Assembly (NCBI GenBank): GCA_028386065.3
Contig: JAKUCV010007359.1
Coordinates: forward strand, 143,669-207,668
Reading direction: 5' to 3'
From: Turnera subulata
Taxonomy: Eukaryota > Streptophyta > Magnoliopsida > Malpighiales > Passifloraceae
DNA length: 64,000 bases
The notes under the pieces are model-generated. The model did not search any database and was not told the origin of the DNA. It worked only from the letters and a program-made list of their open reading frames with translations. Shown here piece by piece: positions 1 to 64,000 of this stretch (positions within the stretch are counted from its first letter, which is position 1; every line of letters begins with the position of its first letter). The translations under genes were made by a program, and so were the position numbers.

Positions 1-3000
1 TTGCGAGCAGCTACCAACTCGCCGTGTACTGTTTTACAATATGGTCAAATGTGGTTTTGTGGACGAGGGATTTCGTGCTGCATTGCACTTTTAGGTTTTT
101 GTTTCCAATTAGGGATTAGGGTTCTTCGGCGGGTTAGACGATTGGGGTTCAATGCTCTCAATGTGCTATGGAATGTGAGGGGTTGCGTGAGTTTACTGTT
201 ACTAAGCGTCATTAAATTGGTGGATGGGTGGTGGATGGGTAGGTGGGTGGGTGGGTGGGTATTTGGAGTTATGGGTACTCGGGTGGGAGGTTATTGGTTT
301 AACCGGATTGGAACGGTATGTGGGGCCCATCGCGATGACATGTCAGTAAAAAAACGGACACGTCACCGATTTTGAGGGGGAGCCGGTAAAATTGACAAAA
401 CGGGTCAATAGAGGGATGAAATGTGATCAAATTGAAACACAGTGATGAGATGTGATAATTAGGGGCAACACAAGGATCAAAAAAGGCATTAATCCGTCCA
501 GTCTATGTTACTAGTTACTAGTGAAAAAAAAAAAGACTATTACACCTATAAAGTACTATCGAGTATATAATGGTTGGTAATTATCTTGCCATTGGACCAA
601 CCCTTAATTAATTATTCAACCTGTGTTTCGGATTATACTCATCATTCTTAATTAAACTTATAATCTTCTTCTTACAAGTTACAAGTGCCCAGATCAAGTG
701 GATGGGCTGGGTCAGAGACGTAGTTGTATGGCAACCTAAATAAGTCCATTGAAGAGCTGATGTAGTTGCTAGAGGGATGTCCTTAATAAAAAAAAAGGCA
801 TTAACTACTTCATCCCTGAAGTTCATTAATAAACAGTCCAAATATTTAAGGTTTCAATTTTTTGCTTAATCTTCTTAATTTTATAGCTAGCATCCACTAC
901 AGTGGAAATGAAGAACTATAGCCGACTTTTTTTATTAAATAATTAAGAGGATGGGTGTTGCATTTTTGAAATATATATTTCAGCTTTAATTTGTTTTCAT
1001 CATTTCCAAAATTAAATTGGGAAAGGCAATATTGATTCATTGGAAAACATCTTTATTTTTTACAGGAAAAAAAAGCATTAGAGGTGTCATCATCGCCTCG
1101 TCGGTCCAGGCCCCGGTCAATAGTGGTTACATCCTGGCATTAGACCCTCCTCATAGGAGAGACCGTCCACCAGGGCACCAGCGGACACCCTCACCTGTTA
1201 CCCGTCATAGTGTCGGAGAGACCCCAGGCTCAACGTCCACTACCCCACAATGTAGAAGGCCATATTCAACCACATCATATTATTATGGGACTTGACTGGA
1301 AGCGCATTGGAAAACACCTTACTCCATCTGGCCCGAAATATTATGATGTGGTCCAGGAAAATGTTTTAAAACACCATGTGGTTTGTACGTATAAAAGACC
1401 AGCATTTGGGCCCTATGTATCCCTAGCTGTAACCATGTATGCAATCCTGTAGGTACAACTTAACATCAAATGCAAGGGCCTCACATTAAAGGTAGGCGAT
1501 AGCCAAAGTAATTCTTCTGTATTCCCTACCCCAGAATTGGTAGATGGGACTGAGAAATTTAGTATTTTTTTCTTTTCTTTCGTTCAAATTTTATTTTGAT
1601 CCGATATTATGCATCTTTTCAATTGAATGCCTTATTCTGTGCCTCCTCTGTTGTTTTTAGTAAAATGTCACATAGCAACCGTCTGTTACACTAATGTGAA
1701 GCTCGAACCAAAACCTCAGCTATCTTGCTTGCTTACTTATTGATACTTAAGGTAGTCATGATTTCGTTACCTTGCAATTATATTGTATAGAATTCTTGGA
1801 TGGACTATTTTTTGAAGAAAAAAGCCATTGAACAATCAGAATAAATGACTGCTTTGTAAAGATTAACCAAGGGTACTTGATTGGCATATAGTATATAGGT
1901 GGCACCCACTACTGATAAAATTTCATCTATAGGTGCATCATTCGAAGAATTTTATGCCTGTGTGTAATGACATGTCGACATTGACCTTAAAGATTAATGT
2001 GCTTTTGCTTCACATGCATGGTATAATGTGGCAATTGTAGCCATTTTTTGCTTGAATTGACTGGAATATAATCCCATATATGGATCAGGTCCAAATTTAC
2101 TGTTCTTTCATCATCCATCATTCGAGCCTCGTAGGTTTTGTTCTTAAAAAGCTGCTTTAAAACTAGATATAATGTGCGTAGATGTGGCGAATGGTGTGTG
2201 TTGTTTCGCAAAGAATAAGAAAAAACATATGCATGCATGAAGTGAAGATACCTTGGATTTTCTGGACGGAAATCCTTCATGGTACATGCATTATTAACTT
2301 GTGGATTTATCCGGTATCAAAGAATAAAAAGCAAAATATGCATGTTGCTATAAACAACAGAGTCTTCTGTTAAGCAACATTTCTGGTGAACTTCTGGTTG
2401 CAGAATCTAAAATAAACTTTTTTTTTATACAGAGAATAGTCACTTTACAATTGTTTCATCATGTAAACAAGGCCTTTTTTTGGATCTTTCATTCGGTCCA
2501 AATCAAAGCTGTTAAGGATTGTTAAATCACAATATTGGGAATTATTTTGACAATCATTTTTCAGTCTTAGTTCTTTTTGCCATATAAGAAGCACAAGTTC
2601 CCACAGGTGAATCAAATGCTCCGATTTTTTTTTTTTTCTTTTAACCTCACATGCTCTAGTTCTTTACTAGTGCTAAATCCTACCTTTCACAATTTCACAA
2701 TAATGCACATTTTCATAATATCTTCCGTTTTTTTTTTTGTTTGGATAGAAACATATATAATATCTCTTTCGCTTTTGATGATTTCAAAATTTTAGAACCT
2801 ATATATATGAACATGAACACAAGTTGCTTGCACATGGTCTGCAATGGCAACATTAATGGCAGCTTTAAAACTCTCACGCATCTGCTTGGCGAAGACGGGA
2901 AGCAATAGAACCCCAAAAGGGGCACATCTGACAGGTCTCGAACCATTTCGTTGTCTTGGGGTTTACTAGCAGTTGTACTGTTGCAATCGTAAATATATAT

Positions 3001-5594
3001 TATCACTCATGCAACCTGGCCTTTCTCTTCTTGTACGTACACTAACCATGGTTTCTTGAAGATGAGAGCTAGGTTCATTTATACTTGATAAAAATTGGAA
3101 GGTAAAGGAAGCAAAGGAGAAGAAAACGAAATATATGATGAATTATAGTATCGATAAAATCTTTTACCAGGGCCCTTTCTTTTTATTTTGCAATTTATTC
3201 ATGATAAGACTGATTACTTTATTCTTTTGTTCCCCATCTCATTCACATAGGTGGCCACCCTTCTATTGGATTTTAGTTGTAATATTCAAAAGCAACGCCA
3301 ATGAGTCAAAAGAATTTCAACTTGCCCCGCCTAAAAGGATAGCTAGAATAGATTAAATTGCATAGGTTTTCTTTTCTTTTTTGTTTGTATAACTGCACAT
3401 GGTCACATATGTTTTACCATTTGTGTCTAACCCAATTTGGACAGCAAATAAGCTTAACGAAGTTTTATTAATAATATAGAATTCAGGATTAGAACTAAGG
3501 GTAAGATTTTACTACATAGATTAAAAAATAAATCGCCATGCTGCTGAATAGAATTGAATGGCAAAGGCCGTTGCCATCTTCTGTCGGCCCAGATAAAAAC
3601 ATGGATGATTCCACCCAATTAAGTCCCACCAAACTTGCAAATCGCAAATGATTGCTCTTTTTGACTAAAATCCAACTCAAGTATCGGGCCCTCTCATCAA
3701 TATCGCCTTGTTTCTTTTATCAAAATCTCTACATGCACCATTGGCAGATAATCCTTTAGCTAATATGACGAGACTAATAGATATAGCTGCTGCTGTGACA
3801 CACTGACCCATCTCATTTGTTCTCCTAACTTCTCTTTATGGCTCATTAAGAAGCCAATTAAATTTCATTGACACGTAGTGTTTCTCCGAAGATTGTTCGG
3901 TAGACAACTAGATAACCTTGAAGCTTTCTTATGTCTTCTTTAGGCGAAACCCTATAAACCTATGCTTAGGGGACTTTTAGAAGGGAGGAGCTGATTGCAA
4001 AAGAAACGAAAGAGCAATAGTTGCTTGGGTTGGGGCCAAGGATATGATATATGTGGATGCTGAGTCAGTATTCAGTAATGAGTAGTGATTAGGTAGAGAA
4101 CAAAATGGGCCATGGCACTTGCATCCCAATCGGGAGACATATGATATTGAAATTGCACCCAGAAAAGAACCCTGGGTTGGCACCAGGACCACAGTCATGA
4201 ATCATATATATTCAGATTTCATACCACCTCCGGCCAAGAAATTTTTGTAAGTGCCAGTCAAGTAATTTTTAGCATATAGCAAGAAAATGATATCCCACAT
4301 GACAAATTAACTTCGTATTTCGGATCTTTTTAATATTTTTCTCACATTATTTGAATACTACATTTACTAGTAAGGAACATATGCTATCCACATCATCCCT
4401 TTATGATTAGGTGCCAAATTTCATTGGTTGCCAAGCACTACTACCATCGAACCCAGTCACTTCAATTCATTTTGCCCATTATAAAACATCTCCCTCCCAG
4501 GTCACCTGGGTCTAATTCCGTCAAGTCATTTTCTACCAACACCCTGGCCCTGCTCTGCCCTCCCTGAATAGGATCAATCAGAAGAAAGTTCGTCCACTAG
4601 GCCCTTCTGCTGGTGGATTATGTCATTTTCTTGTTCCACTTACCACTAAATAGCTGGCCAACTGGGGAAGAGGGTTCCTTTGCTCCCCCACAGCCTGGAT
4701 TCCCACAAAAGACCCTTTAATGTGTAAGAAACAAGGCCCAGACACCCTTTAATGGGTAAGAAACAGGGCCCAAAAGAAATGAAATACAATTCTCGGCCAA
4801 TTTTAGGGTGTAAGAAGATATTGATCTCCTCAGGTCCGCCAAAGGTTAATACTTTAGAGGTTGGGTTAATCAAGAAAAACAAACGCTTCATTAAATCGAC
4901 ATAAACTATCCAGCTCGTTAAATATGATCAAGGCCAGAAAAGACTAGTGTCAACAGCACCTTTGACCTTACTTTTGTGGCAAAACATGGTTCCTTTCCCC
5001 GGCTACACAAAACAAGAATAATAAAACCATAAAAACATCACAAAGAGAGTTACCAATTCGAGGAAACTTGCAGCCACGATAGATCCGTTTACTCTCCTTT
5101 GTTGACAAAAACTAGGAAAAAACTGGAAATAGTTGAGCACAATTTCCTATATTTACTTCCACAAGTCTGATGTCAGATCTTCTGAATTATGGCTGCGAAA
5201 TTATATGTTATCCAGAATTAGGAAGCAGAATGAAAGAACATGCAAAAGAAAAATCCCAAGCAGGCAAGATGCATAAAGCAACCCTTTAGTAGGCAAAAAT
5301 ATTTTGACCTTTTGCTCGAGAAAAAAATTAAGATGCAATCACTAGTTTATGAAGCTTGCACATTCTAATAATAGGCTTCATTTTCCCAATAAGCATCAGA
5401 ATATTAAGTCATAAAATGAAAAGGCAAATATCATCAGACACATCTTCTTCATACATAATCCCACAGAAATTCTTTACCAAAAGCTTTTCCTCAAGTCAAT
5501 GCACCTGATATGGTGTACAAAGGATAGAGACCACATAGTTCAACTTCCAACCGCAGTCTTAACACAATGTACAAAATAGGCTGGCATTTGATCA
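1..5594. other. Intergenic region, no gene recognised
   Basis: AT-rich DNA with many homopolymer runs. I found no open frame with a recognisable domain and no exon chain with supported splice sites. The short open frames (for example 1-375, 1017-1295, 1987-2280, 4646-4891) are low-complexity or lack a convincing start. Two segments stand out: a G-run cluster at 242-260 and a more GC-rich stretch at about 1,080-1,450, both reported as findings. The rest may hold old degraded repeats. Confidence 0.6.
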
Positions 5595-7591
5595 TCACTT
5601 GCCCCTGTAATAAATAAGAATAACATGATTAGAATACCAGAGAAGGAAAAGAAAAGACACACATAAACAGATAGGTACAGAGGAATTAGTTTCCAGTTAA
5701 CTTACGTGCTCATCATCAGAGTGATGTTATCCCCTTTAAGAAGAATCCTTCCTGAACAAAATAAAAGATACACATAAGAGCATGCACACAAATGAAAGGA
5801 AGTGAAAGTTAACCAAGTAGATCACCTAAAGACATTCTAAAAGACAAAAGTAGAACAAGGAGGCGTGCCCAAAAAAAAGAAGGTTAATAAAATTACCCAA
5901 TGTTTTCCTGCTCTTTTTCTTGATGTTGAGTTCCTCAGCATCGTCAAGCACCAAATTCATGTACTCATCAAAGCCCTGTTAACCAGCGTCAATAAATAGA
6001 ATAAATAGATGCAAAAGCAGAGCAATGACAGACATCTTCATACGCACACAGGTTACAAAAAAGGGAATTAGAACATCAAAAGCCCCCAAAAAACAGGGAA
6101 ATGGAGTCCAACCTCATGATGAACATGAAAAGAAAAACAAATGAGAAGTGATCCAAGTTAAGGGTAGAACCAAACACAATACTCAAATTTGGCTTAGCTC
6201 AAGACACAGGGCTGAAGATGGAACAACAGGATGTCTGTGCAAGTTACAATTCATGAGTTACTTTTTGAACCTGAACAATAAGATAGATGCATGATTGCAA
6301 AAGCGGATGGAAAATTAAGTGCTTCAGCAGGAGGATGAAGATAACTCTAGCTAAGGATAAACTGAGAAGAGTTCTTAAGATTTCCCTTTACAGAAGGACA
6401 ACCTACAGAATGGTCCTTGCTAAAGAAAGTTGAAATTCCAATTGGGTAATCAATTATTGAAAGAAAAAAAAAACACGAGTTGGGTTGAAGTGTTAAAGTA
6501 TTTCTAAGAAAGCAGCTCACACAAAGCTAGGCTGAAATCTGAGAGTAAGTGGAGACTAGTTTGAAGTGGAGTTGTACAAGAAATCATTTAAAAGCAGTAC
6601 AGAGTGCAGTACGCAACACACACACAATTACCAATCAAAAAGAATTTGGTATGTTAACACCATAATGCAACTGCAGTGAGTGGGAAGCAAAAGATGTGGA
6701 CAATTCTAAACGAGTTTAGAACAGAAATTGTTCATATCACGTAACCATACCTATTCTAAAAACAGAGAACAGCTTCTACAGTTTTTATTCGAGGTGTATG
6801 ACTCTTCAATCCCTTACATACCAAATCCAAAACCATAAAATGCCTAACAACATATAAAAAAAATTTCAAACCCAGCATGGTTTACTAGGAACATAACAAC
6901 AGCAATTGCCAGATAGCAGTAGCCATTAACCCACTATTCATCATCCGATGACAACTAGGTCTCAGCCCAGTCGAGTCAGCAATGCATGTTAGTACTTACT
7001 CTGCTAAAAAAACAGTACCAAAATTGAAACCCCAACAGTTGCAAGCTAACTAACTTCAACCAATCACGAAACCAAGCAAAAAAAAAAAAAAAAGAAAAAA
7101 AGAAAAACAATTTACCCTTTGCAACTAAGATCCGTACATAAATCATAGAGTTATAGCAAAAACTAAAGTCGAATTAACAGTGAGAAAATAATGGCCAGAA
7201 AAAAAAAAGACTTACAATGATTCTGCCCTCAATCCTGACATCCTTCTGCTCGAAGAGCCAAATCTGGATACGAGATTTCTGCAGGAGCTCAAACAAAAAC
7301 AACCCATAAGCTTCTATAGAACAGAAAAAAAAAAGGAGTCCATAAAATAGAATAAAACAAAAACAAACCACGCCCAGTAGAGAAACTACTTACGCTTTGA
7401 AGAAACCTGAAAATCAGATTCTGCAGAAGAGGAAACAAAAACGAAGACACGAATCAGCCAACGGAGGAAGAAGAGATTATTACGTTAAATAAAAAGAACA
7501 CAAAAGGGAGAGAAGAAGGAAGGAAGAGAGTGACGAAAGAGAGACGTACAATGGGTTGGGTCATAATCCGCTGAACTTTGGTGCTCGCCAT
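5595..7591 (-). CDS. SmE: Small nuclear ribonucleoprotein SmE (Sm core protein E)
   Basis: This encodes the E subunit of the heptameric Sm ring that binds the U-rich site of U1, U2, U4 and U5 snRNAs in the spliceosome. Coding exons in transcription order are 7591-7550, 7420-7394, 7278-7216, 5975-5897, 5751-5706 and 5604-5595. All introns are GT-AG. The exons sum to 267 bp, giving 88 residues, the usual length for plant SmE. The protein starts [14 protein letters not shown], carries Sm1 around [20 protein letters not shown] and [12 protein letters not shown], and Sm2 around [14 protein letters not shown], then ends STGK. Frame and phase are continuous across all five introns. Intron 3 is long (1,240 bp). 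The 5' flank has a telo-box and two TGGGCC boxes. A partial second copy lies at 14,070-14,911. Confidence 0.97.
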
Positions 7592-7689
7592 GGCTACGGA
7601 TTTGGTGTCGAACGACTCTAGGGCTTCACCGGTGAGGGAAATTGGGGGAGTTTTAACGGAGGAAGAGAGAGAGGGAGAGCGAAGCGTTT

Positions 7690-7840
7690 AAACCCTAGAA
7701 CCAATATAATATATAACAACAAACTACACGGGTTTTGGGGTTTTGTTTTTTTTTTTTTTTTCTTTTGTAAGAGAGAAGAAAGAGACCGAGACGAATGGAA
7801 GACTTGCTTGCTTCTTAGTTTGCTTGGGCCGTATTGGGCC
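7690..7840 (-). promoter_or_regulatory. SmE promoter: telo-box plus paired site II elements
   Basis: AAACCCTA, the plant telo-box read on the plus strand, lies at 7690-7697. TGGGCC site II motifs lie at 7825-7830 and 7835-7840. The telo-box plus site II combination is known from plant ribosomal-protein and other proliferation-linked housekeeping genes, which fits SmE. All three are also present in the partial copy (TGGGCC at 14868-14873 and 14878-14883). The transcription start cannot be fixed from the sequence. Confidence 0.6.
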
Positions 7841-7891
7841 TCTCAATTCTCTCTAAGCACAATATCTGGTGTAGGTAGGATGGATCAGGAG

Positions 7892-8624
7892 AGCTATGAT
7901 TGTATTGTATTGTATGTACGTACAGTGGACAAGCCTGCCTATCTGCGGATTCGTATTGTTATCATCTTGAATTATTAAATACAAAAAAATTACTACTTTT
8001 TTTTGTGAATAAATTTGTTTGTTTATTTATGAAAAATAAATTACCATGACTGAGATATTTTAAGAAGACTCCTAATAAACGACTGATATTGTAGCTTAAA
8101 AATATCAACGACTATCTAATCTCATTTGGTGGTCATGAAGTATTACTGACAAAAAGCTAATAACGACGGAGCGTGACCAGAAATTTCCTCGTCGTCGATT
8201 ACTTCCCGCGACCGTAATTATCCATGACTAGATTTTTTTTTATTTATTTGGGTCAACATGACTAGATTTCTTGTCACTGGAAATTGTAACAAAATTAATT
8301 AATGCTCTTGGCTCTTGGCATGGCTAGAAGCCTAGACCTAACCTGCTAGCATGCAAACAACAAAATATACTAAGCCCCAAATCCACTTTTTTTGCATTTT
8401 TTTTTCTAGACTTAAGTCCAAGTTCTGTGGAATTGTGGGACACTGGTCAAGCCATAACCGAGTGGAAACCGTGGAAATTTCAACCTTGAACACAGTGCTA
8501 GTAATTATATTAAAGGTGTACCTATATATATATATATATGTCCATATGCCAATATATATCCTACTACTACGTACGTAAAGGCAGACTAGATCAGTGTGTG
8601 AGGGATAATTAATTAATCAACTGG
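7892..8624 (+). promoter_or_regulatory. 5' flank of GLR copy 1
   Basis: About 730 bp between the SmE promoter and the GLR copy 1 start. A block at about 8446-8511, from GTCAAGCCATAACCGAGTGG to CACAGTGCTAGTAATTATAT, recurs upstream of GLR copy 2 at about 28272-28361, interrupted there by extra bases. It is therefore shared promoter or 5' leader DNA. A (TA)n run at 8523-8539 lies just downstream in copy 1 only. I cannot assign a TATA box with certainty. Confidence 0.4.
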
Positions 8625-11600
8625 ATGATAGTTATGGGAAAGCATGGATTATTGTTCTTCATCTTCTATCTTCCATCCCTGCTGTTGCTGGGTGTCTTGG
8701 TTGATGAGAGCCAAGAGGCTACTACTACTACTACTACTAATATACCAGTGGGCGTGGTTCTTGATTTGGGCTCACCGCTTGGTGAAATGGCAGAGAGATG
8801 CATGTCAATCGCTGTCTCTGATTTTTATGCCGCCAATGCTCACCATCGAACAAGGCTCGCTCTTTTGTCAAGGAATTCCTCAACTGATGCCGTCACTGCA
8901 GCATCTGCAGGTACGTAATAATTATATATATAATTTCTCTTCTATTAGCTTCCAATTAGTGAGTTCGAGCCTCAGCTTCAACAGTCGACAATATCTTTAA
9001 ACCAAAAAAAAAAAATGGAGTGGAAAAAGAATATAATAACTCAAATCTGAATGAGAAAAGTCTTAGGCTCACAATAGGGTCTATATTAAGTAACTTTATA
9101 TGTTTAAGAACTTGAGCCATATGATGGTTTTAGCTCATGCAGTTGTGGAGGTTATAGGTTATTCCGGACTATTACTACAAGAAAAGCTGATTTTTAATGA
9201 GGGCTGGGAATGGAACTGCCGACCTCATTGGTTTTTACCATCTTAGTGTAAAAAAATATCACAATTCACAAGGTGGCTTAGTGGTTTGATCTAAAAGTTT
9301 ATAATTCACCAAATGCAGCAATCGATTTGATAAAAAATGAGCAAGTGCTTGCCATCATAGGACCCCAGAGGTCATCACAAGCAAATTTTGTTATTGAGCT
9401 TGGAGGAAAAGCACATGTCCCCATCGTTTCTTCCTCGGCTACTAGTCCCTCTCTCTCTTCAACCCGAAGCAAATATTTCGTCCGGGCAGCCCTGGATGAT
9501 TCATCTCAAGTGAAAGCCATGACCGCCATCATCCAAGCCTATGGCTGGAGGGAAATTGTTCTCGTTCATGAAGACACAGAATACGGGAATGGGTTGGTTC
9601 CATACCTGTTGGATGGCTTACAAGAGATTGACACTCGAGTGCCTTACACCAGCAGCATCCCATTGTCTTTCACTGATAGTCAAATCACGAGAGAGCTCAA
9701 GAACTTGAAGGAAAAGCAGAAAAGAATATTTCTTGTGCATACCACTGCAATGCTAGGATCCAGGTTGTTCTTGCTTGCCAAAGATGCAGGAATGATGGAT
9801 GCAGGGTATGCATGGCTTGTGACACAAGAATTATCCACACAGTTAGCTCCCATGAGTGAAATTGTTATGGATTCGATGCAAGGTGTGATAGGTGTGAGGC
9901 CATTCATTCCATTATCGAAAGAACTTAACAGCTTTAAATCAAGATGGAGAAAGAAATGGAACTCGAAGAAAGGAAACAGTAAGATGATTGAACATGAGTT
10001 GAGCTTGTTTGGTTTATGGGCATATGATACGGTTTGGGCAATAGCAAAGGCAGTAGAGAATGCTCGTACTGTACGTTCAAGTTTTATAAAACAAAATTCT
10101 AGCAGAAATACCATTAATGTTGATCTTGCAGCCTTGGGAGTTTCCGAGACTGGGCCAAGACTCCTAAGCTCCATACTAAAGACCACATTTAAAGGCCTTA
10201 GTGGAAACTTTAAGTTGGAAAAAGGAGAAAGGTTATCCTCAGCTTTTGAAATATTCAATGTTGTTGGAAACTTGGAAAGAGTTCTTGGATATTGGAGCGC
10301 ACAGAATGGACTTTCGAGGAACTTGGACAAGAACAACAGTACAATATTGGACTATTCAGTTTCAAAAAGCAACCTCAAACAACCAATTTGGCCAGGAGAC
10401 ACAACAGGGCAGCCAAAGAAGTTGAGGATGGGGGTTCCTCTAAAAAGTGGCTTTCGTGAATTCATAAAAGTGGAGTGGGATTCCAGAAATAAGCCAATCA
10501 TTTCGGGCTTCTCTTATGACGTTTTCCTTGCAGTCATTGATGCATTACCATTTCCTTTTCCCTGCGAGTTTGTTCCCTTTGTCAATAAAACCAAGCAAAG
10601 TGCAGGCACCTACAATGAACTGCTTTACCAAATCAAACTTCAGGTTTGTTATACACAAACAAAATTGCATATAATATAAAATGCCAAAACAGCATATGAC
10701 CTCTTTGTTTTAATGAACTTTCCTGCAGAAATTTGATGCTGTAGTGGGAGATACAACCATAATGGCTAATCGCTCAACATTTGTTGATTTTACGCTGCCA
10801 TATTCAGAGTCAGGCGTTACTATGGTTGTTTTGATGAAACCTGATGCAAGGGAAAATATATGGATTTTCTTAAGGCCAATAAGCTGGGGTCTTTGGTTAA
10901 CAACTGGGTTAGCCTTTATCTTCACAGGTTTGGTGGTGTGGGTTCTTGAACACCGCACAAACTCTGAATTCAGAGGATCTCCCAATCAACAACTAGGCAC
11001 AATATTTTGGTTCTCATTTTCGACATTGGTCTTTGCACATAGTAAGTGTACCCTTATCCTCACTTCTTGATTTTGTTGCTACGAATGCACAGCCCTAAGA
11101 TAATGCATGCAAATTAGTATGTCTCCTCAAATTGCTTTCATGATTGTAGGGGAGAGGTTGATGAACAACTGGACGAGGTTTGTGGTCACAATATGGATTT
11201 TTGTGGTACTCATCTTGTCACAGAGTTACAGTGCTAGCTTGGCTTCAATGTTGACAGTACAGCGGTTGAAGCCCGCATTTGCTGATTTAAATGAGATCAG
11301 AAGGCATGGATACCCTGTAGGAATACAGAAGGATTGTTTTATGAAAGATTTCCTGATAAAACAGTTGAAGTTTGATGAGACCAACTTGAAGGAATATGTT
11401 ACCCCAGAGGAGTATCGAGATGCGTTGATAAATGGAATCCATAATGGGGGTGTGGCTGCAATCTTTGATGAAATTCCCTATGTTAAACGCTTCATCAGTT
11501 TGTCTTGCTCAAAGTTCCAAATGGTTGGACCAACCTATAAGGCAGATGGATTTGGCTTCGTGAGTGTCTCTATCCTTCTCCATCCTTCACACTTGTTTCC

Positions 11601-12290
11601 GGAATTCAACATAATGAAACAACTGGCATATGTACGCTAAACTTGGTAGAATTTGTTTCTTTTTTATATCAATTGAAGCATGTAGCAGTTGAAATGAAAC
11701 TCACCTCTTTATTTCCTCATCCTTATCAGGCCTTTCCAATTGGATCCCCATTTGTGCCACACTTTTCAAGGGCAATCTTGAAAGTGACTGAAGACAAAGA
11801 CAAGATGGAAATCATTGAGAGAAAGAACTTTGGTGAAGCTACTACCTGTGAAGATCAGGGCATTCCGTCCTCTTCATCTGGTCTTGGGCTGTCCAGCTTT
11901 GGAGGACTCTTCATCATCACGGGAGTTGCTTCCTTGTTCTCACTCCTGGCATATATACTCAGCTTCCTATACTCTCACTGGCCTGTTACAGACACCAGGG
12001 AAGAACAAGCAGAAACATCCTTTTGGCTGAGAGTCATTGAGCTGGCTAAGCACTTTGACAAGAAAGATCCTCCAGGTCTTGGTTTGGAGAGAAGCGGCTC
12101 CAGAATTCATCCTGTAACAGGCCCTGATGAAAGTACTGGCATTTTCCCGGATACTGTTTCTGATGATACACAGAATGATCCAGTACTGGTTTCCAATAAT
12201 ATTGTAGGAGTTGAAGAACATGCCGGAGCTGAAGCACATCGCATTGCTACTGCAGAGGATACAACTTTTCCTCTCAGAACATATGCATGA
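8625..12290 (+). CDS. Glutamate receptor-like channel, clade 2 type (tandem copy 1)
   Basis: Plant ligand-gated, non-selective cation channel of the ionotropic glutamate receptor family. Exons are 8625-8910, 9319-10643, 10729-11041, 11150-11559 and 11730-12290, all with GT-AG introns, totalling 2,895 bp and 964 residues with no disruption. Residues 1-30 look like a signal peptide. An extracellular LIVBP-like domain spans about 45-440. WPGDT at about 453 and LRMGV at 464 open ligand-binding lobe S1. M1 is about 588-608, the pore loop about 626-641 and M3 about 652-672, ending in SYSASLASMLT. Lobe S2 follows, M4 is about 837-859, and a hydrophilic cytosolic tail ends the protein. The QSY(T/S)ASLAS form of the pore motif is typical of clade 2. 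Exon 1 holds an (ACT)6 run coding six threonines that copy 2 lacks. It is convergent with the orphan DGK exon. Confidence 0.95.
8721..8738 (+). repeat. Coding (ACT)6 microsatellite
   Basis: Six perfect ACT codons in GLR copy 1 exon 1, just after the predicted signal peptide, encode a Thr6 run. The matching stretch of copy 2 reads EAPTANIP, so the run expanded after, or was lost since, the duplication. Confidence 0.9.
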
Positions 12291-12429
12291 GAGCTGTGTT
12301 CTGTTCTTCATACCATTCTGAAAGTAATCTTAGTAGGTTGTAGGTCAGAGTCTTCTTTTGGAGTTAAACTGCAGTAAAGAGAGTTCATGAGCCCTCATTT
12401 AATCTAAGGAACACAACCTTGGTGGTGAT

Positions 12430-13058
12430 TCTAAAGGTATGTTATGGATTTAGCGGGCAAACTGTAAAACAAACATGGATGATGAATGTCCACTCACCAT
12501 CCACAGTGCCTTACAATCCCAAAGCTCCCGAAAACCCGACGGATAAAACCCAGAAGAACCGTTGCCTTGTGTTATCCTCGTCGTGAGTTCCATACGCGTG
12601 ACCAAGAGACCACTCTATAACCCAAAACCTCAAGGTATTGGGTACATGGGTCCACTTCACTTATATGTTACTCACCTGGCCTCTTTCTCTCCGATGTGGG
12701 ATACACCATTCACGCTTATATTCCAACAACTTCCTTATTCATTCAATGAAAACCGGTAGCCGCACGCACTGAAACTTCCTTACTTGGTAGAAGAAAGGCT
12801 TATCTGGGTTGTTTTTTGCGGCCTTTGCAGGCTGATGTAATCGAACAAAGAACGCATTTTGATTTGGGTGCTTCACGAATAGGAATGTGTGCAGAGTGCG
12901 TGCGTTTATGTAAATTGTATGCTTCTTTCTTTCGAGTGTTTGATACTAAGAGTGATTTATTGATGGGTTCTGTTGCAGGTGTAACTGAAAAATCGTGGAT
13001 GAATCTTATTCGGGATATGCTACGTGACCCCCTCCCTCAAGCGATCACAAAAAAACGA
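12430..13058. other. Copy-specific segment in the 3' flank of GLR copy 1
   Basis: The two GLR units align up to about 12440 (copy 2: 32306) and again from about 13059 (copy 2: 32431). Between these points copy 1 has about 620 bp and copy 2 has about 125 bp of unrelated sequence. The copy 1 insert is less AT-rich than its surroundings. It contains an open stretch near 12979-13064, preceded by an acceptor-like TTCTGTTGCAG, that would read GVTEKSWMNLIRDML. I do not recognise it. It could be a transposon fragment or a captured gene piece. Confidence 0.5.
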
Positions 13059-14040
13059 GACTAATAAAGGGCTTCAAATGGGCAAATCCAGATCAGTGAA
13101 AATAAAATGCTAGTACCATTTAATATCACCAGTAAACACTGATAATGAATAGATATTAGCAGCTGATATCACTCGTACACTGGCTGAAACAGTAACAATT
13201 AACAAAGCCTTTTTTTGCACTGAAAAAGCTGATCAATCAACTTGGTGCAATGAATACCAAATGGCCCAGTGAAAGACAATTTACAAGTCCTTGAGGAGCA
13301 AACCATGACGTTTTTACATTAATCTTAGCTCCTAAGGAGAGGCAATTACCCCGAGTGACACAACAACCCTCAACCAAAACAAGCCCTCCTTTTGCAAGCT
13401 ACTCTCCATTAATCATGAGTGATTGAAAAGGCACCCGCTTAATTTCCACAAATGATGAGTACTCATTGCTCATACGCTGTTTCCAGGGTTCTCCGTCCAT
13501 CTGCATGAAGGCATCTCTCCATTCCCCACCCCTTATTTCCAAGCGAATTGCCGCGGCCTAGTTAAAAGATAACAAAAAGAACCCATGAACGTGCATTACG
13601 AAAATAGTATACAAGAATAAGCACGAAAAATACCGCAACAGCAACCATAGACTTCTCATTTCCCCTTCTATCTCTCAGGTGCTATGTTCCAACACTTAAG
13701 ATTAGAACACATTTGGTTGTAAGAACAAATTCTAATTGGAGTACAGTTTCACTTCGTTAAATGAACCCAAAAGGTAAGATCCAAAATAGGACAAAATCAA
13801 CACAGGACTGTTTGGAATGACTTTGTTTGAAATTTGGGATGAGTAGGGGTTTCATCCATAGGCTGTTTTGATAAGTAGCCATTTCAACTTTTTTTTGATG
13901 ATTAAATTCAGCCTTTGACTTAAAAATAAAGACAAAGCTTCTCTAAGCCAACAGATTTATCAAAACTCTTGATCCAGAAGCTAAAAAAGCAACCAACTTT
14001 TAAGTAATCCCTAAAAGGCTCATGACTTCCTTTTTTTCTC
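13059..14040 (-). pseudogene. Orphan 3' end of diacylglycerol kinase (exon 12, part of intron 11, 3' flank)
   Basis: This aligns with 32,431-33,492 of the complete diacylglycerol kinase gene. The last exon is at 13557-13399 (159 bp, stop TAG at 13399-13401). It keeps the acceptor TTTTAACTAG and encodes the same 52 residues as the parent, including [18 protein letters not shown] and the terminal SLMING E. It differs from the parent exon at six bases, all third-position and synonymous. The intron part lacks about 73 bp present in the parent at about 33,267-33,340. Homology stops at 14,040, before exon 11, so exons 1-11 are absent. On its own it is a gene fragment. As the 3' half of a possible chimera it is listed separately. 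Confidence 0.9.
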
Positions 14041-14623
14041 GACTCGTTTGCGGTCTTGGATGCCCACCTGCTAACTAACTTCAACCAATCACGAAACCAA
14101 GCAAAAAGAAAAAAAGAAAAACAATTTACCCTTTGCAACTAAGATCCGTACATAAATCATAGAGTTATAGCAAAAACTAAAGTCGAATTAACAGTGAGAA
14201 AATAATGGCCAGAAAAAAAAAGACTTACAATGATTCTGCCCTCAATCCTGACATCCTTCTGCTCGAAGAGCCAAATCTGGATACGAGATTTCTGTAGGAG
14301 CTCAAACAAAAACAACCCATAAGCTTATATAGAACAGAAAAAAAAAAAAGGAGTCCATAAAATAAAATAGAATAAAACAAAAACAAAAACAAACACAAAC
14401 CACGCCCAGTAGAGAAACTACTTACGCTTTGAAGAAACCTGAAAATCAGATTCTGCAGAAGAGGAAACAAAAACGAAGACACGAATCAGCCAACGGAGGA
14501 AGAAGAGATTATTACGTTAAATAAAAAGAACACAAAAGGGAGAGAAGAAGGAAGGAAGAGAGTGACGAAAGAGAGACGTACAATGGGTTGGGTCATAATC
14601 CGCTGAACTTTGGTGCTCGCCAT
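13399..14623 (-). CDS. Putative SmE-DGK chimeric gene created at the duplication junction
   Basis: Inferred, not shown to be expressed. Exons in transcription order would be 14623-14582, 14452-14426 and 14291-14229 (SmE exons 1-3, 132 bp, identical in sequence to the parent exons), then 13557-13399 (DGK exon 12, 159 bp). SmE exon 3 ends in phase 0 and keeps its GTAAG donor. DGK exon 12 starts in phase 0 and keeps its pyrimidine-rich CTAG acceptor. The hybrid intron is 671 bp. The join gives 291 bp, or 96 residues: 44 from SmE (up to the Sm1 motif, ending EGRII) and 52 from the kinase C terminus (starting [11 protein letters not shown]). The SmE promoter boxes lie upstream and the DGK 3' flank downstream. 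The product lacks Sm2 and the whole kinase catalytic core, so neither parental activity is expected. It may instead be untranslated, unstable or silent. Confidence 0.35.
14041..14069. other. Duplication breakpoint with 29-bp filler
   Basis: DGK intron 11 homology ends at 14,040 (parent 33,492) and SmE intron 3 homology begins at 14,070 (parent 7,045). The 29 bases between match neither parent and I saw no copy of them elsewhere in the window. Filler DNA at a junction is usual for end-joining repair. Confidence 0.85.
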
Positions 14624-14911
14624 GGCTACGGATTTGGTGTCGAACGACTCTAGGGCTTCACCGGTGAGGGAAATTGGGGGAGTTTTAACGGAGGAAGAGA
14701 GAGAGGGAGAGCGAAGCGTTTAAACCCTAGAACCAATATAATATATAACAACAAACTACACGGGTTTTGCGCTCGAAGATTAATATGATTGATTTGGGGT
14801 TTTGTTTTTTGTTTTATAAGGGAGAAGAAAGAGGCCGACGAACAGAAAACTTGCTTCTTAGTTTGCTTGGGCCGTATTGGGCCTCACAATTCTCTAAGCA
14901 AAATATCTAGT
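14070..14911 (-). pseudogene. Partial second copy of SmE: promoter, exons 1-3, part of intron 3
   Basis: This aligns with 7,045-7,880. Exons 14623-14582, 14452-14426 and 14291-14229 are identical in sequence to SmE exons 1-3, with their splice sites kept (one acceptor changed from CTGCAG to CTACAG, still AG). Introns and the upstream flank show a few substitutions and length changes in A/T runs. The telo-box and both TGGGCC boxes are retained, so the promoter may be active. Exons 4-6 are missing, so no functional Sm fold can be made from this copy alone. Confidence 0.92.
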
Positions 14912-15423
14912 TTAAGATCGGTAAGCCCAAAAAAATAGATTGTTACATCAGTGGGCCAGTATATCTGCGCATTCGTCAGCAGTTTTTTTTTTTTTAGAAC
15001 TCCAAAAACTTGCTTCATAGTTACTCGTACTAGTAACAAATAATAATGTTTTTTAAAATTATGAATAAAGGTAAAATTTCTAAAATAGAGTATGGATTCT
15101 ATAAACATTTTTCTGAAAAACCAACACACCGCAAAATTTGTTTGAACAATATTGTACTTTAAAAAAATATTTTTTTTTCTAAAGTGGACATATAATTTGA
15201 TGGGAAAGATTAAGAACTAAGTCCTCTTTTTTTTTTGGCAAAAATCTCAAACTTTTTCCGACCCCTCATTTGGGCCGATCGAATGTTTGTATTTATAAAT
15301 TTAGGTCTTTAAGTAAATGTGGTAGATACCAGTGATAACGCGGTCACATTCAACCCTTGATTTCATTCAAGTACACTAGTTCGAAGTAAGATAAAAGGTT
15401 TTGGTAGAATTAGGTCAACAAAG
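14912..15423. other. Intergenic, partly homologous to the GLR copy 1 upstream flank
   Basis: Weak alignment with 7,881-7,960 continues past the clear SmE promoter homology. For example, a CAGTGG...TATCTGCG...ATTCGT pattern occurs in both. Beyond about 15,000 I see no gene or clear repeat, only AT-rich DNA with T runs. Confidence 0.4.
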
Positions 15424-15647
15424 TGTTGGCGCAGTGGTCTAGTGTGCTGCGACCCCTTAACTCACACGTCCCGGGTTCGAGCCAGAGAAACGTGGAGGTA
15501 TGGAAAGTGCACTTGTTGGGAGTGGTAAACTACGCTTTACCCCACTCGTGGTCTTAGACTAAATGCCCGGGAAGCGAGATTGGGTGTCGTGCCACGGGTG
15601 AGATTAGTCTGGTTTGTCGAGCTCGGACACCCACATTATCAAAAAAA
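15424..15647 (+). mobile_element. tRNA-derived SINE
   Basis: About 224 bp. It opens with a pol III promoter: A-box-like TGGCGCAGTGG at 15426-15436 and B-box-like GGTTCGAGCC at 15474-15483, about 38 bp apart as in a tRNA gene. It then runs into a tRNA-unrelated body and ends at GGACACCCACATTATC plus a short A7 tail. The GTTGGCGCAGTGG head and GGACACC...TTAT-A(n) tail resemble the plant Au-type SINE family. No clear target-site duplication was found, so it may be old. Confidence 0.8.
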
Positions 15648-15771
15648 GGTACTCAAAACTTCTACTAAAAGAGAATAATAGATCACTCGATCAAAAAATA
15701 GGATGCATATATGTTAAAGCCTAAAGATGATTCAAGAAATAATTGCCCTTCCCGTTTGATAAATTGATGCT

Positions 15772-15788
15772 ACTTCCCTTTTTTTATT
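15772..15788. repeat. Target-site duplication of LINE 1, 3' side copy
   Basis: ACTTCCCTTTTTTTATT, 17 bp, is identical to 21884-21900. It abuts the T-rich (poly-A on the minus strand) end of LINE 1. Its length and T-rich composition fit target-primed reverse transcription. Confidence 0.85.
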
Positions 15789-15825
15789 TTTTTATTTTTT
15801 GGTAGAAAGATGAGCATTGCATTAC

Positions 15826-18800
15826 TTAACTAACTGAAGCCCACGATGAGGAGCAAGCATCCTCATGCAATAGGCGAGTACAACCCATAGGAGGATCGTC
15901 AAAATACAAATGGTCAGAAACCGACGACAGGCCAAACCTAGCTAAAAAATCAGCAATCAAATTACACTCCCTAGCAACATACCGGAAACAACAAAAAGCA
16001 AAAGACTCAACCAGAGAGAAAACTTCAAGCATCAAAGGGTGGCACCTCAAACGAGTCGAAACAACCCCTTGGAGAACATCCATCAATTCACGATAATCAG
16101 ACTCGATAATGATCCGCCTAGCACCAATCTCACTTGCCAGCCGCAACCCAAATAGCACTGCCTGCAACTCTGCAATAGCCACACTACTACACGGCACCTT
16201 AGCACAAAACCCTTTCCGCCACAGACCACGGGCGTCCCGTGCTACACCCCCCACAACACACCAACCATCAACACGCCGAACAGCAGCATCAACAATGATT
16301 TTCCAGGTACCCACCGGTGGAGGATCCCAACATAACGTCTCAACATATCGATCACCATCCACCTCCCGTGAAAGCAAAGAACCGAGAGTTTAACATTACA
16401 GCGCGAGAGAGCTGCATATAATGCATAGCAACTATGGCGACCGGTCGCTGCACAAGAGCAAAAATGAACTCATTCCGCCATTTCCAGATCGCCCAGACAG
16501 TCATACCAAAAACCAAAGCCGGGTCCAAAGAGCCAGAAATTTTAAAGTGTCCCTGTAGACCGGTCTGAAGCCAAACAGCCTGGTCAGAAGCATAAAACTG
16601 TGAACGTCCTTGTGCCCCCAAAACAATATCCCATACAGCCTGGGAGAAAGTACAATCCCGCAGTAAATGTGTTATCGTCTCAGACCCTGCTTTACAACGT
16701 GGACACATATCACTCGTACTCATATGTCTTTGAACTCTACGTGCATTAGTCAAAACAGCCTCATGACAAACTTGCCACAAGAAAGTTCTAGTACGGGGTA
16801 ACCCCGGCCATTTCCATATCAACCGCCACATCTTTGTGCCGCTTTGCACCCGAGAATGAGAGGGAGAGGATAAAGAGTTATATGCAGCCCTTACAGTGCA
16901 TTCACAGGAAGCAATGCCATCCCAAATAACCTGGTCATCACCATTATTATAGAGGCTAGGCGTGAAGTCGTGGAACAGATGAATAACCTCTGTTAGAAGC
17001 ACAACATATAGTAGTTCCCAGTTCCATCCTCCCGTCGGCAACATATAATCAGCTAAGGATGTATCCTACAGCTCACTCGGTGGGACTGCCCCTGGGACCC
17101 CATCAAGACGCCCAACCTCCGGAAGCCAAGGATCTTGCCAGAATTTGATTGACTTCCCATCACCAAACACCCACGACATACCAGCTAGGATTGTAGGTCA
17201 TGCCTCACAGATCCCTCTCCAAACATGGGAAGCTTGTGCTCTCGGTCTCACTTGCGGCACCATAGAAGAGCCAGCCCAATATTTGGCCCGGAGTAAGCGA
17301 ACCCACAATAGCTCAGGTTTAGTAATCAGAGACCAAGCCAGCTTCGTTAAGAAAGCTTCATTTGCTTGTCTCATCCGCCGAAGACCCAATCCCCCATCCT
17401 TCTTCTGCCTACAAACAACATCCCAAGATACTAGAGACGGTTTCCTCTCAGAGGCGGATGAACCCCAAAGAAAATTCTTGGTTTCCTTATCCACCTTATC
17501 ACAAAGACCCTTTGGCAAAGACACAACATGCATAGAATAATAAGGAATAGACTGAATGGCAGATTGAGCCAATACCAGGCGACCAGCAAATGACAAACTG
17601 TTGGCCTGCCACCCCGCCAATTTCTGCTCCACCCGCTGAGTTATATGGCTAAAGGTGGAAGAGGTAATTCGTCCATGAACTAAGGGGAAGCCCAAGTATT
17701 TCCCAAGGTCAGTGGTAGCTCCAATTCCTAACTTGGAAGCAATTCCCTAAGCTAGCGAATCAGATATATTCTTAGAGAAAAAAACTAGAAAACTTAGCTT
17801 TATTAATCTTCTGACCAGAACTGACACAAAAAGTGTCAAGACACTGCATAATAACACTGGTTTGATCCATACTAGCTTCAGCAAACAATACTAAATCATC
17901 AGCAAAGAACATATGTGAGATAGCAGGAGCTAGGGCATTAACCATAATTGGCTTCCATACACCATGACCCACAAGCTCACTGATCTGCTGGGACAGCCTC
18001 TCAATACACAAGACAAAAAGATAAGGAGATATGGGATCTCCATGTCGAACTCCCCGGGATGAAGAGAAACAAGACGTGAGCTCCCCATTCTATAACACTT
18101 GGAACTGGCTAGAAGATAGACAAGACATAAGAATATTAATATAGCATGAGGGCGACCCAATATCCTGCAAGGTATACGCCTTCTCCAAATCCAACTTGAT
18201 TGCCATAAAACCCTTTGTACCTCTCTTTATCCTCATCGAATGAATAATTTCTTGAACAACAATCACATTATCGTGAATCTGTCTTCCCGGTACAAAACTA
18301 GCTTGAAAAGGTAGAACCAAAGAGTTCAACAAAGGCTTCAAACGATTAGTAAGCACCTTCGTCAAAATCTTGTAGCGGACAGTACATAAGCTTATAGGCC
18401 GAAATTGTGTGATCTCCTCCGGACACTCAACCTTAGGGATGAGGGAGAGTAAAGTCTTATTGACTTCCAGAGGGATGATCCCAGTGACAAAGGCCTGCTG
18501 AATCATTGAGCAGACAGATGGACCAACCAGATCCCAAAATCTCTGGAAGAAAACTGCATAAAGCCCATCCACCCCCGGCGCCTTATAAGGAGCCATCTGC
18601 TTTAGAGCCACATGGATCTCCTCAGCAGTAATAGGAGCTGCCAACCGTCCCAACGAAACCGGGTCCACATGAGGGAATTTTCCCCTAACAGATAACGGTG
18701 TGAAACCACCAGACTCTCAACTAAACAGAGTTTTAAAATGCGTACCTGCATGATCAGATAAAACAGCCGGATCCTCCACCCAACTATCATCAATGCGCAG

Positions 18801-19939
18801 CCCCGTTATTCTGTTTCTATGTCTCCGAATAACCGTCGAGGTATGAAAGAAGTGAGTATTCCTATCCCCACTCTTTATCCACTGGCTCTGGGATTTTTGA
18901 AACCACAAGAGCTCTTTTTGAGCCAAGACATTCTCAAACTCCAGAATCAACTCCTTTTTCAAGTTATATAGATAATGGCCTGCTCTATTATTAGCTTTAG
19001 CATGTTGTATTCCATTTATTCTGGCTAATAAAACCTTCTTCCTACGGAGTATATCACCAAAAACAGTACGATTCCACTTCACAAGGACATCCCTAAGGCG
19101 ATGAGTATCCTCATTCAAAAGTAAATCCCTTTGCCAATTCGACTCCACCACATTCTGGAAGCGAGGATCAAACAGCCAAGCCGCTTGAAAACGGAAAGGT
19201 CTGGGCTTGTTGGAAGCCCTCTGTGCACATAAATGAATCAATAAAGGTGAGTGATCAGATTTAGTACGAGGCAAGTGCTGCACAACTGCCTCAGGAAACC
19301 TCATTCGCCACTCCTGATTAGCCAAACCTCTATTCAGTCGTTCCAACACCAATTCCCTCGACACACCAACCCGTCGTTCCCATGTATACGGAGGACCCTG
19401 ATACCCAACATCCATTAATAAACAATCATCAATCCAAGATGTAAAGCGGGAGCACATTAAAGGAGATGCAGGGGCCCCACCAAGTTTCTCCGAAGGATCC
19501 CTAACAGTATTAAAGTCATCCACCAAAAACCATGGCCCAGAAATGGAACCCGCTATACTCCGAATAGCCTCCCAAAAAACTGACACAATGACGGGGTTGG
19601 GCTCGCATAAACCGTAGTTAACAACCACGGTGCTGAGTTCCCAAACCGCACCTGAACATGCAGAAATTGGACATGTCTATAGACTACAGAAACAGAAACA
19701 ACTGCCCGTCGCCAACATAACCATATACCACCAGCACGCCCCTGTACTTCCTCAACTTCCGCACTATCAAACCCACATCCACGGATAGTCTCAACTGCCA
19801 CCGCAGACAAAACCTTAGGCTCTACCAAAATAACAAGATTTGGTCTATAAGAAAAGACTAAATCCCGAAAAGCCCTTCGAAAACGATCACCTCCAGCCCC
19901 CTGGCAATTCCATGCAAGTATATTATGACTTAAATCCAT
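15826..19939 (-). pseudogene. LINE 1 ORF2 remnant: endonuclease, reverse transcriptase, zinc finger, RNase H
   Basis: Domains are in the expected order but scattered over several frames. The endonuclease start is at 19939-19553 (ILAWNCQGAGG). The endonuclease continues at 19628-18717 (PWFLVDDFNTVRDP, KSDHSPLL). The reverse transcriptase fingers/palm is at 18668-18090 (APGVDGLYAVFFQRFW, FRPISLCTVRYKILTKVL, KLDLEKAY). The FADD box is at 18011-17772 (HMFFADDLVLFAEA). The RT thumb is at 17695-17198. A zf-RVT-like region is at 17044-16352 (CPRCKAGSETITHLLRDC). RNase H is at 16377-15826 (VDAAV, AELQAV, IESDYREL, ADFLAR). At least one frameshift lies near 19,553-19,628 and others separate the later blocks. 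The usual GDFN of the endonuclease reads VDDFN here. Confidence 0.9.
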
Positions 19940-19985
19940 AAAAATAATAGATTAAAGAGAGAGGGACCAAAAGCAAACAACAAAA

Positions 19986-21779
19986 TCAGAGAGTCTCAGC
20001 TGTGACAGAGTCACACATGACCATATCACCATTATCGTCCGCTACATCAGTTTCCTGCACACAGGCTGCACCACCTTTATCTACCAAAACAGGCGGCGGA
20101 ACCCCTGAACCCAAGGGCACCTCACCCTCCAATACCACTGAGTCACAAACATCAAAGGCAACGTTCATCGGGGACGACAGAGAAGAATCAACATTCGTCG
20201 CCTTTTCCACCACAGGCGCCGGAGCTGATGTTATAGGAGGCACCACCTTCGGGTTAGCCAGAGGTCCAAAACTAGCCGGAATTGGGGGTCCCTTCGCAAT
20301 CACCCCAGCCCAAATATCATCCACCTGCTGCCCCTTCACCTCCTCCTGTCCATTATTTTTCTTTGGCTTAGCCTGCCTTTTAGGTTTCATCTGCGCCACC
20401 TGCACAAGAGCCTCCCCATTTAACGTGTAACTGGAGGCACCCCTAGGCCTCTTACCCGCCAAGCCCTCGCTCTCATCAACTCCCAACATGGGTTCGGACA
20501 AGAAAACACCCTTCGCCTTACCCTTAGATAGACCCTTTCCAGACGAGAAACCATAGGATGAGGGAGCTTTCGCAATATTACCTGAATTAATGCCCTTTGA
20601 ACCTTGGAAAATCATAGTAGGCACTGTACCAACCTTCTGCTTAACTGGTGCTGATCCTTGACCCTCCTCGGATATGGCAGATACATCACCCAAAACATTG
20701 AAGCGAGAACCCGCCCCTTTACTCAGAGGACCATCCTTCGTACTCCCCTGAACACCAGCACCTCCTTTTCTGTTATTAGGCCGAGACCTAGGAGGAACTA
20801 GAATCCATTCCCCATACTTGGTACTGGGCACACCTCCCGCTGCCGAAGAAGGCACAGAAGCAGACTGCCCAGGACCCAACGATCCTGCCGGAAGCTCAGA
20901 ATCCACAGCTTGTGCAGCACTCCCATTCACAGTCGCCGACCCATGACTCGTAGCTGTGCAAGCGCCCATCAAATGACCCGCACGCCCACAGCTAAAACAA
21001 ACCTGTGGCAGACTTTCATACACAATAGGGTACCACACACCATCCACGCAAGTCTCTGTCTCCAATGGCTTAGAGATGTCCAACTTCACCGCAGCCTTAG
21101 CAAAACGACCACGCTCTATCTTCTGAGTAGAGTAATCAATACGGATCATCCGACCAATTCGATTACAAACCTCCCATAAGATTGCAAGCTGGTATAGTTT
21201 CGTAGACAAACCAGGTACACAAACCCAAGCCACCACACCAGTAACCTTGTGCGTAGCAGGCACAAAATTCGGTTGCCAGGGTTCCACAGTTAAGTAGTGA
21301 TCAAGAATGACCCATGGTCCACCATTCATGACCCGTAGATAATCGTAATTATCAGCAAGCCTGACCAGGAAATAATTTTGGTCTAAATCAATCACCTGGA
21401 ATTCGCCCCTCAGCCCCCACAAACGAGAAAGTCGATTACACAGCATCCGGTAACCCAAAGTGTGCCCCCAAAGTTTAACTATGACAGTGTCTTCCCACTG
21501 TTTGTGGATACGTGCCCTAAAAGAATCCGACAGCCGGATCACGGGGCCACGCTCCGTCATTTCCGATACGACATCCCCCTCCAAGGCCTCGAGCTCAGTA
21601 TCAATATCCAAACTACTGGCAGCCGGCCTAGAACCCAACGCCTCCCGAAACGATTTGGGAGACGCTTCCCCCGTTGACGGTTGAGCACACTCCGGCTCCA
21701 TAGAAACATCAGAAGGGGCCACAGGAGGAACCGCCATCGGCAGAGCAGTCCCCCCGCCCCCTGGCGGCTCGCCACTCAT
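19986..21779 (-). CDS. LINE 1 ORF1: nucleic-acid-binding protein with DUF4283 and CCHC knuckle
   Basis: Intact 597-residue frame starting at ATG 21779. The N terminus is Pro/Gly/Ser-rich. A DUF4283-like region spans about 85-240 (VKLWGHTLGYRML at 101-113, MNGGPWVILDHYL at 151-163). A CX2CX4HX4C knuckle sits at 261-274 (CFSCGRAGHLMGAC). The long C-terminal tail is basic and Ser/Gly/Pro-rich. It presumably forms the RNP with element RNA. It is the best preserved part of this element. Confidence 0.88.
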   Translation of the reverse strand: MSGEPPGGGGTALPMAVPPVAPSDVSMEPECAQPSTGEASPKSFREALGSRPAASSLDIDTELEALEGDVVSEMTERGPVIRLSDSFRARIHKQWEDTVIVKLWGHTLGYRMLCNRLSRLWGLRGEFQVIDLDQNYFLVRLADNYDYLRVMNGGPWVILDHYLTVEPWQPNFVPATHKVTGVVAWVCVPGLSTKLYQLAILWEVCNRIGRMIRIDYSTQKIERGRFAKAAVKLDISKPLETETCVDGVWYPIVYESLPQVCFSCGRAGHLMGACTATSHGSATVNGSAAQAVDSELPAGSLGPGQSASVPSSAAGGVPSTKYGEWILVPPRSRPNNRKGGAGVQGSTKDGPLSKGAGSRFNVLGDVSAISEEGQGSAPVKQKVGTVPTMIFQGSKGINSGNIAKAPSSYGFSSGKGLSKGKAKGVFLSEPMLGVDESEGLAGKRPRGASSYTLNGEALVQVAQMKPKRQAKPKKNNGQEEVKGQQVDDIWAGVIAKGPPIPASFGPLANPKVVPPITSAPAPVVEKATNVDSSLSSPMNVAFDVCDSVVLEGEVPLGSGVPPPVLVDKGGAACVQETDVADDNGDMVMCDSVTAETL

Positions 21780-21883
21780 GGCAGAAAGCAGAGAACACGA
21801 CTAGCGAAAACTTCAGAGCCAAGCTAGGGTTTTCGGTATATTTATAAAAATTACTTTTAATTCGAGACTGTTTAATTAGGACC

Positions 21884-21900
21884 ACTTCCCTTTTTTTATT
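21884..21900. repeat. Target-site duplication of LINE 1, 5' side copy
   Basis: Identical 17-bp partner of 15772-15788. It marks the 5' end of LINE 1 at 21883. Confidence 0.85.
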
Positions 21901-22214
21901 AAAACTGTCGACATTTGGCAAATAGCATATATTCTATCTTTCCCAAAGGGAAGATTGGTGTCATTCCTTCTCAAACTTATCTAACAACAATAATCTCCTG
22001 GATCCCAAGAGTTTTTTTTTTTTAAGGGAATCACGTTTACTGGGAAAGTCCTAGGTCTCTCTAGGTGTTCTCTGTCCTCCTAGAAACTACGAACCCTAGC
22101 CGCCTAGGTGTTCTCCAATTTCTTGGGGGGTTTGGGGTCTGTTTATTGCAGGTTTTTCTCGTTTCTTCGAGTTTTTCCAGTCTTGTTACTGCAGGCTTTG
22201 ACGATAGTGACATA
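21901..22214. other. Space between the two LINEs, including the LINE 2 5' leader
   Basis: The first part is host flank of LINE 1 and the later part must be the 5' leader of LINE 2. I could not place the border, because no target-site duplication of LINE 2 was found. A T13 run at about 22012-22024 precedes the likely leader. No gene is seen. Confidence 0.4.
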
Positions 22215-23954
22215 ATGAGTTCCTTGCAAGGGGCTGTGGAGGTCGAGAGGGAGCAGACCGGCAACCATGGGAGTCGGCGGCCAGTGGAGGAAGAGGTTTT
22301 AGTTTTACCAGATGACACTGATGAGGTTCCCATCCAGCTAACGCGCTGTCTCGTGGGTAAACTATGGACGGAGCGCAATTTTAATGTCAATGCCTTGCTT
22401 CGTACCATCACATCAATCTGGAATCTGAGGAAAGGGGTAGAGGCCTCAGAGATTGGCACCAACCTATTCTTGTTCCAATTTAATGATGATAGGGACATCG
22501 AACGGGTCCTTGAAGGTGAGCCGTGGCATTTTGATAAACACATCTTGGTTCTGCAGGAAATCTCGGGGGACGAACAGCCTTCATCGATTTCTCCAGCTCA
22601 TACTCCGATATGGGTACACCTACATGACGTCCCTCTCAAACTAAGGTCCGAGAAGCTGATCTCTCAAATTACAAGTATGGTTGGTGAGGTTATGTATCTG
22701 GAGCCAAGCACCCTGTCGGCTAAATCCAAGATTGTCCAGGTACGCACACGATTAGACTTGTCCCAGCCTTTGAAGACGAAGATTAAAGTTCAAATGGGAC
22801 AGGGGAAAGTTATTTCAATTCCGGTTAAGTATGACCGCTTGCCCAATTTTTGCTTTACCTGTGGTCGCCTTGGGCATACCCTAAAGGATTGTGATGACTT
22901 TCCTGATGGTGGGGTTGATGGGAAGACCCCTCTATATGGTGATTTTCTGCGTGCGTCTCCCATTCGACGCACTGTTGGCCTCTCTGTTGCAGCTCGGAAG
23001 AATCCACATGAACTTACCTGTCGGAAGTTGTTTCAGAGCTCATCGGAGTCTGTGAAGGTCTCAGCGGGTTCTACGGGAGGCTGGGGTGATGCTGAGTTAA
23101 CACATAAGCACCGTTGTGCTAAATCTAAAGAAAATATGGTGGGCAGCTTAGCATCAGTGATGGAATTCCTGCAGAAGATGACAGTGATGGAGGCGGGTTT
23201 CCCGACGGGTTTATCGGAGTATGCAGAGTCCTTACCACATCGAGTATCCTCTGTTGATGACGACTCCCTGCCCATTTTACCGGAAGCGGCAGAATCACCC
23301 ACGTTACCGGACTCGGTCAGTAGGGCGACACCTATATCTCAGCACACTAGTCATCCCGCAGACGAGCAGGCCCATTACACCACTCTCTCCTTCCCTCAGC
23401 CTAGCTTAGCCCCAATCCCTCTAAACCAACAGCCTGACTTAACCTTCACTCCTGTGTCGAGTCAGCCCTCTTCAAACCCGATTATTCCACCTCACCTTAT
23501 CAATGCTTCGGTACCACACATTCCTACCTCAACAGCATTAGCCCCCCATCCACCTCCACCTTTATCACACCCCAGCACCAAAACCACCATTCAACCGGAG
23601 GCTGCCCCCCCTAGCTTAATCTCCATCCCTAAGGCCCCTAAACACCATACCCAGCACAACCACATACCACCATCCGAAAACCCATTTCCGCCCTCACTGA
23701 TCAACCCGGGGGTAGATGTTGCTTCTTTGGAACGAGACCCGGCTGTGAAACCGCGCCCGACTAAATGGAAGAGGAAGGCTCGTCGGGTTGAAGAGCATGC
23801 CTTCCCGACTCCGGTAGTTGTGGGAAACAAGCGGGACAAGGGTACTGATGCTGAGGACATGGATTATGAGTTCTCCTTGGATGCTAAAAGGGGACGACAT
23901 GAATGGATTGAACCAGCGGCGGAGACTGCAGAGCAGTCCCGCCGATCACCATGA
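22215..23954 (+). CDS. LINE 2 ORF1: DUF4283 plus CCHC knuckle protein
   Basis: Intact 579-residue frame from ATG 22215. The frame is open further upstream but only from a GTG, so this ATG is the better start. A DUF4283-like region spans about 40-205 (RCLVGKLWTERNFN, LEGEPWHFDKHILVL). A CX2CX4HX4C knuckle is at 213-226 (CFTCGRLGHTLKDC). Then comes a long Pro/Ser/His-rich linker and a basic KWKRKARR patch near the C terminus. Its stop codon overlaps the ORF2 start as ATGA. Confidence 0.88.
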   Translation: MSSLQGAVEVEREQTGNHGSRRPVEEEVLVLPDDTDEVPIQLTRCLVGKLWTERNFNVNALLRTITSIWNLRKGVEASEIGTNLFLFQFNDDRDIERVLEGEPWHFDKHILVLQEISGDEQPSSISPAHTPIWVHLHDVPLKLRSEKLISQITSMVGEVMYLEPSTLSAKSKIVQVRTRLDLSQPLKTKIKVQMGQGKVISIPVKYDRLPNFCFTCGRLGHTLKDCDDFPDGGVDGKTPLYGDFLRASPIRRTVGLSVAARKNPHELTCRKLFQSSSESVKVSAGSTGGWGDAELTHKHRCAKSKENMVGSLASVMEFLQKMTVMEAGFPTGLSEYAESLPHRVSSVDDDSLPILPEAAESPTLPDSVSRATPISQHTSHPADEQAHYTTLSFPQPSLAPIPLNQQPDLTFTPVSSQPSSNPIIPPHLINASVPHIPTSTALAPHPPPPLSHPSTKTTIQPEAAPPSLISIPKAPKHHTQHNHIPPSENPFPPSLINPGVDVASLERDPAVKPRPTKWKRKARRVEEHAFPTPVVVGNKRDKGTDAEDMDYEFSLDAKRGRHEWIEPAAETAEQSRRSP

Positions 23955-26900
23955 ATCTGATATCTTGGAACTGTTGCGGGCTTGGGAACCAAGCAACGGT
24001 TCGTGCTCTGAAGCGGTTAATTCGCTCACAAGATCCCGGTATGTTGTTTCTTATGGAGACTCGTTTAAAAGCTTTTGAAGTAGATAGGATTAGAGATTCT
24101 TTAGGTTTTAATTTTGGGTTCAGTATAGACTGTGAAGGTGTTGGTAGGCGGAGGAGTGGGGGTATTTCTATGTGGTGGAGAGACCATTTCATACTTACAC
24201 TCCGATCTTTTTCGATTCACCATATTGACATGATGGTCTCGGGGGTTGATTTCCGAATGGAGTGGAGATGCACGGGTTTATATGGCTGGCCAGAAACTGG
24301 AAATAAACATTTAACATAGGCCCTTATTAGTCAGCTGGGGAGGCAGGATAATCACCCTTGGTTGATGTGTGGTGACTTCAATGAGATTCTGTTCAATGCT
24401 GAGAAGCAGGGTGGAGCAATCGGGAACTTCAATCAGATGCAAGCCTTCCATTCAGCACTAAACGAATTTGATCTGGAGGACCTTGGTTATGAGGTGCATC
24501 CTTTTACTTGGATTAAGATACGGGATGGTCAGATTTGGCTGCAAGAGCGTTTGGACAGGTTTGTGGCTAACCCAACTTGGAAGTCTCTCTTCTCCCAGTC
24601 TCGGGTCACACATTTGATGAGGCTCAGGTCCGATCATCATCCTATTAAGGTGTGTATTTGCCACGAACAACCAAGGATGGACCTGAAACCAAACATCTTC
24701 AGGTTTGAATCTATATGGGTTGACCTTCCTGAATGTACTCAAGTTATTGAACAAGCATGGCAATATCACCAACGAACCGCGGCGGGCTTTGCTGACTGTG
24801 TCACAAATTGTGGCAAGCGCTGAGTGCTTGGAACCGGTCTTCGGTAGGGAATATAAGCTCGAAGATTAAAAAACTGTCTACTGCCCTTTCCAGGGCTCAG
24901 CCGGCTGACTACAACCTGGGCTCCGTGGGTGAGAGTGGGGCGATTGCCCTAGAATTGGAAAATCTCTTGGAGGCAGAGGAGAAGATGTGGCAGCAACGTT
25001 CGAGGGTGGACTGGCTCCGTGAAGGGGACCGAAACACTGGGTTTTTTCACAAAAGGGCCTCACAAAGGAAGAAGAGGAATTCCATAAGAGGGCTACAGGA
25101 TGTGCAGGGGCGTATGTGGACGAGTTATGAAGGGATTAGTACTATTGTATGTCACTATTATCAGGAGCTCTTCACCTCTTCCACCCCGAGCGAGATCTCA
25201 TATGTCACTGGCTTGCTGGAACCTCGTGTTACAGAGGAGATGAACTGCAAACTAACGAGGCCATTCACACCCCAGGAAGTTAAAGAAGCACTTGGACAAA
25301 TGCACCCAACTAAAGCACCCGGCCCCGATGGTATGCCTGCTCTTTTTTATCAATCTTTTTGGCATATTGTTGGTTCTGATGTCCTTGATATTGTTTTGAA
25401 TATTTTAAATAACAAAATCTCGCCCAAGGATATCAATACGACCCACATAGTAATGATCCCAAAAATCCCGAAACCTACCTTACCGGAACACTACCGGCCC
25501 ATTAGTCTTTGCAATGTTGTATTTAAAATTGTCACTAAAACCATAGCCAATCGCCTCAAACTGATTCTACCACAGATTATTAGTAGTAACCAAAGTGCCT
25601 TTGTTCCGGGGAGACTTATAACAGACAATGCACTAGTTGCCTTTGAGACCTTCAATTATATGAAGAAGAAGAAAACCGGAAAGAGAGGTCATTGTGCTAT
25701 TAAGTTAGATATGAGTAAAGCCTATGATAGAGTTGAATGGGGTTTTCTTGAGATGTCCATGACTAGATTAGGCTTTGCACAACAATGGGTTGACTTAGTG
25801 ATGAGGTGTGTGACCACGGCGTCTTTTACAGTGCGGGTTAATGGGGTCCCAACTGATTACTTTACTCCATCTCGAGGACTCCGTCAGGGAGACCCTCTTT
25901 CTCCTTATCTTTTCCTCATATGTGCAGAAAGTCTGTCCTCCCTTATTTCTGAGGCCGAACGACAGGGAGATATTCATGGCATTGCTGTTTGCCCGAGGGC
26001 TCCACCCGTTTCTCACCTTTTTTTTGCAGATGATAGTATTTTATTTTCCAGATCTACCACTAGGGAAGTGGACGCGATTCGGCGAATCCTGAATCTATAT
26101 GAACTTGCATCAGGGCAAAAGATCAATTTTGACAAGTCTGAGATATCCTTTAGCCGAAATGTACCACAGGAGACACAAATCTTGCTTGAGCAGAGGCTAG
26201 GAGTAAAGGCAGTGGATTCTCATACCAAATACCTGGGTTTACCTACGGTCATTGGCAGGTCAAAAAAACAGGTCTTTGCTATGATAAAAGATCGTATTTG
26301 GAAGAAGCTTAAGAGTTGGAAGGAGAAGTCCCTATCGGTAGCTGGAAAGGAAGTGTTGGTCAAAGCAGTGGCCCAAGCAATCCCGACATACATTATGCAA
26401 TGCTTTATGTTACCGGCTACTCTATGCCAAGAGATTGAATCTATAATCTCTAGGTTCTGGTGGGGGCAGAAACACGAAGAAAGGCGTATTCACTGGACGA
26501 GATGGGAAGGATTATGCTGCAACAAGAAAGTAGGGGGGCTGGGGTTCCGAGATCTTGCCTGTTTTAATCAAGCACTACTCGCCAAACAATGCTGGCGACT
26601 CCTTCAAGATGAGAGCTCACTCCTCTGCAGAATTTTCAAAGCCAAGTATTTTCGGGCTCACTCACTTTTGCATGCTCAAAAGAATAATGCATAGAGCTTC
26701 ACCTTTCGAAGTATACTTTTTGGTAGAGATCTTTTGCAGGAAGGCCTCTTGTGGAGAGTCGGTAATGGGGAAGCTATCACTATTTGGTCAGATCGATGGC
26801 TGCCAGGTGGTGATGGCCGAGTCACCTCTCGGCCGGATGAGGGGAATGGGGTGGTGCGGGTTTGTGATCTTATTGATAGAGGGACTATGTGCTGGCGGGA

Positions 26901-27777
26901 GAACCTACTTACATCTCTCTTTAATTCTGAGGAGGCATCAGCTATCAGGTCCATCCCATTAAGCAGGTACCATTGTCCAGAGGAATGTCCTAAGTCAGTG
27001 GAGCTTTGGAACAGTTCGCCTATAACCAGTGCAGTGCTTCCATTTCTGTTGATGGGATTTAATGCACTAGCCAGCTACCTGTTTTCGCAAGCAACAGAAG
27101 AGACCCGAGAAGTTGTTATAATACTGGCCTGGGCACTTTGGCACTCCCGAAATCAACTATATTTTCAACAAAAGGAGCTTCCAATGCCACAAATTGTTGA
27201 GATGGCCTTATCCTTGAAGACGGCCTTCCAGATGCAGCAGAACATAGCTCATACTGGTATTCAACCCCCTCTAAACGCGTACTGGCGCTCACCTGATCAG
27301 GGTATCCTTAAACTCAACTGCGATGCAGCTCTGTTTGATGATGGCTCAGGTGGCTTAGGCTTTGTGACTCGCGATCATGCTGGAGATATACTTGCAGCTG
27401 GACATGTTGGTGTATGCTCTGTATCTGACCCGACCTGTGCTGAGGCTCTTGCGGCAAGATTTGCGCTGGAAAAGGCTTTGGAGATGGGCTTCCACGATGT
27501 GATTTTGGAGTCCGACTGCCTCACCTTGGTGCAGCAAGTCCGGCAACCACAACATTTGCTTTCTTATTTTAGTATTCTGGTGAATGATATCTTATTGTTG
27601 GCTTCAAACTTTCGTACAATTTCCTTTTCGCATATCAAACGTCAGGGTAACAAGGTCGCTCATAGCCTTGCTCAATCGGCTAGAGTAACCAAAGACCTCC
27701 ACGTTTTTACTGAGAATGCTCCTGTACGCATTCTTCAATTGGCTGCTTTTGATGCTGTAACTTCCTCTTATAACTAA
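23951..27777 (+). pseudogene. LINE 2 ORF2: endonuclease, reverse transcriptase, RNase H (disrupted)
   Basis: The endonuclease starts at ATG 23951 (LISWNCCGLGNQ) and is cut by an in-frame TAG at 24317-24319. It resumes in the same frame (LMCGDFNEIL, LRSDHHPI) to 24823. A one-step frameshift near 24,800-24,823 moves to the frame of 24808-26694, which holds a complete-looking reverse transcriptase (KAPGPDGMPALFYQSFW, YRPISLCNVVFKIVTK, KLDMSKAYDRVEW, GLRQGDPLSPYLF, HLFFADDSILFSR). A second in-frame TAG lies at 26692-26694. The same frame then reaches 27777 with RNase H (LNCDAALFDDGSGG, CAEALAARFAL, LESDCLTLVQ). Most of the zf-RVT region expected before RNase H is missing, around IRSIPLSRY at 26,950-26,970. 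This looks like an internal deletion. Confidence 0.9.
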
Positions 27778-27814
27778 TGAAAGTTCGCATCGTTATCAAA
27801 AAAAAAAAAAAAAA

Positions 27815-28405
27815 CATTGCAAAAGATTTCTTGAACTTAAAAACTTATACTACATACTGTTGTCTATTAGGATTTCTTATTGTACTGTTGTTCCATTAGT
27901 CAAATTGGGAATTGCTCACTCTTCATTTTGTAATATGTAATATCTTTGACCTCTATTTACAAATATTAGACTATTTACCAAAAAAATATATGTTCTCCTT
28001 CGCAGCAATTTCTTTCTAGCTAAAACACAAACACATAGATAACCTAGTAGCAATTAATGCTATGGAATCCCCCCATAGACCCAAAGTCACAAACTCGTAC
28101 AAACTTAATTAATGCTCTTGGCTCTTTGCATCGCTAAACCACAAAATCTTAAACATTATAACAGCCACACCTCCTCTCCTCCATGCATGCAATACTAAGT
28201 CCCAATTCTTTTGTTTTTCTTTTGAATGGGAAAATAAGTCCCAATTATGTGGGGCTGATAAATTAATTGGTCAAGACATAACCGAGTGGAAACCGTGGAA
28301 TTTTCAACCCACGATTTGTGTTTTTTGTACCCATCATTAACACAGTGCTAGTAATTATATAACTACACCGACGTTAATTTGACATTTGCCAGTTCCTACT
28401 ACTGG
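27815..28405 (+). promoter_or_regulatory. Immediate 5' flank of GLR copy 2
   Basis: From about 28,105 this matches the GLR copy 1 upstream region (TTAATTAATGCTCTTGGCTC; then the shared ACATAACCGAGTGGAAACCGTGG block). The sequence at 27,815-28,100 has no counterpart upstream of copy 1. Copy 2 therefore keeps only about 300 bp of shared upstream DNA between its start and LINE-side sequence. Confidence 0.45.
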
Positions 28406-31400
28406 ATGATGGTTATGGAAAAGCATGGATTATCATTCTTCATCTTCTCTCTACTTCCATCCTTACTGCTGCTGGGTGTCTTGGTTGATGAGAGGCATGT
28501 CATGGGAGTACAAGAGGCTCCTACTGCCAATATTCCAGTACTGCCAGTGGGCGTGGTTCTTGATTTGGGTTCACCGGTTGGTGAAATGGCAGAAAGATGC
28601 ATGTCCATTGCTGTCTCTGATTTTTATGCCTCCAATGCTCTTTATCGAACCAGGATTGCTCTTGTAACAAGGGATTCCTCAACTGATGCCGTCACTGCAG
28701 CATCTGCAGGTAATATTTATATATATATATGGCAGACTCAAATTAATGAAAGATATCATCGAACTAGAGGTGTACTAGTCTCATGATTTATTCGGAGATA
28801 ACATATTATCCCGCATAGCTCATAATATTATTAGTATTCTTGCAAAGCAAGAGGGTGATGTCTAGCCTCAGATTCAACATCTCAATCTACTTTTGAATGA
28901 GCTTGGTTGGCTCGTATGGTGGTTTGTGTCTCAAAAGTTGATGGTCCGTAGGTGTATAGATTTGGACTCATTTCACGACGTTGCAGAATGTAGGAGAGAA
29001 TATTATGACACAAATCTTGAACGGGGAAGTCAAGTAATATGCTACTAAATCACTTTCAGATTTAAGGTTTTAGGCCACGGCTGGCCTGGCCGAAGTTATT
29101 CTCTGCAATGATAGTATGTATATATGGGTACGTTTTTATCATACCCAATGATTTCATGCATTTATGCTTTTGATCTAAAACTTTGCATTTTACCAAGTGC
29201 AGCAATCGATTTAATAAAAAATGAGCAAGTGCTTGCCATCATAGGACCCCAGAGGTCATCACAAGCAAATTTTGTTATTGATCTTGGAGGAAAAGCACAA
29301 GTCCCCATCATTTCTCCTTCGGCTACTAGTCCCTCTCTCTATTCAGCCCGAAGAAAATATTTCGTCAGGACAGCCCTGGATGATTCATCTCAAGTGAAAG
29401 CCATGGCTTCCATCATCCAAGCCTATGGCTGGAGGGAAATTGTTCTCGTTTATGAAGACACAGAATATGGGAATGGATTGGTTCCATACTTGTTGGATGC
29501 CTTACAAGAGATTGACACTCGAGTGCCTTACACCAGCAGCATCCCATTGTCTTTTACTGATACTCAAATCACGAGAGAGCTCAAGAACTTGAAGGAAAAG
29601 CGGAAAAGTATATTTCTTGTGCATACCACAGCAATGCTAGGATCCAGGTTGTTCTTGCTTGCCAAAGAAGCAGGAATGATGGATACAGGGTATGCATGGC
29701 TTGTGACACAAGAACTATCCGCAAAGTTAGATCCCATGAGGGAAAGTGCTATGGATTCAATGCAAGGTGTGATAGGTGTAAGGCCATACATTCCATTATC
29801 AAAAGAACTTGACAATTTTAAATCAAGATGGAGAAAGAAATGGAGCTCAAACAAAGGAAACAGTAAGATAATTGAACATAAGTTGAGCTTGTTTGGCTTA
29901 TGGGCATATGATACGGTTTGGGCAATAGCAAGGGCAGTAGAGAATGCTGGTATTGTACACTCAAGTTTTGTAAAACAAAATTCTACCAGACATACCGTTA
30001 ATGTTGATCTTGCAGTCTTGGGAGTTTCAGAGAATGGGCCAAGACTCCTAAGCTCCATACTAAACACTACATTTAAGGGCCTTAGTGGAGACTTTCATTT
30101 GGAAAAAGGAGAAAGGGTGTCCTCAGCTTATGAAATATTCAACGTTGTCGGAAACACAGAAAGAGCACTTGGATATTGGAGAGCAGAGAATGGACTTTCG
30201 AGGAACTTGGACAAGAACATCAGTACAAGAATGGAGTATTCAGTTTCCAGAAGCAACCTGAAACAACCAATTTGGCCAGGAGACACAACAGAGCAGCCAA
30301 AGAAGTTGAGGATCGGGGTTCCTCTAAGAAGTGGCTTTGGTGAATTTATGAAAGTGGAGTGGGATTCCAGAAATAAGCCAACCTTTTCTGGCTTCTCTTA
30401 TGACGTTTTCCTTGCAGTCATTGATGCATTACCATTTCCTTTTCCCTGCAAGTTTGTTCCCTTTGTCAATGAAACCAAACAAAGTGCAGGCACTTACAAT
30501 GACCTACTTTACCAAATCAAACTTAAGGTTGGTTATAGACAAGCAAAATTGCATATAGTATAAAATGACAAAATAATATATGACTGTTTTGTTTTGATGA
30601 ACTGTCATGCAGAAATTTGATGCTGTAGTGGGAGATACAACCATAGTGGCTAGTCGCTCTACATTTGTTGATTTTACGCTGCCATATTCAGAGTCAGGGG
30701 TTACCATGGTTGTTTTGATGAAACCTGATGAAAGGGAAAACATGTGGATTTTCTTAAGGCCATTAAGCGGGGGTCTTTGGTTAACAACTGGGTTAGCTTT
30801 TATCTTCACAGGTTTAGTGGTGTGGGTCCTTGAACACCGTACAAACTCTGAATTTAGAGGATCTCCCAATCAACAACTAGGCACAATATTTTGGTTCTCA
30901 TTTTCAACATTGGTCTTTGCACATAGTAAGTGTACCCTTATCCTGATTTTTGTTGCTACGAATGCACAGCACTTAGATAAAGCAAGCAAATTAGTATGTC
31001 GCCTCAAATTGCTTTCATGACTGTAGGGGAGAGGTTGATGAACAACTGGACAAGGTTTGTGGTCACAATATGGATTTTTGTGGTACTTATCTTGTCCCAG
31101 AGTTACACTGCTAGCTTGGCTTCAATGTTGACAGTACAGCAGTTGAAGCCCACATTTGATGATATCAATGAGATCAAAAGGCATGGATACCTTGTAGGAG
31201 TACAGAAGGATTCTTTTGTGAAAGAATTCCTGATAAAACAATTAAAGTTTGATGAGACCAACTTGAAGGAATATGTTACCCCAGAGGAGTATCGAGATGC
31301 ATTGAAAAATGGAATCCATAATGGCGGTGTAGCTGCCATCTTTGATGAAATTCCCTACGTTAAACGATTCATCAGTTTGTATTGCTCTAAGTTCAAAATG

Positions 31401-32156
31401 GTTGGACCAACCTATAAGACAGATGGATTTGGCTTCGTGAGTCTCTCACTCCTCTATCCTTCATACTTATTTCCAGAATTCAATACAATGAAACGATCGG
31501 CATATGTATGCTAAACTTGGCAGAATTTTGTTTCTTTTTTAAATTAATTGAAGCATGTAGCAGTTGAAATGAAATTTCCTCATCCTTATCAGGCATTTCC
31601 TATCGGATCCCCATTTGTGCCATACATTTCAAGGGCAATCTTGAATGTGACCGAAGACAAAGACAAGATGGAAATCATTGAGAGAAAGAACTTTGGTGAA
31701 GCTACTACCTGTGAAGATCAGGGAATTCCGTCCTCTTCATCTGGTCTTGGGCTGTCCAGCTTTGGAGGACTCTTCATCATCACGGGAGTTGCTTCCTTGT
31801 TCTCACTCCTGACATACATACTCAGCTTCCTATACTCTAACTGGCCTGTTACAGACATCAGAGAAGAACAAGCAGAAACATCCTTTTGGCTGAGAGTCAT
31901 TGAGCTGGCTAAGCACTTCGACAAGAAAGATCCCCCAGATCTTGGTTTGGAGAGAAACAACTCCAGAATTCATCCCGTAACAGGCCCTGATGAAAGTACT
32001 GGCATTTTCCCGGATACTGTTTCTGATGATACACAGAATGATCCAGTACTGGTTTCCAATAATATTGAAGGAGTTGAAGAACATGCGGGAGCTGAAGAAG
32101 CACATCGCATCGCTACTGCAGAGGATACAACTTTTCCTCTCAGAACGTATGCATGA
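28406..32156 (+). CDS. Glutamate receptor-like channel, clade 2 type (tandem copy 2)
   Basis: Second member of the tandem pair. Exons are 28406-28709, 29203-30527, 30613-30925, 31027-31436 and 31593-32156, totalling 2,916 bp and 971 residues without disruption. Exons 2, 3 and 4 have exactly the same lengths as in copy 1. The start is ATG 28406, aligned with copy 1; the frame extends upstream only to a TTG. Domain order is the same: signal peptide, LIVBP-like ligand domain, S1 (LRIGVPLRSGFGEF), M1, pore loop, M3 ending SYTASLASMLT, S2, M4 and tail. The pore motif has Thr where copy 1 has Ser. S2 differs at several positions (KPTFDDINEIKRHGYLVGVQ against KPAFADLNEIRRHGYPVGIQ). It is convergent with the complete DGK gene. 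The two LINEs stand upstream. Confidence 0.95.
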
Positions 32157-32777
32157 GAGCTGTGTTCTGTTCTTCATACCATTCTGAAAGTACATCTTAG
32201 TAGGTTGTAGGTCAGAGTCTTCTTTTGGAGTTAAACTGCAGTAAAGAGAGTTCATGAACCCTTATTTGATCTAAGGAAGACAACCTTGGTGGTGATTCTA
32301 AAGGTATGTCAGTTTGTTGTCTACTTGTAATCCCCAATGTAAGTATCTAGAAGGAAGAAATGGAAGCTGTCTGCATTCTATTCAAGTTCGAGGAAATTTA
32401 CTTTAATTAGTTTATGGTGTCATTGAAAATGAGACTAATAAAGGGCTTCAAATGGACAAATCCAAGATCAGTGAAAATAAAATGCTAGTACCATTTAATA
32501 TCACCAGTAAACACTGATAATGAATAGATATTAGCAGCTGATATCACTCGTACACTGGCTGAAACAGTAACAATTAACAAAGCCTTTTTTTTTTGCACTG
32601 AAAAAGCTGATCAATCAACTTGGTGCAATGAAATACCAAATGGCCTAGTGAGAGACAATTTACAAGTCCTTGAGGAGCAAATCATGACGTTTTTACATTA
32701 ATCTTAGCTCCTAAGGAGAAGCAATTACCCCGAGTGACACAACAACCCTCAACCAAAACAAGCCCTCCTTTTGCAAG
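32157..32777. other. Convergent 3' flanks of GLR copy 2 and DGK
   Basis: This holds the 3' UTRs of both genes, which point at each other. From about 32,431 it matches the copy 1 region 13,059-13,398. No separate gene is seen. Confidence 0.5.
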
Positions 32778-35700
32778 CTACTCTCCATTAATCATGAGTG
32801 ATTGAAAAGGCACCCGCTTTATTTCCACAAATGATGAGTACTCATTGCTCATACGCTGTTTCCAGGGTTCTCCATCCATCTGCATGAAGGCATCTCTCCA
32901 TTCCCCTCCTCTTATTTCCAATCGAATTGCTGCGGCCTAGTTAAAAGAAAACAAAAAGAACCCATGAACGTGCATTAGGAAAATAGTATACAAGAATAAG
33001 CACGAAAAATACCGCAACAGCAACCATATACTTCTCATTTCCCCTTCTATCTCTCAGGTGCTATGTTCCAACACTTAAGATTAGAACACATTTGGTTGTA
33101 AGAACAAATTCTAATTGGAGTACAGTTTCACTTCGTTAAATGAACCCAAAAGGTAAGATCCAAAATAGGACAAAATCAACACAGGACTGTTTGGAATGAC
33201 TTTGTTTGAAATTTGGGATGAGTAGGGGTTTCATCCATAAGCTGTTTTGATAAGTAGCCATTTCAAACCTTTTAAACTTATGCAGTAGCTTTTGTTTTCC
33301 CAAAGGTTAGGTAATGCCTTTAGAAGTAACAATCTATGACTTTTTTTTGATAATTAAATTCAGCCTTTGGCTTAAAAATAAAGACAAAGCTTCTCTAAGC
33401 CAACAGATTTATCAACACTCTTGATCCAGAAGCTGAAAAAGCAACCAACTTTTAAGTAATCCCATAAAGGCTTATGACTTCCTTTTTTTCTCTCTCTGGC
33501 TTTTGAAATTCTTTAAAGTTTGTTTAAAAAAGCAGAAAAGTTGATTTAAGTACATATGTTCTCTTAAAAACAACCATTACAAATGGTGCGTGAAATCATT
33601 CCATGACAAAGTTGATTTCTGCAGTGACTAGTTTACCTGTGCAATGTGTTTGGCAGAGATGAGTTCAACCATTACAAATGATGCATGCCATCCTTGCTTT
33701 AAGCCAAAAATTTCTAGGAGGCCATCATCGGCATGGGCCTCAACAAAGCCTCTCTGGCAAAATATTTACAGAAAACAGCCATGAGAATCAAAAAAAGGTA
33801 TCTAAAGCTCAAGACATATATCTATGCACTGCAAATCATGAAATTATTGCTTTAGAAAAGTGGAAAATCTCAACGCAGAAAGAAGTAACGAAGATCATAA
33901 GAGCAAGGTAGTGAAAGTGTCCAGTGCAGTCTATTAACAAATATGCTATACCTTTTCCAAATACTCTGGTTTTGGACTACCCCATGGATTTCTTCCACTT
34001 CCATAATTGGGAAGATTTAAAGCAACTATGGCCCTAACACTGGAAAAAAGCACAAATAGATACACAATAAGCAACCGAAACCAAAATGGTAAAGCAAAAA
34101 AGAGACTGGTAAACTATTCCCATCCCCTTATCGTTAATCACGCCTCTAGCAAGAGCATTTAATAACAAAAGATGCATTTAGGAACCTATATTTTTGCCAC
34201 TAAAAGTTTAAACCTTATCACTAGAAGTGGAATGTGGCTAAAAGATTGGGGTGCATCAATAACAGCACCACATCTCTTGATTGATAATCAGTAAAACAAC
34301 AAAAAGAGAAAGATATTAAGCAGCAAATACAGAACTTTTACCCACAAATTATAATGGAAAAAACAAACTGATATCTATAAAACAACATGCAGAGAAGCAT
34401 TATCTGACTCCATCTATCTCAAGAGAAACGTTGCCCCCGATTAAGCACTACCTTTTAAGAACTGGAATCAGCTCCCAATCTGAGCAATTGACCTTTCTAA
34501 CATGCAATTGACCTTTTTAACATGCAAACTGATATTTATAAACAACATGAAGAGAAGCATTATCTGACTCAAAGCTGCATCTATCTCAAGCGAAGCATTG
34601 GCCCCGATTAAGCACTACCTTTTAGGAACTGGAATCAGCTCCCAATCTGAGCAATTCACCTTTTTAACATGCAATCTCAGGATATTCTTGAGTCCCCTAA
34701 TAACAGAAAAACTCGTGTTAGTGGAAAGCAAACACTAACTGTGAAAGAATACTATAGCCAGCAAATGACAGAGACCAACAAAAACTAGAAAGATAAAAAA
34801 TGACTATGACTATTTGACATTTATGTTCAAGCAGTAGTTTATAAATGAGGGGAACAGAAAGAGGAAATTCTAATTCAAATCACTAGCCCAAGACATCCAC
34901 CACTCTATGAAAATGAAACTTATTCAAATCATATTTCCCAAGCAGAAATAAGCAGTGCAGATGATATATAATAGATGAATGTAACAGAAGTATAAATGTC
35001 CTTCATGTTTGGTATAAGACTAACATGATAGAAAAAATAAAAAGTACAAAAGTTGAAGGTAATAGAGTCCAACAACAGCAATCACGTTGATGAAATTTCC
35101 GAAATGTTAAGATGCCAATACTTGCGAAAGCTGAAAGCAGAAATTGCAGCTGTGATAACTTCAACATTTAATTTATATACACAAATAACTCCTTAACAAC
35201 ATCCAACCGACCCCCGAAAATAAGATAATGCATGGCAAAAGAAATTGCTTTAGTGCAGGCACATCTAACCTTAAGCTTGGATCACTTATGCAAGGTGTGA
35301 GAAACCAGCCCTGAGTGCAACTGTAACCAGAGTAGATAATCTGTAAAAACAGTTCATTCAGTCACAAATTTCATTAGAAGCATTATCAAAATTAATTGCC
35401 TTAGAAAAGGAACAGTAATATACATGGTTTAAGAAAATAATTTTCAGCAAGCATTGACAGACATTTTTCCAGCAGCCACAACTACAACAAAACAGAAAAG
35501 AAATAATAATAATAACTGTCCTGCAAATTTTGCATCCACTGCACAAAACTATGTTCTTTATCAAATAGAATCAAACTTTAGCCTAACCAAATACAAGATG
35601 AGACATAATTCTTGAGAAAAAAAAATTCTTTCACCAGTTGATGGTGCATGTTCAAGCATATCACAATTGTGTGAACCAAATTTACAGAGATACAAAGACA

Positions 35701-38501
35701 GAGTGAAACCTTATTTGAAATAGGGCCTTGTGCAAGGTAAGGTTTTTCATTCCGTAAATGGTGAAAGCCATAAGCAACCTGAGCATCCATTCCTGTAGGA
35801 GCAACAAATAAATCAAACCCTTAAAAAAGTGAAAGAAAAATGTCTGAACGGTTGTAATTAAAAACAAATCCTTCTTCACCGCCATTCCAAGTATTACATA
35901 ATTCATTCCATTTGGAGTTTCATCACAAGCTAAGGTTCTTATTTCAGTGTAATTGTGCAAGAGTTAAGTCGTGCGAAGTACTTGTTAGAAAAGATCCGAG
36001 TTCAATAAGGTTTTCCCTTTCAACTGTTTCCTGTACAAAATGCCATAACAGAGTTCTTGCAGCCTATGGAACTTCATAAGCTAAAGGGTTCAGAGGAAAA
36101 AGAAAACAAAGAAGACAAACAGAATGTTTAACCCAATCTAATTAAATGACTTCGAAATTTTCAATTTTGACCCAAAAAAAGGCGATGAAAGAAAGACATT
36201 GTAGACATATAAACTACTATAGCAGTTAGCATAGGATAAAATTCTTTGGTCTACAAGCAAAAGAAATATCACAACAGAAACCTGAAAACCCAAAACAGTG
36301 ATACATGCAGAATTTCCCAACCTCCTCTAAAAATTTGGCATACCTATGCTGAAGTAGTTATAAAATACTCCTTCATAATATGAAGCTTTCTCAGGCAACA
36401 GCCCCTCAACTGGTACACCCTGCAGTCAGAAAAAGCTTTGGCCATGAGCATACATGATTTTATCACCAGACCAGAAAACCAACACCATACAGTTACACCG
36501 TAAAAAACCAGGATCCAGAGAGCAATGAGAAATTATTCAATCTGCAAATCAAAGTTCTACAAGACGCCATCTCTAGAACTTGCTTATGGAGACCAAGTGC
36601 CAAACCACTTGAACCATTAGAGTGTTGCTATCAAAAAAAAACGTTTTGAAAACTGCTTGACCATGAGCATGTTACTACAGACAGGAGACTGTAATGTTTT
36701 GGGCTTGAATTCTAAATTAGAAATAGTCGATCCTCAGTACCAGCAAAACAACTAACGCAGTATAAAATCAAGTAGAAAGATCCACAACCTGATCAAGTGC
36801 ACACTCTTCTGTAGATTTCAGAGAATGAGGTGGATCCACCACTTGTCCACATGGCAATGACACGAAAATCTGCCAACTGCATCAACAAGGAAAAGGTTCT
36901 GACTTAACTGGTAATGGCAATAAAGGGAAAATAACAAATACCGTAACACTAGTATCACTTCAAAGGATACATGCATTTGTCTGTTTGCTTTTCTATCTAT
37001 GGAAGATTGATAAAAATTGTTAATGTTATTAAACCAACTATTTTCAACATATTTGGAGCAGCTTGCTAATCTGATTCCTCACTTGCTGGTGAAAAAATAT
37101 TACAGCCCTCTGATCTTAAATCCTCATTGTAGGATGATGAAGGTGAAAGCATTCTGGCAATCAATTATTACACTCAAAATACCAAATATGCATAACAAAA
37201 GCGTTGTATAGATAGGTTGTTACTTTAACGCAGCCTTGAAACAATTAACTAAAGGAAAGGAACGGCCAACACTAAAAAAGAATCAGATTGAACAACATTA
37301 TTGATATAACCATCATTTTGATAAAATAGCATCTGCTAAACAATAGCAAAAGACTTGCCTGTCTAGACGGGAAACTGGAGCAGTCATAGCCCTGAGTAGA
37401 GACTTTTTGATGGCTGATTTCCATGCAAACGGAAAAGAACCTCCCTAAAGAACACATTAAGAATATACAGATGAATAATGCAGAAAAAGGAAAAAAAATC
37501 ACATCGAATATATAAAAAGAAAAGAAAAGGGAAAACTTACCCAACCAAAACTCCTCGACAAGTCATTTCCAGTACCAAGGGGCACGATTCCTACAGGTGG
37601 AACTGGCTCTCGACCCTGCTTGTGCATTTCTGTCAGAGCTCCCAACACCCAACCCACAGTACCATCGCCTCCTGCAACCTGCACAGTCCATGTTTTCAAT
37701 AAATGATTCAACATATCTCCTCCAGTCACCCAGGAAACCACGATCATGCCTTTAACCGTACCATAATTCTTATCTTCTCACGAGTCTCTTTGGCGCAGTA
37801 ATCACCACGGGCAGCCAACTTCTCGAGGCAACCCAGACCATGCTGTATAAATTCATGAGGCTTCACACTTGACAAGTCAAGAACCTACATTACATACAAA
37901 ATCCTACTTCATGCCTCAAGTCATTTACAATGTGGGTTCCCTAAACCCCATCAAACTATCACCATAAAGATCCAAACTTTACTCTGTCAAAATTTACATT
38001 AAAAAAAAAACTACAAAGATTACATGTTTCACCTGAACATTACTCCAGATTTTTAAAAAAAAAAAGAGAAAGACTATAAGACACTACAACAAAGTCTACC
38101 TACACTGTAAATCCCCACTTCAAACAGAGAAATGCCAAAAAGAGAAAGGCTTTGACCTGTTCATGTGCCATCAATTCCTGAAGCCGTAGCTTGAGTTCCG
38201 GGCCGTGCCTCCCGCCGCTTTTGGAATTGACGAAGACCACCATGGGGCCCTCGGGGGCTTCCTCCCGGGCGTAGTCGGCGGCGGACGAGTGGCGTTCGGC
38301 GGCGGCGGAGGCATCCTTGCATTCCATGGCGTCGACAATGGCCACCCGCAGGTACTTGGGGATCGTAAGCCTGCGCCTCAAGTCCTCCTTATTTACTCGG
38401 ATTCCAGTGAGGCCACACGACCGGATCGACTCGATCATCGACGATCTCGACCCGATGATCCTCGCCGTCGATTCCTCCGTTGTCGTCGTCTGCGAGTCCA
38501 T
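32778..38501 (-). CDS. Diacylglycerol kinase, plant C1-less type (cluster II-like)
   Basis: Phosphorylates diacylglycerol to phosphatidic acid with ATP. Exons in order are 38501-38157, 37884-37762, 37678-37541, 37444-37359, 36876-36789, 36419-36344, 35792-35710, 35340-35270, 34696-34619, 34039-33952, 33753-33637 and 32936-32778. They sum to 1,452 bp, 483 residues, a normal length for the short plant kinases. The catalytic domain starts at about residue 88 ([15 protein letters not shown]). The nucleotide loop GGDGTVGW is at 159-166, followed by [20 protein letters not shown]. The accessory domain includes [28 protein letters not shown] and [18 protein letters not shown]. There is no C1 domain. 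Intron 4 has a GC donor (ACAG|GCAAGT), forced by the conserved RLDSW junction. Exon 1 is GC-rich. ATG 38501 is the first in-frame ATG. A partial tandem copy of exon 9 lies in intron 9. Confidence 0.95.
34365..34674 (-). repeat. Local tandem duplication covering most of DGK exon 9
   Basis: 34526-34674 and 34365-34507 are diverged direct copies, each opening with AAACTGATAT and ending with ACATGCAA. The first contains most of the working exon 9 and its donor. The second contains a partial pseudo-exon (about 34507-34453) that still encodes [10 protein letters not shown] and keeps a donor but has lost the acceptor end. A further 20-bp copy (TTGACCTTTTTAACATGCAA, 34508-34527) sits between them. 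Confidence 0.85.
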
Positions 38502-41500
38502 TGTTATCCCCCCTCTCCCGCTCTCTCTCTCCCCCTCTATACAAATATAAAAATCCAATTCCTTCACCAAAAAAAGAAGAAACCTTTCTTTCCCTCCCTG
38601 TTTTCCTCTCCTCTCCCTCTCTCTCTCTATCTATCTCTGTCTCTGTATCTTCTTCTCTCTGGAAACAAAGAAGAACAAAAAAGGAAAGAAATTTAATAAT
38701 GGAGGAGGAATAAAACTCGAGGAAGGAAGAGGGTTTTAACGGGTTTGAATTTTGGTTTATGGGTTTTTATATATATATAAATATATATATATATATACAA
38801 ATCTCTTTGAGTTTGAAACTTCAAAGCAGTGAGCAATCAAACAAGGGTAGGCCGTTGGGTGGTTTTTCCATAGATTATTACTACTGTACTTTGTTGTTAA
38901 GGTTGTTGTCTTTTGACAAACAACAACATCTGTTTTTGTGTTTTTCTTTTAAGTACTTTTGTTGTTCTGTTTCGCCTTTTTTAATGAAAAACAAAAAAAA
39001 GATTATATTTTTTTTTAAATGAGAGAAGAAGCCATTAATGCCAGGGAGATATGGAGAGAGAGGAATGGAGGGAGAAGGCGTTGTTGGTTTTGGGGAGAGG
39101 AGATGAGAAAAAAAGAAAAACAGAACAAAAAAATAAAGAAGTATGGGTATTTGTTGTTGTTTCTTTTTCTCTCTTTTTTTTTTCTACTTTTTTCCCTTGT
39201 ATATTTGTTTTATTAGCAGATAATAGTTGGCGGTTAGCAGTTACATTTTGGCGGATTTAATGGCGGTATTGCCCTTCCCCTTCGTGTGTTTGAATTGTCA
39301 ATGAATGCCAGCCAGATTATATTTCCTTTCAAATTGAACCCATATGTGCTTTTTCAAGATTCTAGAAAAGATATTGAAGAGAGTAGAATTGCAAAGTTAG
39401 TTTCTTTCTTAAACAATACGCAATGTAAGTAAGACGAATAATTAAGTCGCGTTTCATTAAAAAAAAAAAAACACGCTTTCCAATTGTTTCTTAAAATGTT
39501 TAGCAAGCATTTCTAGAGTATTTTAAAAGATCTATATATCAATTATGAACCTATGATCAATATCGGTAGTATTTTTGACGTATCAAGACAAGGAAACTAA
39601 GTAGTAATTAAATAGATCTTCATATATATTGGAACTTTCTTAAAATAAATATTCTTCATATGAAGAATACTAGTTGCTTTCTACTATATCCTTTTGAGGA
39701 AATCCGGGGTCCGGATTGTTTGCAATTCGAGCAAATTATGGGGCGTAGGATTAGAGATATTTGGCTGTTAGCTAAAAGACACTTTATAAATTTTTTTCGT
39801 TAAGCTAATACGTCGGGACCAAAAATTAAGCCATTCAATATATTAGGTAAGTCGTTGGACAAAACAAACACAGCCATAAATATACATACTTTGTTGAGAT
39901 CTTGTTGTTGAGTATTTAATTCAGATCACATCTACTGCAAATAATAGGAAAAAAAAAATATTGAAGAAGGGATAAATGTGGACGTATACCCACCCTATTT
40001 GGAAAAAAGAAATCACAAATAAACAGCAACTAGTTAATGTATCTTCCACTATAATGTCTTGTATTTAAAATATTATAAATACGGCTGCCCGATAAAGTTA
40101 AAAAAATTGATTGAATTAATAAAAATTTCTGCTAACTAGTTTTGCTCTATTCCTCTATTTTACTAATTTTTGTTTTGTAATAATTCTACCTCATTTTGAA
40201 GAAATTCTCTTTTTCTTTTGGTAACATAACCTTTTAGACAATCATGGTAGGAGGGACCAGTGAGAATGATACTCAACTTTACTCGATAAACTATATGGAG
40301 AGGAAATGATTGAAGAATATCTTTGGAGCAAAATGTGGTAATCATAGAGTGGCTTATATATTATGGAGATTGACCCGAAAAGGGAAAGCACATTTTACAC
40401 TAATCACAGACAAAATAGTTTTATTTTAATGTAAATTCTAATTTGGAACGTATGGGTAACAAAATTCACGGAGATCTTGACGCCGACAACTAACTACATT
40501 TGCAGATGAATTAATGTTACAGTTGATGGGTGGGTGAATCTCAACTGCATGTCATTTATGCATTTCTCCTCATCATGAACAATCATGAAAAAAGCAGCCC
40601 CATACCATACCATGCATGATGATATTACAATTACAGCTGATAAAATTCATTAGTATTTTGTTTTTTTTTGTCGAAAAATTCATTATTTTGTTACTCATTG
40701 AACTTGGAAGACATTCATTATTTTATCTTTGATGACCACTTGTTATTGTAATTTAGTATGGACCAATGAGATACTTTATTAATCAATTAAAATACATATA
40801 TACTACTAGTATTGCTTTTTTTTTTTTCACCTTCGAACGAGACTCACCACTGTGTCAGGGGGTTCCCATCATGCACGTGATGCACATGGAATTCAAAGAT
40901 TCTTGTCCCTGTTATTGAGCAACTGTTGATTATCCTATGATTAAAGAAATAATTCGTGAGGCTTATGTGTGACAGGATTACAATATTCTCCTAATGATTT
41001 TAATGACGACAGGGCACATTCAGTCCATGCGTAATACTCGTACGTCCTGCAAGTGGGATCCTTCCTGTACATTTTTTTTTTAAAAAAACGATCATTAGTA
41101 ATTTAGTATACTAAACCGATCAAAATATTTTATAATCATGTTTAGAACACTAATTGAATTGTTTGGATCAATTATGCCTACGACAGTTCAGACATATGAC
41201 CCCGAGATCATGATTGTCTATAAAAAAACATAAAATAATCGGCCTATTTAAAGAGTGAATTCATTATGCGAGTAGTATAAATACAAGACAATATCTATTG
41301 CAAATAATAATACACATATTTATCTGCTTAAAAAAATAGATGACATAAGCTAGCCAGAGACTTGTAGTCTAATCCATTATCCATAGTTTTTCTTTTTTTC
41401 TTTTTTTGAGATGGTAATCTAATCTAATCCATAGAGCTTATGGACAATGTTTAGTCTTAGTGTACTACTTACTACTTCGTAGATCCATCTACTACAGAGA

Positions 41501-42494
41501 GAGAAGGGTAATTATGGGATTCAAGATACCAGAGCCAGCGGGACAGTATTAAAGAAAAGAAATGGGAGTCCATTAACGCGGTTATGACCGTTGGTTGGTT
41601 TGGTTGTATTGTTGTAGTCTGAGTCAATTCAATAGAGTAGTGGGTCGATTGCTGGCCCTCTGCGGCAAAAGTGTGTGTCTAATGTCTATTCTATTGGGTT
41701 TATTCTTTTCCATACTTTGGCATTATTCTTTCCCTATCCACCACAAACAATGGAAGCATCCCCTCCTTTTCATTGGCCCAGAAAAAATCTCTTGCTTTCC
41801 GTTGCTTTTTTTTTTCCCTGCACATTCCGCGAATTTGTGGGTTTTCTTTTCTTCATCGTGTTTTGTATTCATTTCCCTTGGAAGCTTCTGGGAGAAAATA
41901 TTCTGTTCTCGCCCATGGAGTTTGACTAAATTGGTAGTATACGTATTCCTTAGCAACTTGGAAGTTTGTATCCAATTGGAATTGGACTATATCCTAGGCC
42001 TTCTAATTTTTCTTTTTCAAAAAAAGTTCAATGCTAGTAATTACAGTCTTCTAGATTTTAAAAATATAGTGAAAACAATGATGTTGACTGAAGAGGATGA
42101 TTATGAGGTCAACAACGATGAAAGAAGTGCTGATGGTGATGGATTAACCAATAACACATCAGACAAGAACCCGATGTCATGACATAATAAATACAAAATT
42201 ACGCAACTTTACGAATGCTGTTATTTCATTTCTTTCTTTTTCCTTTTTCTTTCTCCTGGGCCCGGCTATGGAGAAGCTAAAGTTTGAGCCCTTGACAAAC
42301 AAGACCAATGTGCCCAGCTTAAGATCTCCACTACAAGAGATTAACTCTTTGACTACGACACATACTTAATATCACATGATGATAGTGGGGATACTGACTG
42401 TGTCGCACTCACTTGAGCAACAGAGTAAATGAATAGTCAAAATAACAAAGAAGTTTCAACTAAGGGCAGACTAGTTAAGAAGTCTTGAACAAAA
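38502..42494. other. Intergenic: DGK promoter and repeat-rich AT spacer
   Basis: Next to DGK there is a CT/GA-rich 5' leader (about 38,510-38,650) and an AT dinucleotide run at 38768-38798 that may supply the TATA region on the minus strand. Further out (39,300-42,490) I see no exon chain. The open frame at 41595-42182 starts from TTG, is T-rich and has no domain, so I do not call it a gene. Confidence 0.5.
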
Positions 42495-45400
42495 TCAAAT
42501 CAGTTTATCCATCCATGTCAAGTAATTGGAACGGTTTTTACCATGTGGAATGTCTGATAGAATGACTTTCTCTACTATTACATTGCCATCAGAATCAATT
42601 CTGTAAGAGACATCAATTGCTTCCAACATAAGGTGATAAACTATGTCGCTAGAAGGAACAGGAGTCAAGCCTTTTTCATGGTCAGAAGCTTCTTCATCAT
42701 GGAGGGTTTCTGAATCTGATGTTGCTTCATTGCTTCCGGCCTTGATGAGCGGTTTATCATGAGGTTGATTTCGTTGGGACACGGACCGAATATCCCAGGA
42801 TAGTACTTGCCTGATCAAACATTGAAGTTCGCCAGCTGATGCATACAGTGATTTGTTTTTCTAGAATGAACAGATGCAGTGTCAGCAAAAATGGTAGCCA
42901 TCATTTGTCGAAACCGATTCTTGAATGCATAATTACTTGAAAAGTAAGTGTACGGATGATAATTAGAAAATCCAACAAGGATGATGACCCAGTATAACTT
43001 CACTAAAGTTTGATTATTCAATGACGATCAGCAAAGCAAGAGCAGATGATACCCAAAACATAATCTATCCAAAGGGAATCAGTATTGGTAGATCAATTGG
43101 AACTTGATGGCAAGTTATTTTTCTAAAATGAGAGATCAATTATTCTATCAGATGAAAGAAGTTTGATGTAGTGGCCAGAGCTTTTCAGGATCATAAACAA
43201 ACAATTCAGTGAAATTAATGCTTAACATTTAAAAGATACAAGAAATCACTTACAACTTTTTCCCAACAATCAGCAAGAGAGGAAGGGAAGGAATCAGAAA
43301 AGCTAACTGAAGCCACTGCCAACATACTATCCACCTGTACAAACATTTTGCGCAGGAATAAGTGGCACAGGAAAAATAAACAAAACAAATGTAGGTGCTT
43401 GCTTGATGGTAGGGTCGCTCTAGTATGCCATGATATTACCAGAGTTAATCCATGACTCCATATCTACACTATTTTTCTTCTGACCTTACAGCATGGATTT
43501 CAACAGTGCTAAAATAGTTTATACTTAACGTGATATCAAGTTCTGGTATGAAATGAAAGCACAAATTTGGAAGCAAAGTTAAACTTTGAAAAGGTCTGTA
43601 CAGGTCTTACCATTACCCAGTCTGGCACTGTTGCTCCATTTATGCTATCACAGTATGGCAAATAAGGTTTGATGTCAAGAATTGGCTGTTTATATAATTC
43701 AAACAATAAGCACAACCAAAAATTAGTAATGCGCACTTGATTGCCAACAATACTACATAGGCAATAAAGTAATTTTCAGACATAAAACTTACTGTCCCAT
43801 CAACAAGATCTACACCCGAGAGCAGCACCATGTTTTCCCGCACTGCCTCCACCTAAAATACGCTAAGGATAAAAATTTTATCGCCTCATAAATATCATAT
43901 CCTAACAGGATTCTATTCTCAGCAAGAAAAACGAAATGATACAAACGCACAATATTTAATTGGCACCAAAAGCATTGGACAGTCATTCAAGGAAATTTAG
44001 CTCACTTCAACCAGAAAGAAAAAACAGAAGAAAATCTTAGCTCACCTGGTCTTTTTACAAAGAATAATTTGATTGTAAAATAGAAGAAAAAGACCTATAT
44101 ATACATCCAACAAGAGTCATCCATTAACAAATGAAAAAGGAGATGCAAACTATTTTAAAGTTTTGAAATGTACTCGCCATATCCACTAAGATAATATCAT
44201 TGATTAACATGGACAGCATACCATACAAACATATTACTCTTGTGGTACCTTTGCAACAGTCAGCCCAATAGGGCATGGCCGGTGTGGGGTTCTTGTGGCA
44301 AAGACTCCCATCCTTCCACCTTTCAATCTTGGCACTCTTACCTATCCATCCAGCCAAGCTTTAGTGGAAATATTATACAAATAAAAGAACATTTTCAGTT
44401 GGAAGCTACAATATGAAACATATCATTCCCAAACCTTGGCCTTGAATTTTGATCTAGATGACTGTTTCCATAACTTCTCTAAATCTGTGTTTAGATGAAA
44501 TATGTATATGATCCAGCAATGAGAATATTCGGCAAGACCTTCAAGAGATGCTGGAGGAACCCGAGCTGAATCAAAGACCAAACATGCCCTAGCAAGAGGT
44601 ACAAGTAAAGGTTGCCTTGGAGTCCCGTTCCTGCAAAGAACGTGATAGACACTGAGCTAGTAGTGAAGCTAACCATAATTGCATTGCATCCACATATTCT
44701 TTTAGGTTTTGCCCGTGTTTGTTGATTGTTCTAGAGGAGATACAGTATAAGGCTCATTGGTTGGCAATGAAGGCTTTCTTAAGGCTCATTGGTTGGCAAT
44801 AAAGGCTTTCTTACAATGTAAATCAGGAAGCTGGTAAATGTTCCACATCAAAAGAAGATGGGACCTTCAAACAGAAGCCAATGTCCTGCTGTGGTTCTAA
44901 TTTCTACTGGGAACTAAATGAGTCAAAGAACATATTCTACATGGAAACCTTCTGATTTCAGCAGAATTATGATACAACGAAAAATTGCATATCTAATCCA
45001 CATTTTCTTCCACTAAAACACAAATTGTAAACATAACTACATTAATTTGATAATTATTTTGGGAGCTAAGGATTCTCAAGTGGGATTTAGCACATTATTT
45101 AGTTCAGCCACAAAAGTGATGGGTGAAGCAATGAAACAAACTAAGTATAAATATTTAAGCTTCAAACTACTTTGAAACTCTCCAGGGAAACAAAAGATAC
45201 GGATAACCTTCGAACCCAGAAACATATCTCAAGTTAGGCCCATTAGAGATGCTCATCGTCAGCTTATTTTCCTAACCAAAATGTCATGATCATTACCAAC
45301 AAAGCATTGTAACTCTATTTCTTGCTCTGCAACATTGTTAAAGCAACACTTAACTTGCAAGGGAAACTGAAAAACCCAACAAAACAATTCCAGTAATTGG

Positions 45401-45811
45401 CATTGTAATACTTACCTGGTAGAAAAACAAGACTGCACAATACCAATTGGTCTCATAGGGTAAGAATTCTGCTCCAAATTCTCAGACTTGGGTTGTGCCA
45501 ACGCTTTCCTCAAAGCCTGCCATATTCACCAAACTATATTAAGAAAAGAAAAATAGAAAAGGAAAAGAGAAAAACCAAAACGAATAGCAAAAACAATAAG
45601 CTATTGCCTGTTGGGCTCTAATTCGACCTTGTCTCTCAGCACCACATTTTTGCGCAGAGGAACTGAGAGAAGCCTGCAACTCTTTGATCTTTGAACCCAA
45701 ATCCTTCGATTTCTTTCTGCAGAGATAAACCGATAGAAACAACGAAACAGAGCTCAGTGTGATACACACAACGGTGGGTGCCAACCATTTTGAGTATCCA
45801 TTGGAACCCAT
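42495..45811 (-). CDS. TRMO: TrmO-like tRNA (adenine37-N6)-methyltransferase with N-terminal membrane segment
   Basis: The TrmO (UPF0066) family uses S-adenosylmethionine to methylate t6A37 of tRNA-Thr to m6t6A. Exons in order are 45811-45608, 45516-45416, 44630-44435, 44341-44249, 43852-43793, 43685-43611, 43334-43254 and 42860-42495, totalling 1,176 bp and 391 residues with continuous frame. Residues about 9-31 form a hydrophobic membrane segment, followed by a basic and coiled-coil-like stretch. The TrmO core begins PIGIVQSCFSTRNGTPRQP near residue 93. It continues with YSHCWIIYIFHLN, GVFATRTPHRPCPIGLT (179-195) and GVDLVDGTPILDIKPYLPY. A less conserved tail of about 120 residues follows. 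Intron 1 seems to use a GC donor (CAACAG|GCAATA), chosen because it gives AQQALRKAL across the junction. It is divergent from the sialidase-like gene. Confidence 0.9.
44749..44812. repeat. 32-bp perfect-length tandem duplication in TRMO intron 2
   Basis: Two adjacent 32-bp units (44749-44780 and 44781-44812), each opening AAGGCTCATTGGTTGGCAAT, differ at one base. This is a recent-looking local duplication in the intron. Confidence 0.9.
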
Positions 45812-46357
45812 CACCAAAGTCTCTCACTTTCTGCGATCTGCTGCGGCCGCCTAGGTCACTGGGCTATAAAGATTTAAACTTTATAGTACTAACTTATAAG
45901 TAGTATTCGTTTTGGGTTGGGCTCATGCGAGTAAATACCAAAGGATTCAAGGTGACCTGTCTAATTATCTAAACTTCAGGGGATTAAGGACCCACGTTTA
46001 GCATGAGTATCTTTTCTTTAATATATTTTCATGGCGAGCACCCATTTTTTAGTTTATACTGCAACTAACACTAATTTAATATTCTCTCTCTTTCTCTGGT
46101 TTCTTTGACTTCTACCTTTCATGGCACCAGTGCATCTGAATGAGGTATTTGCTACTTCTCTGTCTCTCTCTTTCTTCGTTCGATACTTAGTTAATGCAGA
46201 TTAGGTGCTAGCTTGTCTGTATGTGCCTATTCTTTTGACTTCTATTGTCATAGATTCATTTTCTGTGGATGGTAATACGTTCCTGTCAATGTTTGATGCA
46301 TTTATGTCTTCTGCTCTGTGGATACCACATTCAGGACTAACTAGAGGTTTATGGATA
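45812..46357. promoter_or_regulatory. Shared divergent promoter region of TRMO and the sialidase-like gene
   Basis: Only 546 bp separate the two start codons of these head-to-head genes, so 5' leaders and promoters must overlap or adjoin here. A plus-strand ATG at about 46121 followed by GAG|GTATTT, and an acceptor-like CATTCAG before 46337, could frame a 5' leader intron of the sialidase-like gene. This is only a possibility. Confidence 0.45.
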
Positions 46358-49300
46358 ATGTGGACAGCAGTGAGGAGTTATTGGTTGATTCTTTTGTTGA
46401 TCTTCTTCTTGTTATTAACAGTGTCCAAGTTATTTGATATTCATGGTCTCTTTAGTAGCATTGGAACCAGCTTCAACTTCAACCAGAATCACTTGAATCC
46501 TAATTTTATATTTCTTAAACAACCCCAGTTGCTCCATTTTCATCCCCATTCTACCAGGTTCTCTGCTCTCTTTTTTCAAACTTAATATGCTTTTATTGCT
46601 GCTGGCAGATAATTTGATTGTTTTGACTGATTCATGTTGATACTTACTGTACTTGCTTTTCATTTAAGTTTCTTGTAATAACAGGTAGACATGATTAGAG
46701 ATGTAAATCACATACTTGTGTGTTTACCTCCTTTTGCTTAAAATATGTGCACGCTTCCATGTTTGTGGCGCTTTTGTGCTTTGTAATCATAAATATAATT
46801 TATGGATTTGCCTGGAGTTTATGATACCATCCTAACAATACTTCCCTAGAATTGGTGAATGGGCCTTACTATATGCTGGAATCTCAGCAAAAAAGTGTAT
46901 TAAGCAATCTAATTATCGAAAATGTTCTCATCATTTTTCTTAAATTGCATCAGATGCAGAGAGTGAAAAACAACTGTGTCAGAAGTATTGATATCTTTTG
47001 AGTATGTGATGGAGGAACCCTCCACTTGCTCTATTAACTCGTTTCTGTCTTTTGGTCCTTCATATTCCTCTAATTATTGAAGTTCTTGTTATGCTTGGCT
47101 ATCTCTAAAAATTTCTGCAAATATGTGGAGATCGCTGCAGGAAAAATGCTATAGAAGACACAAATTTTACAGTTTCAATACATAAGTGCACAAATATGGA
47201 AAAAGACTGTTACATTTGGGGACCAGTGAAGGAGGAGTTCACGTTTCCTGCTAATTCTGCTCCCTTCAACAATTGTCATGCTTCTACTATTGTTGAGGTA
47301 ATGCAGTTTGCTCCCACTGTTTTTTCCTTATACTATTGGTTGCTGATTTGTGCTTCATGCAGGTTGGTAAAGATCATTTTTTGGTTGCCTATTTTGGTGG
47401 TACAAAAGAGGGAGCACCTGATGTGAAGATCTGGTTACAGACATACAAAGTAATTCTTCTGAGACTATGTTTATGATAAATTCCTGAGCTAATGGGCTTA
47501 TCAACCATAAGAATTATGCTAATTTCCCATTTTAACGTTCATTTTCTCACAATAAAGAGTTCTACAGTAACACTGAATATCTACTACTTATTTGGAGGAT
47601 GTCTTTGCTTATTCTTTCTTCGAGAAGAAAAATGCATTTGCAGTCGGGATGACACATCAAATGGAGCAGTAGTTAACTTCAAACATTACTGATCTGTGGC
47701 ATGTTAGGAAGTTTATGTACCGTTTATCTCCTTTACAATATCAAAAGCTCTAACTCTTCCTGTAATCTCTTTCTGCGCACTACGGGCGATTTTCTAAAAT
47801 TCCTATTGCAGTCATCTTTGGATTTAATATGATTCTTTATCTCATAAGTGAGTATTTGTTGGCCCTTGGCAGGATGGCTGTTGGCAATCACCAATAATTG
47901 CTGATGAACAACCCAATGTTCCTATGTGGAACCCAGTACTTTTCAAACTACCTTCAGAGGAGTTGTTGCTATTCTATAAAATTGGTCAAGAAGTCCAAAA
48001 GTAAAGTTTCCTGTCTCTAGATTTTTTCTTCAGAAGATCAATTTTAGACAATCTTTTCAATTCCTTTGTATTCTTATTTAAATAGAATGAATACCCAATA
48101 TTCTAGTTCTTCTTTTGGCATGGTTTCTGGGAACAAATGAAAGTATACAATTGAGATGTTCGAGGTAAGACTGAACCATATAACCACATCTTGGTCTATC
48201 TAGGCTTTCACAAGTACCACTAAACTAAATTCCTTTTAGTATGCGGTTCATCTGCGACTGATTGTTAAAAGAAAAAGGAGGGAGAGTATTGCAAATAGAG
48301 TAGCTTAAGTCCATTTTTTAATATTGCAAATCAGAGTAGATTTCTGCAAATTGTTTGCTGGATGAACTTAGAATGAAACTTTAACATAACTTCTGTTCTG
48401 TGTGTCATCATGATTTGAGTTTACAATTGCTTGGTGTCTGGTTTGAGTGGCCCTAACACTTGGCAGTTTCTTTTTTTAGATTTCGAAAACTTTGCAAAGA
48501 TTCTCCTGTTTGGCCCTGGAAATGAGATCTTAGTTTGTGGTTTGAAGCTATGAAGTAATGCATTTTCATTATACACTACGATCTCCCCCTGAATTTTAGG
48601 TGGAGTGGATGCATGAAGCGATCATACGATAAAGGTGTTACATGGACAACAAGAGAACAGCTTCCTCCTGGTATATTAGGACCATCAAAGAATAAGGTAT
48701 AACTTCACTCCATCTTGATGCATGTCTAGTTATATCGGAAAGGCATAAAGCCCACTGAAACATGCAACAATCTTATGCAGCCAATCCTACTAGAAGATGG
48801 GCGATTGCTTTGTGGATCATCTGTAGAAAGTTGGAATTCTTGGGGAGCATGGATGGAGGTTGTGAGATGGACTTGCTTTAAGACTCTGAATATCATAATG
48901 TTTTGGAATAAGCAGTTGTCTTATTATTACGACTTGCATGGAACAGGTGACAGCAGATGCAGGCAGGACATGGAGAAAGCATGGCCCAATTTACATCCAA
49001 AATAAGTCTCTCAGTGTCATTCAACCAGTCCCTTTCCAGACCCAAAATGGGACATTACGTGTTTTATTGCGTTCGTTCGAAGGAATTAATAGAGTTTGCA
49101 AGTCAGAATCCTTCGATGGAGGCCTGAACTGGGGTTATGCTAAACCCACTGAGCTCCCAAACCCAAACTCAGGTTACTAACCTTGACTCAGATTGACAGC
49201 CTTCTCTCCCTATTACATGGCTATATTATCATCAATGCAAAGATCAATGTTAATCCATCTTGTTTGTCATGTTTTACCACAACGTGCACCAGGAAGTAAT

Positions 49301-49843
49301 GCCACTTGCATTTTCACTCTCCGTCTTGTGATTAAGCTGTGTCATTTATTAATTTCTTGTTTTGTTTCTTGTCTCATTTCTAACTGCAAATTTTGTTTTC
49401 AAAGAGGAAAATAACAGAGTTTATTATACTTGCTCTGTCACACTGCTCATTGACGAACATATGAATTTGCATCCTAGGTATTGATGGAGTTAAACTGAAG
49501 GATGGCCGCCTCATACTTGCTTATAATACGATATCAAGGGGAGTGCTTAAAGTGGCCATGTCCAATGATGATGGTGACTCATGGTTTGAGGTTCTAACTC
49601 TGGAGGAAAAGTTGGGTTTGGAATTTTCATATCCAGCGGTGATCCAAGCTGATGATGGATCTATTCATATCACTTACACATATAATAGGACCCAGATTAA
49701 GGTACCACCATAGTTTCTATTATGAGGGGAACCTTTTGGATGTTATTTTATTCTTCCGCTTGCTTTAAGCATCTCTCCATATCATATATCTAACAATTTC
49801 TTGACGTTTGTCTGTTAAGCATGTTGTCCTTCAACCAAGTTGA
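46358..49843 (+). CDS. Sialidase-like Asp-box (BNR) protein with N-terminal signal anchor
   Basis: Six-bladed-propeller sialidase-superfamily protein of unknown substrate. Exons are 46358-46557, 47141-47297, 47363-47449, 47873-48000, 48600-48696, 48781-48858, 48947-49172, 49478-49701 and 49820-49843, all GT-AG, totalling 1,221 bp and 406 residues. The N terminus has a short basic stretch and a hydrophobic segment ([16 protein letters not shown]), suggesting a type II Golgi or secretory membrane protein. Four Asp boxes (SxDxGxxW-like) are visible: SYDKGVTW at about 199-206, [16 protein letters not shown] and SNDDGDSW. Other features are [35 protein letters not shown] and [11 protein letters not shown]. 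The last exon adds only HVVLQPS. Exon 1 is supported by matching phase (AG|G) and by the anchor. A shorter form starting at ATG 47196 is possible. Confidence 0.85.
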
Positions 49844-52800
49844 CACGAGATACATGAATGAGGAAGCCAAGAAGGTATTTACTATTTACTTGCATTCAAC
49901 TTGTATGGCCCAATGCATATGTAATCACATATCTTGTGCAGCTGAAATTTCTCCTGCAGATGCCATGCAACCAATTAATTTACTAAGAGTAACATGTGCT
50001 TTGTGTCTGAAATAAGATGTAAAATCTTTGGCTCCTTAAAACTGTTTGTTTCCTGTATCTTTGCTGGTGTTTCCTTTATGTAAAATCTGTTGCCTTCTTC
50101 TTACCTCAACTAGTTTTTTTGGTGTCAATCAGCCATCATGATGGTTAACCAACAACATTATGCGCTTCTGCCTTTTGACTTTACTCTTTATTCTGTTGGT
50201 TCTTTCCCTGTTACCACTTTTGTAGATGATGTTGCTCTGTGCACCTGTTTCACTGAGATTTTGCACTTTGTTAGAGGAGATATATACCCGGCAGTTTAAG
50301 GCATTATTAGAGCTTCAGCTTCATGACAAAATGTCATGCACATGTGGTAGATTTCTATGACAGTAATTTGTGATTCTGATGACCAAACTTTGAAAACACC
50401 ATTTTTTAGAAGGTAAATTACTCCAAAACTACCCAGCATATTTGAGAGACAACATAACAAAACAGGAAAACAATAATAACAGCAGCTCCAGCAAGGCAGA
50501 AATCGGAGGAAACAGATCATGGGACATTTGTTGTATGCTGTCATGTTCCTTACTCAACTCCTATGGTTTTGTGTCATTTTGTGGAAGAATGTGTTTAGTA
50601 TCTCAAGGAAAAAAAAAAACCTCTGTCCTGATGTGTTTTTACTGGTTCATTGGGGCTCATTGGAGTTGGGTTGCACTACAGTTAGTAAACCTCCACATGC
50701 CTTATCCCCTTGAATTCCAGGTTGGTCGAGTTTGAACTTTGAACCCAAAGTCACCAGATGCAACATCCATCATGTCCTCACCTGTTAGCTTTAGATATAC
50801 TCCCATTAAGTTATACAAGGTGGACAACCTGCTTTCTCTATGTAGTCATAAGTAATTAACATGTAGGTCCTTTACTTCCATTGCTGCCTCTCCAACCTGA
50901 TTATTTAATCAAGCTTCTCCCACAGCCCAAGTAGTAAAGATGGAGATAAAAGGGAAAGAATTCGCACCAGTTATGATGATTCATTGACCTTACAAAACCA
51001 TGGGCATTGAAATTTTCTGTCCCTGAATCATCCATTATTTTAACGTTTTCTTGTGTACTGGACGACTTGATCTAACTCCTTGTTGCTGCTATATTACTGC
51101 CATAAGGTGAAATATTTTTATGAAGCAAGATAAAGAACTGTATGTTCTCCATACCTAAAGCAATTTAGCATACCTTACTTTTGGTGTGTGTTAATACCTT
51201 GTTGCTGATGATCCTTTAGAAATGGTGGCACAGGAAATCTTCAGTGGATTGTTTAGTACTCCATATGCTTCAATACGAATAAATGCATTAAGTCTATCTT
51301 ATACTGATATGAGGATGCACATTCTTTTTCATACATTTATTGTCCAAGTCTTCCTTCAAAAAGTTAAGAAGTTTTAACGTGTCTAGTGATACTACTGGGG
51401 CTCCTGGTAAAATTGTTCATGAAAATACTGCAGGCTATATATATTGCTTCCTTCCATTTTTCTTAAGGCGCCCTGCAAATGATTACTGTGCAATTTCTTT
51501 TTACCTAGTTGTCGCCAACTCACCGAAATGATCTCCAAATTGTGCTAGAGAGCAGAGTGGGCATCTCTTTCGAGTGTTATATCTTAGCTAGTATTCAAAA
51601 GATGATTCTTAATCTTTCCACAAATGAAAATGTTACAGGTTGCCAGGATGATGACCCAGAGCTAGGCTGAAGGGAAGAGCTTGTATGGTCCTTCTGCAGC
51701 AAGCAGCTGTTGTTGATGACTGGCTTATACATGCCAAAACTAAAAGGCTCATGCAATGGAAAAAAAAATTCTCGGCGCTCCTTATTTTCTTATAAGTTTA
51801 ACTTTATTTACGTTTGAGGATCAGATCATAGATTGCAAATTATTGTTTCAGAGTCCTGGCTGTTGCTGCTGTTGTGTGTTCATCTGCAGTATCTGTAAAT
51901 CTTTTTCTATTTTTGTTCTGCGTCTTTCTTTTGTTCACTCGAGCCTATGAAATAGTTTAATCAAATAAGTCCTTCCCTAGTCTTCCAAAATCTGTACTTG
52001 AGAGACAGTATGCAGTAATTGAACTTGATCAACAATTGTGTGTAATGTGTTACAAAGATGGCGTATTTCTCAGTTCTCAGCAGGACAAAGCTGCTACCGT
52101 AGTTCTTTAAGATCAGTGTTCATACAACAAAACTCCAAAAGAAACTAAACTTCAACAAATTCCAAAATAATAAACTTATGAAAGAAGTCAATTGATTGGC
52201 ATAGCCACACTATCATCATCGACTTATACGCTAATTGGATATTCCAATGAGGTTTTTGTCTGCTTAAAGAATTGGTCAATAAGTGCACAAACTAAAGAAG
52301 AATATGCTGAGAGATATCAAAACCTATGGTCAGCTACTTGCCACCAATCTCAAATTTATTAAGAAATAAGGCTCTGCCTGGAAGAATTTGGATGTGTTGT
52401 TACTGTCAGATATGAATCTTCAAACCTTTTAACAATAAATTTAGTTATCAAAAAAAAAAACAATAAATTTAGTACAACAACTTTCCCATAAAACAAAGGA
52501 AAACAAAAAGCGAAAACATGTCTGCTATGCATGTATATAAAATTCTTCTTTTTCACTCCACTTTGACACCGTCCTAGTTTTTCCAATTTTGCCGGCCGGC
52601 CAAACAATAAGTCTAAAATTTCCCTTTTTCATTTGTGTCATTGTCAACAAGTAAATTCTCATGATAGTAGTAGTATAATATTTTACATAAACCATGATCA
52701 AACAAATGAGTGAGAAATTTTATTTTTTTCCCCCCGTATCATTATCATACATGTCCATGTACGAGTAACAATATTGAGTTGCACTCTTCTTATTAACACC

Positions 52801-55800
52801 AAAATGTATAAAGAACCAATCTCTCTTTCGGTCAAAAGTCAACCCTTGTTAGTTATTTCTATTCTATGGCCTAAAAAAATCCTGGTTGTTTAAGACTTTA
52901 AGTTACAATAGGGGATATCATATCGCTGGGCCTGGAAGGGATGTCCTTGCCACTAATATTGTACCAATTCTTCCATAACCTGAACTCTTAAAAATGTGCA
53001 AGTTGGGCCACTTAAATTTCGTGATCTGCACAGTACATGAGTGTGAAAAATCTTGTACTGGATCCTTCCTTTTCACACACATGACGTAACATAAAATACC
53101 AATTTCTTTTCTTTTTTTTTTTTGCATACTATATAATATAGTACAGTTTGGTAAGAAATACCATATACAAATACAAGCAAGAAATCTTTATATTTCTCCA
53201 AAAAGGAAGTGATATTGTCACCTGCAACATGTCTTCCAAGCATTGACCCGTAGTTATTTATCAGCGCCAATCCCGGGAGTTGCATGACTCTGGACAAGCA
53301 AATGCACCAACGTGAAGGGGAAACCTTTTTGCATTAAATGGAAGAGAGTGTGTGTGTCCTCATTGAGATTTTTGCAGGCATCAATGTTTGGAGGGTAGAG
53401 AGGGCAAAAAAAATAATATATGTCCCCAAATGATAAAAGAAAGAGTTAAATTTCATTTGCTAACAAAAATTAGAAAAAAGAAAAGAAAGAAATTTGATCA
53501 GGGCATGCAGGGAATGAAAAGAGTTGAAAGAAACTGTCAGTGTACTAGCATTTTCAGTTTTTTCACTGTCTTTCTTTCTCTTCCATCATTTCTCTCTATA
53601 AAGTTGGTCCAAAAGATGAAATGTTTGTCCTTTGGCATTGGAGCCATTGCTTTTCACTTGTTTCTGACATTATTGTTTCTGGGTTTTGCCAGCTTTTTAG
53701 TCCCTCCCATTGCAGATTTTATATGACATGTTTTGTAGTAGTACCTTTGATTATTTTAATCTGTTTTTCCTGTGGTGGGTGAAAAAGTTGAAGCATTGGA
53801 ATTTTTGGTCACTTCCCTTTCTGTCTAAAAAATTTCTTTTTGATTCCAGTTAGCTGCACCTGCAAGAATTGGTTCCTATTGTAACTAACTGCCTAGACAA
53901 AACCTTTTTTGCAGGTATTGCATTTGGTACACCTGCTCAAAATGTCACCTTTTTTGGCATGAGGAATGGGATGTAGTGTTTGTCTTTACCCATTCTATTC
54001 AAAGAGAATCTGCTGTTTTCTTTTTAAATTAGTACTACTTTTTTTATGTAAAGGATGAAGTATTATTATCCCAAAAGACAATTGTAAAATTAAATTGGTT
54101 CTTTTACTGTCTTTCAAGGAAGACATCTTTTTGATTAGCTTAAACACACATCGTACCTTAAAGTAAGCATTTACTTGGTCATATTAGTCCTGAAAAGCTT
54201 TGGGTATTCGCGTCCTTAAGGAGATTTCCACAAAAGCTTAGGATAATTAGATGCGTTTTGGTTAATCAAGATTCACCCTCTTAGAGAAAGAAGAGATTTT
54301 TGTATATCTATAGGGATCAATAGAAAACTGTGTTGTTGAATATATTCCACTTGATTGGGTGTGTCATATATATCTACATTTTTTTTTCTTTTTTCCATGT
54401 TTCAATGGTATAGGCATCTTATTAGGAAGAAACTAAGGGTTACATTAATCCCAGAAATCAAATTTTTTTTATATGAAAAAAATCCTTCTCAACGATGAAA
54501 AATTTTTTATTTATTTCTCAAAATCCGTACCTTAATGTAAGTGAATAATCAACATCATATTGTGGACATTCTTTTCCTTCATTGAAAGTTGTAGGACTCT
54601 GCAATCACTCTTCCCAACATGGGAAGAGCATGATCAAAACATATATAAAACACACAGTCTTGTTGTTTGGGATTGTAAGGTAGCTAGCTAGTGTTGCATA
54701 ACATAAAGCAGATCGTGGTTATTGATCTGAACTTTTCCGTGACCAAGATTTGCATATATTCACTAAGGACCACACAATATATAGAAGGTGACATTCTAAC
54801 TGAGAGGAGCAGCCTATAGCCCAGTTTGCTTTGAAATACATTATATACACCAACACAAGCAAAGTCGACCACTTTAGGGAAGCCTTCCTTTATTCGTCCG
54901 GGTCCTTCACAACAAAGACACTTTTGTCTCCCACTAATGTATTAAAAACTGACAATATTATTGATGCCCTACCGTCACACATTGTACTTACATCTTGCAT
55001 ATATATATGATGATTTCTGAAAAAAAAAATGGATGATGATAGTCATAGACTTCTCTTACTAGCTAACCAATTTAAAGTACTTTGAATGTTAATCATCATG
55101 GTATTAATATATATATTCTTTGGATTTTTAAAAATCAACTCCATTAGTGTAACCAAAAAAGTTGTCCATTACATTTACACCACAACACACTAGCCAGCAT
55201 TTTCCTTTTCTTAAGGAACCGTACCTTATTCTACCATACCCTTTAATACGAGCAAAAAATTTTACTCTTTTGTTGCCAGATTCAAAATGAGCAACAATTT
55301 GAAGCTATAGTGAAATTTCATTTCAGTATTAAAAAAGGAAAAACAATGTTAAAAATATCTTCATCAAGGGGTCAAGTTCCATGTTAAAAGTTTGCTATTT
55401 GCTCTATGACATTTAATGAGAGGATAAGCAAAATACTGCCTTCTTTGTCTGCGGGGACCCCTGGCATTGAATTTCTCACCTAGTACCTAATTACTAGTAT
55501 TGATTTTTCTTTTTTTTTTCCCTCACACATTTGCAAAGCTTTTATTTTAAGGATACCGTAAATAATCATGCAAGTCGTGCTATGATTCATTGCTTAATCG
55601 AAAGTGACCATACTTCGGTTTTAACAAGCGGCCTGTGACAGTTACAAGCAGGATTATTATCTATATAGAAACCAGCTTTGTCTTTGATTACTGGAGCAAG
55701 AAAGAGTAGATAGGACAGTACTCAGTACAGTATATGAGTGGTGGAATTTTGTAGCAGTAGTTGGAAAAGTGGGCTATATACATATATACTTTATTTTGTG

Positions 55801-58800
55801 ATATTATTGCACCCTTCTATCACAAGCTAGGGCCTCTTTTCATGTCCAGGACGGTGGATCCCAATTATTTCTTTGCTTATTTCTTCTAAGAATATAACAA
55901 ATAATATTGCCATGATCATGAGAAAAAAATCCAACGTTATAGTTCAAGTGGTACTGTTGTTGTATACAAGGTTGAAGGTCTCGTATTCCAATCTTGGTAT
56001 CTCCTTGTAAGCAAAGAAATTAAACCCAACGCCATCAATTCTATACATTAATTTATATATGTATTGTATTAATACTAAAATTCAGAGAATACTTAGATAA
56101 TGATAAAGAAGGATTTGTGTGGGTTTGGCTGTGTAGGTGAAGGAAGGGGGAGGGGGAGGCCAATAACGGAGATAGTCGAAATATTAATAGACAACTTTTC
56201 CACGAAAAATAAGAACATGACATAGTCTAATGACGATAGGTTTTGCTATTATTTGGTGTATTATGCACTAATTGTGGCAAAGGACAATTAATTAAGCTGG
56301 TAGGCCCCTTACAAAGTTGGATTTCTTTTAAAGCCTTGCCTTAACTTTCTTAAACATATTTTAAGACCCAACTTTATGGTGGTTTTTTTTTTTAATTGAA
56401 CGGTCAACTTTATGGCTTAATTGAACGCATAAAAACATTCGGTATCAATATGTATGATACTACTATTGATGAAAAAAGGTTCAAATGTCTCACGTAGGCA
56501 TATATATGCCTTTTTCACATCTGTGTATGCAAAAGGTTGAGTCATTCTTAGAAACCTTTTTCTTCTCACTTTGCGCAGAAAGTTGCAACGCTTGTGTGTA
56601 AAGTATAGGGGATTAGTGGCTAACAAAAACAAAAATTTTCACACCATTAATGGAGAAAAAGTAGCTTTTCTTTCGGCCTCTTCTATGTTGGATGTTCTGC
56701 CTATAGTACTTAAGGATACTGGATCAATACTCCAAGATTTAAAGGAAGATGCACTGCTGCTTCAAATGGGAGCTTTTGAGGTGGGAATTTGGCATCTTTC
56801 GATTAATATTCTTTTTCAGTGAGTATATATATAAATGGGAAGATTTAATGATTAGACCGAGTCATCACCTGAGGACGGTGCATCTAGGTTAGGCTTACTT
56901 TGAAAATTTTGTTGTTTGTAATGATAACTTTTATGCTCATGAATTTTAGTATTTAAAATTTTTTCACGATGAATGAAAAATCTTTGATATTTCAAAATTA
57001 AGTTATATATCCGTTACTACTATTCTTCTTTCAAAAAAAAAAATCCATTAGTATCAAGCAAATTAAAAAAAAATGTATGGACGGACCTAGAAAGGTGACA
57101 AAGTCAAATCACGAATTAATCGTCATTAATAATACCGAACTTTTATTGCTAATTTGTTCTACTGAATTCTTTAAACAGTCGAAACCAAAAATTCCAACAG
57201 CACAAGAGCAATAAAAGTACTACGAACGATCGATTCTGAGTTTCTATAATTAAAATTCATTCATCAAAGAAGGAAAGAATAAATTGGGTTCGGTCCATAT
57301 CATAATATATATAAAAAGAATAATGAGTTCGCACATATAAAAAGTAGCCCTTATATATGTACCTCTTGCAGGAGAGTGTCCATTTCATTTAGGAAAAGAA
57401 TCTCATCTAGTATCTATTCCAACTCCACTAGATCAAGAGAATACCTATCTTAATTGGAGAAAGAAATGACCTAACTTGAGTACGGAACAAAAACTAGATT
57501 TGAGATACATATGTTGTTTCAAAAAATTAAGCCAAATTCAATCACATAAATTCTTATCATAAGGTGTTGAATACTAATTCCCCCTGTTAAACATATCCAA
57601 CTTTCATCGAGAGTTTAGCTAGTACTTCTTCTATTTGTGAAAGAAAAAGAAAATGGAAAACCAACGGTTTGCCTTTTTGCTTGATTGGTGCTTTCTCTTT
57701 GCCAAATCCATGTCATAAAAAGCAATGCCAGTTTCCTTTATTCTAAGCTATAAAGCATATATAGAGAAGGGGGGGAGGTGCTTGAAAGTCCAATTGCTTT
57801 GAGTGCAAGAAGCTACCCCAGCTGTGAGTGATTTGTTACAATATGTTTGCTTAAAGTTTGACCTTCGATGAAATGATTATAACCCTGTTCTCTCATACAT
57901 GTGTAAAAGCTAGGTGGGGTTTGGCTTGCACTAGTGAAAAGAGTTTGTACCCCCCTTTTCTTGTCTCATGATATTCCATCAATTAGCCTTCGTGAGGAAC
58001 CTCTTTTAACCCCTTTATGATTCATGGATTGATCCATCTCCACTTGAACTTAAAGGGTCTAGAAAGTGGAAAAAGTCCCTTTTTTGAGGTTCAAATAGGT
58101 CAAAAAAACATCTAGCTTTTAGAAATTGCACCCATGAAGAGAAAATTCACACAGAGATTCTAGCAAATGGGGTCATTTACTTGATTTTTGCAATCCTTAC
58201 ATGGAGGAAAAATAAAGGGTCTTTTTTCGAATCATGGTTTCTCTATCTCTATTATTGGTGGGGTTGTGAGACACTTGATGAAAAGGCGTGTGGTGAAGTG
58301 GAAGAAAAGCTTTTTTCCCTGATTAAGGAACCAAATGCAAAGCAGCGCTACTTTTTGATAATCATACTAAAAATTGATTATATTCGGGATAATTTTGCTT
58401 CCTTGTTTTTTTTTTTTTTCAATTCAAACTGAGAGAGGATGTGGAAATCAATGATGAGAAGAGATCTAACGAAAGGTTTTGAAAGTGGGAGAAAAGGCTT
58501 AAGGAACATCAATAATATGAGGTCACCAAAAGCCTTTTGTAGAGTGGTTGGTATCATTATTATTGCATCATGCTTAAGATGTGGGTATTGCTACATATAG
58601 AGATATGTACACCAAATGGTCTAATTTCTAGAGACAAAAGAATAAGGGAAGCAAGTATTTGCATTAGAAATTATAAATGCGTCCATGTTTGTACGTGTAG
58701 GAAACCATCCTCCCTAGCGTACAACATTTCTAGACTAACCTCGAAAGTTCATAACTAGTTTGAGGATATATCTCCTCGCAGTAGTTCGTCTCAGGAACTT

Positions 58801-58900
58801 TTGTAAGTGGAAAGGAAATAAGGAGAGGAGCAAAGATTAAGATTAAATCTTATCTAGTATTTAACCTTTTGGTCGTAAACTGCCTTAAAATGTTTATTTC
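49844..58900. other. Gene-poor intergenic region
   Basis: About 9 kb of AT-rich DNA after the sialidase-like gene. The open frames are short, mostly from TTG or GTG, and of low complexity. No domain and no exon chain could be supported. It holds many A/T runs and (TA)n tracts and one possible degraded SINE near 55,935. Confidence 0.55.
55935..56010 (+). mobile_element. Possible tRNA-derived SINE relic
   Basis: TAGTTCAAGTGGTAC resembles an A box. GGTCTCGTATTCCAATCTT about 50 bases later resembles a degraded B box (GGTTCGAATCC-like), as in plant SINEs. There is no clear tail or target-site duplication. Confidence 0.3.
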
Positions 58901-58955
58901 TTAATTCTGACATGACATCTTCAGGCACTTTACGCGGATGTCATGTCAGAATTAA
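58901..58955. repeat. Short perfect inverted repeat (19-bp arms)
   Basis: TTAATTCTGACATGACATC at 58901-58919 pairs perfectly with its reverse complement at 58937-58955 across a 17-bp spacer. It could be a stem-loop in a transcript or the remnant of a foldback element. Confidence 0.9.
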
Positions 58956-60979
58956 AAGTAAATCTTATTTAGCATATACTATCGTATTAATTTTGCATGG
59001 ACAAAAATGACAGAATGTAAGATAAGAATATATATGAAAAGTTGAAAACACAGCCATACTTGAAATAAACCTTGTTTGGTTTTCTTAATGTACGTATGCA
59101 TACAACTAATTCGAGTAATAATGGACAACACAAGGTTTCGTCAATCCAAAACTTTTATAAGCAAGCATATTTTTCAGCTTCACTTATACGTCGTCGAATT
59201 CTCCATGCATTTTTTCCTTAATCCAAAGCCTAAATGTTGTTTTTATATGGTCACGAAGAAAAGTCGGTGCTGAGGGAAATATATATGTGCTGTAAGCCTG
59301 CAGTGAGTGAGGAAGATTCACTTTCACGAAATTGAGGAATCAAGAAAAGAAAAAGGAAATAGAGGATATAGATATCCCCAAAATGTGTGATTCCCTCTCC
59401 TAATATACCACCCACTGAAATTTTCTTTTCTTTTCTTTTCTTTTCTTTTTCTTTTTCTTTTGTAAGGGAAATTCATTATTCTCTTTGCACTCCTCGACGG
59501 AAAAAAAAAAAACAAAAATCAATGTCTCCACCCATAATAGTTTATGATCAGATGCCACTAAACACAATCAAGACAATTCTAGAAACAAAAAAATCTTAGT
59601 AGTACTACTACTCCTGCCGGCCGGCTTTTGAATACTTAGAATAGGATGGTTAAATTTTCTTCATTATTTTATTTCACGACTAAAAGGATAATTATATATA
59701 GACTTCACATTTTTAACAGTTTAGCTCCTGAAGATCTGATGATAAGCTCTCAAAAAGTCAATGAGCTTACTCCTTTTAATCAACTAGCTAGAATCTACCC
59801 TTTGCAGTTTCCTTGTTTAGACGTTAATTAGTGGGCCGATGGTAGTGAATTATATTTCGCTTTCTAATTCTCTTACTGTTTAGTTATCATTCACGTTTTA
59901 CGTTTTAATTAAGTACTCCACCGATGGCCCCAGTCTACACGGTGGTGGTGAAAAGGTAGTACATGAACAGGAAGGGATCGAGCTGGCCTAGTAATTAGCC
60001 AAAGAGACATATGGCAAAACTCAATTTTCCACTTTAATTTGTGGAATCTTCTTTATGAAAAAGGGATGTCTTGAAGGCTAGCTAGCTTCTTAATTAATTA
60101 TTTTTTTCCAAAAAACAAATACAGAGAAGAAAAATGCTCTTAGTTTGTACATTGGCCGTGGTGGTGCTTCACAACCGAAATTAATCTAAAAGCAAAAAAG
60201 TTCCTGTCTAGTTCATATAGTCACCCAAAAAACCTTGTAAATAAATTTCAGGTATGCCTCACTTTTTTTTCGTGAGGGAGCACAAACTATCTATACAGTC
60301 AAAGCCAAACATATCTTTTTTGACGTTTGAAATATGAGGAGCAAAGCTTAAATAAAGTCGTCCTTCCATTATTACGACGCATTACGACTTTGAAATAGAC
60401 TACATCTTCTTTTCTTTGGTTTTCTAGTTATATTTTCTTTCTTTGCATATCGGCTTGTCCACTCCACGCTCATAATTACATTCTTTTATGTGAATGACAT
60501 TTGGCCTGCAAGTAATTGACTTTCTGGGATCGAGTCTAGTTGAAAATTTGACCCTCTTTCCCCCCAAATAATTAAATAAATAAATAAATAAATAATTTGG
60601 CCAAATTATATTTTCTCCGTCTTTTTTTGGTACGTTAATGACAGCAGATATAATCCCTGTTTCTTTTTTTAAAAAAATTACGTTTTAAAATCAATTATGT
60701 TTCAGAATTTTTATCTATTTGAAATAAATTATAAGAAGCGTTAGGTTTGCTGATTATATTCTCACCATGGACTAAGATTCTAAAAGTTATTGATGGATAT
60801 TCTGAAATAAAACTAATTTGTAGTAACTTGTAAGACGTCAACTCTGATAAACCCAAATATGGTTTCTCCTATTGCATGACTAATAAATAAGTGTCTGTTT
60901 GTCAAATAAGAATCTTTTTTCGTTTTACACATACATTTGATGGCGTTAAACTAGATTTTCAATCACTCTCACGGATAAT
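58956..60979. other. Intergenic, simple repeats only
   Basis: No gene seen. It contains a (TTTTC)n tract at about 59421-59461 and a (TAAA)n tract at 60572-60595. Both are simple slippage repeats. Confidence 0.6.
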
Positions 60980-61256
60980 AAATGCATAGGGCCACGTACG
61001 CACACGAGTTTATGTCAACTAAAACACACATCCAAACAGATTTTCTTTGAGCTGCACTGCCCTGACCTAATGGGTAAGTTAATGTGAAATGCTTCTATGT
61101 AACCCAAAAAAAAAATCAATTTTTTTTTTTGGGTTACATAGAAGCATTTCACATTAACTTACCCATTAGGTCAGGGCAGTGCAGCTCAAAGGAAATCTGT
61201 TTGGGTGTGTGTTTTAGTTGACATAAACTCGTGTGCGTACGTGGCCCTATGCATTT
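60980..61256. repeat. 277-bp near-perfect palindrome (long foldback)
   Basis: The left arm runs from AAATGCATAGGGCCACGTAC at 60980. The right arm ends in its reverse complement at 61256, with the centre near 61,118 in an A-run/TCAA/T-run. Over about 130 bp per arm I count two mismatches, plus some slack in the central A/T runs. Both mismatches are T opposite G, so they become G:U pairs in a plus-strand transcript. A transcript would fold into an almost complete hairpin. No transposase, tRNA-like or coding content is visible. Confidence 0.95.
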
Positions 61257-63335
61257 TTTTTTTCGACAAAAAAAAATAGATTTTTTTTTTCTCCATTTGG
61301 TATATCGAGCAATTTTGCTCCGATTAATTTGGATACGATTCGAATCGCGCACCTAATTATAAAAAATCATATTGTAAAACCTGCTTAAGTACATAGTTTA
61401 TGGGTAGGGCCTAAAAAGTGAAAACAGATTTTCTTAAATTTATATGAACAAAAACGACAAGCATATATGTATGTATAGACAAACACCACTACTTAAAACG
61501 TACATTGATGATACATAGATTCTGTTCACATGTACAATTCTATCATCCTATGTTGATGAGCCAAAGAAGCAAACAACTTCTATTAAATTCCTCAACTATT
61601 GAGAGGATTGACTATGCCGCCCATAATTCTTGTCTTTATTAATGATCTTGTCATATTGCCCCATAAACTTGGTCATCCATCATAACGTTATACGTAATAG
61701 ATTGATTAAGAAAGGACAATTAATTCTGATGGCTGTAAACAAAAAGGAAAAAAAGAAACACATAGCGCTATAGCTCTATGGTATATATACAACCAAAAAA
61801 TTGTGGTATGGTGGACCACATAATATATATGTAAGCCCAAAAGACAACAAAGGAAGAAAAATACAGTAGCAGTAGTAGTAGTAGTACTGTCTGCGGAGAG
61901 GGTTAATCTTGATAAATGAGGAGAAAGGCAAGGACAAATCAGTGAAAATGAAATGAGAGGAAAAGGAAAAAGTTTGGTAAAAGAAGGAAGGGACAGAGAA
62001 ACACAAAAAGTAGTAGAAAAGAAGAGATGGAGAGAGGGAAAGTCTGCAAAAAGAAGAGATACGTGAAAGAGTAATAAATGCAGAAAGTTGAAAGTCTCTC
62101 TCAGTCCTTTCAATCACAAAACGCACAATTTTTTTTCTCTATCGGTCACCGGAAAAGGAAATGACTAAGTTCTCACGTGTCACCTTCCCTTCCTCTCCCT
62201 CTCTTTTCCTTGATAAAAATTAAAAATTACTAAAATTTACTTTACTACTTGTAATATCTTTATTTTTTTTTTCTCTCCCGTTCTACGATCTTTCTTCTAC
62301 TACTTCTCTTATCACGATATTTCCCATTTCCCGTCACAATATTAGCCAACTTTTTAAATTTTGATCTTTTCAGAAATACAACTTCTTGATAAAATAATAG
62401 TATTGGTGACTTTTTGAGGATAAAAAATTAATTCTCCAAACGGTAGAAGTAGAACTATCAATATCATCGATGTTTACTTAGAGGCCCACAAAGCCATCCA
62501 CTCTACAGCCCAACGATTGGGTTGGAACAAACAAGTAGTGTACGAGTTTTTTAAATTGAGAATTTTCTTTGAAAATTCCAAATCTTTTCTTTTTTTTTTT
62601 TGGTTATTGCTTGTTCCATGTACCTTTTCAACTACTCTTTTTATTTGGTTTTCTATTATAGGCAAGTGCTCTGCTCACCCTCTCCCTGGCATTTGGTATC
62701 GAAATTTTTTTAATTAACTAGCTCTTCCTTACAATTGAGGGCAATTAATTCCAATTGTCAAATATTTAGAAAGTTTTCTAAAACTCCTCACCATTAAGTC
62801 ACCACCATCCCAACTCAAAATCATCTAGAACTTCCATAGACCAATTTAAATCTTTTTTTTTTCTAATCTTCTGAAAAAAAATAGTATGCAATCTAATCCT
62901 CACTATTGTTTGAATAATTACTAATATTTTTTTACATAAATTACTAGTGCAATTAAGAAGCGCGTGAAGGGGAAGCTGCGAGAATGGGGAAAGGGAGGGG
63001 GGTGGGTTTTTTCTCTGAAAAGGGAATATGTAGTAGTAGTAGTTGTTGCAGTAGAGAGGAGGCGAGGTGAGGGTTTGATTAGCTCGAAAAACGCGTAAAA
63101 GGCAAGGGAAGGGGAGGGCGTGCGATATAAAAAAGGGGAATATGATGATGATTTTTTGCCTCTTAAAGACTCCTCTCCTCCTCTTTTTCACACACACACA
63201 AAAGTAAAGTTTACTAGTACGACTACTCCTAGTACTAGTAACTTTGTGTGTTTGTGTGTGTGCTTGTTTGACAATCTGCTAAAAAAGAATGGAAAAAGAT
63301 CTCTCTCTTTCAAAAGTTGGGGGAATCCTAAAAAG
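61257..63335. other. Intergenic, AT-rich
   Basis: No supported gene. Short GTA/TAC triplet runs occur near 61,868 and 63,031 and a polypurine tract at about 61,915-62,060. Confidence 0.55.
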
Positions 63336-64000
63336 CACTACCAATTTCTGGCCTGTTTCTTTGGGCAGCCCCCCGTAAGCAATCGGTAAGAAAACAATGT
63401 TTTCTTATCGATTGCTTACGAATTCCTTACGGGAAAAACGTTTCTTACCATTTGCTTTCTGTTTCCTTACGGGCACCGTCCGTAAGCAAACCGTTCGTAA
63501 GTAAATTGCAATCCGTAAGGATTCTGTAAGTAAACGGTAAGCAAGCGTTCCTTACGGCTTTTATCCGTAAGGAAATGGTAAGTATTCCTTAACAAGACAG
63601 TCAGTGGGCCCCAGTCGTATATAATTTTTCCGTAAGGAAACGGTAAGTAATCGGTAAGAAAGAACTGTACTTACAATCATTTGTGGTAACAAATCCGTAA
63701 GTAGCCCGTAAGCAAAAATAAATAAATTTTAAAAAAAATAAACGCATGAAATGCATGAACCCAGAAACACCAATACCCAACACGCAGACACCCAGAAACC
63801 CTGAAATGCATGAACCCAGAAACACCAACACCCAACACGCAGACACCCAGAAACCCAGAAATGCATGAACCCAGAAACAACACAAAAAATGCAAACATTA
63901 GAACACAAATCCAATATTGATAAATGCAAACATTCAACACCTTAATTAATCAAAGTTAACATACAATCTGACATTGTTCTAAATAATTTGAAATTCTCAA
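63336..64000 (+). mobile_element. Probable 5' end of a CACTA (En/Spm-like) DNA transposon, cut by the window edge
   Basis: CACTACCAATTTCTGGCCTG at 63336 looks like a CACTA terminal inverted repeat. About 40 bp inside begins a dense field (63,373-63,715) of a short motif in both orientations: eight CGTAAG and four CTTACG hexamers, often within CCGTAAGGAAA or CGGTAAGTAA. Such subterminal repeat arrays, which bind the element's own TnpA-like protein, are a hallmark of CACTA elements. A 55-bp minisatellite follows. No transposase frame is visible, and the other end lies outside the window, so the terminal repeat and 3-bp target duplication cannot be checked. Confidence 0.65.
63748..63880. repeat. 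55-bp minisatellite, about 2.4 copies
   Basis: Units begin GAAATGCATGAACCCAGAAA at 63748, 63803 and 63858, an exact 55-bp period. It lies just inside the subterminal repeat field of the probable CACTA element. Confidence 0.93.

Follow-up and report, generated by a model that had tools for sequence, protein, structure and literature searches.

Results

Organization of the duplicated region

The window, the whole 64,000-nucleotide stretch analysed here, was compared with itself by blastn, and matches above 120 bits were taken as repeat blocks. The comparison resolved two collinear units with the same gene order within these 64 kb. From left to right the order is SmE, GLR1 and a DGK tail, followed by an SmE head, ~13 kb of LINE-like DNA, GLR2 and DGK. 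The genes of the two units are:

5595..7591, minus strand: parent SmE gene, 6 exons, 88 aa, complete (from exons and translation)
8625..12290, plus strand: GLR1, glutamate-receptor-like, left unit, 5 exons, open frame of 964 aa
28406..32156, plus strand: GLR2, the right-unit copy, open frame
32778..38501, minus strand: parent DGK (diacylglycerol kinase) gene, 12 exons, 483 aa, complete

The repeat blocks found by blastn, with length and identity, are:

7045-7873 vs 14070-14914: SmE and its promoter, 829 bases, 91%
8620-8932 vs 28401-28727: GLR start, 313 bases, 83%
9285-12442 vs 29169-32309: GLR, 3,158 bases, 92%
13052-13892 vs 32426-33273: DGK tail and 3' flank, 841 bases, 97%
13887-14040 vs 33339-33492: DGK intron 11 side, 154 bases, 95%

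Collinear blocks of this kind place the duplication far beyond chance. Both parents lie whole at its outer edges, SmE on the left and DGK on the right, each adjoining its own GLR gene, and the junction between the units unites the 5' part of SmE with the 3' part of DGK on one strand (minus). None of the 64,000 called bases is an N, and no gap of Ns lies at the join. The gene content, intron-bearing genes of SmE, DGK and GLR type, suggests that the window is plant nuclear DNA.

The SmE protein matches the LSM domain (1e-18), and its best solved relative among PDB chains is 8xi2_e, a chain named small nuclear ribonucleoprotein E (E 4e-43). The DGK protein carries DAGK_cat at residues 87-221 and DAGK_acc at residues 278-455, and ANF_receptor and Lig_chan domains were found in GLR1. 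The parent DGK gene has two peculiarities of its own. The donor of intron 4 is GC rather than GT (GCAAGT, 37357-37358, minus strand), and a direct repeat of ~150 bases (34364-34675, 89% identical) has one copy at the end of exon 9 and the other in intron 9, meaning that part of exon 9 is repeated in that intron.

Between the SmE head and GLR2, two LINE-like elements on opposite strands, 15826-21779 (minus) and 22065-27777 (plus), take up most of the interval, with RVT_1, RVT_3 (RNase H-like) and DUF4283 domains in frames broken into several pieces. Weak homology to the region upstream of GLR1 picks up again at 28099. The 609 bases between GLR1 and the DGK tail (12443-13051) are without counterpart in the right unit, which has 116 other bases there (32310-32425), and no second match for either segment was found inside the window. 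A near-perfect inverted repeat with 139-nt arms, 98% complementary and 5 nt apart, lies at 60977-61259.

Structure of the putative hybrid gene

The unit junction is spanned by the following minus-strand features, with exons located by exact string search:

14768..14914, minus strand: diverged copy of the distal SmE promoter carrying two GGCCCA boxes (21 differences over 130 aligned sites, 25 gap columns)
14624..14767, minus strand: copied SmE core promoter and 5'UTR (TATAT run, AGGGTTT), identical to parent 7592-7735 (0/144 differ)
14582..14623, minus strand: hybrid exon 1, copy of SmE exon 1 with the ATG start, exact match to 7550-7591
14426..14452, minus strand: hybrid exon 2, copy of SmE exon 2, exact match to 7394-7420
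14229..14291, minus strand: hybrid exon 3, copy of SmE exon 3, donor GTAAGT, exact match to 7216-7278
13558..14228, minus strand: chimeric intron of SmE intron 3 start, filler and DGK intron 11 end, 671 nt, 65% A+T
13399..13557, minus strand: hybrid exon 4, copy of DGK exon 12 with a TAG stop, parent exon at 32778-32936
13052..13398, minus strand: copied DGK 3' UTR and flank, inside the 97% blastn block

An initial annotation of the sequence had proposed this arrangement, SmE exons 1-3 followed by DGK exon 12 on the minus strand, and the string search confirmed its coordinates, phases and residue counts. Its 96-residue open frame is also borne out. The spliced frame has 96 codons, 44 from SmE and 52 from DGK, and ends in TAG with the stop in the last exon; the parental introns at the join are both phase 0. 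The SmE coding part is unchanged, as claimed (0/132 in exons 1-3). Six differences separate hybrid exon 12 from its parent; each is a third-position synonymous change, and none alters an amino acid. Promoter and 5'UTR are identical to the parent only over the 144 bases upstream of the ATG; the next 130 aligned bases are the diverged segment with 21 differences, and the blastn match ends at 14914/7873. A TATAAA located 195 bases before the hybrid ATG, in the diverged distal promoter, is absent from the SmE parent.

Phase matching was evaluated for all SmE-by-DGK intron pairs, and 25 of the 55 match (45% when weighted by intron length). An in-frame product is unsurprising because ~45% of random intron-intron joins match phase, and the in-frame join was rejected as a sign of selection.

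The duplication breakpoint

SmE homology stops at 14070 and DGK homology starts at 14040, which leaves a short filler:

14041..14069, minus strand: filler at the duplication breakpoint, 29 nt

No clear source for the filler was found within the window, where its longest exact match elsewhere is 10 nt, a length equalled by 339 of 500 shuffles. Copying from nearby was considered and rejected; once flanking bases are added, to 33 in all, the sequence has 12 nt in common with 16048, a weak match equalled by 30 of 500 shuffles. The 29 unmatched bases fit non-homologous end joining, the pathway that we infer. The proposed origin, a partial tandem duplication broken within SmE intron 3 and DGK intron 11, is supported.

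Divergence across the duplicated block

Non-coding differences between copy and parent were counted on each side of the junction. On the SmE side 5/546 aligned sites differ, and all five are in intron 2 (5/115, with 19 gap columns), where three of the five adjoin a simple-repeat indel. Intron 1 (0/129) and the copied part of intron 3 (0/158 aligned sites, 12 gap columns) have no differences. The DGK non-coding tail differs at 17/823 sites, and the two sides of the junction agree (Fisher P 0.12). The identity of the SmE coding sequence is not evidence of selection because the regional identity takes in introns. Purifying selection on the SmE part was rejected on this ground, introns 1 and 3 and the 5'UTR being just as unchanged.

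Over the whole block, divergence is a mosaic of ~1-3% around the junction and ~8-16% outside it. The SmE block differs at 5/680 sites, the segment from 11789 to the DGK tail at 44/1,635, the GLR body before 11789 at 188/2,449 and the distal SmE promoter, as aligned for this comparison, at 21/128. Two-rate fits, which mix coding and non-coding sites and in which most GLR sites are coding, place change points at 11789 and 14769 (2dLL 50 and 56.5). The ~3 kb between them (11789-14769), which surrounds the junction, has diverged far less from the parents than the flanking sequence has. The fits rule out a single clock for the whole duplicated block. The block thus lacks the single age expected of one event, a feature that is not strictly defining as conversion can blur it. 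A low-divergence stretch of ~3 kb around the junction means that the sequences beyond it on both sides are older or were replaced. Several histories would produce such a mosaic: gene conversion, a two-step origin, repeated unequal exchange, or a pair of haplotypes whose divergence is patchy.

GLR1 and GLR2 differ with Ks 0.14 and Ka 0.057, and their introns 2-4 differ at 38/341 sites, well above the DGK tail (P 4e-10). The age of the duplication is ambiguous because the copies are ~1-3% from their parents by the junction and the GLR Ks is 0.14. GLR intron 1 (8911-9318 vs 28710-29202) is unalignable although the GLR exons are 87-96% identical, which suggests intron replacement or exon conversion.

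The main alternative to a real locus is a false heterotype duplication, in which the GLR1 and GLR2 units would be two haplotypes of one locus, placed end to end by an assembler and mis-joined or gap-filled, and the hybrid would not exist. The layout is one that overlapping haplotype contigs would give, with SmE whole on the left, DGK whole on the right and the middle present twice. The patchy divergence points the same way, with SmE and DGK at ~1-3% and GLR and the distal SmE promoter at ~8-16%, as does the fact that only one side contains the ~13 kb of LINE-like sequence. The six exon-12 differences are six of six synonymous, as between working alleles, and false duplications are reported to be bridged in some cases by read-unsupported sequence that derives from wrong gap filling (PMC9516828). 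The absence of N at the join speaks against this explanation, although the same report describes filled gaps. Also against it are the clean breakpoint in each intron with a short filler between, which in length and place resembles a known plant end-joining filler (PMC2686159), and a GLR Ks of 0.14 with an unalignable GLR intron 1, high for alleles. A false duplication is unlikely on this balance, and it is the alternative that deserves most weight.

Predicted transcription and splicing of the hybrid

Transcription of the hybrid is plausible because the core promoter, the 5'UTR and introns 1-2 are kept. The splice signals had been described as all retained, which holds for the GT and AG dinucleotides (GTAAGT donor, CTAG acceptor of the chimeric intron) but not for their surroundings. 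CTRAY is the plant branch-point mark, and the sole CTRAY within 80 nt of the parental exon-12 acceptor is a CTAAT 38 nt upstream. This motif is GTAAT in the hybrid copy, where the nearest CTRAY is 144 nt from the exon-12 acceptor. There is also one T to A change in the U-rich tract before hybrid exon 12, and the intron-2 acceptor is CTACAG in the hybrid copy versus CTGCAG in the parent.

In a second alternative the gene is transcribed but not spliced to exon 12, through retention of the chimeric intron or early termination of the transcript, and the product is a 67-residue truncated SmE. Intron retention would yield the 44 SmE residues plus 23 more, and the change from CTAAT to GTAAT 38 nt before the acceptor, with the T to A change in the U-rich tract, would favor that outcome. 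The donor and acceptor are unchanged, however, and weaker branch-point candidates are still there by eye. The intron is also ordinary in length (671 nt; parents 1,240 and 700) and A+T content (65%; parents 64% and 67%). Failure to splice to exon 12 is improbable given these properties.

Expression of Arabidopsis SmE1 (PORCUPINE) is reported to depend on several introns in concert. Single deletion of intron 2, 3 or 5 is reported to cut SmE1 expression considerably, loss of introns 4 and 5 together resembled loss of 5, and expression was abolished by joint loss of introns 1 and 3, or of more than two introns in all combinations tested (PMC11940714).

The predicted peptide and DGK exon 12

The hybrid peptide would combine the N-terminal half of SmE with the final 24 DAGK_acc residues and the DGK tail. 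It has no Pfam match above cut-off. No LSM match was listed at E up to 1 in a search that drops most hits above 0.1, and there is no DAGK_cat match; exon 12 encodes DGK residues 432-483 and DAGK_cat is at 87-221. Two sub-cut-off Pfam matches, DUF6459 (E 0.024) and InPase (E 0.094), look like chance. Matches to solved SmE chains end at residues 43-50 of the hybrid in 9 of 9 cases at E up to 0.01. As it keeps half of SmE and 24 DAGK_acc residues, the 96-residue peptide is most likely unable to join an Sm ring as a subunit or to act on lipid as a kinase.

The density of differences in DGK exon 12 (6/159) is not significantly higher than in the DGK non-coding tail (Fisher P 0.24). Counted as synonymous changes, the six compare with 0.64 expected from the flanks (P 5.5e-5). 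They correspond to a Ks of 0.23, and ~4 changes are expected at the GLR Ks of 0.14 (P 0.21). From parent to copy, four are W>S and two W>W. The six-to-zero signal is real but ambiguous. It may come from a hybrid under selection, from a short tract converted by another DGK gene, or from two units that are alleles.

A third alternative takes the exon-12 pattern at face value and holds that the hybrid is a functional young gene, its peptide expressed and held by purifying selection. The chance of six synonymous and no amino-acid changes is 0.0013-0.0030 (kappa 1-3), calculated for a free copy, equal branches and a fully constrained parent. At the GLR age, with which the exon-12 Ks of 0.23 is compatible, a free copy would be expected to carry ~8.8 amino-acid changes, and 0 are seen (P 1.6e-4). 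These calculations depend on where the changes arose. The six are unpolarised, and changes that come from the parent or from paralogue conversion carry no information about the hybrid; with none of the six assigned to the copy, the chance equals 1. At the neighboring non-coding rate, 1.3 amino-acid changes are expected (P 0.27). Selection on the peptide also leaves the synonymous excess over the flanks without explanation, and no parental domain was found in it. A selected, functional hybrid is quite doubtful on these grounds. It is highly improbable that the locus is an old hybrid created by tandem duplication from two unrelated genes, in which peptide selection kept the DGK exon during synonymous drift and conversion held the ~3 kb near the parents.

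Discussion

The reading we prefer, at about an even chance, is a genuine chimeric gene that arose by partial tandem duplication, has some transcription and encodes a peptide without the function of either parent. An ancestral SmE-GLR-DGK block would have been partly duplicated in tandem, with breaks in DGK intron 11 and SmE intron 3. The broken ends, seen today as a joint with 29 filler bases, would have been united by end joining, and the outcome is two whole parents at the outer edges and a four-exon hybrid at the junction. The hybrid probably has some transcription, with splicing to exon 12 in at least part of its transcripts, and the 96-residue product is most likely a by-product under little selection.

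A base-resolved junction, collinear blocks, complete parents and an intact set of exons, GT/AG sites and frame argue for the genuine chimera. Because divergence is not uniform, a single simple event would have to be supplemented by conversion or a second step to account for the locus. Further points count against the preferred reading. The branch-point-like CTAAT is lost in the hybrid. Exon 12 looks constrained rather than free, at odds with little selection. Of the SmE introns, the hybrid has the first two and the beginning of the third, while Arabidopsis SmE1 is reported to need its introns (PMC11940714). The initial description of the locus as a possible newborn gene is not established, as neither parental domain was found in the peptide and the frame match was near a coin toss.

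If the assembly is right, the hybrid belongs to a recognised class, the chimeric genes that form where tandem duplicates meet. A literature search found no SmE-DGK fusion in print, which is no proof of absence. If real and expressed, the hybrid would give a base-resolved plant case of two unrelated genes fused into a chimera through tandem duplication. Both parents are within the same 64 kb, and one outgroup sequence could make the six-to-zero synonymous pattern interpretable.

The closest counterparts by mechanism are the Drosophila yakuba chimeras (Rogers et al. 2017), where a duplication that ignores gene boundaries brings the 5' end of a gene together with the 3' end of a different one, as here (PMC5460883). 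A figure legend of that report (Fig. 2) also has a whole gene duplicated alongside, the place taken by GLR in the case of the hybrid. Chimeras of this origin are often expressed: of 76 in D. yakuba, 24 showed up-regulation in one or more of the four tissue samples. Chimeric duplications occurred at lower frequencies than duplications of whole genes, however, and the authors take this to mean that they are mostly detrimental (PMC5460883), which also counts against the preferred reading. The hybrid differs from these in being in a plant and known from sequence alone, in having a breakpoint resolved together with its filler and in its mosaic divergence. Fusion genes in Oryza are likewise young plant genes that join two parents, and the Oryza survey reports very little evidence of tandem-duplication chimeras from two unrelated genes (PMC9199173).

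Plant SmE/PORCUPINE has 6 exons and 5 introns (PMC11940714). The hybrid carries the promoter, 5'UTR, introns 1-2 and exons 1-3 of its SmE parent and only the start of intron 3; it is without exons 4-6 and introns 4-5, and hence without half the protein. The maize p2/p1 chimeric gene is a parallel for the join itself, as a plant fusion of neighboring genes inside an intron with a short filler, 50 bp in maize and 29 here, a known trace of end joining (PMC2686159). The source of the maize filler is known, while none was found in the window for the hybrid filler. The p2/p1 gene joins related genes by deletion, in contrast to the hybrid, which joins unrelated genes by duplication.
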